Below are positions 1 through 51,344 of a stretch of DNA of 51,344 nt, one piece after another. The stretch's first letter is position 1. Each line of letters opens with the position of its first letter. The stretch is from Bacteroidia bacterium (GTDB lineage Bacteria; Bacteroidota; Bacteroidia; Bacteroidales; Azobacteroidaceae). The notes beneath the pieces were generated by a model. That model saw only the letters and a list, made by a program, of their open reading frames with translations. It made no database searches and was not told where the DNA came from. The stretch spans positions 1-51,344 of the forward strand of contig BNYG01000015.1 of NCBI GenBank assembly GCA_026000155.1, read 5' to 3'. The position numbers and the translations under genes were made by a program.

Positions 1-189
1 TTCATACAACAAAGGTAATAAGACTAATCCTTTCCTGATAAGATCCAGTGCTAATTATCCGTCTCGCCTGACCTTTTTAAGATAAATTTCCGAATTCTTA
101 TCTTCTGACTGCAAACTTAGAGCTTTTTTTATGTGCGTGTGAGATTGGACGAAAAGAAGAAAATATATTCACAAATTAAAAAATGATTT
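1..189. other. left-edge non-coding stretch
   Basis: No convincing gene is visible here. A minus-strand match to the Bacteroidetes -7 element (TAAGTTTG at 112-119) is present, but no -33 partner and no downstream minus-strand ORF could be seen, so it is not called as a promoter. No clear promoter for the following plus-strand gene was recognised either. Confidence 0.4.
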
Positions 190-2610
190 ATGAAAAAGAC
201 ATTAGTTTTATTGATAATTGCCGTATTCGGCATTGTTTCTGTAAATGCAAAGAATGAGGCGGAAAGCGCTATTACGGTTCAAACCTATTTGAATTATAAT
301 TATTCAAATAAAATGTACAACGGTTTATCGCTCTCTTGTTTGGATTCAAAATCTCCTTTTACTATAGAAGTATATACAGACCCAAAACAGACTCAAACAA
401 AAGTAAAAGTATCTTTGTATATACCTAAAAAAGCGTTTACCGATCAGTTTGGAGATAATTTGGACTGTAGGTTGAAGTACTTCCGTGCAAATGAATATAA
501 ATATTATACTCCGGAATTGACGGACCTTGAAAAAATCAAGGAATTTCCGATTATGGATATTCCAAAAGAATGGTCGGACGAATACAGTTTTTTTCGTGGA
601 TATATTGAAATACCTTGGAACGGCATGACAGATCCGGCTTTTACCAATGGAAAAAGTTGCCCTGTGTTTGACCAAGTATATGTTATTGTTGAAGATGCTC
701 AGTCCGGTGCTGTATTAAATGAACGAATATCCGGTAATTTTATAAATCGTTATGATGGTAAATATGGATTTGTTTACACCGCAAAACAAAATTCGGTAGT
801 TTGTGACATTTATTTTATGAGTGAATTCCCTGTTAAAAAAGCAGTCCCATTTATTGGATTTGGTTGTAACTTCAGAAATTTAGATGTCTCTGCTCTAAAT
901 GAAGGAATTGAAGCAGCTGTGCAAACTTATGATAGGGATCCGTATAATAACTATTTACTTTCCTATCAATTATTTGATAACCTATCTACGGATGAAAACG
1001 GCATTTACCATTTATCTTGGGAGATAAAAAATTTGCAGGGTAAATTTCTTGATATTGATGATTATTCCTTAGGAGGTACTATTGGTCTTATAATTGAAGG
1101 AGAGGAGCAAGAAACGCTAAACTGGGGAATGAATAAAGAATGGGGGTCTCTTGGCTATGACTACTTCGACTACGAACCTGTTAACTTCGACATGGGTGTT
1201 CCTCCACGCCCATTGAATCCAGATGAAGTCGTTAATTATCCGGAGTTTGAAATTGATAATGGCGTATTGTTACACTATTACGGCACCGGAGGTAATGTGG
1301 TAATACCAAATTCAGTAACCAAAATCAATGATTATGCTTTTTATAAATGTAATAGCTTGAAATCCGTTACTATTCCTGCTGGGGTAACAAGCATCGGAAA
1401 ATATGCATTTGAAAAATGCGATAACTTAACTTCCGTTGTTATTCCAAGCACTGTAACACGAATTGGAAGCAATGCTTTTGTAAGTTGTAGTAACTTAATA
1501 TCCGTTACAATTCCCAATGGAGTAACAAGAATTGAAGATCGTACTTTTACCGATTGTTATAGCTTAACATCCGTTTCCATCCCTAACACCGTAACACGTA
1601 TTGGGAAAGACGCTTTTTCCAGCTGTGGTTTCTCCTCAATTACCATTCCTAACAGCGTAAAAAGTATTGGTAATGGCGCTTTTTATGGTTGTTATCTTCA
1701 GTCAATTACAATACCAAATAGCGTGAAAAGCATTGGAAGTAATGCTTTTGGTGGTTATTATACCTCGATTACAATACCCAATAGTGTAATAAGTATTGGA
1801 GAAGGAGCTTTCTGTAGCAGTACGTTGAAAACGATAGTATTGGAAGAAGGCAATCAATTCTACACAGTTGAAGATGGTATATTGTTTGATCAAGCAAAGA
1901 CAGTATTGATGCAATGTCCGGCAGGTTTAAATAAAACGACATCTACAATTCCAAATACTGTAAAACGGATTGGAAGCAAAGCTTTCGCACTCTGTGATGC
2001 GCTGAAATCTATCATAATTCCTAATAGTGTGACAAGCATCGGAGATAATGCGTTTAGTGATTGTGATAACTTAACTTCCGTTGTGCTTTCTAATAGTGTA
2101 ACAAGTATTGAGAGAGCTGCTTTTTATAGATGTATAAATTTAACATCCATTATTATTCCAAATAGCGTAACAGGTCTGGGAGATGGAAGTTTTACTGCAT
2201 GTGAAAAATTAAAAACGATGGAAGTCCAATGGAGTACGCCTTTGTATGTATGGAGTTTATTTTGGGATCCACGTGAGTTAAGTGATATAAAATTAATTGT
2301 TCCTAAAGGGACAAAGTCGCTTTACCAAGTAGCTCAATATTGGGAATATTTCGAGATTGTAGAAGGTGACTATACCGGAATAAGTCCGGTTAATACTTCT
2401 CTTACCTCTGTTCATGTATCGAATAATGTTCTTTCCGTAAATAGTGCAGTTGCAGAAACAATTTCCGTTTATTCGCTATTAGGCAACCGTTTGCTTTCCG
2501 GCGAAAAACCGGCAGGAGAAATAAACATTCCGATTGAGCGAATACAGGATAAGGTGTTGATTGTAAAAGGAAGTTCCGGTTGGGTAAAAAAACTTATAAA
2601 CTCGCAATGA
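190..2610 (+). CDS. secreted BspA-like leucine-rich repeat protein with C-terminal sorting domain
   Basis: An 806-residue exported surface protein. Residues 1-20 form a signal peptide (MKKTLVLLIIAVFGIVSVNA). Residues about 20-340 are a non-repeat region I do not recognise. Residues about 355-700 carry more than ten copies of the LRR_5/BspA repeat, with the recurring pattern IPNSVTSIGxxAFxxC. The last 70 residues (from about 737) resemble a type IX secretion A-type sorting domain: an IxVYSLLGNRLLSG strand, a turn, and a short C-terminal strand. BspA-like repeats are linked to adhesion and surface binding in Bacteroidetes, but the ligand is unknown. The gene stands alone, ends before an imperfect hairpin, and is convergent with mutB. 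The family call is firm; the role is inferred. Confidence 0.88.
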   Translation: MKKTLVLLIIAVFGIVSVNAKNEAESAITVQTYLNYNYSNKMYNGLSLSCLDSKSPFTIEVYTDPKQTQTKVKVSLYIPKKAFTDQFGDNLDCRLKYFRANEYKYYTPELTDLEKIKEFPIMDIPKEWSDEYSFFRGYIEIPWNGMTDPAFTNGKSCPVFDQVYVIVEDAQSGAVLNERISGNFINRYDGKYGFVYTAKQNSVVCDIYFMSEFPVKKAVPFIGFGCNFRNLDVSALNEGIEAAVQTYDRDPYNNYLLSYQLFDNLSTDENGIYHLSWEIKNLQGKFLDIDDYSLGGTIGLIIEGEEQETLNWGMNKEWGSLGYDYFDYEPVNFDMGVPPRPLNPDEVVNYPEFEIDNGVLLHYYGTGGNVVIPNSVTKINDYAFYKCNSLKSVTIPAGVTSIGKYAFEKCDNLTSVVIPSTVTRIGSNAFVSCSNLISVTIPNGVTRIEDRTFTDCYSLTSVSIPNTVTRIGKDAFSSCGFSSITIPNSVKSIGNGAFYGCYLQSITIPNSVKSIGSNAFGGYYTSITIPNSVISIGEGAFCSSTLKTIVLEEGNQFYTVEDGILFDQAKTVLMQCPAGLNKTTSTIPNTVKRIGSKAFALCDALKSIIIPNSVTSIGDNAFSDCDNLTSVVLSNSVTSIERAAFYRCINLTSIIIPNSVTGLGDGSFTACEKLKTMEVQWSTPLYVWSLFWDPRELSDIKLIVPKGTKSLYQVAQYWEYFEIVEGDYTGISPVNTSLTSVHVSNNVLSVNSAVAETISVYSLLGNRLLSGEKPAGEINIPIERIQDKVLIVKGSSGWVKKLINSQ

Positions 2611-2623
2611 CATAAATAAAAAT

Positions 2624-2679
2624 TGCAAAGGCGCAAAGCCCGCAAAGTTTCCCCTTTGCGACCTTCGCGCCTTTGCGAT
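2624..2679. repeat. imperfect long hairpin between convergent genes
   Basis: The arms at about 2624-2648 and 2654-2679 are largely complementary (GCAAAGGCGC against GCGCCTTTGC at the base) and enclose a short loop. The hairpin lies between the stop codons of the BspA-like gene and mutB, so it may end transcription from both sides. It also has the look of a dispersed palindromic repeat. Confidence 0.55.
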
Positions 2680-2693
2680 TAAAAATTACCCAA

Positions 2694-4841
2694 TCAATCC
2701 TGCAACAGCAGTTCCAAAATCGTTACCGCAGCCGTAGTCACCGGCGAGCCCGGCCCAAATATCGCCGCAACACCAGCTTTATACAAGAAATCATAATCCT
2801 GCGCCGGAATTACCCCGCCTGCAATGACTAAAATATCTTCACGACCCAATTTCTTCAGTTCGGCAATGACTTGCGGAACCAAGGTCTTGTGTCCTGCTGC
2901 CAAAGAAGAAACACCCAAAACATGTACGTCATTTTCAACGGCTTGACGGGCGGCTTCTTCCGGAGTCTGGAACAGCGGTCCCATGTCCACGTCGAATCCA
3001 CAGTCGGCATAGCCGGTGGCTACTACTTTCGCACCGCGGTCGTGACCGTCCTGACCCATTTTGGCGATCATGATACGCGGTTGACGACCTTCTTTTTTGG
3101 CAAATTGCTCTGCCAGTTCCGTTGCCTTTTGGAAAGCGGAATCTCCTTTTGTTTCTGCTGAATACACGCCTGATATGGTTCTAATGATTGCTTTATAACG
3201 TCCTGCTACTGCTTCACAGGCATCGGAAATTTCGCCCAAAGTAGCGCGTAAATGAGCCGCTTCAACGGCTAATTCCAACAAGTTGCCTTTGCCTGTTTTG
3301 GCCGCTTCGGTGATGGCTTCCAACGCTTTTTGCACGGCAGCATTGTCGCGTTTGGCTTTCAGGGCATTCAAACGTTCCACTTGTTGCAGGCGAACCGCGG
3401 TATTATCGACTTCCAAAATGTCAATCGGGGCTTCTTTTTCCAAACGGTATTTGTTGATACCGATAATCGTTTGATTGCCGGAGTCGATACGCGCTTGTGT
3501 CCGTGCAGCAGCTTCTTCAATACGCATTTTCGGAAGACCGGTTTCGATGGCTTTTGTCATGCCGCCCAATTCCTGTACTTCCTGAATCAACGCCCAGGCT
3601 TTTTCAGCCAGTTCTTGTGTCAGTTTTTCTACATAATACGAACCGGCCCAGGGGTCGATTTCTTTCGTGATGTAGGTTTCTTCCTGAATATAAATCTGCG
3701 TGTTGCGGGCAATACGAGCGGAGAAATCGGTCGGAAGCGCGATGGCTTCGTCCAAAGCGTTGGTATGCAGCGATTGCGTGTGTCCCAAAGCAGCCGACAT
3801 GGCCTCAATACAAGTACGTCCTACGTTGTTGAAGGGGTCTTGTTCGGTCAGCGACCAACCCGATGTCTGGCAGTGCGTACGCAAAGCCAAGGATTTCGGA
3901 TTTTTAGCGCCAAAACTTTTCAGGATTTTCGCCCACAACAAACGACCGGCACGCAGCTTGGCAATTTCCATGAAGTGATTCATGCCGATGCCCCAGAAGA
4001 AGGACAAACGCGGAGCAAATGCATCCACATCCATGCCGGCATCAATACCTGCTTTCAAGTATTCCATACCATCTGCCAGTGTATAAGCCAATTCGATATC
4101 GGCGGTGGCGCCTGCTTCTTGAATATGGTAGCCCGAAATAGAAATCGAGTTGAATTTCGGCATTTTTTGTGAAGTATATTCGAAAATGTCGGCGATAATT
4201 CTCATCGAGAATGCGGGCGGATAAATATAGGTGTTGCGCACCATAAATTCTTTCAGGATATCATTCTGAATCGTTCCCGTCAATTCTTCCAAGGTAGCGC
4301 CCTGTTCCAATCCGGCATTGATATAAAAAGCCAAAATCGGCAATACAGCGCCGTTCATGGTCATGGAAACGGACATATCTTTCAAGGGAATTCCGTCGAA
4401 CAACACTTTCATGTCTTCGAGCGAGCAGATGCTCACACCGGCTTTACCCACATCGCCCACTACCCGTGGATGGTCGGCATCGTAACCGCGGTGGGTTGCC
4501 AAGTCGAAGGCTACGGAAAGTCCTTTTTGTCCGGAAGCTAAATTCCTGCGATAGAAAGCATTGGATTCTTCTGCGGTAGAAAAACCGGCGTATTGGCGAA
4601 TGGTCCAGGGACGCATGGCGTACATGCCGGAATAGGGGCCTCTCAAGAAAGGAGGAATACCGGAAGCATAATTCAAATGCTCCATATCTTCCAAATCGGC
4701 TTTGGTGTAAGCCGTTTTTACTTCAATGTGTTCGGGAGTTTTCCATGTTTCGCCGGTGGCGTTGGTTTTTTCCCATTGAGCAGGATCTGTTGTTGTAAAT
4801 CCTGCTGTTTCTATGTTTATGTTTTTGAAATCTACTTTCAT
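2694..4841 (-). CDS. mutB: methylmalonyl-CoA mutase, large (catalytic) subunit
   Basis: A 715-residue adenosylcobalamin-dependent mutase interconverting succinyl-CoA and (R)-methylmalonyl-CoA in the propionate/succinate pathway. The N-terminal TIM-barrel domain contains the [18 protein letters not shown] region that contacts substrate and [12 protein letters not shown], whose His (about residue 240) matches the active-site His of the family. The C-terminal cobalamin domain carries the lower-ligand motif DGHDRG at about residue 597, followed by GVSSLAAGH and VIAGGVIP. Length is normal for the alpha subunit. It lies downstream of mutA on the same strand. The 161-base gap contains a 113-bp inverted-repeat element, so co-transcription is likely but the element may affect it. 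The function call is very secure. Confidence 0.97.
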
Positions 4842-4877
4842 ATTTTTTTACTTTTTGACCTTTTTATCTTTTTACCT

Positions 4878-4990
4878 GTCATTGCGGGCTTGACCCGCAA
4901 TCCCATGATGTCCGTTAAACACCTTTTCCTGTTTTTAATCGAATAATGATTAACGATTGGCAGGGGATTGCGGGTCAAGCCCGCAATGAC
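4878..4990. repeat. 113-bp inverted-repeat element (family A, two arms)
   Basis: The outer arms 4878-4904 and about 4964-4990 are inverted copies of a 27-base sequence starting GTCATTGCGGGCTTGACCCG. Each arm is itself palindromic (GCGGG-CTTGA-CCCGC). The centre is AT-rich. No ORF is present, so it resembles a small non-autonomous element. It sits in the gap between mutA and mutB. Confidence 0.85.
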
Positions 4991-5002
4991 AGTTTTTTTT
5001 AA

Positions 5003-6910
5003 TCATTTTATTCCCAATTTTGCATTTAACCCTTGTAAAGTTTCCAACACATTGCTGCGTACATTGATAAAGTTTGTAATTCCCTGCGCCTTTAATTCTT
5101 CCATTGAAGCGGGAGCGCCTGCCACAATCAGGATTTCTTTGTCCCCAATCAATTGGTGTGCTTCGGGTGCAAACGTTGCATATTCGTCGTCGCTTGAGCA
5201 AAGAACGATGATGTCTGCTTTTGCTTTCCGAGCAGCTTCTACACCTTGTGCAACCGTTTCAAATCCGAGATTGTCGATGACTTTATAACCGGCACAGGCC
5301 AGAAAATTAGACGAGAATTGAGAACGAGCCAAACGCATCGCCAAATGACCAATCGTCAACATGAAGGCTTTCACTTCTTTTCCCGATTTTTCTGTTGTCA
5401 AACGTAGGGCTTCGAATTCACCGGACAAACGTTTGGTATTCAAAAGGTTAATCGTATTCGCAGGGGATTGCGGGTCAAGCCCGCAATGACAATGATTATT
5501 TGTGCTTTGTTCTTCGATTTTGCTTGTTGCTGTTTCTGTAAAATTAGGAAATTGATTGGTTCCCAACAATATTTCGCGGCGTTGCGCCAATGCTTTGAAG
5601 CATTTTTCAGCGCTTGCGTTGACTGCTTTTTGGATTTCACCGGCTTTTACCGATTCATAAAATCCTTTTTCTTCGGCTTCAAGGAAGATTTTCCAGGCTT
5701 CTTTCGCAATCGAATCGGTCAGTGTTTCAATATAATAGGAACCGCCGGAAACATCGGCCACTTTATCGAAATGACATTCTTCTTTCAACAATAATTGTTG
5801 GTTGCGGGCAATGCGTTCCGAAAATTCATCCGGTGTTTGGAACGATTCGTCAAAAGGAGTCACCAACAACGAATTAACGCCTGCAATACTTGCCGACATG
5901 GCTTCCGTTTGGGTACGAAGCAAATTGACGTGTGCATCAAAAACGGTTTGATTGAAAGTGGAAGTTTGTGCGAAAATATTCATTTTACCGGCACAACGGC
6001 ATTCCTTATCCGGACCTTCGTTCTTGCAATCGTTGTTGCAAGTTGGTTCATAAGCCTTTACAATTTCAGCCCATAACCAGCGAGCCGCACGGAATTTGGC
6101 AATTTCCATGAAATAATTGGAACTGATGCCGAAATTGAATTTGATTTTCTTGGCAGCATCCGTCGGGTTAACACCTGCTTCGACCAAACGGCTCAATAAT
6201 TCATTTCCCCAAGCCAAAGCGTATCCCAATTCTTGTGCGATATACGAACCGGCATTGTTGAACAGGTAAGCATTCACGGCCAGCACTTTAAAGGCACGAA
6301 GTTCAGATGCAGCAGCGATAGCGTCCGTCATTATTTGAATCCATTCTTCTTTTACGTGTCCTTTTCTTAAAATGATACCGACAAAATCAACATTGATTGA
6401 ACCTTGTATTTTCGTTAAATCGTAGTTTTTTGCTTTGAAATAATCAACCAGAATTTGAATCAGTTTTACCGATTGCATGTTGCAGGTGGTGAAATTCAAT
6501 TCGATATGTTCCGGCAAAATGCCTTCCAATAAAATTGAAATATTCTCCTTGCTGATTTCTTCGCTTGGAATTTTAAAACCTAATGAGGTGACCCCTTTGT
6601 TCAGGATATCCAAGGCTTTTTTATTGGCTTCGGCAAAATCAGTCACTGCAATGTCTTGGCGTACAAACCAATCATTGTCTTTTTTCGTTCCGCGAACATA
6701 GGGAAATTCCCCCGGAAGGGAATCGGCAATTTTCAGACTTTCAATGTCTTCTTCACGGTAAAACGGTTTAACATTGAACCCTTCGTTTGTCTTCCAAACG
6801 AGCTTTTTCTCGAAATCGGCGCCTTTCAAATCAGCTACGATTTTTTCCATCCATTTTTCAGTCGAAACGGAAGGAAATTCCGGGAAAAGTTTTTCTTTAG
6901 TATTACTCAT
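5003..6910 (-). CDS. mutA: methylmalonyl-CoA mutase, small subunit, with in-frame repeat insertion
   Basis: A 635-residue beta subunit of the heterodimeric mutase, homologous to MutB but non-catalytic in known enzymes. The N-terminal barrel includes GISSNYFMEIAKFRAARWLW and VSGGSYYIETLTD. The C-terminal flavodoxin-like domain (about 515-635) has TIGHLAMRLARSQFSSN where a cobalamin binder would have DxHxxG, so the cofactor-binding motif is absent, as expected for this subunit. Residues about 474-484 (HCGLDPQSPA) are encoded by one arm of the dispersed family-A palindromic repeat (5461-5490). They fall in the linker between the two domains and keep the frame. First gene of the mutA-mutB pair. 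Confidence 0.95.
   Translation of the reverse strand: MSNTKEKLFPEFPSVSTEKWMEKIVADLKGADFEKKLVWKTNEGFNVKPFYREEDIESLKIADSLPGEFPYVRGTKKDNDWFVRQDIAVTDFAEANKKALDILNKGVTSLGFKIPSEEISKENISILLEGILPEHIELNFTTCNMQSVKLIQILVDYFKAKNYDLTKIQGSINVDFVGIILRKGHVKEEWIQIMTDAIAAASELRAFKVLAVNAYLFNNAGSYIAQELGYALAWGNELLSRLVEAGVNPTDAAKKIKFNFGISSNYFMEIAKFRAARWLWAEIVKAYEPTCNNDCKNEGPDKECRCAGKMNIFAQTSTFNQTVFDAHVNLLRTQTEAMSASIAGVNSLLVTPFDESFQTPDEFSERIARNQQLLLKEECHFDKVADVSGGSYYIETLTDSIAKEAWKIFLEAEEKGFYESVKAGEIQKAVNASAEKCFKALAQRREILLGTNQFPNFTETATSKIEEQSTNNHCHCGLDPQSPANTINLLNTKRLSGEFEALRLTTEKSGKEVKAFMLTIGHLAMRLARSQFSSNFLACAGYKVIDNLGFETVAQGVEAARKAKADIIVLCSSDDEYATFAPEAHQLIGDKEILIVAGAPASMEELKAQGITNFINVRSNVLETLQGLNAKLGIK
5461..5490. 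repeat. single arm of family-A palindromic element inside mutA
   Basis: This stretch matches the arm seen at 4964-4990 almost base for base, including the flanking CAGGGGATTG. Only one arm is present. It is translated in frame as part of MutA. Confidence 0.85.
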
Positions 6911-6934
6911 ATCTTAAAAAATTTAAACTTGTGT

Positions 6935-6942
6935 CAAAAATA
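6935..6942 (-). promoter_or_regulatory. candidate -7 element for mutA-mutB
   Basis: On the minus strand the sequence reads TATTTTTG, matching the Bacteroidetes -7 consensus TAnnTTTG, 25 bases upstream of the mutA start. No TTTG at the expected -33 distance was found, so the call is weak. Confidence 0.35.
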
Positions 6943-7048
6943 TAGCGGTAATGGTCAGTCCTTTGAATTGGACGTGCAAAATTACAATAAATTGTTTATT
7001 TAGAAGCGATACTTTGCATAGATTTTTTATTTTTCTGATTTTTTTTCG

Positions 7049-7056
7049 TAATTTTG
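7049..7056 (+). promoter_or_regulatory. candidate -7 element for the 7071 gene
   Basis: TAATTTTG matches TAnnTTTG. It leaves a leader of only a few bases before ATG 7071, or about 20 before ATG 7083. No -33 TTTG at the right spacing was seen. Confidence 0.35.
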
Positions 7057-7070
7057 TTTCAATAAACTGA

Positions 7071-7829
7071 ATGAATTTACGTATGAACTCTGTAAATAAA
7101 AAGAAAACAATCATTTCTGTCCTGATTTTTTTAGTTCCTTTGATTCTCGTTATAGGAATAGGAATCTATAAATATCAGCAAAAGGAACAACCGGCAGAAG
7201 AAACTGTTTTGCCGCCCATAGAAAACAACAATGTTGAACATAAACCGGCCAAGAGTAAAAATGAGATAGAAAAGCCGGTCGTTGAAGCTATTCCCATACT
7301 CAATCCCGACTCTTCCTTGGAAGAAACGGAAACGAACGAAACGGAAGTGGAAGCGGATAAGATGGAGGAGCTTGAAAAAGAGCTGGAGATTGCTCCTGTC
7401 GTGAAAAAAGAATTGGGGCAGGTCTATATTCCGATGACCAAATCGTTGTTTATTTCATCGAATGTATCCATCGAATCGTTCCAATCCCGTTTGGATCAAA
7501 AAGACAACCGGGCGCATGGAAAACTGTATTATCAAGGGGAAAATGGCCGGTTGGAAAGTTATCTTTCCGTCGATTCCAATGGCTTATTGCATGAATATTT
7601 AGTGGGTTACGATCCGGTAGGCAATCCGGTTGAAACGATTGAAATCGGTTTATTGCATTTGGAAAAAGCCCCTGATAAAAAATATGCCACCTTATCGGTC
7701 GATCGTTTATCCATCTTTGAGATCTTCACCTCCAAAACGTCCGGTAAAAAAGAAGAGCGAGTAACGGAATATTCCATTACTCCCCAACTGCGGTTTCATA
7801 AAGGCAAAACGTTTACGAAAATACTTTAA
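7071..7829 (+). CDS. membrane-anchored protein of unknown function
   Basis: A 252-residue protein that I do not recognise. A lysine-rich N-terminus (NKKK) is followed by one membrane segment (about residues 13-33, ISVLIFLVPLILVIGIGIY), giving a probable inside-to-outside anchor. Residues about 38-110 are low-complexity, rich in Glu and Pro, and probably a spacer. Residues about 115-252 look like a compact mostly-beta domain. The start could be ATG 7083 (MNSVNKKK), which gives a more comfortable leader. It is divergent from mutA and convergent with rpoN, so context gives no functional clue. No homologue is claimed. Confidence 0.75.
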   Translation: MNLRMNSVNKKKTIISVLIFLVPLILVIGIGIYKYQQKEQPAEETVLPPIENNNVEHKPAKSKNEIEKPVVEAIPILNPDSSLEETETNETEVEADKMEELEKELEIAPVVKKELGQVYIPMTKSLFISSNVSIESFQSRLDQKDNRAHGKLYYQGENGRLESYLSVDSNGLLHEYLVGYDPVGNPVETIEIGLLHLEKAPDKKYATLSVDRLSIFEIFTSKTSGKKEERVTEYSITPQLRFHKGKTFTKIL

Positions 7830-7918
7830 ATATGAAGCGGTTATCAATCCCTTCATTGGTAGAAGGAGCCGTAAAACTGATTTACAGAAGTATCTTCAAA
7901 CAAGTGCATTATTAGATT

Positions 7919-9370
7919 TCAAATTTCTTTCCGCAACCGGGCGATCGGAATATTCAGTTGTTCGCGGTATTTGGCTATCGTCCGGCGGGCTATATCGTAG
8001 CCTTTTTTCTTTAATTCGCCTACCAAAGCGTCATCGGTCATCGGTTTGGTTTTGTCTTCCGTATCAATACAGGATTTCAAGAGGGATTTAATTTCCCGGG
8101 TCGATACTTCTTCCCCTTCGTCATTGGTCATGGATTCGGAAAAGAAGAATTTCAAGGGATAAACGCCCCAGTTAGTCTGGACATATTTGCTGTTGCTTAC
8201 CCTGGAAACCGTGGAAATATCATAACCGCACAATTCGGAAACGTCTTTCAAAATCATGGGTTTCAAAGACGATTCTTCGCCGGTCAGGAAAAAATCGCGC
8301 TGTATGTCAATAATGGCAAGCATGGTTTTCCGCAAGGTCGTTTTCCGTTGTTTGATGGCGTCAATAAACCATTTGGCCGAATCGATTTTTTGTTTTACAA
8401 AAAAAACGGCTTCTTTCCTGTCGGCATTTTCCTTTCCCTGGCTATGGCTGTAAGCTCTCAGCATTTCGCTGTATTCCCTGCTCACCTGCAATTCGGGCGT
8501 ACTTTCTTCCTGCAGCATAAAGAACAATTCCCCATTGATTGTTTCTACCACAAAATCGGGTGTAATCTGCGACATTTTGGTGTCCATACTGCTTTCCCAC
8601 GCACTGCCGGGCTTGGGATTGAGGAGGATAATCTCCTTCATCACATTTTTCAAATCCTCTTCGGAAATGTTTAATCCTTTATTGATTTTGTCGTATTGTT
8701 TTTTGGAAAATGCGTCGAAATATTCTTCCAGAATATGTATGGCCAATTCCCGTACCGGCGTTTTTTCTTTCCGCTGCAATTGCAACAATAAACATTCCTG
8801 CAAACCGGCCGCTCCTATTCCCGGCGGATCCAACTCGTGTATCAGTTTCAATACATGCTTGATTTCCGGAACCGGAACATTTAAACCGTATTGAAAAGCC
8901 AAATCATCGGATAAGGCTTCCGGATCGCGACGCATATAACCGTCATCATCAATATTCCCGATGATGTATTCGCCGACCCGGAATTTTTCTTCCGAAAGAT
9001 TTTTCAATCGCAACTGCTCTAAAAGGTATTCCTGAAACGATTCGGATTCCGAATAAAATAAATCCCGCGGACTTTTAGAGGTATAATCCTGATGCAATTT
9101 GTAACCGGGAATATCATCTTCGGTCAGATAATCTCCCAACGAAATATCTTCATCGGTTCCTGCTTCCTGATTGTCATATTCATTTACAGGTGAATCGCTT
9201 TCGGAATCAGAAGGAATATCGGTCACTTCGTCCAATGCCGGGTTTTCTTCCAATTCCTGATTAATCCTGTTTTCTATTTCAAGAGAATTCAATTCCAGCA
9301 TTTTCACCTGTTGAATCTGTGCAGGCGAAAGTTTCTGTTGTTGTTTGTGTGTTAATTGCTGTTTAATCAT
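7919..9370 (-). CDS. rpoN: RNA polymerase sigma-54 factor
   Basis: A 483-residue RpoN, which recognises -24/-12 promoters and needs an AAA+ enhancer-binding protein for activation. Region I at the N-terminus is glutamine-rich (KQQQKLSPAQIQQVKMLELN). The acidic region II follows at about residues 50-100. The core-binding domain spans about 115-300. The C-terminal DNA-binding part contains the RpoN box ARRTIAKYRE at 461-470. Length is typical. It sits 49 bases downstream of the hybrid sensor gene, on the same strand. No bEBP with a GAFTGA motif is present in the window, so its partners lie elsewhere. Confidence 0.97.
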   Translation of the reverse strand: MIKQQLTHKQQQKLSPAQIQQVKMLELNSLEIENRINQELEENPALDEVTDIPSDSESDSPVNEYDNQEAGTDEDISLGDYLTEDDIPGYKLHQDYTSKSPRDLFYSESESFQEYLLEQLRLKNLSEEKFRVGEYIIGNIDDDGYMRRDPEALSDDLAFQYGLNVPVPEIKHVLKLIHELDPPGIGAAGLQECLLLQLQRKEKTPVRELAIHILEEYFDAFSKKQYDKINKGLNISEEDLKNVMKEIILLNPKPGSAWESSMDTKMSQITPDFVVETINGELFFMLQEESTPELQVSREYSEMLRAYSHSQGKENADRKEAVFFVKQKIDSAKWFIDAIKQRKTTLRKTMLAIIDIQRDFFLTGEESSLKPMILKDVSELCGYDISTVSRVSNSKYVQTNWGVYPLKFFFSESMTNDEGEEVSTREIKSLLKSCIDTEDKTKPMTDDALVGELKKKGYDIARRTIAKYREQLNIPIARLRKEI

Positions 9371-9394
9371 TCATTTTTTTCTGAAATCCGAATA

Positions 9395-9402
9395 CAAATA
9401 TA
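9395..9402 (-). promoter_or_regulatory. candidate -7 element for rpoN
   Basis: The minus strand reads TATATTTG, a full match to TAnnTTTG, 24 bases upstream of the rpoN start. A TTTG on the minus strand at 9426-9429 is 23 bases away, slightly longer than the usual spacing. It would overlap the end of the upstream regulator gene. Confidence 0.4.
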
Positions 9403-9419
9403 CAAACATTTGTCCACAC

Positions 9420-12400
9420 TTAATCCAAATTTTCCACATATTCTTTCGGCGACATGCCCTGAAATTCTTTAAAAGAACTTGAAAAATGGGATAAAGAAGA
9501 GAATCCGACGGCATAAGCGACATCCGAAACGGATAAATTTTTATTCTTCAATAGTTCGGCTGCTTCCGTAAGCCGTATATTCCGGATAAAATCGCGGGAA
9601 GACCGGTTCGTCAGTTCCTTCAATTTCCGGTGCAAATGTACGCGGCTCATTCCGACCTCCGAACTCAGCATTTCGACCGTCAAATCCGGATTGCTTATAT
9701 TTTCATTGATAATTTTCAATATCCGTTCCATCAGACCTTCATTCGCCGATTTGATTTGTATTTTTTCGATCTTTCCGGCGGATTGCGTGTGGAATTTGCC
9801 TTTCATCCGTTCGCGGTTGGTCAACAAATTAGCAATCGTCGTTTTCAGGACTTCCGGATGGAAGGGTTTGATCATGAAAACATCCGCTCCGGTTTCCAAA
9901 CCTTGTATCTGGTCTTCTTCCAATGTTTTAGCCGTTAAGATAATAATCGGGATATGTTCGGTATTGACATTGGATTTAACCTTTTTACTCAAACGGATGC
10001 CATCCATTTCCGGCATCATCAGATCCGTAATCATCAAATCCGGTTTTTCTTTTAATACATAATCCAGCCCTTCTTTTCCATTGTATGCCTGATGAATTTT
10101 GTACTGTTCTTTCAATTCGTTTTTGATATAATTATTGATCTCCTTATTGTCTTCCACGATCAATACCCGGTATCCGGTTTTGGCTTTATTGGATGTTTTT
10201 TCCGGATTTTCTTCTTCCGGCGGGAAGAGTTCCGCTTGCTTTTCGGGCGCTGCTTTTGCCTGTACGGTTTCCAATTCGTCGGGATGCAAATGGGAAGAAC
10301 CCAAGGGAACCGTCACCGCAAAAATAGCGCCCGAACGGTCGGTTCGTCCGAAAGCACGGATTGTTCCGTGATGCAGTTCCACTAAGGAACGGGTCAGGTG
10401 CAAGCCGATTCCGGTTCCGTAATTCGACAACCGGTCTTCCGTTTCCACCTGGTAAAAACGGTCGAAAATCCGTTCCATATCCTCTTCTTTGATCCCGATG
10501 CCCGAATCCGCCACCTGGATTTCAAAATCGCTTTCACCGGCAATCAGAAAAACATCTATTTCCCCGTTTTCCGGTGTAAATTTAAAAGCGTTGGACAGGA
10601 TATTGAACAGTATTTTGTCAAAATTATTAATATCAATCCAGACTTTCAATTCTTTCCTTTCGTGATGAAAAGCAAAGCGGATATTTTTCTTTTTCGCCGA
10701 ATACTCGAACGATTTCATCACATCTTCCACAAAACCGACCATGTCGGTTTCCCTGGCCCGGAGCCGCATTTGCCCGCGATCGAATTTCCGCATATCCATT
10801 AACTGGTTGATTAAACGGAGTATTCGTTGCGCGTTCCGGTGAATCAATAAATAGGATTGTTGTATTTCAGGATTTTTATTCGTATTCATCAATTTTTCCA
10901 ACGGACCGAGAATCAGCGTCATGGGTGTCCGTATCTCATGGGAAATATTGGTGAAAAATTGCAATTTCGCTTCACTGATCTGCTCGGCATGCTCCATCCG
11001 GAGAATTTCGTTCCGGTGTTGAATTTTTGATTTGATATACAGGTAAATCGCATAGATAAAAAACAACAAAAAGCAAGCATAGACCCATTTGATCCAAACC
11101 GTCTGATACCAGGAAGGGTGTATCGTGATCCGGATGATTTTCTCCGGTGATTTATTTTCTTTGTCACCGGCATAGAAATGCAATTTATATTTTCCGGGAC
11201 TTAAGTTGGTATAGGTGATGCGGTTATTTCCCGGCGGATTGACCACCCACCCGGAATCGAAATTTTCCAGACGGTAGTAATAACTGATTCCGTCCGGATT
11301 GCTGTATTCCAAAGTAGAAAATTCGATACTGAAAGCATTGTCCTGTGAAGCGATATTGATATCCGGATCATCTAACAAGGGACGGTTGAAAATTTCCCAG
11401 CGTCCCGATTTTTGACCGGAGAAAACAGGTTTGCCGGACAAATAAAAATGATTGATAAAGACGTTCAATTCCTGTTTTTTGTCATGAATATCTTGCGGAT
11501 AAAAAGTGGTAATTCCGTTGATTCCGCCGAAAAAGAGGACGCCGTCGGCTGATTTGAAGGCGGCTCCCCGCGTATATTCCGCCCCTTGCAAACCATCCGA
11601 AGTATAATAGTTGGTAAAGCCGTTCCCGGAGGACGAATATTTGGAAATCCCGGAATGGGTGCTCAGCCAGATATTATTTTCGTCATCCTGTTCGATGGCA
11701 CAGACGATTGTACCGCTCAATCCGTCTTCCGAATCAAAAACACGCATTTCTTTGGTTTGCTTGTTCAGGCTCGCCAAACCGTTTTCCGTTCCAATCCAAA
11801 GCAAACCCTCCCGGTCTTCCTTTAAAGCATAAATGACATTGCCCGGCATGCGGGAATTATCCATGGTAAAAGAAGTAAAGGTGTTGTTTCCGGTATCGAA
11901 ACAGCTTAATCCCTTGTAAGTGCCTATCCACAACAAACCGTTTGAATCACAATATAAATTGTTTATCCAGTTATTCGCCAATTGGGAAGTCGTTCCGTCC
12001 TCCAGGTAATGTTTTGTCAAGGTTTGCGAAGCGATATCGAATTGAAACAAACCGTCTCCGTAAGAACCGATCCACAAATTCCCTTTACCGTCTTCTTCCA
12101 CGCAATACACTTTATTCGGAGGCAGGATGTCGTTTTTAGGCTTATTAAAATAGGTGCAATTTCCGGTTACCGGATCAAATAACGCCAAACCATTCAAATA
12201 GGAACCCAACCATAATTGCCCGTTTTTGCTTTCGCGGATACAAAGAATGGTCGCCGGAACCGAATGTTCGTAATGCCTGACCTTCTGTGTCTTTTCATTG
12301 AGCGCATACAATCCGTCATTATCCGTTCCGATCCAAAGCATGTCTTTTTTATCCTTGTAAATCGCCATCACACTGTTGGAACCGATGTTGTTACGCTGGA

Positions 12401-13400
12401 AAGATTTGTAGCCGTAATACTTGAAACCGTTGGAATTGCCGGAAATAAAAAACAAACCCTTTTGAAAAATTCCGGCCCAGATATTTCCGGTTTTATCTTC
12501 AATCAAGCAATGCACTTTCGCTTTGGAAAAATCGAAAGGCGTAGAAGCCGGTTCGTACTTTTCCAAGCGGTCTTTCCCGGCGCTATAGATTTTCATTCCC
12601 TGTCCGTCCGTGCCCACGTACAACTGTCCGGTACGGCTGAAAAGCAGGGTTTTCACCGGCAAATTGGTATTTCCCGATTCATCCGGAACCGGACTCATTT
12701 TACCGGTAACGAGCGAATATTTGACCAATCCTTCGTATAAAGTCCCGATAAATACATTGCCGTCCTTGTCTTCACAGAAAGAAGAAATATTGGTATTCAG
12801 TATCGTCAAAATACCGGTGGAAGGATTGACCAACCAGCAAGCATGTTCCGAACCGATCCACAGTTGCCCGCGGGAATCCTCGTAAATCGCCGTCAAAAAA
12901 ATACTGCTCAACCGGTTATTCAGTTCCGTTTCGGCCAAACAGGCAGTGTCTCCTTTTTTCAGGGAAAACAGGCTTAAACCGGAAGAAGCCAGCCAGATAT
13001 CCCCGTTTTTCCGTTCAATGATACCGGTGATATGCGGATCGCCTGAACTCCTGACTTTTATTTCCCGGAAACGGTCGGTATTCCGGTCATATTCCATCAA
13101 GCCGTTGATGCAACCGACGTAAAAATGACCGGCATTATCTTCAAACAGAGAACGTACATAGTTGTTTTTCAAGGAAGTAGAATCACCGGAAACCGTACGG
13201 TAAGTCACAAATTTAGTGCCGTCGAAACGATTCAATCCGTCTTCCGTTGCAATCCAGATATAGCCTTTTTTATCCTGATATACCTGATTAATCAAACTGC
13301 TCGACAGTCCTTGTTCCGTCGAATAGAATTTCGTTGTTTGTGCCTGCAAAACCGGAAAACAAACAATTAACAGCGATATGATGTTATATAGTAGTTTCAC
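9420..13400 (-). CDS. hybrid two-component system sensor/AraC regulator (HTCS)
   Basis: A membrane-spanning one-protein two-component system of about 1326 residues. A signal peptide (LLYNIISLLIVCFPVLQAQ) is followed by periplasmic Reg_prop beta-propeller repeats (recurring GxLWIGTxxGL) to about residue 720. Then come a Y_Y_Y domain, one TM segment (WVYACFLLFFIYAIYLYI), HisKA with FFTNISHEIRTPM (His near 822), HATPase_c (DSGIGI, GTGIGLHL), a receiver domain (LIVEDN, phospho-Asp in MITDLMMPEMDG) and a C-terminal AraC helix-turn-helix. Known HTCSs sense oligosaccharides and switch on neighbouring polysaccharide-utilisation genes, but no SusC/SusD genes are nearby. There is no ATG at the start: GTG 13400 gives a clean signal peptide, and TTG 13409 is the alternative. 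Confidence 0.93.
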   Translation of the reverse strand: MKLLYNIISLLIVCFPVLQAQTTKFYSTEQGLSSSLINQVYQDKKGYIWIATEDGLNRFDGTKFVTYRTVSGDSTSLKNNYVRSLFEDNAGHFYVGCINGLMEYDRNTDRFREIKVRSSGDPHITGIIERKNGDIWLASSGLSLFSLKKGDTACLAETELNNRLSSIFLTAIYEDSRGQLWIGSEHACWLVNPSTGILTILNTNISSFCEDKDGNVFIGTLYEGLVKYSLVTGKMSPVPDESGNTNLPVKTLLFSRTGQLYVGTDGQGMKIYSAGKDRLEKYEPASTPFDFSKAKVHCLIEDKTGNIWAGIFQKGLFFISGNSNGFKYYGYKSFQRNNIGSNSVMAIYKDKKDMLWIGTDNDGLYALNEKTQKVRHYEHSVPATILCIRESKNGQLWLGSYLNGLALFDPVTGNCTYFNKPKNDILPPNKVYCVEEDGKGNLWIGSYGDGLFQFDIASQTLTKHYLEDGTTSQLANNWINNLYCDSNGLLWIGTYKGLSCFDTGNNTFTSFTMDNSRMPGNVIYALKEDREGLLWIGTENGLASLNKQTKEMRVFDSEDGLSGTIVCAIEQDDENNIWLSTHSGISKYSSSGNGFTNYYTSDGLQGAEYTRGAAFKSADGVLFFGGINGITTFYPQDIHDKKQELNVFINHFYLSGKPVFSGQKSGRWEIFNRPLLDDPDINIASQDNAFSIEFSTLEYSNPDGISYYYRLENFDSGWVVNPPGNNRITYTNLSPGKYKLHFYAGDKENKSPEKIIRITIHPSWYQTVWIKWVYACFLLFFIYAIYLYIKSKIQHRNEILRMEHAEQISEAKLQFFTNISHEIRTPMTLILGPLEKLMNTNKNPEIQQSYLLIHRNAQRILRLINQLMDMRKFDRGQMRLRARETDMVGFVEDVMKSFEYSAKKKNIRFAFHHERKELKVWIDINNFDKILFNILSNAFKFTPENGEIDVFLIAGESDFEIQVADSGIGIKEEDMERIFDRFYQVETEDRLSNYGTGIGLHLTRSLVELHHGTIRAFGRTDRSGAIFAVTVPLGSSHLHPDELETVQAKAAPEKQAELFPPEEENPEKTSNKAKTGYRVLIVEDNKEINNYIKNELKEQYKIHQAYNGKEGLDYVLKEKPDLMITDLMMPEMDGIRLSKKVKSNVNTEHIPIIILTAKTLEEDQIQGLETGADVFMIKPFHPEVLKTTIANLLTNRERMKGKFHTQSAGKIEKIQIKSANEGLMERILKIINENISNPDLTVEMLSSEVGMSRVHLHRKLKELTNRSSRDFIRNIRLTEAAELLKNKNLSVSDVAYAVGFSSLSHFSSSFKEFQGMSPKEYVENLD

Positions 13401-13444
13401 AAGAGGCAAAGATATGGAAAAAATAGGAAAGCCCTATCAGCTTC

Positions 13445-13476
13445 TTTGTTTTTTCCAAAATAAAGCTGTACATTTG
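13445..13476 (+). promoter_or_regulatory. Bacteroidetes-type promoter for the acyl-CoA synthetase gene
   Basis: TTTG at 13445-13448, a 20-base spacer, then TACATTTG at 13469-13476: a full match to the -33 TTTG / -7 TAnnTTTG consensus. It ends 24 bases before the start codon. Confidence 0.7.
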
Positions 13477-13499
13477 TTCATTAAATACAAGTAAAGAGA

Positions 13500-15308
13500 A
13501 TGGAATATTATCATTTGTCTGAGATTATACACCGGCAAGCGAAAAAATTCGGAGATGAAGAAGCGATCAAAGTCCGAAACGAAGAAACAGGAACTTGGTC
13601 GTCTATTTCGTGGAGCGAATTTTCAAAAAAGGTTACAACCGTTGCTGAAGCGCTCTGCCACATAGGCGCCAAACCGCAAGCCAACATCGGAATCTATACG
13701 CAAAACCGGGCGGAATGCCTCTTTGTTGATTTCGGCGCTTTTTCCAACCGGGCAGCCATGGTTCCGATGTATGCCACAGCTTCTGTTCCGCAAATTACCT
13801 ATATGATTAATGAAGCGGAAATCGAAATCCTTTTTGTGGGCGATCAATGGCAATACGATAATGCCTGGCTGGTTTTGCAGGAAAATGCGTGGTTGAAGCG
13901 ATTGATTATCTTCGATAAAAAGGTGAAATTAGCGGGAAATGATAAGCAATCCGTCTATTTCGATTCTTTCTGTTCCCATAAAAACCGGACTTCGCAAGAC
14001 ATTATTTCCGTAGAGAAACGAATAAAAGCGGCGAAAGACGAAGATACGGCGCACATTATTTATACCTCCGGGACCACCGGCGAACCCAAAGGAGTGGTGT
14101 TGACTCATGCCAATTACAAAGCAGTGATGAAAACGCACGATATCCGGTTGGATTATCTGCCGCCACGCTACCTCTCGGTTTGTTTTCTTCCCATGGCGCA
14201 TGTTTTTGAAAAAGCATGGTCTATCTATTGCCTTCACCGGGGTTGTAGCTTGGCCATTTGTTCCGACCCGAAAGAAATACAAACGTGTATCAAAGAAGTA
14301 CGTCCGCAAGCCATGTGCAGCGTACCCCGTTTTTGGGAAAAAGTGTATGCCGGAGTGCAGGAAAAGATCGACAGTTCAGGATTTCTCATGCGGGCTTTTT
14401 TCCGCAATGCCATCAAAACCGGCCGGAAACATAACCTGGATTATGTCAACAACGGGCAAAAAGCGCCCTGGGGTTTGCGGATGAGATTCAAATTCTATAA
14501 TAAAATGGTATATACCAAGCTGAAAAAAGTAGTCGGTATTGAAAATGGGGTCATCTTCCCTGCTGCCGGCGCTGTTTTATCGGATAAAATTAATATTTTC
14601 CTGCAATCGGTGAATATTCCTTTAATATATGGTTACGGATTGACGGAAACGACGGCAACGGTCAGTTGTTTTCCGCAGGTTGATTTTGAAATCGGAACCG
14701 TGGGAAAAGTCATGCCGGACACGGAAGTCCGTATTGGCGAAAACAATGAGATACAAGTCAGAGGCGCAAGCGTCATGAAAGAATATTACAAGAAACCGGC
14801 AGCCACGGCAGCCGTATTCACCGAAGACGGATTCTTCCGGACAGGCGACGCCGGCTACCTGACGGAAAAAATGGGGATTGTCCTTACCGAACGGATCAAG
14901 GATTTATATAAAACATCGAATGGAAAATACATTGCTCCGCAACAACTGGAAGCGCATTTGATAGCTGATAAATACATAGATTCGGCGATTGTTATCGGAG
15001 ACCAGCGGAAATACGTTACGGCTTTAATCATTCCCGCCTGGGAAGAATTAAAAGAATATGCCCGGAAAAACCAGATTGCTTTCGACAGCGAAGAGGATTT
15101 ATGTAACAACCCTAAAATAATCGAATTGTTTGAGCAGCGCATTTCCTCCATGCAAAACGAATTTGCCAATTACGAACAAATCAAACGCTTTGCTTTATTG
15201 TCCGAACCGTTTACCATTCAGTCGGGAGAATTGACGGATACCTTAAAAATGAAACGCGCTTTTATTGCAGACAAATATAAAGATATAATAGATAAAATGT
15301 ATGAATAA
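13500..15308 (+). CDS. long-chain acyl-CoA synthetase (AMP-forming)
   Basis: A 602-residue ATP-dependent fatty acid:CoA ligase of the ANL superfamily, activating fatty acids through an acyl-adenylate. The P-loop-like motif YTSGTTGEPKGVVLTH is at about residue 188. The A5 motif YGYGLTETTATVS is near 376, the A7/A8 region FRTGDAGYL near 446, and KTSNGKYIAPQQLE carries the hinge and the C-terminal domain. Length and order match bacterial FadD-like enzymes with a short C-terminal domain. It has its own well-formed promoter and is divergent from the hybrid sensor. The fatty acid preferred cannot be read from sequence. A toxin-antitoxin pair follows immediately. Confidence 0.94.
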   Translation: MEYYHLSEIIHRQAKKFGDEEAIKVRNEETGTWSSISWSEFSKKVTTVAEALCHIGAKPQANIGIYTQNRAECLFVDFGAFSNRAAMVPMYATASVPQITYMINEAEIEILFVGDQWQYDNAWLVLQENAWLKRLIIFDKKVKLAGNDKQSVYFDSFCSHKNRTSQDIISVEKRIKAAKDEDTAHIIYTSGTTGEPKGVVLTHANYKAVMKTHDIRLDYLPPRYLSVCFLPMAHVFEKAWSIYCLHRGCSLAICSDPKEIQTCIKEVRPQAMCSVPRFWEKVYAGVQEKIDSSGFLMRAFFRNAIKTGRKHNLDYVNNGQKAPWGLRMRFKFYNKMVYTKLKKVVGIENGVIFPAAGAVLSDKINIFLQSVNIPLIYGYGLTETTATVSCFPQVDFEIGTVGKVMPDTEVRIGENNEIQVRGASVMKEYYKKPAATAAVFTEDGFFRTGDAGYLTEKMGIVLTERIKDLYKTSNGKYIAPQQLEAHLIADKYIDSAIVIGDQRKYVTALIIPAWEELKEYARKNQIAFDSEEDLCNNPKIIELFEQRISSMQNEFANYEQIKRFALLSEPFTIQSGELTDTLKMKRAFIADKYKDIIDKMYE

Positions 15309-15312
15309 AGTT

Positions 15313-15552
15313 ATGAGTACGACAAATCTACAAACAAGAAAATTACATTTAATTGAATATCTTGCTTCTACACAGGATGAACAATTACTATCAAGAATTG
15401 AATCGATTTTAGATGAAATAATGACAGGATTTACAACTAAGAAGTTGACAAAAAAGGATTTGGAAGATAGAGCTCTTAAATCTTTAGAAGATATTCGATT
15501 AGGAAGAGTTTACACTCAACAAGAGTTGGAAATTAGTTCACTATCATGGTAA
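15313..15552 (+). CDS. putative antitoxin of a ParE/RelE-type pair
   Basis: A small, mostly helical, charged protein of about 79 residues (MSTTNLQTRKLHLIEY...). The helix LIEYLASTQDEQLLSRIESI and a C-terminal part rich in Lys, Glu and Arg resemble antitoxins that pair with ParE-like toxins. No classical ribbon-helix-helix motif was identified with certainty. An in-frame ATG at 15301 would overlap the end of the acyl-CoA synthetase gene, so ATG 15313 is preferred. It ends one base before the toxin start, the usual antitoxin-toxin order. The call depends largely on that context. Confidence 0.75.
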   Translation: MSTTNLQTRKLHLIEYLASTQDEQLLSRIESILDEIMTGFTTKKLTKKDLEDRALKSLEDIRLGRVYTQQELEISSLSW

Positions 15553-15553
15553 T

Positions 15554-15868
15554 ATGAATATTATATGGACAGAGTTCGCAAGATTGGAACTTAAACATAT
15601 TTATGACTATTACAAATGGAAAGTTGGAATATCGTTGGCTAAAAAAATTAAAGCACAAATATTTGAATGCACAAAGCAATTAGAAATATTTCCTAAAGCC
15701 GGTACAATAGAAGAAAATTTATTGGACTTAGGCGAATTTCGTTATTTGGTTAAAAACAACTATAAAATAATATATACAACTAAAGAAGATATGATATACA
15801 TTACGGATGTTTTTGATTGTAGAAGAAATCCTGAAACAATGAAAGACAATGTCCTAAAAAATTTATGA
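15554..15868 (+). CDS. ParE/RelE-family toxin
   Basis: A 104-residue protein with the ParE/RelE fold signature: an N-terminal strand (NIIWTEFARLELKHIYDYY), a central helix with KIKAQIFECTKQLEIFPKAG, then LGEFRYLVKNNYKIIYTT and a last strand YITDVFDCRRNPE. The Arg-containing strand and the C-terminal DVFDxRRNPE match ParE-like plasmid-stabilisation toxins, which inhibit gyrase or cleave mRNA depending on subfamily; which applies here cannot be told. Its stop codon overlaps the next gene in ATGA, so translation of the thioredoxin-like gene may be coupled to it. Confidence 0.87.
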   Translation: MNIIWTEFARLELKHIYDYYKWKVGISLAKKIKAQIFECTKQLEIFPKAGTIEENLLDLGEFRYLVKNNYKIIYTTKEDMIYITDVFDCRRNPETMKDNVLKNL

Positions 15869-16362
15869 TCATGAAAAGAATTGGATTACTCTTAGCACTA
15901 ATGATGACAGGCGCTGTTTATTGTTCGGCGCAACAACTCCCTTCGGTTCAATTAAAAGATATTAACGGTAAAACAGTTGATACATCCAAATTAAGCAACG
16001 ACGGCAAACCGTTCGTCATTAGTTTTTTCGCAACCTGGTGCAAACCCTGCTTACGGGAGTTGGAAGCGATTAAAGAAGTCTATGAAGAATGGCAGGAAGA
16101 AACCGGAGTCAAACTGTATGCCATTTCAATTGATGACGCCCAAAATACCTTGAAAGTGGGTCCCGAATCCAAGGCCAAAGGATGGGAATATGAAATTTTG
16201 TTGGATGCCAACAGTGAATTCCGGCGCGCTTTAGGCGGAAATTTAATTCCTGCTGCTTTTGTAGTGGACGGAAACGGAAAAATCGTCCATTCCCGTACAG
16301 GATATACCAATGGTTCGGAAGAACAGTTGATTGAAGAAGTCCGTAAATTACTTGATGAATAA
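15865..16362 (+). CDS. TlpA/ResA-like exported thioredoxin-fold protein
   Basis: A 165-residue periplasmic thiol-disulfide protein. A signal peptide (MKRIGLLLALMMTGAVYCSA) is followed by an AhpC/TSA-TlpA fold. The redox motif WCKPC is at residues 58-62 in FFATWCKPCLRELEAI. The cis-Pro region is NLIPAAFVVDGNGKIVH. Such proteins reduce or oxidise cysteine pairs in envelope proteins; the partner is unknown. ATG 15865 overlaps the toxin stop by four bases; ATG 15871 (MKRIG) is an equally good start. An orphan sorting-domain-like sequence follows in another frame, beginning inside this gene's 3' end. Confidence 0.92.
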   Translation: MIMKRIGLLLALMMTGAVYCSAQQLPSVQLKDINGKTVDTSKLSNDGKPFVISFFATWCKPCLRELEAIKEVYEEWQEETGVKLYAISIDDAQNTLKVGPESKAKGWEYEILLDANSEFRRALGGNLIPAAFVVDGNGKIVHSRTGYTNGSEEQLIEEVRKLLDE

Positions 16363-16582
16363 GTATTTTGTCATGGCGGGCTTGACCCTTCACGACGGTT
16401 TATTGTATCTTCAATCGGCAACTCCGGTTCAAAGCATAGAAATATACACGGTTGCAGGACAAAGAGTATTATCGCAAACGGTTGCAGGACAAACGGTTGC
16501 TGTTGACAGATTAAATGCCGGAATTTACATTGTAAAAGTAAAAACCACGGAAGGAGAAAAAGCCGTCAAAGTGGTAAAATAA
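16331..16582 (+). pseudogene. orphan type IX secretion C-terminal domain (fragment)
   Basis: This 83-codon reading frame overlaps the end of the thioredoxin gene in another frame. Its residues about 25-83 look like a complete T9SS type A sorting domain (SIEIYTVAGQRVLSQ, then AGIYIVKVKTTEGEKAVKVVK). Such a domain normally ends a larger secreted protein, yet here it has no cargo and no signal peptide. A degraded copy of the family-A repeat (16370-16389) lies exactly between the thioredoxin stop and the domain. The likeliest reading is the remnant of a cargo protein, or of a longer thioredoxin fusion broken by a frameshift. A real 60-70 residue product cannot be excluded. Confidence 0.55.
16370..16389. 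repeat. degenerate family-A repeat arm
   Basis: GTCATGGCGGGCTTGACCCT matches the first 20 bases of the arm at 4878-4897 with two mismatches. The match then decays. It lies at the thioredoxin/sorting-domain junction. Confidence 0.55.
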
Positions 16583-16606
16583 AAACCGGTAACCGTACCG
16601 GATAAG

Positions 16607-16647
16607 AAAAAAACGATGGTATCAAAATAAGATACCATCGTTTTTTT
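16607..16647. terminator. bidirectional intrinsic terminator
   Basis: The arms AAAAAAACGATGGTATC (16607-16623) and GATACCATCGTTTTTTT (16631-16647) are perfectly complementary with a 7-base loop and continue into a run of T. It ends the plus-strand thioredoxin region and, read from the minus strand, the tRNA-Lys transcript. Confidence 0.9.
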
Positions 16648-16651
16648 TTTG

Positions 16652-16724
16652 TGACCCCGGAGGGGCTCGAACCCTCGACCCAATGATTAAGAGTCATTTG
16701 CTCTACCAACTGAGCTACGGAGTC
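16652..16724 (-). tRNA. tRNA-Lys (anticodon CTT)
   Basis: The minus strand folds as a 73-base cloverleaf. The acceptor stem is GACTCCG/CGGGGTC with discriminator A, the D-arm TAGCTCAGTTGGTAGAGCA, the anticodon stem-loop AATGA-CTCTTAA-TCATT with CTT at the centre, and the T-arm GAGGGTTCGAGCCCCTC. CCA is not encoded. Confidence 0.96.
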
Positions 16725-16739
16725 TTTTGAAACCGGGTG

Positions 16740-16771
16740 CGAAGGTACGATTATCTCCTTAAAACTCCAAA
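16740..16771 (-). promoter_or_regulatory. promoter for tRNA-Lys
   Basis: On the minus strand TTTG (16768-16771), a 20-base spacer and TACCTTCG (16740-16747, one mismatch to TAnnTTTG) lie 15 bases upstream of the tRNA. Confidence 0.5.
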
Positions 16772-16815
16772 TTAAGTACAAAAAAATTTGCATTGACAGG
16801 ATTAATAAAGATTTA

Positions 16816-16847
16816 TTTGTAAAATATTCCAAAAAAGACTATATTTG
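16816..16847 (+). promoter_or_regulatory. Bacteroidetes-type promoter for secDF
   Basis: TTTG at 16816-16819, a 20-base spacer and TATATTTG at 16840-16847 fully match the -33/-7 consensus. The leader to ATG 16907 is about 50 bases. Confidence 0.7.
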
Positions 16848-16906
16848 CGGGCTGAAAAAAGAGCCTAAGAGCGAATTAATGTCAAAAAAAATAAAATAAA
16901 ATTCAA

Positions 16907-19900
16907 ATGCAAAAAGGATTTATAAAATTTCTTGCGATTGCACTTACTTTGATAAGTGTGTTTTACCTGTCATTTACCTTTGTGACAAACAAATACTACA
17001 AACAGGCAAAAGAGTATGCCGGTGGTAGTACGGCTTTAGAGAGTCAATACCTCGATTCTTTGGCAAAAGAAAAAGTGTGGTTGGGATACTCCCTCGAAAA
17101 ATGCCGCGCCATGGAAATCAATTTAGGTCTTGACCTGAAAGGGGGTATGAACGTGATCATGGAAATTAAAGCCGCCGATGTATTAAAAGCGCTTTCCGAT
17201 AATAATCAGGATCCCGTTTTCAATCAGGCGCTTGCCATAGCCACCGAGGGGCAAAATAAAGGTCAAAGCGATTTTATATCCTCTTTTGCAAATGCTTACA
17301 AAGAATTAGACCCGAACGCCAAATTGTCCGTTATCTTCGGTACCTACGAATTACGGGATAAAATTCGTCCGCAAAGTTCAAACAACGAAGTCATCGCCGT
17401 TTTAAGAACCGAATTGAAAAGCGCATTCGACAATTCGTTCCTTGTTCTTCGTAATCGTATCGATAAATTCGGTGTAGTAGCTCCAAATATTCAGAATATG
17501 GCCAAAGAAGGTCAAATTTCTATTGAGCTTCCCGGTATTAAAGAACCGGATCGTGTACGGACTTTGTTGCAAGGAACGGCCAACCTCGAATTTTGGGAAA
17601 CCTTTCAGGAAGCTGAAATCCATCAAACATTGATTGCCGCCAATAATATTATCCGCGATTCCATTCAATATGCTCGCCAACATGCGGGTGCAAGCGTGAT
17701 AGATACTGCGGTGACGGAAGTTCCGGAAGAAGTGGCTCAGGTAGATGCCGTAACCGGCGAATTGGTGGACGGAAAGCCGGTGGTGCAAGGCGAAGAAGTG
17801 AATGTGATCAACGAAACAGCGATCGAAAATTCGCAATGGCCTCTGTTTGCCTTAATGGGGATAAATCCTGCCCAACCGTCTCAGTATTGCATAGTGGCGC
17901 AAGCCCGTAAAAGTGAAATGCCCAAAATTAATGCTTACCTCAATAATACAAAGGTAAAAGCGTTATTGGACGCCAACCGTATCAGTCTGAAATGGAGTGT
18001 AAAACCCCAATCGGAAATCAGTGATGTATATGAACTGTATGCATTGAAAGTCAACTATATCGACGGCAAACCCAAACCCGTATTAAGCGGAGATGTTATT
18101 CAGGACGCCAGCGACCGTTTCAGTCAATACGGCTCGTATGCAGAAGTAGAAATGACGATGAAAAGCGAAGCTGCCAAAGTATGGGCGCGCTTGACAAAAG
18201 ATAATATCGGCAAATCCGTAGCTATCGTTTTGGATGATGTAGTTTATTCTGCTCCTACGGTACAAACTGAAATTTCCGGCGGAGTATCGCAAATTACCGG
18301 ACGTTTCACTACGGAAGATGCAAAAGACTTGGCAAACGTACTGAAATCAGGTCGTATGTCAGCTCGGGCACAGATAGTTCAAGAAGACATCGTTGGACCT
18401 TCCTTAGGACAACAATCTATTAATCAGGGATTTATATCATTTATTATCGCATTAATCGTCCTGTTGCTTTATCTGACCGCCATGTATGGTTGGAAACCGG
18501 GGCTGATTGCCGATGGAGCCTTGTTGCTTAACTTGTTTTTCCTGTTGGGAGCAATGGCCTCGTTCCATGTCGTTTTGACCTTATCCGGTATCGCGGGTAT
18601 AGTATTGTCATTGGCTTTGGCTGTGGATGCGAACGTGTTGGTTTACGAACGTATCAAAGAGGAAATGGCCGGAGGAAAAGCCTTGAAAAAAGCGGTGGAA
18701 GAAGGATATGACAAAGCATTTTCCGCCATCTTCGACTCTAACCTGACCTCTCTTATTACCGGGATTATCTTGTTGGTATTTGGAACCGGTCCTATTCGCG
18801 GTTTTGCATTTACCTTTATTATCGGTATCGTAGTGTCGTTTTTTACTGCACTTTACCTGACCCACTTGACATACAATATTTTATTGGAAAAGGGCAAATT
18901 GAACAACTTGACATTTACTACTGCCATTTCCAAAAATTTATTGCTCAATCCGAACTTTAATTTCTTGAAAAACATCAAAACATTTTACATTGCAGCTGCT
19001 GCCATAGCGATTATTTGTTTGATCTCTTTCTTCCCGCAATTGGGAGGTAGAGGATTGAATCAAGGGATTGACTATACCGGTGGTCGAAACTATGTGATTA
19101 AATTTCAACAAGAAATAAATACGGTGGAAGCACAGGAATTGTTAGCTATGCAATTTGAAGATCACACGCCGAGTGTAATCACAATCGGCAAAGCAAATCA
19201 AGTACGTGTTTCGACCAATTATCTGATTGATTCCGATGACCAGTCGGTGGATAGTCTTATTCAAATTAAATTATACAATGGGTTTAAAACCTTGTTGCCG
19301 GAAGATACTACTTACGATCAATTTATAAATGGCGATTATATTCAATCTCAATCGAAAGTAGGACCGAGTATCGCCGATGATTTGAAACAAAAAGCAGCTT
19401 GGGCTGTTTTCTTATCGGTGGTGGGTATCGGATTATATATCTTATTCCGGTTCCGGGATATTTCGTATTCGATTGGTACGATTGCCGCTTTGGTGTTTGA
19501 CACCTTGTTTGTAATTGGCGCTTATTGCCTCTTGTGGGGAATTGTTCCTTTCTCCCTGGAGGTAGATCAGACGTTTATCGGGGCTGTGCTGACGGTAATC
19601 GGATACTCGGTAAATGACAAGGTGGTTATCTTCGACCGTGTGCGTGAATATACCCAGTTATATCCGAAGTCATCCAAATGGGATATTTTCAACGGATCCC
19701 TCAATTCTACATTGGGTCGAACGTTTAATACCGGTATGGCTTCTTTATTAGTGTTGTTTATCATTTTCTTCTTAGGTGGCGAATCGTCTATCCGCAGTTT
19801 TTCTTTCGCCATGATATTAGGAATTGTGATCGGTACGCTCTCGTCTCTGTTTATTGCCGCTCCGATTGCATACAATCTCCAAGAAAACAAAATACAAAAA

Positions 19901-19924
19901 GCATTGAAAAAAACAAAGAAATAA
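16907..19924 (+). CDS. secDF: fused protein translocase subunit SecDF
   Basis: A 1005-residue fusion of SecD and SecF, the proton-driven accessory of the Sec translocon that helps pull exported proteins across the inner membrane. The N-terminal TM segment (about 5-27) is followed by the SecD motif LGLDLKGGMNVIME near residue 75, a large periplasmic domain, and a six-TM block (about 505-670) including DANVLVYERIKEE. The SecF half starts near 690 with its own TM, then NQGIDYTGGRNYVIKF, and a second TM block with YSVNDKVVIFDRVRE. The fused arrangement is the usual one in Bacteroidetes. DUF362 follows 13 bases later. Call secure. Confidence 0.97.
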   Translation: MQKGFIKFLAIALTLISVFYLSFTFVTNKYYKQAKEYAGGSTALESQYLDSLAKEKVWLGYSLEKCRAMEINLGLDLKGGMNVIMEIKAADVLKALSDNNQDPVFNQALAIATEGQNKGQSDFISSFANAYKELDPNAKLSVIFGTYELRDKIRPQSSNNEVIAVLRTELKSAFDNSFLVLRNRIDKFGVVAPNIQNMAKEGQISIELPGIKEPDRVRTLLQGTANLEFWETFQEAEIHQTLIAANNIIRDSIQYARQHAGASVIDTAVTEVPEEVAQVDAVTGELVDGKPVVQGEEVNVINETAIENSQWPLFALMGINPAQPSQYCIVAQARKSEMPKINAYLNNTKVKALLDANRISLKWSVKPQSEISDVYELYALKVNYIDGKPKPVLSGDVIQDASDRFSQYGSYAEVEMTMKSEAAKVWARLTKDNIGKSVAIVLDDVVYSAPTVQTEISGGVSQITGRFTTEDAKDLANVLKSGRMSARAQIVQEDIVGPSLGQQSINQGFISFIIALIVLLLYLTAMYGWKPGLIADGALLLNLFFLLGAMASFHVVLTLSGIAGIVLSLALAVDANVLVYERIKEEMAGGKALKKAVEEGYDKAFSAIFDSNLTSLITGIILLVFGTGPIRGFAFTFIIGIVVSFFTALYLTHLTYNILLEKGKLNNLTFTTAISKNLLLNPNFNFLKNIKTFYIAAAAIAIICLISFFPQLGGRGLNQGIDYTGGRNYVIKFQQEINTVEAQELLAMQFEDHTPSVITIGKANQVRVSTNYLIDSDDQSVDSLIQIKLYNGFKTLLPEDTTYDQFINGDYIQSQSKVGPSIADDLKQKAAWAVFLSVVGIGLYILFRFRDISYSIGTIAALVFDTLFVIGAYCLLWGIVPFSLEVDQTFIGAVLTVIGYSVNDKVVIFDRVREYTQLYPKSSKWDIFNGSLNSTLGRTFNTGMASLLVLFIIFFLGGESSIRSFSFAMILGIVIGTLSSLFIAAPIAYNLQENKIQKALKKTKK

Positions 19925-19937
19925 AAGAATAAAAAAT

Positions 19938-20867
19938 ATGAAACGTCGTGATTTTTTAAAAACAAGTGCTGCTGTAGGCGTAGCTGCTTTAACTTTCGAT
20001 AAATTATCGGCAGCTATCAACAGCAATGAAGTAATGGTAGAATCCGTTCCCGATATGGTAGCCGTGATGGGTGGAGAACCGGTTCCGATGTTGCAACGCG
20101 CATTGAAAGAAATGGGCGGTATCGGAAAGTATGTAAAAAAAGGACAGAATGTGGTTATCAAACCCAATATCGGTTGGGATAAAAAACCGGATTTTGCAGC
20201 CAATACCAATCCCGAATTAATCGGCGAATTAGTAAAGCAATGTTTTGAGGCGGGAGCTAAAAAAGTAACCGTTTTTGACCACACTTGCGACAATTGGCAA
20301 AGATGCTACACCAATTCGGGCATTGAAAAAGCGGCAAAAGAAGCCGGTGCAACCGTCATGCCGGGAAATGATGAAAGTTATTACAAGGAAATAAAAATTC
20401 CGGGTGGAGTCAAACTCAAATCGGCTAAAATTCATCAAGCGATGTTGGAAGCCGATGTTTGGTTCAATGTTCCCGTACTGAAAAATCATGACGGGGCAAA
20501 AATGTCCATCGCCATGAAAAATTACATGGGAATTGTCTGGGACAGACCGTATTTCCACTCCAACGATTTGCAGCAATGTATTGCCGATGCCTGTACCTGG
20601 AGCAAAAAACCGGCTCTGAATATCATTGATGCCTACCGTTGTATGCGTAAAAACGGACCTCAAGGACGTTCGGTTTCCGATACATCCCTGTTGAAAGCGC
20701 TGATTGTTTCTCCCAATATCGTTGCCGCAGATACCGCTGCCATTGGTCTTTTCAACCAGGTTGAAAAAATGAATATCAATGAAGTCGGTCATATCGCTAA
20801 CGGCGAAACATTGAAGTTGGGAACTCAAAAACTCGACAAGCTGAATGTAAAACGCATCAAATTATAA
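19938..20867 (+). CDS. DUF362-family protein with twin-arginine signal
   Basis: A 309-residue exported protein. The N-terminus KRRDFLKTSAAVGVAALTF is a twin-arginine signal, so it is probably folded with its cofactor before export. The body matches DUF362, which is found with or near iron-sulfur proteins; motifs include VVIKPNIGWDK, VFDHTCDNW and VPVLKNHDGAKMSIAMKNYMG. The biochemical role of the family is not established. It is followed by a membrane polyferredoxin gene, a pairing that suggests a shared electron-transfer task, although a long hairpin lies between them. Confidence 0.88.
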   Translation: MKRRDFLKTSAAVGVAALTFDKLSAAINSNEVMVESVPDMVAVMGGEPVPMLQRALKEMGGIGKYVKKGQNVVIKPNIGWDKKPDFAANTNPELIGELVKQCFEAGAKKVTVFDHTCDNWQRCYTNSGIEKAAKEAGATVMPGNDESYYKEIKIPGGVKLKSAKIHQAMLEADVWFNVPVLKNHDGAKMSIAMKNYMGIVWDRPYFHSNDLQQCIADACTWSKKPALNIIDAYRCMRKNGPQGRSVSDTSLLKALIVSPNIVAADTAAIGLFNQVEKMNINEVGHIANGETLKLGTQKLDKLNVKRIKL

Positions 20868-20873
20868 ATTTTC

Positions 20874-20932
20874 AGGTAAAAGGCAAAGGGCAAAAGGCGA
20901 AAATTTTGCCTTTTGCCCTTTGCCTTTTACCT
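20874..20932. repeat. long perfect hairpin between DUF362 and polyferredoxin genes
   Basis: Two perfectly complementary 25-base arms (5' arm starting AGGTAAAAGGCAAAGGGCAA) enclose a 9-base AT loop. Lacking a following T-run, it resembles a dispersed palindromic repeat more than a classic terminator, though it could attenuate readthrough into the ferredoxin gene. Confidence 0.8.
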
Positions 20933-20951
20933 CCACACGCAACACACAATC

Positions 20952-22514
20952 ATGAAAACCAATCTTTTGAAAGTAGTCCGGATTACGCTGGCATTGTTTA
21001 TTTTCACCGTGCTAACGTGGGCGTTTGTGGATTTTGCAAATAAAGCGCCCGATTGGGTACAAGGCTTTCCACATGCACAATTTATTCCTGCTGCTTTGGC
21101 TGGAACAATAGGGATCGTTATCATTTTTGTTTTGCTGACACTTCTATTCGGACGAATCTATTGTTCGGTCATTTGCCCGATGGGAATTTTGCAGGATATT
21201 ATTTCATGGTTTACCCGGAGAGGAAAAAAGAAAAACAAGAAAAAACGCTGGTATCACTACAGTAAACCCTACAACATCGTTCGTTACTCTTTATTGGCTA
21301 TCTGTGTGGTTTTCCTGATTTTCGGCATCAGCACTCCCCTGCTCTTGTTAGATCCTTACAGCAATTTCGGACGTATAGCCGTAAACATTTTCCGTCCGAT
21401 TGTAGTAGAAGGAAATAACTTATTGAATTGGGTGGCCTTGCAACTCAATAATTACAGTTTTTATCAGGTCACTATTCATACCATAACAACCGCTTCTTTC
21501 GTGATTGCGCTCATAGCCTTATTAATTGCCGGCATTCTGTCACTTTTGCGCGGAAGATTATTTTGCAACACGATTTGCCCGGTAGGATCTTTGTTGGGAT
21601 TAATCTCCAAATTTTCCCTGTTCCGTATCACGATCGATGAATCCAAGTGTACGAAATGCGGATTATGCGAAAAAGCCTGTAAATCGGAATGTATCAACAG
21701 CAAAGAAAGCACAGTAGATCTCTCCCGTTGCGTAACTTGTTTCAATTGTTTGGACAGATGCAACAAACAGAAAGCGATTAATTATAGACTTGTCAGTTAT
21801 AAACCTGTCATTGCGGGCTTGACCCGCAACCCCAAGACAACCGTTAATCACTCCCGCCGTTCATTCATCGCCACTTCCACAGCCATAGCAGCCACGGCTC
21901 CTTTGATTCCGGCCTGGGCACAAGGAAATGAAAACATCGACGTCACTAAATTAACGCCAATCACACCTCCGGGATCCAAGAGTTTGAAACACTTTAAGGA
22001 AAAATGCACCGCCTGCCATTTGTGCATTACCCATTGTCCGATGCAAGTGCTTAAACCGGCAGGATTTACTTTCGGATTGGAATATGCTTTCAAACCGCAT
22101 TTAGACTATACGGTAGAACATTATTGCAATTACGAATGTGTAATCTGTTCGCAAATCTGTCCGAACCACGCCATAGAACCCTTGGACAAGGATACGAAAA
22201 AAGTGACACAGATAGGTATTGCCCAATTCGAACGCGATCGTTGTGTGGTCTATACCGACCATACTTCGTGCGGCGCCTGTTCGGAACACTGTCCCTCGAA
22301 AGCCATCCAAATGGACGATTTTGGAGACGGTTTGACAATACCCAATGTTCATGCCGAATTGTGTATCGGTTGTGGTGGATGCGAATCCATTTGCCCGGTA
22401 AGACCGGTAAAGGCCATCAATATCCTGGCCAATGCTGTGCATAAAACCGCTGAACGGCCGCCGGAAGAAGAAATACAAGAGGTGGACAGGGAAGAATTAG
22501 AGTTTGGGTTCTAA
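20952..22514 (+). CDS. membrane polyferredoxin (NapH/CcoG-like 4Fe-4S protein) with in-frame repeat insertion
   Basis: About 520 residues. The start ATG 20952 (MKTNLLKVVRI) is chosen because the longer frame runs through the upstream hairpin. N-terminal TM segments alternate with the CxxxCPxG motifs (YCSVICPMGILQ and FCNTICPVGSLLG) typical of NapH-like proteins. Next are 4Fe-4S motifs CTKCGLCEKAC and CVTCFNCLDRC, then an internal twin-arginine-like stretch SRRSFIATSTAIAATAP. The C-terminus has at least four further cysteine clusters (CTACHLCITHCP, CVICSQICP, CGACSEHCP, CIGCGGCESICP). It probably relays electrons across or at the membrane with DUF362. Residues about 286-294 (VIAGLTRNP) come from a family-A palindromic repeat at 21807-21833, between the two halves. 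Confidence 0.9.
   Translation: MKTNLLKVVRITLALFIFTVLTWAFVDFANKAPDWVQGFPHAQFIPAALAGTIGIVIIFVLLTLLFGRIYCSVICPMGILQDIISWFTRRGKKKNKKKRWYHYSKPYNIVRYSLLAICVVFLIFGISTPLLLLDPYSNFGRIAVNIFRPIVVEGNNLLNWVALQLNNYSFYQVTIHTITTASFVIALIALLIAGILSLLRGRLFCNTICPVGSLLGLISKFSLFRITIDESKCTKCGLCEKACKSECINSKESTVDLSRCVTCFNCLDRCNKQKAINYRLVSYKPVIAGLTRNPKTTVNHSRRSFIATSTAIAATAPLIPAWAQGNENIDVTKLTPITPPGSKSLKHFKEKCTACHLCITHCPMQVLKPAGFTFGLEYAFKPHLDYTVEHYCNYECVICSQICPNHAIEPLDKDTKKVTQIGIAQFERDRCVVYTDHTSCGACSEHCPSKAIQMDDFGDGLTIPNVHAELCIGCGGCESICPVRPVKAINILANAVHKTAERPPEEEIQEVDREELEFGF
21807..21833. repeat. single arm of family-A element inside the polyferredoxin gene
   Basis: This 27-base match to the arm at 4878-4904 differs at one base. 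The flank (CCGTTAATCAC) also resembles the inner part of that element. It is read in frame as VIAGLTRNP, the opposite orientation to the mutA copy. Confidence 0.85.
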
Positions 22515-23669
22515 AAAGGAATCCAGCAATCGGCTCCATTTCTTTTTGATCACTTCCGAACTATAGTTATTTTTTAATTTTTGATAAGCATTCTTCCCCA
22601 TTTCGAGACATAGATCCGGGTTGTTCCAAAGAAAAGTAATTTTTTGCATCAAATCATCTTTGTCGTTTGGCGTGAAAAGCAAACCGGTTTTATCATTATC
22701 AATAATTTCCGGAAATCCCGCATGAGCCGGTCCGATAGCCGGTTTCCCGTAGGAAGCTGCTTCCAAAATAGTCATCGGAAATCCTTCGTAGCAGCGGCTG
22801 GTATTCAATAAAAAGCGGGAATTTTTGTAAAAATCATTCAGTTTATCTATGGAAATATGTCCCAAGAGAATGCAATTATCCGGAACAGGAGTCGTAATGG
22901 GTTCTTCCGCTCGCGGAGAACCGGCAAAAACATACTTGATAGAAGGAGTTTTAGCTGCCGTTTCCAAAGCCAAATCAATGCCTTTTTCCCGGCTTAACCG
23001 GCCGGATATCGCCACATAATCGCCCAAATGTAAGGGCGTATGATGATACGCCCCTACATTTTCTATAAAATTGGGCATATAGATCATCTTCTCCGCATCG
23101 AATCCGGCTTGAATCAATTTCTGAATTTGAAATTGGGTAATACAAGCATAAAAATCCACATTCTTTTTGTAGGCTTTTGTGATGCGAGCATACCAATTTC
23201 GTCCGGCATAACCGATACTTCTTGGCAATGAATGTTCGCAATTATATTTTATACATGACCATTCATTCCCATTTTCCAAACAAAGTTCACAAGGCCGGGA
23301 ATTTCGCATAAATAAGCCGGTAGGACACATTAAACGGAAATTATGGACAGTCATGATAACCGGCACTCCGGCTTGATGTATGGGCTTCAAAATCGCCGGG
23401 GAAATATACGGATACAAATTATGGACGATCACTACATCCGGCCGATTGGTTTTCAATATTTGTTTGATGTCGCGTACCGAACCCGGAGAATAAAAAGCGG
23501 TGAAAAAACCTTTCATATCTCCCCAAAATGTTCCGCGCAAGCCTTCGGTTGTTTTCCGGTACACTTCTACTATATGCCCCATTTCCTTGAAAAGGGCGAT
23601 TTGCCGATCGACGACGGCTTCTTCGCCGGTATGGATGCCGTAGTTGTTATGTATGAGGAGGATTTTCAT
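22497..23669 (-). CDS. glycosyltransferase family 4, with in-frame palindrome
   Basis: A 390-residue GT-B glycosyltransferase (GT4). The N-terminal domain begins MKILLIHNNYGIHTGEEAVV. A cysteine-rich insert MCPTGLFM...CELC...CIKYNC sits at about 120-150. The C-terminal domain has ISGRLSREKGIDLAL and the nucleotide-sugar motif EGFPMTILEAASYGKPAIG. Residues 204-215 (VGAYHHTPLHLG) are encoded by a 34-bp imperfect palindrome at 23027-23060. The 3' end overlaps the convergent polyferredoxin gene by 18 bases, and the ATG directly abuts the TAG of the module gene upstream. It is the last gene of the polysaccharide locus. The sugar is unknown. Confidence 0.9.
   Translation of the reverse strand: MKILLIHNNYGIHTGEEAVVDRQIALFKEMGHIVEVYRKTTEGLRGTFWGDMKGFFTAFYSPGSVRDIKQILKTNRPDVVIVHNLYPYISPAILKPIHQAGVPVIMTVHNFRLMCPTGLFMRNSRPCELCLENGNEWSCIKYNCEHSLPRSIGYAGRNWYARITKAYKKNVDFYACITQFQIQKLIQAGFDAEKMIYMPNFIENVGAYHHTPLHLGDYVAISGRLSREKGIDLALETAAKTPSIKYVFAGSPRAEEPITTPVPDNCILLGHISIDKLNDFYKNSRFLLNTSRCYEGFPMTILEAASYGKPAIGPAHAGFPEIIDNDKTGLLFTPNDKDDLMQKITFLWNNPDLCLEMGKNAYQKLKNNYSSEVIKKKWSRLLDSFLEPKL
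23027..23060. repeat. 34-bp imperfect palindrome inside the GT4 gene (family B)
   Basis: The arms AATGTAAGGGCGTAT and ATACGCCCCTACATT are complementary apart from one G/A position and surround a 4-base centre. The core GGGCGTAT/ATACGCCC recurs at 46599-46617 in the oxidoreductase gene. Confidence 0.75.
23602..23668. repeat. direct repeat, copy A (5' end of the GT4 gene)
   Basis: These 67 bases match 24767-24830 except for a 3-base gap. They are the first 22 codons of the intact GT4 gene. The two copies flank the two-gene module 23670-24586. Confidence 0.9.
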
Positions 23670-24323
23670 CTACCGTTCAAAAGTATTCGTAAAAAACGCA
23701 ACGATTTCATCACATCCGATTGATATTGTAACAATAGAAGAAATGACTACTGATGCTATCCAAACCAAAACAGTGACTGTCCATTTGACCTTTTTTCTAT
23801 ACTTCGCCCAATTCAATTTGGACATATTGGAATCTATTAATTCTTCTAAATCAGAATAATTATTATATGCTGCTTGATACAAATCAAAACTTTTTTGTTT
23901 ATCCTTGCTTTCTAATTTTTTTGCTTCTCTAATCATTTTAATGGCATCAACTTCCAATTTACGAAATTTGGGAGCAAATTCTCCATTATCAATCAATGTA
24001 ATATCTATTTTATCGGTATAATCTTTATCAAATTTCTTAATATAGTCATAGAACCATACATCAAGATATTTATAACAATCAAATGTTATACGTAAAACAT
24101 GACTTTCTGCTTTTTTGAGTTCTTCTGCAATCTGCGAATCAATCATATTGGATGTAAAACACCTGGCTATATGATCATTCAACGCTCTAATCTCGTTAAA
24201 CAAAGAATCAGGAAACTGTTGACAGTGAGCTTCAATATCAGCAATTAAAGGCTTAATAGTTTCATTATATTGGGTATAGATGGTCGATAGTTCTGATTGA
24301 AATTTTTCTACATTCATATTCAA
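23670..24323 (-). CDS. unknown protein with C-terminal membrane anchor (accessory module)
   Basis: A 217-residue protein that I do not recognise. It is helical and charged through residue about 175, including IREAKKLESKDKQKSFDLYQ. One membrane segment follows near the C-terminus (WTVTVLVWIASVVISSIVTI), then a short tail. The expected topology is a cytoplasmic domain tethered to the inner membrane. The start overlaps the stop of the upstream small gene in ATGA, so the two are translated together. The stop directly abuts the downstream GT4 ATG. Flanking direct repeats show that the pair is inserted in the polysaccharide operon. A toxin or defence role is possible but there is no direct evidence. 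Confidence 0.72.
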   Translation of the reverse strand: MNMNVEKFQSELSTIYTQYNETIKPLIADIEAHCQQFPDSLFNEIRALNDHIARCFTSNMIDSQIAEELKKAESHVLRITFDCYKYLDVWFYDYIKKFDKDYTDKIDITLIDNGEFAPKFRKLEVDAIKMIREAKKLESKDKQKSFDLYQAAYNNYSDLEELIDSNMSKLNWAKYRKKVKWTVTVLVWIASVVISSIVTISIGCDEIVAFFTNTFER

Positions 24324-24586
24324 ATTTTACTTAGTTTTCGGTCAATATCCGTTAATTTGAGATACCTTCTCAAAGCAAGAAAGACACCTCCTCTTGCAGG
24401 AAGTCTTCTATCTCTCACTCCATATTCCATCTGTATTGTTTTGTTTATTTTTTTTTCAATCAATTTGTCAATGCTTTCTGCATCCAATTTTTCAATTTCC
24501 GAATAGGGAATACCCGTTGATCGTTCAATCGAACGTTTTGTTTTAGGATTTAGTGAAATATCTATCATATTATATAAATTATTCAT
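24320..24586 (-). CDS. small basic protein of unknown function (accessory module)
   Basis: About 88 residues from ATG 24584-24586 (MNNLYNMID); a GTG at 24628 would give 102. I do not recognise the family. It is rich in Lys and Arg, with IERSTGIPYSEIEKLDAES resembling a short helix-turn-helix-like segment, and ends with a basic helix (RRYLKLTDIDRKLSKI). Being first in the pair and downstream of an inverted-repeat promoter, it could be an autoregulatory DNA-binding partner of the membrane-anchored protein. That is inference from arrangement only. It overlaps the next gene by four bases. Confidence 0.62.
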   Translation of the reverse strand: MNNLYNMIDISLNPKTKRSIERSTGIPYSEIEKLDAESIDKLIEKKINKTIQMEYGVRDRRLPARGGVFLALRRYLKLTDIDRKLSKI

Positions 24587-24701
24587 CGAATTATTATTTA
24601 TTAAGCGAAATACACTTTTGATAATCACGTTTCAAAAGCATACCGCATTCTTCCTTCTGTTGTAATATAATCGTTTTGAGCATAATTGCATCTTTACTGC
24701 A

Positions 24702-24709
24702 CAAAGATA
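24702..24709 (-). promoter_or_regulatory. candidate -7 element of the two-gene module
   Basis: The minus strand reads TATCTTTG, a full match to TAnnTTTG, about 116 bases upstream of ATG 24586. The expected -33 region falls in the spacer of the inverted repeat 24716-24746. Confidence 0.45.
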
Positions 24710-24715
24710 CTGTTT

Positions 24716-24746
24716 TTTATGCAATACGGTATATTTTTTGCATAAA
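24716..24746. promoter_or_regulatory. inverted-repeat candidate operator
   Basis: TTTATGCAA (24716-24724) and TTGCATAAA (24738-24746) are perfect 9-base inverted arms with a 13-base spacer. They straddle the position expected for the -33 element of the module promoter, as expected for a repressor site. Confidence 0.5.
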
Positions 24747-24766
24747 AATTATAAAAAAGAACCATC

Positions 24767-24830
24767 TGCCGATCGACGACTTCTTCGCCGGTATGGATGC
24801 CGTAGTTGTTATGTATGAGGAGGATTTTCA
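24767..24830. repeat. direct repeat, copy B
   Basis: Matches copy A (23602-23668) at all aligned bases apart from a 3-base deletion. It contains the first 21 codons of the GT4 remnant. Confidence 0.9.
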
Positions 24831-25772
24831 CGGGACAAAATTGTATTTTTTCAAATCTTCGGCTAATTTTCTTGAAAATAATTCAGCTCCTTTTTTATTC
24901 ATGTGTTGAGAATTATAAAAATACTGTTTATCATAACTAATTGAATCCGGGGTATAATCTAAAAAGAGCACATCGGTTTCTTTTGCCAGATTACTCCAAA
25001 AGTCAATTACGTCTTGCCTGTTAAGTACCATTTGCTGATATTCTATATATTGTGGTGCGAATACCAAAGCTATTTTTATACTATCCTGCTCAGCTTTTGA
25101 GATATATTCTCTCATCTCAGAAATAATTTCCTCATTCATTTCTATAATAACACCATCCGGGTATTTTTTCTTATATCTAACAAAACTATCGTCCCATTCA
25201 CTTTCTGAACCATAATATCCTTTATATTTTATGGTATCAAAAACTGCACGATTCGTCAAGACTTCTGTCCAGCCTGAAAATATAACTTTTTGCTGCCAAT
25301 ATTTTGTTATCGGATTATGATAATCCAACCAATGCAAATCATCATATTGTTTCGTAAGATTGGATACTACTGTATCTGTAAGATAGGGGAAATACGAAGC
25401 TAAATCGTATAAACATGATTTTTTTCCAAACAAGTCATCTACTTGATGAATGATATATTCTGGTTTTCCATTACGTTCCTTATAGATATTATACAAGCCG
25501 ATCTGTCCGGTATAATCTGTTGCCGACTGACCAATATTGTATGAATTAACATTTAAAACAGAATCTATAATGGCCGGAGAAAATTGTACTTCTGCCCTGG
25601 AACTACCTACGATTACTAAATCGGATAGAATTTTTCCCGCATAGATGTCATTAATTTCAAATCCTGTACCATGTAACTTTTTCATTCCTTTTGCTCCAAT
25701 AGAGGTGATCAGGAACAATATAAGTGTCAAAAGAACGCTAATAATCAAAAAATTAACAATAAATCGTTTCAT
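24828..25772 (-). CDS. SGNH/DltD-like partner of the MBOAT acyltransferase
   Basis: A 314-residue protein with an N-terminal membrane anchor (FLIISVLLTLILFLITSIGA) and an extracytoplasmic SGNH-hydrolase-like domain. Block I is VIVGSSRAEVQFS (Ser near 57) and the C-terminal catalytic block is FYNSQHMNKKGAELFS, supplying His. Proteins of this type beside MBOAT genes (AlgJ/X, DltD, PatB analogues) complete O-acyl transfer onto exported glycans. The gene lies 7 bases after the MBOAT gene on the same strand. Its stop overlaps the GTG of a GT4 remnant. The role follows mainly from context and is fairly convincing. Confidence 0.8.
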   Translation of the reverse strand: MKRFIVNFLIISVLLTLILFLITSIGAKGMKKLHGTGFEINDIYAGKILSDLVIVGSSRAEVQFSPAIIDSVLNVNSYNIGQSATDYTGQIGLYNIYKERNGKPEYIIHQVDDLFGKKSCLYDLASYFPYLTDTVVSNLTKQYDDLHWLDYHNPITKYWQQKVIFSGWTEVLTNRAVFDTIKYKGYYGSESEWDDSFVRYKKKYPDGVIIEMNEEIISEMREYISKAEQDSIKIALVFAPQYIEYQQMVLNRQDVIDFWSNLAKETDVLFLDYTPDSISYDKQYFYNSQHMNKKGAELFSRKLAEDLKKYNFVP

Positions 25773-25779
25773 ATAGCAT

Positions 25780-27228
25780 TTAAAATTGGAAGTATATAAA
25801 AGACTTTTGACTGCCGCCTAAGAAAAACATACCCAGAGCAAGAAGCAAATAAATAAGATACCGTATAATACGCTTTTCGGGAAGCTGCTGTAAACCATGT
25901 TGGTTTTTCCGTTGAATCCATTCCACTATAAACAAAAAGACAACAAAAAACACCGTATAAATCAAGAAAAAAGGCTCCAATACTAAGCCCTGAGGTTTAC
26001 TGAATAAAGAAGAGGAAAAAATTCTCTTGATGTATTGCAGGGCTTGAGTAATATTATCAGAGCGGAAAAATATCCACGCCAAAGTGGCTAAAAGAAAGGT
26101 GGATAACATTTGTGTTAACTCTTTCAAATTGGGGAATAAACTATTCGGAGCGATCACATCCACATATTTTCTATTTTTATGAGTCAACAACAACGGAAGA
26201 AAATAGATGGCATTGATTAATCCCCAAACAATAAATGTCCAATTGGCACCATGCCAGAAACCGCTAACCAAGTAAATAATAAATGTATTACGAATGGTTT
26301 GTCCCAACGATCCGCGACTACCGCCCAGAGGAATATATACATAATCTTTGAACCAGGTAGTCAAAGAAATATGCCAATGCCGCCAAAATTCGGCTATATC
26401 CCGGGAAAAATAAGGATAAGCGAAATTCCGCATTAAATTAAACCCAAATAAACGGCTGCAACCAATCGCAATATCAGAATAGCCGGAAAAGTCGCAATAT
26501 ATTTGTACACTGAAAAAAATAGCGCCAATCAATAATACGCTTCCGGGCAAAAATTGATAGTTATCATATACTTTATCAACAATTTGAGCGCAGTTATCTG
26601 CTATTACAATCTTTTTGAAAAATCCCCACAACATCTGTCTCATTCCATCCACTGCTTTAGAATAATCAAATGTCCGTTTAACATAAAATTGAGGTAATAA
26701 TTGAGTAGCTCTTTCAATAGGGCCGGCCACTAATTGCGGAAAGAAAGCAACAAAAGCGGCAAAAGAGATAAAATCTTTGGTAGGTTCTAATTTCCGTTTA
26801 TATACATCAATGACATAACTCATGGTTTGAAACGTATAAAAACTAATTCCTACCGGAAGAATGATATGTAAGGTTTGCGGATGAAAAGGATAACCGAAAA
26901 AAGAAAATGTATCTACAAATTGTGCTACAAAAAAATTATAATATTTAAAAAAGCCCAGAAAGCCAATATTCGTAAGCATGCTTATCCACAAAAGACGTTT
27001 TCTTGTCTTTTGGTTTTCTTGCCGAAGCAGACCTAAACCGACTAAATAATCCGTTAACGTACTGAAAAGAAGAAGAAAAAGAAACCGCCAATCCCACCAT
27101 CCGTAAAAAAAATAACTGGCGACTACCAACAAGATATTCTGTATTTTCAGATTTTTATTGGTTACAAACCAATAGAGAATGAAAACTATAGGTAGAAATA
27201 GGGCGAAATCTAATGAATTAAAAAACAT
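25780..27228 (-). CDS. MBOAT-family O-acyltransferase (AlgI-like)
   Basis: A 482-residue polytopic membrane protein. It carries the MBOAT signature FWRHWHISLTTWFKDYVYIP (His 284) and the conserved active-site His in VSGFWHGANWTF (His 326). AlgI-type members pass acyl, usually acetyl, groups across the inner membrane to a periplasmic partner that modifies polysaccharide. Length and TM pattern fit AlgI/PatA. The start overlaps the end of the upstream GT2 gene by 11 bases, and the SGNH-like gene follows 7 bases later, so the glycan made by this locus is very likely O-acylated. Confidence 0.94.
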   Translation of the reverse strand: MFFNSLDFALFLPIVFILYWFVTNKNLKIQNILLVVASYFFYGWWDWRFLFLLLFSTLTDYLVGLGLLRQENQKTRKRLLWISMLTNIGFLGFFKYYNFFVAQFVDTFSFFGYPFHPQTLHIILPVGISFYTFQTMSYVIDVYKRKLEPTKDFISFAAFVAFFPQLVAGPIERATQLLPQFYVKRTFDYSKAVDGMRQMLWGFFKKIVIADNCAQIVDKVYDNYQFLPGSVLLIGAIFFSVQIYCDFSGYSDIAIGCSRLFGFNLMRNFAYPYFSRDIAEFWRHWHISLTTWFKDYVYIPLGGSRGSLGQTIRNTFIIYLVSGFWHGANWTFIVWGLINAIYFLPLLLTHKNRKYVDVIAPNSLFPNLKELTQMLSTFLLATLAWIFFRSDNITQALQYIKRIFSSSLFSKPQGLVLEPFFLIYTVFFVVFLFIVEWIQRKNQHGLQQLPEKRIIRYLIYLLLALGMFFLGGSQKSFIYFQF

Positions 27229-28276
27229 CTCGAGCTACTTTATTATATTTATATCTTTTGTATTTTTTCGTAATCTTTCGTATAATATTCAGGAATTTAT
27301 GTCCAAATAAATCCCCTATATATTTATTCATCCGGAATAATACCAATACAATATAAAACAGTTTCCATCCTTTTATATAATTTAGAACCTTAGGTTGCTT
27401 AAAATAATCGCTATAAAGTAAATCAGGCACCTCTTTCGGAAAATCTTTAAACGCTTTCAATCCGCCGGTAGTCAGTAAATAATAGAGATCGGTATATTCA
27501 TTTGCTTTATAAGCCAGCAAAAAATCCCTGTTTTCAAAATAACCTCTTTCTCTGAAAAACGATTCCAACCAATTATTAACCCTGAAACTCCCGGCAACCG
27601 TTTCATATTTCAAGTTATTGGTGATTGATAAAGGATTTTTTCTGACAAAATACACAATATCGTTACTCCTTAGCAGTCTACCGGCATAAGACACTAATTG
27701 ATAGTGCAATAATTTATCTTCATAAAGAGAAATGGCCAGCAAAAATTCAATAGGTTTTTCGGTATAAAGAGTGGATTTGTATAATTTAGCCGGAAGAGCA
27801 ATATCCATTCTGATAATACTGTTTAACAGATAGGCTTCCATTGAAAAAATTTCTGTTTTACAAGGAGCCGGATGAACAGTATCCGATGGAAGATCATGCA
27901 CAAACGTTGTTGTTGAACCCATTACAATATCTACCGCATTGGCTTCCATTAACTGTACTAACGTATCAACAGACTCGGAAGGCAGGCAATCATCTCCATC
28001 TACAAATAGAAAATAGTTCCCGTTTATTGCATTCAATCCCAATCTTCTACCCTCTGATATATGCGAATTTTCATGATTATATACCAGTCGAATCCGGTTA
28101 TCCTGTTGAGCAAATCGGTTTACTATTTCTTCCGTATTATCTTTACTCTTGCCATTGACAACCACAATAATATCTATATCCGCATAGGTTTGTGAAATAA
28201 TGGATTGCAAACATTCTTCAATAAATCTGCCTACATTGTAAGCCAATACGATTACCGATACCAAAGGATGATTCAT
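27218..28276 (-). CDS. glycosyltransferase family 2
   Basis: A 352-residue GT-A transferase. The N-terminus VSVIVLAYNVGRFIEECLQS and the nucleotide-binding VVVNGKSKDNTEEI define GT2. The metal-binding DXD is in YFLFVDGDDCLP (about residue 95). The C-terminal 150 residues are variable and end in a basic helical stretch (KITKKYKRYKYNK), possibly membrane-associated. It overlaps its neighbours by 4 and 11 bases within the operon. Donor and acceptor are unknown. Confidence 0.92.
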   Translation of the reverse strand: MNHPLVSVIVLAYNVGRFIEECLQSIISQTYADIDIIVVVNGKSKDNTEEIVNRFAQQDNRIRLVYNHENSHISEGRRLGLNAINGNYFLFVDGDDCLPSESVDTLVQLMEANAVDIVMGSTTTFVHDLPSDTVHPAPCKTEIFSMEAYLLNSIIRMDIALPAKLYKSTLYTEKPIEFLLAISLYEDKLLHYQLVSYAGRLLRSNDIVYFVRKNPLSITNNLKYETVAGSFRVNNWLESFFRERGYFENRDFLLAYKANEYTDLYYLLTTGGLKAFKDFPKEVPDLLYSDYFKQPKVLNYIKGWKLFYIVLVLFRMNKYIGDLFGHKFLNIIRKITKKYKRYKYNKVARDVF

Positions 28277-29358
28277 TTTATATCTTTTTTATATAGAGTC
28301 GTTATTGCTTCCCATGAAAAAGTTTCCCGTTGAGAAAAATTGGTATCTCCCATGTTCTTGATTAATTCTTTATTCGAAGACAAGAAAATAAGTTTTTCGA
28401 GTAAATCTTCTTTATTATCAAAGAAATAACCGTTGACACCTTCTTTTATAATATCCGGCGCCACCCCGACTTTCCGGGTTAAAACAGTCCTTCCTAAAAC
28501 AAAGGGTTCGACAATACTTTGTCCGAAAGTTTCCGTATTGCTTGAAATAACACCTATATTACACTGTTCGTATAAATCTTGGATTTGCAATTTTGTACAT
28601 TGCCCGGAAAAAAAAATATTCTTTTCTATCTTTTTCTTTTGAACTAATTTCTTGCATTGATTTAATAAAGCGCCTTCTCCCGGTAAATGCAATTCAATAG
28701 TCGAATCGCCGGTTGTGTCTATATAGGATCCAACAGCTTCAATAAGTATATTTTGATTTTTTCCTTCGCGAAACTGTGCCGGAAAAACCAATTTCAAAGG
28801 AGTAACCGCAATTTCATTCTTTGTTTTTTCAAAATAACTATCATCAATTCCCAAATAGAGTTTTTTGATTTTATAGGATAAAAAGAAAAACCGCTTCTTG
28901 ACATAATCCGACATGACAATAATTTTATCGGCAAAAAGAAATAAAATCAAACCGATAAGCAAAGTAGCAATAATGGATTTAAACGGATTATTATGCCTGA
29001 AACCGTGTAGTGTATAAATAATTTGAAAAGGTTGGGGAGTAATATTTTTGTATTTATAAAATGCCACCAGCAACAATTGCCAATTATTCTGGACATGTAC
29101 CCGGTCAATCCGGTTCAAATGAATCATCATTCCGATTTTACGGGATAATTCCCTAAAATGGGAATGTTCATCCAATCCTTCCATCTTAATTAAAAACAAT
29201 CCATTACGCTGCATTTTGCCGGCTAAACCCGGTTCTTGTTCATTTTCTCCGGAAAGGCAAATGGGATTCAGATTCCCTTTTTGTAAGGCAATCGCCTGTT
29301 GCGTTAAAAGAGAACTCAACCCTATCTTGTAATCCGATGCAAAGAATAATAATTTCAT
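28273..29358 (-). CDS. glycosyltransferase family 4
   Basis: About 361 residues from ATG 29358 (MKLLFFASDYKIGLSSL). A longer frame would extend 78 bases into the upstream GT2 gene and is not preferred, because the ATGA overlap at 29355-29358 is the pattern used throughout this operon. The GT-B C-terminal domain has LVFPAQFREGKNQNILIEA and the EX7E-like SNTETFGQSIVEPFVLGR. A hydrophobic stretch in the N-terminal domain (IIATLLIGLILFLFADKII) suggests membrane contact. Specificity unknown. Confidence 0.9.
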   Translation of the reverse strand: MKLLFFASDYKIGLSSLLTQQAIALQKGNLNPICLSGENEQEPGLAGKMQRNGLFLIKMEGLDEHSHFRELSRKIGMMIHLNRIDRVHVQNNWQLLLVAFYKYKNITPQPFQIIYTLHGFRHNNPFKSIIATLLIGLILFLFADKIIVMSDYVKKRFFFLSYKIKKLYLGIDDSYFEKTKNEIAVTPLKLVFPAQFREGKNQNILIEAVGSYIDTTGDSTIELHLPGEGALLNQCKKLVQKKKIEKNIFFSGQCTKLQIQDLYEQCNIGVISSNTETFGQSIVEPFVLGRTVLTRKVGVAPDIIKEGVNGYFFDNKEDLLEKLIFLSSNKELIKNMGDTNFSQRETFSWEAITTLYKKDIK

Positions 29359-30287
29359 TGAGGATAATGCTTTTTTATTATTTGTTGAAACCTCACAGGA
29401 AGTATTGCCATTAACATAAACAGATAGACTTTCCAATTTGCTTTGTCATATTTCAAAGATTGTACTGAATATTTCAGAGTGAGTTTTTTATCGGATAATC
29501 TTAAATATACGGAGGCTCTCATTTTATACCAGAGAGAAAGGTATTTTTTTAATTGCTTTTTTGTAGTCAGCCGTTTTTCTTCTTGATACAGGTGTGTCAA
29601 TCCGTCCCCTACTACATCATTTTGATCGTGAGGCCGTGAAGGTACAGCACTGATTTCATGCGATTGATCAAAGACAAACAGCGCTTCTGCTTTTATGGAA
29701 TAGGCTATTTGATACCGAACAGCCAACCTTGCCCATGTCAATAAATCTTCTCCCGATGTTACATGCTCAGGAAATCCGCCAACGGATTGTATGGCTTCTT
29801 TTTTAACCACCACAGCAGATGTCCATAAAGGTGGATGCGAACAAGAAGCTACCTCAAAATAATTCGTCAAAAGACCTTTTTCTCCTTGAAACGGAATTTT
29901 ATTTAGAACGACCAGAGTTATCTTTTTGCCCTTTTTAAATACATAGGCACAGGCAAAAACCTGACATTCCGGGAAAGTACGAATTAAATCTATTTGAGTT
30001 TCCAAATAAGCAGGTTTCCATTCATCATCCGCATCCAACAAGGCAATATAATTGTATTTTGCCGCTTGTATTCCGGTATTTCTTGCCACAGAAACCCCTT
30101 GATTCTTTTGTTCTATTAATTGGATTCTTTTATCATCTATTTTTTTTACAATACCAGCACTATTATCCGTACTTCCGTCATTGACAATCACAATTTCAAA
30201 ATCTTGAAAAGTTTGACTGAAAACAGAGTTTAAAGTATTTTCTATCTGCCTTTCTTTATTGTAAAGAGGAATAACGATACTTATCAT
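29355..30287 (-). CDS. glycosyltransferase family 2
   Basis: A 310-residue GT2 enzyme. ISIVIPLYNKERQIENTLNS opens the GT-A fold, IVIVNDGSTDNSAGIV follows, and the DXD-type motif is in IALLDADDEWKP (about 85-96). The acceptor-side motif is GGFPEHVTSGEDLLTWARLA (ED near 183). It overlaps the Wzy-like gene upstream and the GT4 gene downstream, each by four bases. It presumably adds one sugar of the repeat unit. Confidence 0.92.
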   Translation of the reverse strand: MISIVIPLYNKERQIENTLNSVFSQTFQDFEIVIVNDGSTDNSAGIVKKIDDKRIQLIEQKNQGVSVARNTGIQAAKYNYIALLDADDEWKPAYLETQIDLIRTFPECQVFACAYVFKKGKKITLVVLNKIPFQGEKGLLTNYFEVASCSHPPLWTSAVVVKKEAIQSVGGFPEHVTSGEDLLTWARLAVRYQIAYSIKAEALFVFDQSHEISAVPSRPHDQNDVVGDGLTHLYQEEKRLTTKKQLKKYLSLWYKMRASVYLRLSDKKLTLKYSVQSLKYDKANWKVYLFMLMAILPVRFQQIIKKHYPQ

Positions 30288-31588
30288 AAGTCATTTTTAT
30301 TTTTGTATTGCCGGTCTAATCCTAATGTCATGCCATACAAAGCAAAAGGATAACCAAGAGTCATTAATGAATAATTGACTACATTATCCGTATATAAAGT
30401 AGAAAGCATTCCGGCTAAACTCACACCGGAAATAATCGCAGCTAAACGGACAATCGGGACTTTTCTTTTTGTATAGTAAATAATCAATGAATGAATAATC
30501 AAAGAAAACATAGTCAATCCGTACAAAATAAGACCAATCAACCCGGTATCACACAATATTTGAATATAATCGTTATGAACAACACGAAGTTTTCCAAATG
30601 GATGATCCCAAGTATAAAACGCATGCTGTAAAACCCCTAAACCGGATCCTTTCCATTCTTTTCCTTTATAAAAATGACCCAAACTCCACTTCCACATAGC
30701 AAAACGTCCGCTTGAATCTATATCATCGGTGGTCAATTCTTCTCCTCGCTCTATAATTTCCTCCGAACTCAACTGTTTTTTAAACATTTTTTCCCGAACG
30801 CTTGGAACATATAATACGGTGCCCACCAATAAGGCAACACCCAAAAGGGCATACGGAAGAGATTTTACTTTATATCTTACAATAGCAAAAACAACAATAG
30901 TGATTGATGCCGCTAAAAGACCGGTTCGATTCATAAAAACAATACTCGGAATAACAAACAATACAATAAGGATCAAATACTTTCTTTGCTTGGAATAAGA
31001 ATAGAATACGAAACAAATAGTTATTACTACCGGTAAAAAATCCAAAACAGCAGGGTTCCAAAAATTAATAATCCTGAATAAATTCCCGACAACAGGAATT
31101 TTTTCCAAAATAAAAAAACTAACAACACCGTATAGAGCCACATATATAATTATGTGTAGAACTTTCCGGTAAAATTCCGTAGAATTTGCAATTTTTGAAG
31201 CAAACAGCATGATTAAAAAAGGATACAGATATTTCAAAAAAACTCTAAATCCATACAGTTTCACCGGCGAATAAAGAATAGCGATAACAAGCCATAATAA
31301 ATAGACAATATAGAACACACCGGTTATACTAATAGTCAAGTTTTGCTTCGTCAACACAATGGCCAGAAAAGACAATATAATGGTTATTAACAGTCGATTA
31401 GCCATTATATTTCCGCCTGCAAGAATGGCTGTTGCCAAAATAAAAAGGAATAAATACTGATAATTATCTGCTAAAAAATACTTATCTTTATGGATAGCAC
31501 TTTTAATCCCTATCTGTTTTTGAACAAAAAGATAATAAATGCCGATAACCGTCAAGATGAAAAAAAGTATATAATTAACTATTTCCAT
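30284..31588 (-). CDS. O-antigen polymerase/ligase family membrane protein (Wzy or WaaL type)
   Basis: A 434-residue protein with about ten to twelve hydrophobic segments and a larger periplasmic loop (about 270-330, with SSGRFAMWKWSLGHFYKGK and HNDYIQILCDTGLIGLILYG). These features match the Wzy_C/O-antigen ligase family. Wzy polymerises repeat units carried by Wzx, whereas WaaL ligates the finished glycan to lipid A core; sequence alone cannot separate them here. With a Wzx flippase in the same operon, Wzy is the more likely role. Confidence 0.85.
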   Translation of the reverse strand: MEIVNYILFFILTVIGIYYLFVQKQIGIKSAIHKDKYFLADNYQYLFLFILATAILAGGNIMANRLLITIILSFLAIVLTKQNLTISITGVFYIVYLLWLVIAILYSPVKLYGFRVFLKYLYPFLIMLFASKIANSTEFYRKVLHIIIYVALYGVVSFFILEKIPVVGNLFRIINFWNPAVLDFLPVVITICFVFYSYSKQRKYLILIVLFVIPSIVFMNRTGLLAASITIVVFAIVRYKVKSLPYALLGVALLVGTVLYVPSVREKMFKKQLSSEEIIERGEELTTDDIDSSGRFAMWKWSLGHFYKGKEWKGSGLGVLQHAFYTWDHPFGKLRVVHNDYIQILCDTGLIGLILYGLTMFSLIIHSLIIYYTKRKVPIVRLAAIISGVSLAGMLSTLYTDNVVNYSLMTLGYPFALYGMTLGLDRQYKNKNDL

Positions 31589-32726
31589 GAACTATGAGTT
31601 TTTTGAAATAATTTTGCCAAAACTGCATTATTTTACCCGATTCATACCGGACAATATTTTCTTTTGCTTGTTTTCCCATGGCTTTCCGAAGAGCAGTGTC
31701 GCTCATCAAAAGATCCATTTTTTCTGCCAACTGATTTGCATTCTTCAGTTCAACCAAAAAACCGTCTTCGCCCTCCCGTATGATTTCCGAAGGACCACAT
31801 TCGGAATCAAAAGCAATACACGGCAACCCGCAAACCATTGCTTCCGTCAGCACCAAACCGAAGCCATCATACAAGCTCGGTAAGACGAACAGGGAAGCAT
31901 TCAGCATAATAGATTCAACATCCGCTTCCGGCTTTTTCAACCAAATTTTATCTTGCAAAGATAGGCTATTTATTTGATTTTGAAAGGTCTCTTTCTGTAA
32001 GCCATCGCCATAAATATGCAATTGCCAATCCGGATGTTTGGATTCCACCAACGAAAAAGCGTCAATCAAATAAGAGTAACCTTTCGGATACACCAGCCTT
32101 CCCATGGACACGATTACTTTATTTTCCAACAAGGCAGTTTTATTTGTTTGAAACGACAGCGGATTCGGAATTACCGTAAACCGGTCTCCCCCATCCCATA
32201 ATTGCTTATCTCTCTCCGTTAAAACAACAATATGATCATATTTGTTCGCTAAATAAGTCTCTCTTTTTTGAAGGAAGGCTAACCAAAATTTCCTTATCCA
32301 CCGGTATTTATCGTTTTGCAGCGAAGCGCCCAAGTGTTTCAGGTAATTTTTCGTAAAATGAAATTCCAATACTTTTATACTTCTGTCTTTCAGTTTATAT
32401 AGGAAAGCAGCATCCTGCCCAAAAGTACTGATTGTAATATCCGGATGGATTGCATACAAAACTTGTTCTAATTTTTGTTGATAAATTTGATCCTGTTTGG
32501 TCCGAAAAATAAATTGAACAGGATTCCGCTTAGGAAAGTCAATGTTCAAATAATGAAAAACAATTTTACCGGAAAAAGAATAAAACAAAGAATCCGGTTG
32601 CTTTCCACCGACTATAACATGCACATTATATCCGAATACATCTGCCAAATAATTGGCTTTCGTGGAAAGAACACGTTCAATTCCTCCGGAATTTCCCAAA
32701 CTGCCGATGCTATATGTTATTTTCAT
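31575..32726 (-). CDS. glycosyltransferase family 4
   Basis: A 383-residue GT-B enzyme. The N-terminus KITYSIGSLGNSGGIERVLS carries the GGIER motif of the WcaI/RfaG-like branch. The C-terminal domain has VSMGRLVYPKGYSYLIDAFS and the EX7E motif in YDGFGLVLTEAMVCGLPCIA. It overlaps its neighbours by 17 and 14 bases. A cytoplasmic or membrane-surface sugar transferase; donor unknown. Confidence 0.92.
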   Translation of the reverse strand: MKITYSIGSLGNSGGIERVLSTKANYLADVFGYNVHVIVGGKQPDSLFYSFSGKIVFHYLNIDFPKRNPVQFIFRTKQDQIYQQKLEQVLYAIHPDITISTFGQDAAFLYKLKDRSIKVLEFHFTKNYLKHLGASLQNDKYRWIRKFWLAFLQKRETYLANKYDHIVVLTERDKQLWDGGDRFTVIPNPLSFQTNKTALLENKVIVSMGRLVYPKGYSYLIDAFSLVESKHPDWQLHIYGDGLQKETFQNQINSLSLQDKIWLKKPEADVESIMLNASLFVLPSLYDGFGLVLTEAMVCGLPCIAFDSECGPSEIIREGEDGFLVELKNANQLAEKMDLLMSDTALRKAMGKQAKENIVRYESGKIMQFWQNYFKKLIVHGNS

Positions 32727-33693
32727 TGTTTATTAGTTTTTCTAAAATCTTCATCAATCGTTGATAACCAATCCATTTATAGGCAGCAATCTTTAACTCC
32801 AAAGCAATATTAATTTGTAACGGATAATGCATTTGTTTTTTAAAAGCAGCCCAAACTTCATTTGCACCCGGTACTTTCTTTGCCATAGCCGTTTTCAACG
32901 AATAGTACAAATCAGATTCCCATTTCCGATACTCAGAAACGGCTTCCGGACATATTTTACTCCATTGTTCCACGCGTTGATTAAGCATGTTTGTTTTCGA
33001 TTGAAGCCGTTTTTTATCTACTTTGGTCAATTGAGAAGACTCCGCTCTCACCACATAACCATACATTCCAAATATCGAAATCATAGCTTTTTTTGTTTGA
33101 GCTAAAACAGCCGTAAAATAAAAACTATCTTCATAATATTCTCCTTCCGGAAACCGGAGAGCGCCCATCGAAGATTGACGATAAATGGCGCCGCAAGCCA
33201 ATCCTGATAGTCCTCTCTGTATAAAAACAGGTATTAACTCCTTTTTCAACAAAATTCTTTCCCTATCAGGAATAAATCCCGAATAATTTCTGGCAGAACA
33301 AATTTCCTTTCCCTCTTTAGTGATTCTATGAATGGGAAAAGTGACCCAATCCAACGAAGTATCCTTTTCCAGAAAGGAAATATTGGATTCAATTGCCTCT
33401 TCCGATAAAGTATCATCTCCATCTACAAATGTAAAAAATACACCGATTGCTGCATTCAAAGCGGTATTCCGAGCTTTGGCTGCTCCTCCGTTTTTTTGTT
33501 GCAATGCAGTTATTCGTTTATCTTTTTTAGCATATTCGGCAATGATATTCCAAGAACTATCCGTACTTCCGTCATCTACTACTATAATTTCCAAATAGGA
33601 ATAAGTCTGTGAAAGCAATGAATCTAAACAAATAGCAATATACTTTTCCAGATTATAAACGGGAACAATGATGGAAACTAAATTATTGTTCAT
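32710..33693 (-). CDS. glycosyltransferase family 2
   Basis: 327 residues from ATG 33693 (MNNNLVSIIVPVYN). A frame extending 42 bases further upstream is rejected because it runs deeper into the preceding GT4 gene. GT-A motifs are IIVVDDGSTDSSWNI and FTFVDGDDTLSEEA (DXD at about 92-97). The acceptor-side element is FPEGEYYEDSFYFTAVLAQ. Part of the polysaccharide operon; overlaps both neighbours. Confidence 0.92.
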   Translation of the reverse strand: MNNNLVSIIVPVYNLEKYIAICLDSLLSQTYSYLEIIVVDDGSTDSSWNIIAEYAKKDKRITALQQKNGGAAKARNTALNAAIGVFFTFVDGDDTLSEEAIESNISFLEKDTSLDWVTFPIHRITKEGKEICSARNYSGFIPDRERILLKKELIPVFIQRGLSGLACGAIYRQSSMGALRFPEGEYYEDSFYFTAVLAQTKKAMISIFGMYGYVVRAESSQLTKVDKKRLQSKTNMLNQRVEQWSKICPEAVSEYRKWESDLYYSLKTAMAKKVPGANEVWAAFKKQMHYPLQINIALELKIAAYKWIGYQRLMKILEKLINNENNI

Positions 33694-34876
33694 TATATAA
33701 TAAGCGATTAAATAAATTTTCCCACTGCTCCACAATTCTATTCACATTATATCTTTTGATATATTGAAATCCGGTTTGAGCCATTTTTTTCCGCTCTTCT
33801 TCATCCGACATTAATAATTTCAATTTATCAGCATATTCATCCAAATCAAACGGACGAACCAAATAACCGGTTTCCCCTGATTTTATCACATCCGATACAG
33901 CAGCAAAACTATCAAATGCCACAGGAACAGCTCCCATCTGCATGGCTTCAGTCAGTACCATCGGAAAACCTTCAAAATTGGAAGTCATACAAAACAGGGA
34001 TGCTTTTTTATAATATTCTTCCGGATTTTGATAACCTTCGAAATGAATATTTTTCATTCGAGATGCTTCTTTTTCCATTTGTTCCCTTTCCGGTCCGTCA
34101 CCCACAATAATTAGTTTCCATGCCGGAAAGTCTTTGTATATTTTTTTCCATATTTTCAATAAACGATCCGGACGTTTTTCTCCTTTTGTTAATCGACCTA
34201 CGTAAAGCAAAATCTTTTCTTTCTGTAAAGGCAAAGTATTCACTCGAAAACTATTGGGATTTCCAATGGCTACTATTTTATCCGGTTGCTTGGAATAAAC
34301 CCGTTGAATTTCTTTTTTATAATTTTCGGATAATAAACACACTATATCCGTATGATCAAATAAAAAAGAAAAATTTTCTACCCGGCTTTCCCAATATTGT
34401 TTTTTTAGCTTTGAATAAATCAAAAAACGACCCGATAATTTAACGTATTCAATAAAAGAATTGTTCCTTAATTTTAGTGTTTCTTCTGAAAAATAATCAT
34501 AATTAAGTAATGGATTACTATGTAAAACCGAAATAGTTTTTACATGTGTGTTATCACCCAATGACAAATACAACTTTGAATCACCAAAATTTCCCGCTTG
34601 ATTAATGACTATATTTATTTTTTCCTCTTTTAGAAACAAATGATAAAAAGTATAATTTTCCGGTACATTATAATCAGTAGAAGGAAAGAAAAAAACAGGA
34701 GCCGGATAATCATAATCCGGAACTTTAATATCCGAACGATGATGAAGATATATTACCTTATATCCCTGTTTTACAAAAGCACGAGTAAGGGTAACCGTAA
34801 CACGTTCTATACCTCCTCTTTCAGGATTGAATAAAGTCGGATAAACAAACAATATTGTGATGTCAGATTTCTTCAT
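33683..34876 (-). CDS. glycosyltransferase family 4
   Basis: 397 residues from ATG 34876 (MKKSDITILFVYPTLFN). The open frame continues 76 codons further, but that part overlaps the upstream GT4 gene and lacks GT features. The donor-side motif RGGIERVTVTLTRAF is near residue 20. The C-terminal domain has LYVGRLTKGEKRPDRLLK and the EX7E motif SNFEGFPMVLTEAMQMGAVP. The chosen start overlaps the upstream stop by 14 bases, in keeping with the rest of the operon. Confidence 0.9.
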   Translation of the reverse strand: MKKSDITILFVYPTLFNPERGGIERVTVTLTRAFVKQGYKVIYLHHRSDIKVPDYDYPAPVFFFPSTDYNVPENYTFYHLFLKEEKINIVINQAGNFGDSKLYLSLGDNTHVKTISVLHSNPLLNYDYFSEETLKLRNNSFIEYVKLSGRFLIYSKLKKQYWESRVENFSFLFDHTDIVCLLSENYKKEIQRVYSKQPDKIVAIGNPNSFRVNTLPLQKEKILLYVGRLTKGEKRPDRLLKIWKKIYKDFPAWKLIIVGDGPEREQMEKEASRMKNIHFEGYQNPEEYYKKASLFCMTSNFEGFPMVLTEAMQMGAVPVAFDSFAAVSDVIKSGETGYLVRPFDLDEYADKLKLLMSDEEERKKMAQTGFQYIKRYNVNRIVEQWENLFNRLLYNEQ

Positions 34877-36158
34877 ATAATTTATGTAATGATTGAATAT
34901 AGTGGGAAAATAGAGGGATTTCACAATTTTTTGAAAATACTGCAATTTCATCCTTGTTTTCCAGTATGTATTGAATACTTTTTTGAAGTTCTGTCCTGTT
35001 ATTCGGTTCAATGAGCCATCCGTTTTTTTTCGGAATAATTTGCATTTCAGGTCCCCCGCATTTAGTTGCCAATACCGGCCTTCCCATGGAAATCGATTCT
35101 GCAATAGCTATTCCAAACACTTCTAAAACAATAGCCGGATGAATCATTACATGATAATCCTTTATCAAGGATTCTATTGCTGAATTAGGCAATCGTTCAT
35201 GAAAAACAACAGGTAATTTTTTTGCCGTTCTTTTTAACTTACCATAATAGCGCTGTTCTTTCCCTCTTTTTTCTGCATCACCTATAATATGTAATTCATA
35301 TTGATCTTGAGGTATAGGTTCCAATGCTTTCAATAGTATGTGCAATCCTTTGGCATACGAAATTCTTCCCAAATAATAAAATTTCACTTTACCATCCAAA
35401 GCCAATAAAGGCAGTCTGTTTCTTTTCTTTACACCATGAGGAATTACAACCACATTCCCTCTTATTCCGTTTTTTTCTAAAATCTCCTTTAATTTGATAT
35501 TAGCGGAAATTATAGCGGCCGATTGTTTAAATTTTTCAATCTTTTTCAAAGAATCCTCTATTATGCCGGTAATTAAAAGAAGTGGGGTAAGCAATAACAT
35601 AAATGGGCGTTTTTGCACCCATTGATAAGCCTTTAGACGCTGATTAACTGAAAATAACCGTAAAAAGTTGTACATAAAATCTTTTCCCGGTAAATCCCGG
35701 CAGCAGCACCGAAGACAATTTTTGTGACTCACCGTAGTGGGACAAATTTCATCATTATAATATAAAAAACCATTTCCTCCTCCTCTCGGACATATAAATC
35801 CACCAATATGTATGGTATAAACAACAGGAATATTCAATTGATTGGCAGCTTCCAATTCATATCCTTCGATCATATTAGAATGAATAACTGCCGGATTTAG
35901 TACAAGTAATGTATTTTTTATTTCATCCACTATTTTCTCAGACCGGGAAGCGTACGAATCAGGTAATTTTAGAATAAAATAGTCAGTTCCTTTATAGTTT
36001 TCAGTTATAACCAACGGAGTAGATGTATCTTTATCGCATAGCACAGTCAGTATAACCATATTGAGTTTCGATTCAATAAGTCCATTGACAACTTCAAGAG
36101 TAAAAAAGTGTTCTCCTGGAATAGTTATGCCGTATGTAGTGATAAATAATAATTTCAT
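34863..36158 (-). CDS. glycosyltransferase family 4 with cysteine-rich insert
   Basis: A 431-residue GT-B transferase starting MKLLFITTYGITIPGEHFFT. At about 125-155 it has a cysteine cluster (ICPRGGGNGF...EICPTTVSHKNCLRCCC) shared in outline with the GT4 genes at 22497 and 40036. The C-terminal domain shows YYLGRISYAKGLHILLKALE and VLEVFGIAIAESISMGRPVL (EX7E). It overlaps its neighbours by 4 and 14 bases. Confidence 0.9.
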   Translation of the reverse strand: MKLLFITTYGITIPGEHFFTLEVVNGLIESKLNMVILTVLCDKDTSTPLVITENYKGTDYFILKLPDSYASRSEKIVDEIKNTLLVLNPAVIHSNMIEGYELEAANQLNIPVVYTIHIGGFICPRGGGNGFLYYNDEICPTTVSHKNCLRCCCRDLPGKDFMYNFLRLFSVNQRLKAYQWVQKRPFMLLLTPLLLITGIIEDSLKKIEKFKQSAAIISANIKLKEILEKNGIRGNVVVIPHGVKKRNRLPLLALDGKVKFYYLGRISYAKGLHILLKALEPIPQDQYELHIIGDAEKRGKEQRYYGKLKRTAKKLPVVFHERLPNSAIESLIKDYHVMIHPAIVLEVFGIAIAESISMGRPVLATKCGGPEMQIIPKKNGWLIEPNNRTELQKSIQYILENKDEIAVFSKNCEIPLFSHYIQSLHKLYEEI

Positions 36159-37129
36159 TTCCGCTTATCTATTAAACTAAAAAACTGTATAACCCGAGGA
36201 TTTTTTACAATAATTGCAGCTAATTTCCATCCGACAAAAATCTTTAAAAATTTAAATAATCTACCATTAGCAGGTATAACTAATTTTGTTTTCCATTTAT
36301 CTAACATGGTATTGATTTGAGGAAATAAAGATTTATTGTCCGGATATAACAAATAAGCAAACCAACCTAATTGCCGGGCACATGCATAACGGGTTCGTTC
36401 CGTATTCTCATAATGAAGAATTATCTGTGCAATTTTATCAATAACCCTTAATTGTGATTTTTGAGTTTCTATGGTATTAGTTGAACTTATTCCTGAATGG
36501 GTTAACCTCCAAACAGCATAGATATCCGGAGTAAATAATACTTTACCGGCATGAGCAATGACACGAGAGAAAAATTCACCATCCTGATTTTTTTGTATAG
36601 ATTCATCCCAGCCGGCAGTAGATAAAAACAAATCCCGATGCACCAAATAACAATGAGGAGTATTATGATTATCAGATGTCCACATATCAATTAAAAGTTC
36701 TATGGGCTGTAAATAATCTTGATCAATAACACGTTTTTGATATTTTCCGATTTTTCCGTCTCGCATCAACCTTAAATTACAAAAGGATAAAGTATTATCC
36801 TTTTCAGAAACTAATTGTTCTACTTGTTTTTCTATTTTGTCTAAAGAACAAAAATCATCTGCATCTAAAAACTGCACATAATCTCCATGCGATTTTTCAA
36901 AGGCATAATTCCGAGCGGCACAGGCACCTTTTTTAGGATTTCGATACAAGAAAACACCGTCGGAAAGATATTTTTCCGCTATTTGATAGGAATCATCGGT
37001 TGAACCATCATCTACAATAATAATCTCAATGTTCTTGTAGGTTTGACCCAAACAATTTTGAATTGTTGCTTCTATATAATTTTGTGCATTATATAGTGGA
37101 ATTAATATAGAAACTAAAGGTAAATTCAT
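36155..37129 (-). CDS. glycosyltransferase family 2
   Basis: A 324-residue GT-A enzyme. Motifs are VSILIPLYNAQNYIEATIQN, IIIVDDGSTDDSYQIAE and VQFLDADDFCSLDKI (about 87-101). The acceptor-side DE is in GWDESIQKNQDGEFFSRVIA. It lies between the flippase and a GT4 gene, overlapping each by four bases. Confidence 0.92.
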   Translation of the reverse strand: MNLPLVSILIPLYNAQNYIEATIQNCLGQTYKNIEIIIVDDGSTDDSYQIAEKYLSDGVFLYRNPKKGACAARNYAFEKSHGDYVQFLDADDFCSLDKIEKQVEQLVSEKDNTLSFCNLRLMRDGKIGKYQKRVIDQDYLQPIELLIDMWTSDNHNTPHCYLVHRDLFLSTAGWDESIQKNQDGEFFSRVIAHAGKVLFTPDIYAVWRLTHSGISSTNTIETQKSQLRVIDKIAQIILHYENTERTRYACARQLGWFAYLLYPDNKSLFPQINTMLDKWKTKLVIPANGRLFKFLKIFVGWKLAAIIVKNPRVIQFFSLIDKRK

Positions 37130-38661
37130 TTTTTCAACTTTACAATCCTTATTATTAGACCTTTTACACTATTTTTATTAATCAACAACATTCCTCCAAA
37201 ATATAGACAAGAAAAAAGAGAGGTAACTAGAAAAGCATACATTATCCATGTTTTATAATTGTAATATGGATTGATAGATATAAAATTTAAGATACAGGAA
37301 CTACATATCCAAACTATGACTAACATCATTAGATTTTTAAATATTTGTTTCCAATATTTTCGGACAGATAACTGAAACCCTTGTTTGAATAAAAAATAAG
37401 GTTTCCATATATTAATAATTATTATCGAACTTGTGATGTCTCCTAATAATACGCCAAACAATCCCCATATGCTACCGCAAAAGATAGCTACTCCAATAGT
37501 CAAAAATAATGTTACAATAGGTGCCCATATATCATGAAATAATCCATATCCATTGATAAATTGGTCATTGGTCCCTCGCGTCAAACTTACAAATATATTA
37601 CATAAGATAATTATGAAAACCTTATTATCAAGAATATATTCATTTCCAAGCCATAATTTAACAAATGGTTCTATCAAATTATAGAGAGAAAATATTAGTA
37701 CTCCTGCTACAAAAAAACGCAAAGTAATAAATTCCCAATATATTTGAAGTGTTTTTTCTTTATTGTTTTCTGCAATAAGACTACCAACGCCAGCCGTAGT
37801 ACTTCCAAGAACCTGATTTACAAATCCTGTTACTTTATCAATAATAACCATATAATTTCCATAATAAGCAACTATTTTTAATGATGCAAACGCATATATT
37901 AAAAAGGGAAGTATTTGATTACGTCCAGTACTCGCTAACAGATGAACAAACATTTGTTTTGCTTTCGTTATGATAATTTTATTATCTTGATATTTATTTT
38001 TACCCTCACTTATATTAGATTTCAACCAAGGATACACCTGATTAACCTTCCAATTCAGAATAATCGAATAAATAATTCCAAAAATCAATTCTATCGCTAC
38101 CCATAGATAATAATTACCTGTATAATAGGCGATTGTCATTTGAATAAGCGTTTTGAGAATGGTAGCCGATTGAAAATAACCCGTCACTACATAATTCCGC
38201 TGATCGGCGCCCAACAAAGTCTGTTTGTAATTGGCAAAATACCCAATCAGCGAAGAAGTCAAAAAAGAAAAGTAAGCAAAATAAATAATTCCATAAGAAA
38301 ATCCGGTGGAGGGAAAGATAAGCGGCAAAAAACAAGCCAATAGGCAGCCTGCTCCTAATATTATCAATCCTATCCAGCGGTATAAATAGCCAAATACGGA
38401 AATGATTTCGCTAATCTTTGTTTCGTCCTTTTCAAAAAGCGGTTTATAAAGGACATAGCCGATAGCGCCACCTATCCCCAATTCCGCCAGATTCAAGAAG
38501 CCTAACAGATTATATAAAGTTCCGGTCAATCCAAGAAAATCAGCACCTAAGGCATCTAAAAAGATTTTCCGAGAGAAAAAAGAAAGAACCAGCGAGAGAA
38601 AATAAAATACTAAATTCACTCGCGCATTGAGTAATGATTTTTTTACCCGGGATTCTGTCAT
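37126..38661 (-). CDS. Wzx-type polysaccharide flippase
   Basis: A 511-residue MATE/MOP-superfamily membrane protein with about 12-14 TM segments. It starts MTESRVKKSLLNARVNLVFY and has the conserved early motif FLDALGADFLGLTGTLYNLL, as in Bacteroides capsule flippases. It moves undecaprenyl-linked repeat units to the periplasmic face, upstream of Wzy polymerisation. Its first 31 bases recur at 44332-44362, where a 17-codon remnant of the same start overlaps the AlbA_2 gene stop. This suggests that the flippase once sat directly after that gene. Confidence 0.92.
   Translation of the reverse strand: MTESRVKKSLLNARVNLVFYFLSLVLSFFSRKIFLDALGADFLGLTGTLYNLLGFLNLAELGIGGAIGYVLYKPLFEKDETKISEIISVFGYLYRWIGLIILGAGCLLACFLPLIFPSTGFSYGIIYFAYFSFLTSSLIGYFANYKQTLLGADQRNYVVTGYFQSATILKTLIQMTIAYYTGNYYLWVAIELIFGIIYSIILNWKVNQVYPWLKSNISEGKNKYQDNKIIITKAKQMFVHLLASTGRNQILPFLIYAFASLKIVAYYGNYMVIIDKVTGFVNQVLGSTTAGVGSLIAENNKEKTLQIYWEFITLRFFVAGVLIFSLYNLIEPFVKLWLGNEYILDNKVFIIILCNIFVSLTRGTNDQFINGYGLFHDIWAPIVTLFLTIGVAIFCGSIWGLFGVLLGDITSSIIIINIWKPYFLFKQGFQLSVRKYWKQIFKNLMMLVIVWICSSCILNFISINPYYNYKTWIMYAFLVTSLFSCLYFGGMLLINKNSVKGLIIRIVKLKK
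38631..38661. repeat. 31-bp direct repeat, copy 1 (flippase start)
   Basis: The first 31 bases of the flippase gene, identical at 30 of 31 positions to 44332-44362. The repeats bound about 5.7 kb that contains the ABC export module. Confidence 0.9.
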
Positions 38662-38736
38662 TTAAATTGTTGTTCTTCTTTTCGCAGCCAAAATACTAAT
38701 TATTTAAAATTTCTCTTATTTCTACTGAATTAATTA

Positions 38737-39909
38737 TTAATAATTCAACCCAAACGCCCACAGAGGAATAACATTTTGATAACCATATTCAATATCATCT
38801 TTCACGATATAAGCATTTTTCAAACCTTCAATCTGTTTTTGCGTTTTGCTTTTTCCGCCCACTTCAAAAGTCAGATTGTTGATATTGAAATCGCCTTTGT
38901 CGGAACGATAAACTTTATTATTTACCTTCATTTGATTGAAGAAAAATGTTTCGCGCAGATTGCCGATGTTTGGTTGCTCTTCCGCCAATGCAAATATCAA
39001 ATTGGTATTATCCAAATATACTTTATCAATCTTGCCGAGTTGACCGATACCTTCTCCCATATCGCGCAGTTGCATCAGCAAACCCGCCTGTTCCATAAAA
39101 TAGCAATAATCATCCATGCTGTTTCGGCTCGAGTCGAGCATCGCGGCAATTTTGGTAAAATTGGGTTTGAAAGGAACGCTTTTTGAAACAATTTTCAACA
39201 ATTTACCTAATTTTTTCCCTGTCGAAACATTCAAATTGGCATAAATCGGAATATCACTTTCCAATGTCTGAACAATCATTTGATTTAACCGAAACAGAAA
39301 CATCGTGTCATCAATGCCAAAAGGATAATAACCACGCCGTAGATAATCCTTAAACAACGGCAACGGATGACGAACAGAAAATTCATCTGTTTTATGCGCC
39401 AAAATATCCGTCAAACTGTATTTTTCAATCGCAATATGATGAAAGAAAAACAGATACTCGCGAAACGAAAGTCCCTGAATATAAAACATTAACGCACGGC
39501 GACTGAGGTCGGCACTACCTTTGAGAATATCTAAAATGGACGAGCCTGTAAAAACGACTTTTATCTCCGGATAATAATCATAAATAGATTTCAACGACTG
39601 CGACCAACCGGAATATTTATGTATCTCATCAATAAAAAGATATTTGCCTCTGTTTTTTGAAAAAGCATCGGCAAGGTCGAGCAACGAATGTTCAGCAAAA
39701 TAAATATCCTCTGCCGACACATACAAGGTTTCGTTTACATCCAGATTTTCTTTGATATATTGCAAAACCATAGTTGTTTTTCCCACCCCACGAGGTCCTA
39801 CTATGCCAACCATTCTGTCGTTCCAAGCAATTTCGGAATACATATATCGCTTAAAATCAAGTGCTGTGAGCGACAATAAATCCTTAAATTTTTTTGTAAG
39901 TGATTCCAT
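38737..39909 (-). CDS. AAA_14/DUF4143-type ATPase
   Basis: About 390 residues from ATG 39909 (MESLTKKFKDLLSLTALDF). A longer frame would begin inside an upstream repeat. The Walker A motif is GPRGVGKTT (38-46), Walker B KYLFIDEIHKY, and sensor 1 KVVFTGSSILDI. The C-terminal part contains the restriction-endonuclease-like fold usual for this family (VYRSDKGDFNINNLTFEVGG). Such ATPases are common accessory genes in Bacteroidetes with no settled function. It has its own repeat-rich upstream region and no overlap with neighbours, unlike the surrounding operon, so it looks like an insertion. Confidence 0.88.
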   Translation of the reverse strand: MESLTKKFKDLLSLTALDFKRYMYSEIAWNDRMVGIVGPRGVGKTTMVLQYIKENLDVNETLYVSAEDIYFAEHSLLDLADAFSKNRGKYLFIDEIHKYSGWSQSLKSIYDYYPEIKVVFTGSSILDILKGSADLSRRALMFYIQGLSFREYLFFFHHIAIEKYSLTDILAHKTDEFSVRHPLPLFKDYLRRGYYPFGIDDTMFLFRLNQMIVQTLESDIPIYANLNVSTGKKLGKLLKIVSKSVPFKPNFTKIAAMLDSSRNSMDDYCYFMEQAGLLMQLRDMGEGIGQLGKIDKVYLDNTNLIFALAEEQPNIGNLRETFFFNQMKVNNKVYRSDKGDFNINNLTFEVGGKSKTQKQIEGLKNAYIVKDDIEYGYQNVIPLWAFGLNY

Positions 39910-39919
39910 ACAAAATATT

Positions 39920-39949
39920 TTTTGTAAAGATATAAATATTTTTACAAAA
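39920..39949. promoter_or_regulatory. inverted repeat upstream of the AAA_14 gene
   Basis: TTTTGTAAA and TTTACAAAA are perfect 9-base inverted arms with a 12-base AT spacer, just upstream of ATG 39909. This would suit an operator or an attenuating hairpin. Confidence 0.45.
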
Positions 39950-40006
39950 ACGCACTTCTGATTGTGCATTTTTATTTAAAAAACGCACTTCTAATTGTGC
40001 ATTTTT
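39950..40006. repeat. two tandem 24-bp repeats
   Basis: The units at 39950-39973 and 39983-40006 begin ACGCACTTCT and end ATTGTGCATTTTT, differ at one base, and are spaced 33 bases apart. They lie between the truncated GT4 gene and the AAA_14 gene. Confidence 0.75.
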
Positions 40007-40035
40007 TGCAATATATTGATTTGAAATGAATTAAA

Positions 40036-40746
40036 TCAAATTATCGGTATTCCATGCGGCACAATTTTAATTTTTTCTTCCGGAAATCCATTCAATATCA
40101 TGCTATCGGCAATCGCATACGAGGGTGCAATCATCGTATCGGTATTTTTAATAATTGACTGCCATTCTTTTTTCTTTTGCTCAATGTATAAATCCGAACT
40201 CAAAATGGGAGTAACAAAATAAATAAATGGAAGTTTGGACAAAAACTTTCCGGTTTTCAAACGAAACGAAACAGGTAAATTTTTCAGTAAGGGATACCAA
40301 AATAATCCGGTTTTCGTATTTCGCAACACGCAACACAAACAATGCCCGTGACTAACCGGCACATGACAAATGGTATCCTGACAATTCATCAACGTTCCTG
40401 CAGGACAAACAATTCCGCCATGATGAGCCGTAACAATAATCGGAATTTCTAATTTTTTGCCGATTGCTGCAATCATAGCTTTTTCCGCATGAATATGGAT
40501 AATATCCGGCGAAATCTGTTGAATGAGTTTTTTTAGCGCTTCTTTATCTTTTTGATGTATTTCATACAGATTGATCCCTCTATAATTTTGTTTTTGAATA
40601 GGAACATCTGATTTTTTATTAACAAATGAAAAAACGGTAATATTCAAACCTTGGTTGATCATTTCATCTACCAGATTTTTGACATAGACTTGTCCTCCAC
40701 CGTAAGTGGAAAAGAAATCACCGTTTGCTATTTGAAGAATTTTCAT
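40036..40746 (-). pseudogene. glycosyltransferase family 4, C-terminally truncated
   Basis: A 236-residue open frame covering only the N-terminal half of a GT4 enzyme. It has MKILQIANGDFFSTYGGGQV, a cysteine cluster (VCPAGTLMNCQDTICHV...HCLCC) and IKIVPHGIPII, where it stops. Family members are about 370-430 residues and continue after IPHG into the donor-binding domain with the EX7E motif, which is missing here. The next sequence is the repeat region and AAA_14 gene, so an insertion or deletion probably removed the 3' half. It is unlikely to be catalytically active. Confidence 0.8.
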
Positions 40747-41519
40747 TATTTATATTTCTTCCGTAATTTCGTAATCCAGGAGATTAATTCTTTCATCCTT
40801 GATAACGTCCTCGAATTTTTATACAAGAAGTAATCTTTATAATCCTCTATAAAACATGGAAAATATTTATATAAAACTCTTGTTCGCTCTTCAAGCATTC
40901 TATCGACATCTATCGAAGAAATTCCATTCGTTTGAATATCACTTACTTGTGTGTTCAGAAATGAATAGGAACTATGATTATTAACCACAGATAATAAAAA
41001 AAACAACCAATCAGAAACTATTCGATAGTTTTCATCATATAATCCTACTCTTTCAAATAAATTTCTTTTTATAAATGTACATGGATGAAGAAGAGAAGCA
41101 ATATAAAAATCGGAAAAACGCAAAGATTCTCCTGGTTCTTTTTTAATAATTCCTCGTATGTTATTGTGTTTCTGATGCAATCGACCTATTATCAAATCCG
41201 TATTATTGTCCTGTCTGAAAACAATTTCCAAAACATTATTCTTAATTAGCCAATCTCCACTATTCAAAAACAAACAATATTCTCCTTTCGCTTGAAGAAT
41301 GCCTTTATTCATCGCATTATAAATACCTTTGTCCGGTTCACTTATCCAATAAGTGATTCTATCGGCATACGCTTCAATAATATCCACACTACCATCGGTG
41401 GAAGCACCATCAATCACAATATACTCAAAATCTGTGAATGTTTGAGATATAGCACTTTCAATGGTTTTTCGTAAACCATCTTGATTGTTGAGATTAATTG
41501 TTATAATTGATAATTTCAT
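40746..41519 (-). CDS. glycosyltransferase family 2 (WcaA-like)
   Basis: A 257-residue GT-A enzyme. Motifs are SIITINLNNQDGLRKTIESA, YIVIDGASTDGSVDII, ISEPDKGIYNAMNKGI (typical of the colanic-acid WcaA/WcaE type) and CLFLNSGDWLI in the DXD position. The acceptor-side element is RIVSDWLFFLLSVV. It overlaps the acetyltransferase by 26 bases, and its stop shares one base with the truncated GT4 start (TAATG). Confidence 0.92.
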   Translation of the reverse strand: MKLSIITINLNNQDGLRKTIESAISQTFTDFEYIVIDGASTDGSVDIIEAYADRITYWISEPDKGIYNAMNKGILQAKGEYCLFLNSGDWLIKNNVLEIVFRQDNNTDLIIGRLHQKHNNIRGIIKKEPGESLRFSDFYIASLLHPCTFIKRNLFERVGLYDENYRIVSDWLFFLLSVVNNHSSYSFLNTQVSDIQTNGISSIDVDRMLEERTRVLYKYFPCFIEDYKDYFLYKNSRTLSRMKELISWITKLRKKYK

Positions 41520-42192
41520 CCGTTAGAAATATATTAATAAATCTGTCAATATCAAAAAAATATTTTTCGACAGAAGGTAGTTGGTCTTCACTAAAATTCC
41601 ACCATTTAATTTTCTGCATTGCCTTAATTTGGTTGTCCGACATCCGATATTTAATAATTTTTATCGGACAACCTACTGCAATTGCATAAGGTGGAATATT
41701 TTTAGAGACTACCGCTCCTGCTCCTATAATGGCTCCATCACCAATGGATACACCATCTAAAATTATAACATTCGCTCCTATAAAAACATCATTTCCAATC
41801 CCTATTTCTTTTCTTTCTTCCACTTTATCTACTTTGCTCAAAGTTACCCCATTTTGCCTGTGTGTTGAATAAAACATGGGAGAGGTTGATAATCCGTTTA
41901 CCGGATGTATTCCCCATCCACATAAAAAATTAGGTCCTATTGAACAAAATTTACCAATTTTTGTATATGAGATATTCGAATTTTTAGCAACATAAGTATA
42001 ATCTCCTATTGTAGAATATAAAATTTTATAAGCTGGAAATAAATTAACATTTTTCCCTATCTTTGACTCCGAACAATGCGACCTGATTTCACCTGTGTTT
42101 ACATCCTTTTCTGTCAAAAAACTCGCCTCAGGAAATAATCGAAGAAAAAAATATTTAAAAATGCTTCTAATCCATTTTTTCATCCGTTTCAT
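41494..42192 (-). CDS. hexapeptide-repeat (LbH) O-acetyltransferase
   Basis: A 232-residue acyltransferase with left-handed beta-helix repeats (IGDYTYVAKNSNISYTKIGK, and later IGNDVFIGANVIILDGVSIG). It has the catalytic-type His in GIHPVNG and the loop TSPMFYSTHRQNG of the CatB/VAT-like xenobiotic and sugar acetyltransferases. It probably acetylates a nucleotide sugar or a lipid-linked sugar in the cytoplasm using acetyl-CoA. ATG 42183 (MKKWIRS) is an alternative start. It overlaps Wzt upstream and GT2 downstream. Confidence 0.88.
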   Translation of the reverse strand: MKRMKKWIRSIFKYFFLRLFPEASFLTEKDVNTGEIRSHCSESKIGKNVNLFPAYKILYSTIGDYTYVAKNSNISYTKIGKFCSIGPNFLCGWGIHPVNGLSTSPMFYSTHRQNGVTLSKVDKVEERKEIGIGNDVFIGANVIILDGVSIGDGAIIGAGAVVSKNIPPYAIAVGCPIKIIKYRMSDNQIKAMQKIKWWNFSEDQLPSVEKYFFDIDRFINIFLTDEIINYNN

Positions 42193-43429
42193 TCCAAACT
42201 AAATTAACATTAATAAATCCTAAATCAGCATTCTTATATAGTGAATGGATACTTCCGGTATCCTCTATCTCAAAATAGATATCTTCCGGAATTTTATCTA
42301 AAAAACAAATATTTGGAATATGAAGAACCGGCCTAAGATAATAACCTCCTCCCAATAATAAATGCGCAGGAACTTGAACCACTATATCATTTATTTTGTT
42401 GTGCAAAACTTTATGTGATGAAAAAAGAGGTCTTTTTTGAATGTCAAAAATAGTAAAACTTAAAACAGTATCTTGTGGAATATTCCTTTTATGATTTAGC
42501 TCAAAACAAATATTAAAGGGTTTATCATAAGGAAAAACTTTACTCGGTTTCTTGTCTATCGAATTTCTAAAATATATATTTTTGAAGTATAAATCCTTAT
42601 TTGAGAAATGACATTCATAAGAACTTTCTTTTGCACTATTTGAAATATAGGTATTAATAGCATCTTTTATTAGTCCGGAATATACTAATCTTCCTTTCTC
42701 TAATATAATTCCTGTATCACATAGCGTTGCCATTGATCCCATATTATGACTCACAAACAACACAGTCCTCCCATCCCCTTGTGACACATCCTGCATCTTC
42801 CCAATCGCCTTTTTCTGAAACTCTGCATCTCCCACAGCCAGCACTTCATCCACCACCAGAATCTCCGGTTCCAAATGCGCCGCAATAGAAAAACCCAACC
42901 GGACTGTCATCCCAGACGAATACCGTTTTACAGGAGTATCCACATAGCGGGCTACTCCTGCAAACTCTACAATTTCATCCAATTTGCTGTCTATCTCTTT
43001 TCTGGTCATTCCCATAATCGAACCATTCATATAGATATTCTCCCGACCGGTCGATTCCGGATGAAAACCGGTTCCCACTTCTAAAAGCGAGGCAATACGT
43101 CCTTGCGCTTTAATGATTCCGGTAGTTGGAGTAGTTACGCGCGACAATATTTTAAGCAAGGTGGATTTACCTGCGCCGTTTTTTCCGATAATGCCTAAAA
43201 CTTCTCCTTTTTTGACTTCAAAATTAATATCCCGAAGCGCCCAGACATATTCACTTTCTCCTTTGGTCGAACGGTCATTTGTTTCTCCTATTCGTAAATA
43301 AGGATCTTCTTTCCGCAACACGCTCGTTTGCCACCAACGGTTCAAATCATGGCTCAAGGTCTTGGTTGACACCAACCCCAAGCGGTATTGCTTGCTGATA
43401 TTTTCAAATTTGATTGCTATGTCATCCAT
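42167..43429 (-). CDS. ABC polysaccharide exporter, ATPase (Wzt)
   Basis: A 420-residue ATP-binding subunit. Walker A is GKNGAGKST (82-90), the signature YSSGM is at 170-174 and Walker B is ILVVDEVLAVGD (190-201). Residues about 260-420 form an extra C-terminal domain, rich in beta strands, like the carbohydrate-recognition domain of Wzt proteins that read the modified end of the exported glycan. It follows Wzm by 12 bases. The neighbouring acetyltransferase could supply a terminal mark, though that is inference. Confidence 0.94.
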   Translation of the reverse strand: MDDIAIKFENISKQYRLGLVSTKTLSHDLNRWWQTSVLRKEDPYLRIGETNDRSTKGESEYVWALRDINFEVKKGEVLGIIGKNGAGKSTLLKILSRVTTPTTGIIKAQGRIASLLEVGTGFHPESTGRENIYMNGSIMGMTRKEIDSKLDEIVEFAGVARYVDTPVKRYSSGMTVRLGFSIAAHLEPEILVVDEVLAVGDAEFQKKAIGKMQDVSQGDGRTVLFVSHNMGSMATLCDTGIILEKGRLVYSGLIKDAINTYISNSAKESSYECHFSNKDLYFKNIYFRNSIDKKPSKVFPYDKPFNICFELNHKRNIPQDTVLSFTIFDIQKRPLFSSHKVLHNKINDIVVQVPAHLLLGGGYYLRPVLHIPNICFLDKIPEDIYFEIEDTGSIHSLYKNADLGFINVNLVWNETDEKMD

Positions 43430-43441
43430 CTTATATTGCCA

Positions 43442-44290
43442 TTATACCGTATCCATAAAACTACGTTGCACTTTATTAAACACAACGATTCCTACTCCTA
43501 AAACTACACACATAAAAATAAAACTGTAGCCCAATTGCCACCAATCGAAAGTGCCGGTACCCAAGGTCGCATACCGGAATGTTTCAACGATAGAAGTTAC
43601 AGGATTGAGCGCTGCAATCCATTGTTTCTTAGGCGACATCACACTTAATGGATAAATGATAGGTGTTGCATACATCCACAATTGTACTATAAATGTGAAT
43701 AAAATACTTAAATCCCTGTATTTGGTAGTTAAGGAGGAGATGATAATTCCAAATCCCAACGATAAGCCGGCCAACATAATTACTAAAACAGGCAGTAATA
43801 ACAGATAGATATTGGGAGCGACAGGTACTCCGGCAACAATATAGTATATATAGACCGCAACAAACAAAATAAGCTGAATGCCAAAGGTATATAGACTGGA
43901 ACTAACCGTACTGACCGGCATGATGAGCCGGGGAAAATAGACTTTACCAAAAATGTTTTCGTTATCTTTGAAAGTAGAAGAAGTTTTTAAGAGACAGGTA
44001 GAAAAATAATTCCATAAGCAGATACCGGAAAGATAAAACAAAGGTTGCGGTAAACCATCCGTCGAAATGCCGGCAATTCCTCCAAATACCACCATATACA
44101 TTATGGTCGTTAAAGCCGGGTTAACAAAAAACCATAAAGGTCCCAATATGGTTTGTTTGTATTGAGTCACAATGTCCCGTTTTACAAACATCCGCCAAAG
44201 GTCTTTGTAGCGAATTAATTCTTTGAAGTCGATATCAAACAAACCGGTGGTAGGTTTGATAATCGTCGTCCATTTTCCTGATTCTGCCAT
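43442..44290 (-). CDS. ABC polysaccharide exporter, permease (Wzm)
   Basis: A 282-residue ABC-2 permease with six TM segments. The N-terminal amphipathic part (DLWRMFVKRDIVTQYKQTIL) and the motif GPLWFFVNPALTTIMYMVVF are typical of Wzm/KpsM-like exporters. It pairs with the Wzt ATPase immediately downstream to export a completed, lipid-linked polysaccharide across the inner membrane. Between it and the upstream AlbA_2 gene lies a 17-codon flippase remnant. Confidence 0.94.
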   Translation of the reverse strand: MAESGKWTTIIKPTTGLFDIDFKELIRYKDLWRMFVKRDIVTQYKQTILGPLWFFVNPALTTIMYMVVFGGIAGISTDGLPQPLFYLSGICLWNYFSTCLLKTSSTFKDNENIFGKVYFPRLIMPVSTVSSSLYTFGIQLILFVAVYIYYIVAGVPVAPNIYLLLLPVLVIMLAGLSLGFGIIISSLTTKYRDLSILFTFIVQLWMYATPIIYPLSVMSPKKQWIAALNPVTSIVETFRYATLGTGTFDWWQLGYSFIFMCVVLGVGIVVFNKVQRSFMDTV

Positions 44291-44308
44291 ATAATCTACG
44301 TTTTTCCT

Positions 44309-44362
44309 TTACAAATCTGTTCCCATCAGGGGTAACGATTTTTTTACCCGGGATTCTGTCAT
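44309..44362 (-). pseudogene. 17-codon 5' remnant of the flippase gene
   Basis: The minus strand from ATG 44362 reads MTESRVKKSLPLMGTDL and stops. The first ten codons equal the start of the flippase at 38661 except for one silent base. The ATG overlaps the AlbA_2 stop as ATGA, the usual arrangement in this operon. Confidence 0.85.
44332..44362. repeat. 31-bp direct repeat, copy 2
   Basis: 30 of 31 bases match 38631-38661. It marks the upstream boundary of the ABC export module. Confidence 0.9.
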
Positions 44363-45726
44363 ACTTTCCAATATCCTCCCTTATCCGATCCAACACGTTC
44401 CAATAAACCTTTTGCTTTGAGCTTGGAAAGGTTGGCTTTTACATTTCTCAAATTAATACCAACAATATCTACTAATTCTTCAGCAGTTATCAATTTATTT
44501 TCCGAAATTTCCTCCAATATTTTCTTTTGATTGTTGGATAGCATTTCTTTTTCAGTGTCTTTTTCAGTGTCTTTTTCAGTGTCTTTTTCAGTGTCTTTTT
44601 TTACGATATTTTCTACTATTGAAAATACCGTTATTCTAAAACCATGCTGAAAATTCTCAAAAACAGGATTGGGAGAACCGTAGTCTTTAAAAAAATTCAT
44701 AATCCGCTTAATGCCGGAACCATACCGTTCGATCCAATCAATTTCTTTAAATACTTTGGCAATGAGTTTGTTACGACAATCCGACACATACTTGCCTTCG
44801 ATTAAATCATTTACAGATATTTCACTCGGCAATTTTCCGGGATTAAAAAACTCAATTCTATTTGGAAAAATTTTTACGGAAGAATTACCGCGATGCGTAT
44901 AATCTCTATGAACAACCATATTCATCACAATTTCACGAAGAGCGTCTAATGGGTAATCCCATCGCTCTTCCCTGGCCGGATTAGCCGTAATAATGTATTC
45001 CTTACTGATATGTTTGCGTATAAACGCCAATACTTCTTCTACTTCGGTTACTAAATCAGTAGATATAGTTAGACCGTCTTTGATGGTGATTTCATTCTGA
45101 AAATGTCCCAACTCAATATCGGAAACAATTGATTCGTTACGCATCAACAGTAAAAATCCCGCATTAGTTAACTGACCCTCTCTGACTAATTCCATTTTCG
45201 TCAAAAACTCGAATACGTCTTTCTCGAGTGGAATTTTCCTGTTTCTATTCGATAATGCAATTAATTGCAACACCTTTTCTTCCGAAATATCCAAAACACT
45301 GTGATTGGGGTCGAAAGAATAGTCCCAACTACTATTAAATGTTTTGAGATGAAGATTGAGTATTTCATTTAGATTTAATAGGTGATTGGCATTCCCTATT
45401 CGCTTATAATATTTCCCTTTCACCGAAACCGGCTTAATCGGAAATTCCGAGATAGAGAAAATCACCACTTTTTTGCTATCAATCGTAAATTCTTCAACAT
45501 CGGGAATTAGAGACGGTTCTGTTTTGCTTTTTATTTCATTTATCCATTGTGGAATAGTTTCTTTATTGAGTGTCACACCAACTATTTTCGCGGTATCACT
45601 CACTCCAAGATAGACAAAGCCACCCTTGCTGTTGGCAAAAGCAACCAGTGTTTCAACCGTATCCGAATTGAACGCAGATTTAAACTCTACGGTTTCAGAT
45701 TCGTTTTTTGGGATTATTTCTTTCAT
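44359..45726 (-). CDS. AlbA_2-domain ATP-binding regulator-like protein with winged helix
   Basis: 455 residues. The N-terminus (about 8-125) is an AlbA_2 domain (ESETVEFKSAFNSDTVETLV, GGFVYLGVSD). The middle matches the GHKL/HATPase_c_4 segment (REIVMNMVVHRDYTHRG, IERYGSGIKRIM). Then comes a KDTE repeat (KDTEKDTEKDTEKDTEKE, about 373-390) and a C-terminal winged helix (LITAEELVDIVGINLRNVKA). The family is usually annotated as transcriptional regulator or DNA-binding; its real function is unsettled. It overlaps the oxidoreductase gene by four bases and the flippase remnant by four, so it is a long-standing member of this operon rather than a loose insertion. Confidence 0.85.
   Translation of the reverse strand: MKEIIPKNESETVEFKSAFNSDTVETLVAFANSKGGFVYLGVSDTAKIVGVTLNKETIPQWINEIKSKTEPSLIPDVEEFTIDSKKVVIFSISEFPIKPVSVKGKYYKRIGNANHLLNLNEILNLHLKTFNSSWDYSFDPNHSVLDISEEKVLQLIALSNRNRKIPLEKDVFEFLTKMELVREGQLTNAGFLLLMRNESIVSDIELGHFQNEITIKDGLTISTDLVTEVEEVLAFIRKHISKEYIITANPAREERWDYPLDALREIVMNMVVHRDYTHRGNSSVKIFPNRIEFFNPGKLPSEISVNDLIEGKYVSDCRNKLIAKVFKEIDWIERYGSGIKRIMNFFKDYGSPNPVFENFQHGFRITVFSIVENIVKKDTEKDTEKDTEKDTEKEMLSNNQKKILEEISENKLITAEELVDIVGINLRNVKANLSKLKAKGLLERVGSDKGGYWKV
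44548..44601. repeat. 12-bp tandem repeat in the AlbA_2 gene
   Basis: About four copies of TTTTTCAGTGTC (minus strand: GACACTGAAAAA) encode the KDTE repeats. The unit is a multiple of three, so copy-number changes alter linker length but not frame. Boundaries are approximate. Confidence 0.85.
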
Positions 45727-46739
45727 TGTTTCTTGGAATCATATATCCGTTCAATAATATCCACCACCTTATACCCCTCCTGCGCATTGGTAGTAATCTC
45801 CTCCCCTTCTTTATTCTTCAGCACATTCACCACATTATCAATCACATAATGATGATTCTGTGCCGAACCTTTATATGCCCCGTAATCATTTCCGGGATTC
45901 GTAGGCGCTAATTCCGGCATTTCGTAATCTTTCACGTGGCAATATTCCACTTCATTCATGTATTGCCCGCCGATTTTAATCGTGCCCTTTTCGCCGATAA
46001 TCGTGACCGAACTTTCAAAATTCTTGTCGTAAACGGAAGTCGAATAATTAAACATCCCCATTCCGCCCTTGACAAATTGAAAGGAAACGACCCCAGAATC
46101 TTCAAAATCCGTTGATGTCTGATGATTAAAATCGGAAAATCGTGCTTGGATGTCTGTTATATCGCCAAATAACCAATACATCAAATCAATGAAATGGGAA
46201 AATTGGGTAAACAATGTTCCTCCATCCAAGGCTTTATCGCCATGCCAACCGCCCGGTTTATAATACCGCTCATCGCGATTCCAATAACAATTCACCTGTA
46301 CCATAAACAATTTTCCCAAGCAATTTGTTTCGATCACTTCTTTTATCCAAACACTCGGAGGAGAATACCGGTTCTGCATGACACAAAAAACTTTCCTGTC
46401 GTATTTTTCGGCCGTCGCTAAAATTTGCTTTGCATCAACGGTATTCAAGGCCATCGGTTTTTCAATCACAACATGATGTCCGGTTTCCAAACCACGAATG
46501 GCCATTTCGGCGTGCAATCCGTTGGGCGTGCATATATTTAATACATCAAATTCAATACCGGACGCCAACATTTCATCCAAATTGCAAAACACCGGTACGG
46601 GCGTATCGCATACGCCCTCTTCAATATCACAAACCGCCATCAATTCCGCTTCCGGATTGCGTTGGATCATCTCTATATGACGCTTCCCGATATGTCCGCA
46701 ACCCACTACTGCAAACCGGATTTTGTTATCGGTTGCCAT
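45723..46739 (-). CDS. Gfo/Idh/MocA-family oxidoreductase
   Basis: A 338-residue NAD(P)-dependent sugar dehydrogenase. The Rossmann motif is AVVGCGHIGKRHIEMI (9-24), with the family signature HVVIEKPMALNTVDAKQIL near 90-110 and CYWNRDERYY/GGWHGDKALDGGTL in the substrate domain. Relatives act on UDP- or dTDP-sugars in polysaccharide pathways (WlbA-like), so it probably oxidises or reduces a nucleotide sugar here. Residues 41-47 come from a short palindrome (46599-46617). It overlaps rfbB by 14 bases. Confidence 0.9.
   Translation of the reverse strand: MATDNKIRFAVVGCGHIGKRHIEMIQRNPEAELMAVCDIEEGVCDTPVPVFCNLDEMLASGIEFDVLNICTPNGLHAEMAIRGLETGHHVVIEKPMALNTVDAKQILATAEKYDRKVFCVMQNRYSPPSVWIKEVIETNCLGKLFMVQVNCYWNRDERYYKPGGWHGDKALDGGTLFTQFSHFIDLMYWLFGDITDIQARFSDFNHQTSTDFEDSGVVSFQFVKGGMGMFNYSTSVYDKNFESSVTIIGEKGTIKIGGQYMNEVEYCHVKDYEMPELAPTNPGNDYGAYKGSAQNHHYVIDNVVNVLKNKEGEEITTNAQEGYKVVDIIERIYDSKKQ
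46599..46617. repeat. 19-bp palindrome inside the oxidoreductase gene (family B core)
   Basis: GGGCGTAT-CGC-ATACGCCC. The 8-base arms are the same as the core arms of the 34-bp palindrome at 23027-23060. Confidence 0.65.
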
Positions 46740-47862
46740 ACATTTCTTGATAGTATTTCTGGTAGTCGCCCGATGTCACTTCTTCCACCCAATCCTGATT
46801 CTCCAAGTACCAACGAATGGTTTTTACAATTCCGTCTTCAAATTTTGTTTCCGGATACCAACCCAGTTCGGTCGTAATTTTATTTGGATCAATCGCGTAG
46901 CGTTGGTCATGTCCCAAACGGTCTTTCACATACGTAATCAAATCATCATTAATCCATTGTAGAGACAAGGCATGCCTTGTCTCTACGGCGGCCGGATGCA
47001 ACGCTTTGCGATATTCCGGATTTTCTTCCAACAACTGACGAATAGTCGAAATCGTCAATTTTACGATCTCCAAATTTGTTTTTTCGTTGTGTCCGCCCAC
47101 ATTGTAAACCTCTCCTACCTTGCCTTTTAACAGAACGGTATCAATCGCTTTACAATGGTCTTCCACATACAACCAATCCCGGACATTACTACCATCGCCA
47201 TACACAGGCAGTTGTTTTCCTTCCAGAATATTTTTAATAATCAGCGGAATTAATTTTTCAGGAAAATGATACGGCCCGTAATTATTGGAACAACGGGTGA
47301 TATTGATCGGCATCTTATAGGTTTCCCCATAAGCCTTGACAATCAGATCCGCTCCGGTTTTGGAAGCGCTGTAAGGACTTCTCGGATCCAAAGGAGTAGT
47401 TTCCATAAAATATCCGGTTTCGCCCAGACTGCCATACACCTCATCGGTAGAAACTTGCAAATATTTAACACCTTCTTTATAAGTCGGATATCCATTTTCA
47501 TCTTTTCCGGTTGACCAATGCTTTTTGGCCACATCCAATAAATTCTGGGTTCCCAAAATATTGGTTTCTAAGAAGAGTTGCGGATCTTCAATGCTTCGGT
47601 CCACATGACTTTCTGCGGCAAAATTCACAACAAATTGTACAGGATATTTATCAAAGATTTCATTTACAACCGTTTGATCTTTGATATTTCCTTTGACAAA
47701 AATCAAACGCAGGTCGTTCAAATCTTCTTTAATCGTACCCAAATTACCAGCATACGTTAAATCATCCAACACAATTATTTGAATGTCTTGGTGTTTTTTC
47801 AACAAGTATTTTACAAAATTGGCTCCAATAAATCCGGCGCCACCGGTTACTAAATATGTCAT
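46726..47862 (-). CDS. rfbB: dTDP-glucose 4,6-dehydratase, with in-frame palindrome
   Basis: A 378-residue short-chain dehydrogenase-like enzyme converting dTDP-glucose to dTDP-4-keto-6-deoxyglucose. The NAD motif is VTGGAGFIGANF (5-16), the catalytic TDE is at 139-141 and YSASK at 164-168. The C-terminal YVKDRLGHDQRYAIDPNK is the usual RmlB signature. Just before it, residues 293-302 (ETRHALSLQ region) are encoded by a perfect 28-bp palindrome (46959-46986), making this protein slightly longer than usual. Bases 47403-47511 recur exactly, inverted, at the right edge of the window. Confidence 0.96.
   Translation of the reverse strand: MTYLVTGGAGFIGANFVKYLLKKHQDIQIIVLDDLTYAGNLGTIKEDLNDLRLIFVKGNIKDQTVVNEIFDKYPVQFVVNFAAESHVDRSIEDPQLFLETNILGTQNLLDVAKKHWSTGKDENGYPTYKEGVKYLQVSTDEVYGSLGETGYFMETTPLDPRSPYSASKTGADLIVKAYGETYKMPINITRCSNNYGPYHFPEKLIPLIIKNILEGKQLPVYGDGSNVRDWLYVEDHCKAIDTVLLKGKVGEVYNVGGHNEKTNLEIVKLTISTIRQLLEENPEYRKALHPAAVETRHALSLQWINDDLITYVKDRLGHDQRYAIDPNKITTELGWYPETKFEDGIVKTIRWYLENQDWVEEVTSGDYQKYYQEMYGNR
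46959..46986. repeat. perfect 28-bp palindrome inside rfbB (family C)
   Basis: Each half is GTAGAGACAAGGCA or its exact reverse complement, with no loop. It is translated in frame in RfbB. Confidence 0.85.
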
Positions 47863-47880
47863 ATCAATTAGAAATTAGTT

Positions 47881-47968
47881 GTCATTGCGGGCTTGACCCG
47901 CAATCTCCTGAAAAACGTTAAGCACTATTAACGAACATCATGGGATTGCGGGTCAAGCCCGCAATGAC
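47881..47968. repeat. 88-bp inverted-repeat element (family A, two arms)
   Basis: The arms at 47881-47906 and about 47943-47968 match those of the 4878-4990 element. The inner sequence next to the right arm (AACGAACATCATGGG) resembles the inner flank of that element's left arm (CCCATGATGTCCGTT) in reverse. It fills most of the gap between rfbA and rfbB. Confidence 0.85.
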
Positions 47969-47978
47969 AGATTTTACA

Positions 47979-48839
47979 TTAAACAAGGCTCAACAAATAT
48001 TGTCCATATTCTGTTTTTTCCATTGCTTTGCCTAATTTTTGCAATTGAGCATTATCAATCCAGCCATTACGCCAGGCAATTTCTTCGATACAGGAAACAT
48101 AGAAACCTTGTCTTTTTTGAATGGTTTCCACAAAATTGGAAGCTTCCAACAGGCTGTCGCAATTGCCGGTATCCAACCAGGCAAAACCGCGTCCGAACAG
48201 CGTAACATTCAATTTTCCTTCTTCCAGATAAACCCGGTTCAAATCGGTGATTTCATATTCTCCTCTTGCCGAAGGTTTTAATGCTTTTGCCCTTGCCACC
48301 ACCGAATTATCGTAGAAATACAATCCGGGAACAGCATAAGGAGATTTCGGATGTTCCGGTTTTTCTTCAATCGACAAAACTTTTCCCGTTTCGTCAAAAT
48401 CCACGACTCCGTAAGCTTTCGGGTCTTTGACGTAATAACCGAAAACACAAGCGCCGTCGGTATAGGACTGGGCTTCCCGCAACATTTTGGAAAATCCTTG
48501 CCCGTAAAAAATATTATCCCCCAATATTAAACAAACCGGATCATTACCGATAAATTTTTCACCCAAAACAAAAGCCTGCGCCAAACCGTTCGGAACTTGC
48601 TGAATAATATATTCAAATTTCATTCCCAACTCTTCTCCGGAGCCTAATAATTGTTGAAACATCGGCAAATCGCGAGGCGTGGAAATGATCAACACTTCCC
48701 TGATTCCGGCTAACATCAAGGTAGATAAAGGATAATAAATCATCGGTTTATCATAGACCGGCATAATCTGTTTGGAAATGGATTTGGATAAGGGAAAAAG
48801 GCGGGTCGCGCTTCCTCCTGCTAAAATAATTCCTTTCAT
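47979..48839 (-). CDS. rfbA: glucose-1-phosphate thymidylyltransferase
   Basis: A 286-residue RmlA making dTDP-glucose from dTTP and glucose-1-phosphate. The nucleotidyltransferase signature [20 protein letters not shown] is at 8-27, with [13 protein letters not shown] next. [13 protein letters not shown] holds the metal-binding Asp. [20 protein letters not shown] and [17 protein letters not shown] complete the active site. Length is standard. It overlaps rfbC by four bases, and a two-armed palindromic element follows before rfbB. Confidence 0.97.
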
Positions 48840-49378
48840 ACGTGTATTTCTTTTAAAAATTTACCTGATTTATCTTTTTCAGACAATAGCAATTGCGAGG
48901 CATCTAATGGCCAGGGAATATTCAAATCCGGATCTAAACAATTGATAGTCCTTTCTGTAGAAGGAGAATAACGATTATCTACTTTATAAGTAAAAACAGC
49001 CGTTTCGCTCAACACCAAAAATCCGTGGGCAAATCCACGGGAAATAAAAAATTGCTTTTTATTTTCTGCCGTTAATTCGACCATCTTATATTGCCCGAAA
49101 GTAGGGGAATTTTTCCGTATATCGACAGCCACATCCAAAACGCTGCCTTCGATTACCCGCACCAATTTAGCCTGAGACGTTTCACCCTCCTGGTAATGCA
49201 ATCCTCTCAGAACGCCAAAGGAAGATTTAGATTCATTATCCTGAATAAAATCAATTTTCCCAATGTGTTGATCAAACACCTCTTTTTTATATACTTCCAT
49301 GAAATAGCCCCGTGCATCTTCAAACACTTTGGGTTCAATAATCCACAAGCCTTTAATTTCAGTCTCAATAAAATTCAT
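48836..49378 (-). CDS. rfbC: dTDP-4-dehydrorhamnose 3,5-epimerase
   Basis: A 180-residue cupin epimerase. Motifs are [40 protein letters not shown] (with the catalytic-region His), [20 protein letters not shown] and [20 protein letters not shown]. First gene of the 27-kb minus-strand operon, downstream of a candidate promoter. With rfbA and rfbB it covers three of the four dTDP-rhamnose steps; rfbD is not in the window. Confidence 0.96.
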
Positions 49379-49416
49379 TTTTTATTCTTTTTACAAAATA
49401 GTTCATTAATAAACCA

Positions 49417-49424
49417 CAAAAGTA
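49417..49424 (-). promoter_or_regulatory. candidate -7 element of the polysaccharide operon
   Basis: The minus strand reads TACTTTTG, matching TAnnTTTG, 38 bases before the rfbC start. A TTTG at -33 is not obvious. Confidence 0.45.
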
Positions 49425-49462
49425 ATACTTTCATTTGTAGAAATGAAAAAATAAATTAAATG

Positions 49463-49494
49463 TTTGGTTAAATGAAATAAAAATAGTTACTTTG
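49463..49494 (+). promoter_or_regulatory. promoter for tRNA-Cys
   Basis: TTTG at 49463-49466, then a 21-base spacer and TACTTTG at 49488-49494, one base shorter than the consensus. It ends 17 bases before the tRNA. Confidence 0.5.
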
Positions 49495-49511
49495 CACTCG
49501 AAAAACAAAAA

Positions 49512-49582
49512 GGTACCTTGGCCGAGTGGCTAGGCAACGGTCTGCAAAACCGTGTACGGCAGTTCGAATCTGCCAGGTACCT
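49512..49582 (+). tRNA. tRNA-Cys (anticodon GCA)
   Basis: A 71-base cloverleaf. The acceptor stem is GGTACCT/AGGTACC with discriminator T, the D-arm GGCCGAGTGGCTAGGC, the anticodon arm ACGGT-CTGCAAA-ACCGT with GCA, and the T-arm GGCAGTTCGAATCTGCC. CCA is not encoded. Confidence 0.97.
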
Positions 49583-49593
49583 CTCTAAGGTAT

Positions 49594-49622
49594 AAGCCGA
49601 TAGATTAGAAGTCTATCGGCTT
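49594..49622 (+). terminator. hairpin terminator after tRNA-Cys
   Basis: The arms AAGCCGATAGAT and GTCTATCGGCTT pair at 11 of 12 positions around a short loop, 12 bases after the tRNA. The following T-run is short. Confidence 0.7.
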
Positions 49623-49894
49623 TCGCTATTTATATGGTTTTCAGTAAATTGTTATGCCTGCATCTAAATAGGAAAAATAAAAAATTGCAGACCGATTGTA
49701 AATTATAAGTAAAAAACGACTTAAAAAAAGACCAGTGATGATGACGATAAAAGTGTATTTTAGAAGCTCTACTAAAAAAATCTGAAATACCTTATCAAAA
49801 ATCAGTTAAAAAAAGTACAACCGTGCAGTTAAGATTATTTAACTATTCAAGCGGAAATAGAACGAAAACAATACAAAGTTAGCATTAAAAATTA

Positions 49895-49917
49895 AAAGCC
49901 CCGAATTTCCGGGCTTT
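49895..49917 (-). terminator. intrinsic terminator of the DUF5053 gene
   Basis: On the minus strand AAAGCCCGG pairs with CGGGGCTTT around an AT loop and runs into TTAATTTTTAAT. It lies 30 bases after the gene's stop codon. Confidence 0.75.
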
Positions 49918-49946
49918 CGTACAGCAGTTGTCAAACGAGTTCTTTT

Positions 49947-50357
49947 TCAGAATTGTACTGTACTTAATTGTTTAGCTATATCGCTGATTGCGAAATTGAG
50001 CGTTTTAATGTCGTCCGAAGAAAATTTAGCCGTTTTTCCATTAACACGATTTCCATTCATTCGCTGGTAAAACCAGTTTGGACTTTTTTTGAAGTATGTT
50101 TTTGTCAAATGAGAGATAGAAATAACAGGGAGCACCGGCTCCAGTTTTTTTCTAACATTGACTATTTCTTGGATTTCTACTGCTTCCTTATGTATGAAAA
50201 CGAAATCTTCATCAATAGCATCGAATACCTTTTTTTTATCATTTTCCGACAAAGAATCCAAAAAAGCATCTGTTTCTTGTTCAATGGCAGGACGGTCGGC
50301 ATCGGCAGCTTTTTTCCATTGTTCCTTTAATTCTAAAAATTTAATTTTTGCATCCAT
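49947..50357 (-). CDS. DUF5053-type protein of unknown function
   Basis: 136 residues from ATG 50357 (MDAKIKFLELKEQWKKAADA). The open frame extends 66 codons further upstream, but that part overlaps another ORF and has no family features. I recognise the pattern of Bacteroides DUF5053 proteins: a helical N-terminal half (IEQETDAFLDSLSENDKKKV), then HLTKTYFKKSPNWFYQRMNG and a C-terminal helix pair. The SPNWFYQRMNG segment looks like a small DNA-binding-type helix-turn-helix, but function is unknown. Members are common in accessory regions. A terminator follows. Confidence 0.72.
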   Translation of the reverse strand: MDAKIKFLELKEQWKKAADADRPAIEQETDAFLDSLSENDKKKVFDAIDEDFVFIHKEAVEIQEIVNVRKKLEPVLPVISISHLTKTYFKKSPNWFYQRMNGNRVNGKTAKFSSDDIKTLNFAISDIAKQLSTVQF

Positions 50358-50436
50358 ATCCTTGTTTTTTTTAAGTTGATTTAATACAGAAAAGAACTGC
50401 CGCCAATCGACGGCGGTCTCTTCTTTCCGTTGAATA

Positions 50437-50601
50437 CTAATCCTGCAACCACCTAATTTCATTGATAAGTAATTGAATGTTACCATCCAACGCCGATTTA
50501 CTATAGCCATGTCCAATAAGGTGGCGATAATTTCGGAGGTAGTAGTTGAGATCATCTATCAAACCATCTACTCGAGCTTTTAGCTCATCGTCATCAATCA
50601 T
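50437..50601 (-). CDS. small 54-residue protein, unknown
   Basis: A minus-strand frame from ATG 50601 (MIDDDELKARVDGLIDDLN) to TAG 50437. It is mostly helical and ends INEIRWLQD. It is not recognised. It lies 79 bases upstream of the DUF5053 start on the same strand, so the two may form an operon. Its reading is more protein-like than the longer overlapping frame, but support is limited. Confidence 0.45.
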   Translation of the reverse strand: MIDDDELKARVDGLIDDLNYYLRNYRHLIGHGYSKSALDGNIQLLINEIRWLQD

Positions 50602-51059
50602 TTAAAGAGCTCTTGTCTTAATGACAATGCAAAAATAATAAGAATATTCTTATTGTCCGAATAAAAAAGCAATTATTTTTAAGAAATCTCAAAATTTAAC
50701 ACTTGGAAGCAAAGTGCAAAAACCGACATAAACTGCCCCGGTAAAGTTAATAGTCTAAGAAGTTCAAAGTTGTTGTTTTTATTTTTAATAAAATTTTTAT
50801 AGACAAGACAATTTGTCTATTTCTTACTAATAATCGAGAACGACTAATGACTAAAGTCTTTTTGATATGTTTAAAAACATATATTTTGTAGCATATTATT
50901 ATTCAGGTAAATAAAAATTCATTTTCTGCCTTTTATGAATTTTTTTTGTTGTATTATTCAAAAATACAGATATTGGATTATCTACCTAAGCCCCTAAATT
51001 TTCCAATAGCGACAAAATTTTTATCAGAAAAAAGATTAAAATACCTTGCTTAATTTTCA
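50602..51059. other. 458-base AT-rich intergenic stretch
   Basis: No ORF or RNA could be supported. A small inverted repeat (ATAGACAA at 50799-50806, TTGTCTAT at 50813-50820) is the only structure noticed. It lies between the divergently transcribed DUF5053 region and the PIN-domain fragment, so it should hold their promoters. Confidence 0.5.
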
Positions 51060-51344
51060 ATGAAAAATCGTAACTTTGACATCTCGAAACCGCGATTATA
51101 TTTTGATACTTCGGTTTTTGGCGGAGTTTATGACGAAGAATTTGAGGAAATTTCAACGATACTTTTTGAAAAAGTTAAGTTGGGGCAAATTATTTGTGTC
51201 TATTCCAATTTGTCTGTTGCCGAATTAAAAAATGCACCGGAAAAGATGAAAATGGATATCCGACTTATAAAGAAGGTGTTAAATATTTGCAAGTTTCTAC
51301 CGATGAGGTGTATGGCAGTCTGGGCGAAACCGGATATTTTATGG
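51060..51344 (+). pseudogene. PIN-domain (VapC-like) protein, 5' part, joined to an rfbB copy
   Basis: From ATG 51060 the frame reads MKNRNFDISKPRLYFDTSVF. The segment PRLYFDTSVFGGVYDEEF has the first catalytic Asp of PIN ribonucleases, and SNLSVAELKNAPEK supplies a conserved Glu. From 51236 the sequence becomes an exact copy of rfbB bases 47403-47511 (inverted), read here in a different frame, so the C-terminal half of the PIN domain is lost. The frame is still open at the window edge. Either a real rearrangement or an assembly join. Confidence 0.7.
51236..51344. repeat. exact 109-bp inverted copy of an rfbB segment
   Basis: Every base equals the reverse complement of 47403-47511, beginning ACCGGAAAAGATGAAAATGG. 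It runs to the last base of the window. Confidence 0.95.

Follow-up and report, generated by a model that had tools for sequence, protein, structure and literature searches.

Probable insertion of an ABC-type O-antigen operon fragment, with a 31-nt target duplication, between an AlbA_2 gene and a flippase gene in a Bacteroidia bacterium

By analogy, the known process closest to the one proposed here appears to be insertion with long target duplication, described in Helicobacter pylori by Nobusato et al. (2000), cited via PMC1643837 and PMC3031569, where it is tied to restriction-modification genes. As far as the consulted parts of these sources go, the likeness lies in a transposase-free gene or block placed between direct repeats of the target far longer than the usual transposon duplications. 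The cargo differs, being restriction-modification genes there and AAA_14(-DUF4143), HipA_C, Bro-N, PDDEXK_2 and polysaccharide genes here, in a survey that covered the window's family and mostly Bacteroidales wzx loci. According to the part of PMC2266710 consulted, the insertion sequences IS1549/IS1634 also leave target duplications that are long and vary in size, their direct repeats measuring 8-514 bp. Homology-facilitated illegitimate recombination, as presented for T6SS immunity arrays in the consulted sections of PMC5361080, likewise adds genes beside conserved ones and keeps the displaced old ones, but alone it predicts no repeat at both ends of an insert. The transposed genes of Arabidopsis are single moved genes enriched for flanking direct repeats that often match the target site; they are eukaryotic, and the portions of PMC2869330 consulted do not mention promoter repeat arrays, whereas AAA_14 genes have such arrays here. 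Our literature search returned no description matching the phenomenon reported below, and the domain names DUF4143 and COG1373 were rare in the literature searched.

The locus lies on a single contig of a draft genome (G000), within a window of 51,344 nt, which is the whole stretch of DNA analysed (contig BNYG01000015.1, assembly GCA_026000155.1). We take its transport genes to be wzx, wzm and wzt. The name of the flippase follows its homologs, some of which are called sugar transporter, lipopolysaccharide biosynthesis or O-antigen export protein. The features are as follows, with the basis of the assignment in brackets.

44359 to 45726, minus strand: AlbA_2 (SLFN_AlbA_2) gene, adjoining the insertion on its upstream side (Pfam)
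44332 to 44362, minus strand: upstream copy of the 31-nt repeat, a remnant of the wzx start that shares ATGA with the AlbA_2 stop
38662 to 44331, minus strand: putative inserted block, 5670 nt, exactly between the repeat copies (repeat; identity step relative to genome G023)
44323 to 44331, minus strand: 9-nt stretch that separates the GFO_IDH tail from the wzx remnant
44296 to 44322, minus strand: GFO_IDH 3' tail in front of wzm (22/27 nt as in genome G042)
43442 to 44290, minus strand: Wzm-type ABC-2 membrane protein (Pfam ABC2_membrane)
42167 to 43429, minus strand: Wzt-type ABC ATPase (Pfam; first 797 nt resemble G023)
41494 to 42192, minus strand: hexapeptide-repeat (acetyltransferase-like) protein (Pfam)
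40746 to 41519, minus strand: GT2 glycosyltransferase (Pfam)
40036 to 40746, minus strand: GT4 glycosyltransferase, interrupted at residue 236 by AAA_14 (Pfam and homolog lengths)
38737 to 40045, minus strand: AAA_14 unit, promoter repeats plus ORF 38737-39969 (Pfam; G023 comparison)
39939 to 40004, minus strand: pair of direct repeats, 33 nt each, ahead of and across the annotated AAA_14 start
38662 to 38736, minus strand: 75-nt stretch between AAA_14 and wzx (homology search)
38631 to 38661, minus strand: wzx start, downstream copy of the 31-nt repeat, wzx codons 1-10
37126 to 38661, minus strand: flippase (wzx), downstream neighbour of the insertion (homolog names; no Pfam hit)

The two copies of the repeat are identical at 30/31 positions, synonymous ones included, and their longest common exact stretch is 26 nt. 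This bears out the original prediction that ten flippase codons recur 5.7 kb upstream, overlapping the AlbA_2 stop as ATGA. Allowing up to 3 mismatches, the repeat has two copies in the window and no match in any of 100 dinucleotide shuffles, and its first 26 nt have two occurrences in the draft genome and none beyond them. The best chance match in 60 simulated windows has at least 9 mismatches. Of the 60 wzx loci, 52 had a wzx start located by motif search, and none of these 52 has a second copy of it (at most 5/31 mismatches). The contig is a draft and the N-terminal motif of wzx is strongly conserved across the family, which would favour chance, convergent conservation or an assembly error. 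However, the shuffles, the identical synonymous positions and the single wzx start in those 52 loci make these explanations very improbable; against an assembly error there is also the exact stretch of 26 nt, which is below the usual assembly k-mers.

We propose that the block is an ABC-type O-antigen operon fragment, probably inserted at the AlbA_2/wzx junction with a long target duplication of 31 nt. The donor fragment would have begun with the 3' tail of GFO_IDH, included wzm and wzt, and finished with a GT4 already interrupted by AAA_14, the latter having entered the donor GT4 first, with a 23-nt duplication. Insertion of the block would then have duplicated 31 nt of the junction, so that AlbA_2 retains its stop codon and wzx its start. 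A staggered break with fill-in and template switching during repair are candidate routes to such a duplication. We infer the direction of the event, and that it was a single one.

The relatives' sequences favour the block as the newcomer at the locus. Compared with G023, the nucleotide identity of wzm is 91.5%, that of wzt 89.0% over its first 797 nt, that of the truncated GT4 92.7%, and that of AAA_14 98.3%, while genes flanking the locus with a full-length match in that genome reach 70.7-81.6%. GT2 is not close (69%), for the acetyltransferase gene the other contig gives a lone match, of 150 nt at 61%, and the final part of wzt is without a DNA match on C22; judging by these comparisons the block is a mosaic. 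The GFO_IDH tail matches at 19/20 nt when the spacer 44291-44295 is joined to its last 15 nt. In G023, AAA_14 interrupts GT4 between copies of a 23-nt duplication (20/23) and the insert ends at the AAA_14 stop codon, which indicates that AAA_14 was already inside the GT4 of the block before the block moved. The GT4 homologs extend 186-213 residues beyond the cut in 8/8 other loci. The 75 nt behind AAA_14 gave, besides themselves, a best match of E=0.041.

The gene order in relatives can also be read with the opposite polarity. In G009, G023 and G038, GFO_IDH precedes and adjoins wzm, and G042 has a copy of the GFO_IDH 3' end in front of wzm; relative to these genomes, AlbA_2 with the remnant therefore looks inserted. 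The ABC operon would then be the resident, and a donor fragment bearing AlbA_2 plus the initial 31 nt of wzx would have been placed between GFO_IDH and wzm through homology-facilitated illegitimate recombination, with its anchor in GFO_IDH and a random joint at the other end; the wzx part would have come behind AAA_14 separately. This process has a proposed precedent in the T6SS immunity arrays mentioned above. We nevertheless consider this scenario unlikely, since it needs two events, leaves the exact 30/31 bracketing to coincidence and gives no account of why wzm, part of wzt, the truncated GT4 and AAA_14 are nearer to G023 than the genes on either side. Because of the identity step (four of the six genes, wzt partly), the GFO_IDH tail and the exact bracketing repeat, it is the block that looks inserted. 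In this respect, the earlier proposal that an AlbA_2-flippase adjacency was later split by the block gains support, but the allele without the block that it called for was not found: wzx matched only its own genome among 38 genomes of the genus, and no AlbA_2 homolog (E<=1e-8) was present in the 60 wzx loci.

The same operon holds a second insert, with the following features.

24755 to 24831, minus strand: GT4-start copy on the upstream side, sharing GTGA with the stop of gene 24828-25772
24600 to 24750, minus strand: left end of the insert, consisting of the promoter and ~30 initial codons of an AAA_14 gene (type of locus L235)
23670 to 24754, minus strand: insert holding two ORFs, of 102 and 217 aa, and terminating in a TAG immediately ahead of the GT4 ATG
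23590 to 23669, minus strand: start of the GT4 gene 22497-23669, downstream copy

The two copies (23590-23668 and 24755-24830) are 91% identical over 79 columns, and the upstream one begins with GTG, overlapping the stop of the upstream gene as GTGA, in agreement with the expectation of a second insert copying the start of the downstream gene. A second AAA_14 gene may have left its first part in this insert. As in insertion with long target duplication, repeats of tens of nucleotides lie at both ends of each insert (31 nt at 30/31, and 79 columns at 91%) and Pfam identified no transposase or recombinase within either. The two ORFs of the second insert have no Pfam hit, hence no transposase family, and none of the six ORFs of the block is a transposase, recombinase or integrase by Pfam; the lack of an integrase gene there speaks against an island that carries its own integrase, with att duplication. 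The printed ends of both inserts, judged by eye, have no terminal inverted repeats. The genome does hold a DDE transposase element, presumably of the IS1634/IS1549 family, with a perfect duplication of 789 nt. Unlike such elements, the window inserts have no transposase, and they lack the TGTCAAAGTCAGG end present at the DDE element. An insertion sequence making long duplications was rejected as direct cause, since neither insert has a transposase or terminal repeat.

Comparable duplications, by our reading, flank insertions in 6/60 related wzx loci (L091, L104, L093, L077, L076, L100), and the pattern was also read in L256, L235, L243, L250, L233 and L211. Other repeats, L061, L060, L083, L092 and L098/L099 among them, were judged by eye to be paralogues, dispersed repeats or hairpins and were discounted. 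Behind a long gene of the draft genome (G000:C1:93866-96751), a Bro-N insertion is accompanied by a duplication of the 3' end of that gene, and the second copy is absent in 25/25 testable relatives. Direct repeats bridge 13/136 AAA_14 ORFs, compared with 3/2025 mismatched flank pairs and 16/792 other ORFs; in about three of the 13 the repeat is a match from one paralogue to its neighbour (L401, L386, and probably L261), as recognised by eye after the count, and without them the contrast of 10/136 with other ORFs is weaker (p=0.002). Long-duplication insertions thus seem enriched around compact AAA_14(-DUF4143) genes in these bacteria.

These cases bear on another history, in which two full flippase genes once bracketed the block, for instance after single-crossover integration of a circle via wzx homology, and deletion then left of the upstream copy only the bases overlapping the AlbA_2 stop, which selection protected. 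The remnant does begin at bases whose loss would harm AlbA_2, and the strong conservation of the wzx N-terminus fits as well. Still, small AAA_14, HipA_C, Bro-N and PDDEXK_2 genes at other sites have short flanking repeats of 27-104 nt, and perfect or near-perfect duplications such as those of L235 (30/30) and L256 (76/77) are not the usual outcome of a long repeat followed by decay, which makes this history decidedly improbable. Insertion with long target duplication remains our preferred reading.

A common mechanism for both window inserts, as suggested by the original prediction, is plausible in view of the duplications in 6/60 wzx loci and 13/136 AAA_14 genes, but the anchoring at start codons that it expected at further insertions is unsupported. 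Among 1381 ORFs, after removal of matches on contig C2, start 31-mers recurred 15 times, against 7, 24, 10 and 19 times at four control positions. Where a duplication covers a gene start, it begins 0 to 51 nt ahead of the ATG; others cover the 3' end of the upstream gene. Three begin at the start codon, namely both window cases and L256, and the two copies of window case 1 differ at the first base of that codon. With no excess over the controls, we rejected start-codon anchoring as a general rule.

The window AAA_14 protein (38737-39969) scores 106.1 bits for AAA_14 (Pfam cut-off 27) and 18.6 bits for DUF4143, below the cut-off of 28.1, and was therefore filed as AAA_14 only. The DUF4143 cut-off is passed by the proteins of L093, L256, L235, L243, L250 and L233, and those of L259 and L262 have no match to it at E<=1e-5. 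In a whole-protein search with the predicted structure (pLDDT 87.6), the matches listed cover mainly residues 23-332, and none of them covers the C-terminal domain, the part in which a nuclease fold of the PD-(D/E)XK type was considered. When nearly identical AAA_14 genes occur in unrelated contexts, the shared stretch mostly runs just from promoter to stop codon, as if the genes moved as promoter-plus-ORF units. Half of the AAA_14 promoters have direct repeats, mostly 32-33 nt apart, in counts that treat related genes as independent and rely on shuffles preserving base composition only. AAA_14(-DUF4143) matches, as many as 42 per genome, occur in 36/36 sampled genomes of the genus, and in 34/36 they exceed the Pfam cut-off. 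Tentatively, we suggest that these genes might be one-gene mobile units, bounded by subfamily-specific promoter repeats on the left and the stop codon on the right, which insert at gene junctions with target duplications of ~20-100 nt, by their own activity or by host repair, and which can take adjacent operon blocks with them, as in this window, and so reshuffle surface-polysaccharide operons.

Such duplications would provide a readable scar for the gene-by-gene growth of O-antigen and capsule operons, in which a tight junction is entered and both neighbours stay intact. They also single out AAA_14(-DUF4143) genes as probable mobile units, whose promoters may carry a candidate self-recognition signal.

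The window is the complete contig C15 (51,344 nt) of a draft genome, G000, of 2.85 Mb in 282 contigs, and the evidence at the locus itself is that of this one draft contig. Its minus strand carries an O-antigen-type operon:

Minus strand, first part: rmlC, rmlA, rmlB, GFO_IDH, AlbA_2, wzm, wzt, hexapeptide-repeat protein, GT2, GT4, AAA_14, wzx
Minus strand, after wzx: glycosyltransferases, Wzy_C protein, MBOAT, further genes
38662-44331: block from wzm to AAA_14
23670-24754: second insert

We confirmed that ten codons of the flippase (wzx) recur upstream as a 31-nt repeat (38631-38661 and 44332-44362, 30 of 31 positions identical) bracketing the block, and that the ATG opening the upstream copy overlaps the AlbA_2 stop. 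No match to this repeat was found in 100 shuffled windows, nor a third copy in G000. The block edges lie 9 nt and 75 nt beyond the recognised parts. The second insert indeed copies the start of the downstream GT4 gene (23590-23668 and 24755-24830, 91% over 79 columns). Elsewhere in the window, the last 109 nt (51236-51344) are a perfect inverted copy of 47403-47511, internal to rmlB, which reflects either another rmlB-like gene or an effect of assembly at the contig end. A palindromic repeat whose core is TCATTGCGGGCTTGACCCGCAAT-like is dispersed over the window, at 4876-4992, 5448-5491, 21801-21852, and 47880-47970, and the first large ORF (190-2610) has internal direct repeats at 1335-2212 (about 60-75% identity).

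The flippase N-terminus is highly conserved among the best 120 of 4944 homologs at E<=1e-20 (from 7999 scored candidates), which were aligned or read, and conservation was therefore weighed as a cause of the repeat. Among 60 related loci fetched, none of the 52 in which a motif search located the wzx start has a second copy of it: a copied start is no habit of flippases. An allele joining AlbA_2 to wzx without the block was not found in the 60 wzx loci, nor by wzx match among 38 genomes of the genus. We infer the history of the block, i.e. its alleles, its polarity, and a single event.

We scanned 433,153 nt of the own genome (20 stretches and the window) and the 60 wzx loci for bracketed inserts, and found further inserts between duplicated junction sequences in both.

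Inserts between duplicated junction sequences
L091: HipA_C gene and small neighbour; 104-nt duplication before glf
L104: SASA gene; 487-nt duplication
L093: AAA_14-DUF4143 gene; 75-nt duplication
L077: PDDEXK_2 gene; 49-nt duplication
L076: GT8 gene; 94-nt duplication
L100: acyltransferase; 76-nt duplication
Own genome: Bro-N gene; 41-56 nt duplicated from the 3' end of the preceding long gene

By reading, 6 of the 60 wzx loci have a bracketed insert; their other repeats were classed as paralogues, dispersed repeats, or hairpins and not counted. In L104, a 77-nt copy precedes, by eye, an apparent remnant of the HipA pair seen in L091. At the Bro-N site, a second copy is absent from all 25 relatives that offer 400 nt or more of downstream sequence. 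Among the repeats that bridge AAA_14 genes, several duplicate the start of the following gene, like those of the window: L256 (77 nt, from the ATG) and L235 (30/30). Repeats anchored at starts show no enrichment as such: 31-mers at the gene starts of 1381 ORFs gave 15 hits against 7, 24, 10, and 19 at four control positions, hits on contig C2 having been removed before counting.

The closest known process is insertion with long target duplication, reported for restriction-modification genes in Helicobacter pylori (as cited in PMC1643837 and PMC3031569). IS1549 and IS1634 are reported to make direct repeats of 8-514 bp (PMC2266710). The own genome holds a DDE_Tnp_1 transposase element whose features the window inserts lack. 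This element lies between the two copies of a perfect 789-nt direct duplication, L034 11091-11879 and 13563-14351 (G000:C1:131091-131879 and 133563-134351), with TGTCAAAGTCAGG-like ends; L045 10455-13129 has a 204-nt duplication (95%) with one TGTCAAAGTCAGG-like end.

The block has the look of a fragment captured from a different operon. Contig C22 of G023, a genome of the same genus, has the order rmlB, GFO_IDH, wzm, an unlabelled 383-aa gene, wzt, glycosyltransferases, a hexapeptide-repeat gene, the first half of GT4, AAA_14, and the second half of GT4, and on C195 a further AAA_14 end and a second half of GT4 lie with the Wzy-side genes. Identity to G023 is 81-82% in the upstream flank (rmlB and GFO_IDH) and 71-81% for Wzy-side genes with full-length matches, but within the block 91.5% for wzm, 89% for the first 797 nt of wzt, 92.7% for the truncated GT4, and 98.3% for AAA_14. 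The flanking wzx, 36155-37129, and 27218-28276 have no DNA match in C22 or C195. The block itself is mosaic, since two of its genes depart from this high identity: the hexapeptide gene matches C195 over 150 nt only, at 61%, and GT2 is at 69%. A 33-nt piece of the window's palindromic repeat also lies within rmlB-adjacent sequence of G023 (L267 2290-2322).

The present upstream neighbours of the window's wzm are AlbA_2 and the flippase remnant. GFO_IDH directly adjoins wzm in G009 and G038, and in G042 (same family, other genus) wzm is preceded by a duplicate of the 3' end of GFO_IDH, itself following an AAA_14 gene of that kind. The stretch before the window's wzm agrees with the tail and spacer of the G042 GFO_IDH at 19/20 positions and with the tail at 22/27, and thus the block appears to have kept part of the gene that formerly stood upstream of it.

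In G023, AAA_14 lies within the GT4 gene, flanked by 23-nt copies (20/23 identical), and the insert terminates at the AAA_14 stop codon. The left GT4-AAA_14 junction is common to the window and G023 (95.6% over 2044 nt); the window has lost the second half of GT4, whose homologs extend 186-213 residues past the cut point in 8/8 other loci. Judging from G023, AAA_14 had entered GT4 before the block moved. In G023 the second half of GT4 is followed by a further, truncated AAA_14 gene (L267 12955-13989, on C22), with a GT4-end copy behind it at the contig end.

Near-identical AAA_14 genes (about 90-98%) occur in L259, L260, L262, L376, and own-genome contig C8, the last compared at its right end only. 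On the left, their homology ends 61-92 nt upstream of the annotated start, or 25 nt upstream in L376, where the start is placed differently. On the right, it ends 0-7 nt past the stop in 6 of 10 pairs and at 17-36 nt in three, and runs on for about 130 nt in L259/L376. The four pairs with L259 have no matching flanking protein segments. Many other AAA_14 pairs, not all, also end near the stop codon; homology in L379/L383 extends across both flanks. The second insert opens with an AAA_14 promoter and roughly the first 30 codons of that gene, which ties it to this family; the gene has an intact relative in L235, and in either place the shared sequence sets in close to the edge of the insert.

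AAA_14 matches occur in 36/36 sampled genomes of the genus (34/36 above the Pfam cut-off), with up to 42 per genome. The 120 regions sampled are mainly the strongest matches listed, hence not random, and L267, L268, L305, and own-genome stretches were also taken in. Of the usable AAA_14 ORFs, 13 of 136 are spanned by a direct repeat (local score >=19), compared with 3 of 2025 flank pairs that were mismatched; other ORFs give 16 of 792 against 3 of 2373. Three of the 13 (L401, L386, and probably L261) are neighbouring-paralogue matches, judged by eye after the count; dropping them leaves 10/136, with p=0.002 in the comparison with other ORFs and about 2e-10 in that with the null. The comparison group itself holds mobile features, because three of its 16 ORFs lie between RhuM-start copies and others are the Bro-N gene, three overlapping ORFs (L381), a CRISPR-like array, and a tRNA-like repeat. 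In L044 5669-8850 (G000:C8:25669-28850), small orphan genes (115, 300, and 306 aa) separate four start copies of a Virulence_RhuM-family gene. L033 5822-6752 (G000:C1:105822-106752) is a regular array with a 35-nt unit and a period of about 66 nt, which we take to resemble a CRISPR array. L036 60-2495 (G000:C1:160060-162495) has a presumably tRNA-like sequence, part of which is present a second time, closely followed by an AAA_14 gene between 47-nt hairpin-sequence copies.

A direct repeat (score >=11) precedes the start, within 150 nt, in 71 of 140 AAA_14 genes; the corresponding numbers are 30 of 565 for other ORFs and 2 of 140 for shuffles that keep composition only. These counts treat related AAA_14 genes as independent. 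The offset is 32 or 33 nt in 47 of these 71 promoters, and the window's AAA_14 has two 33-nt copies. The repeat sequences vary among AAA_14 subfamilies, with arrays e.g. in L388, L362, and L217, which suggests that each AAA_14 protein may recognise its own promoter array.
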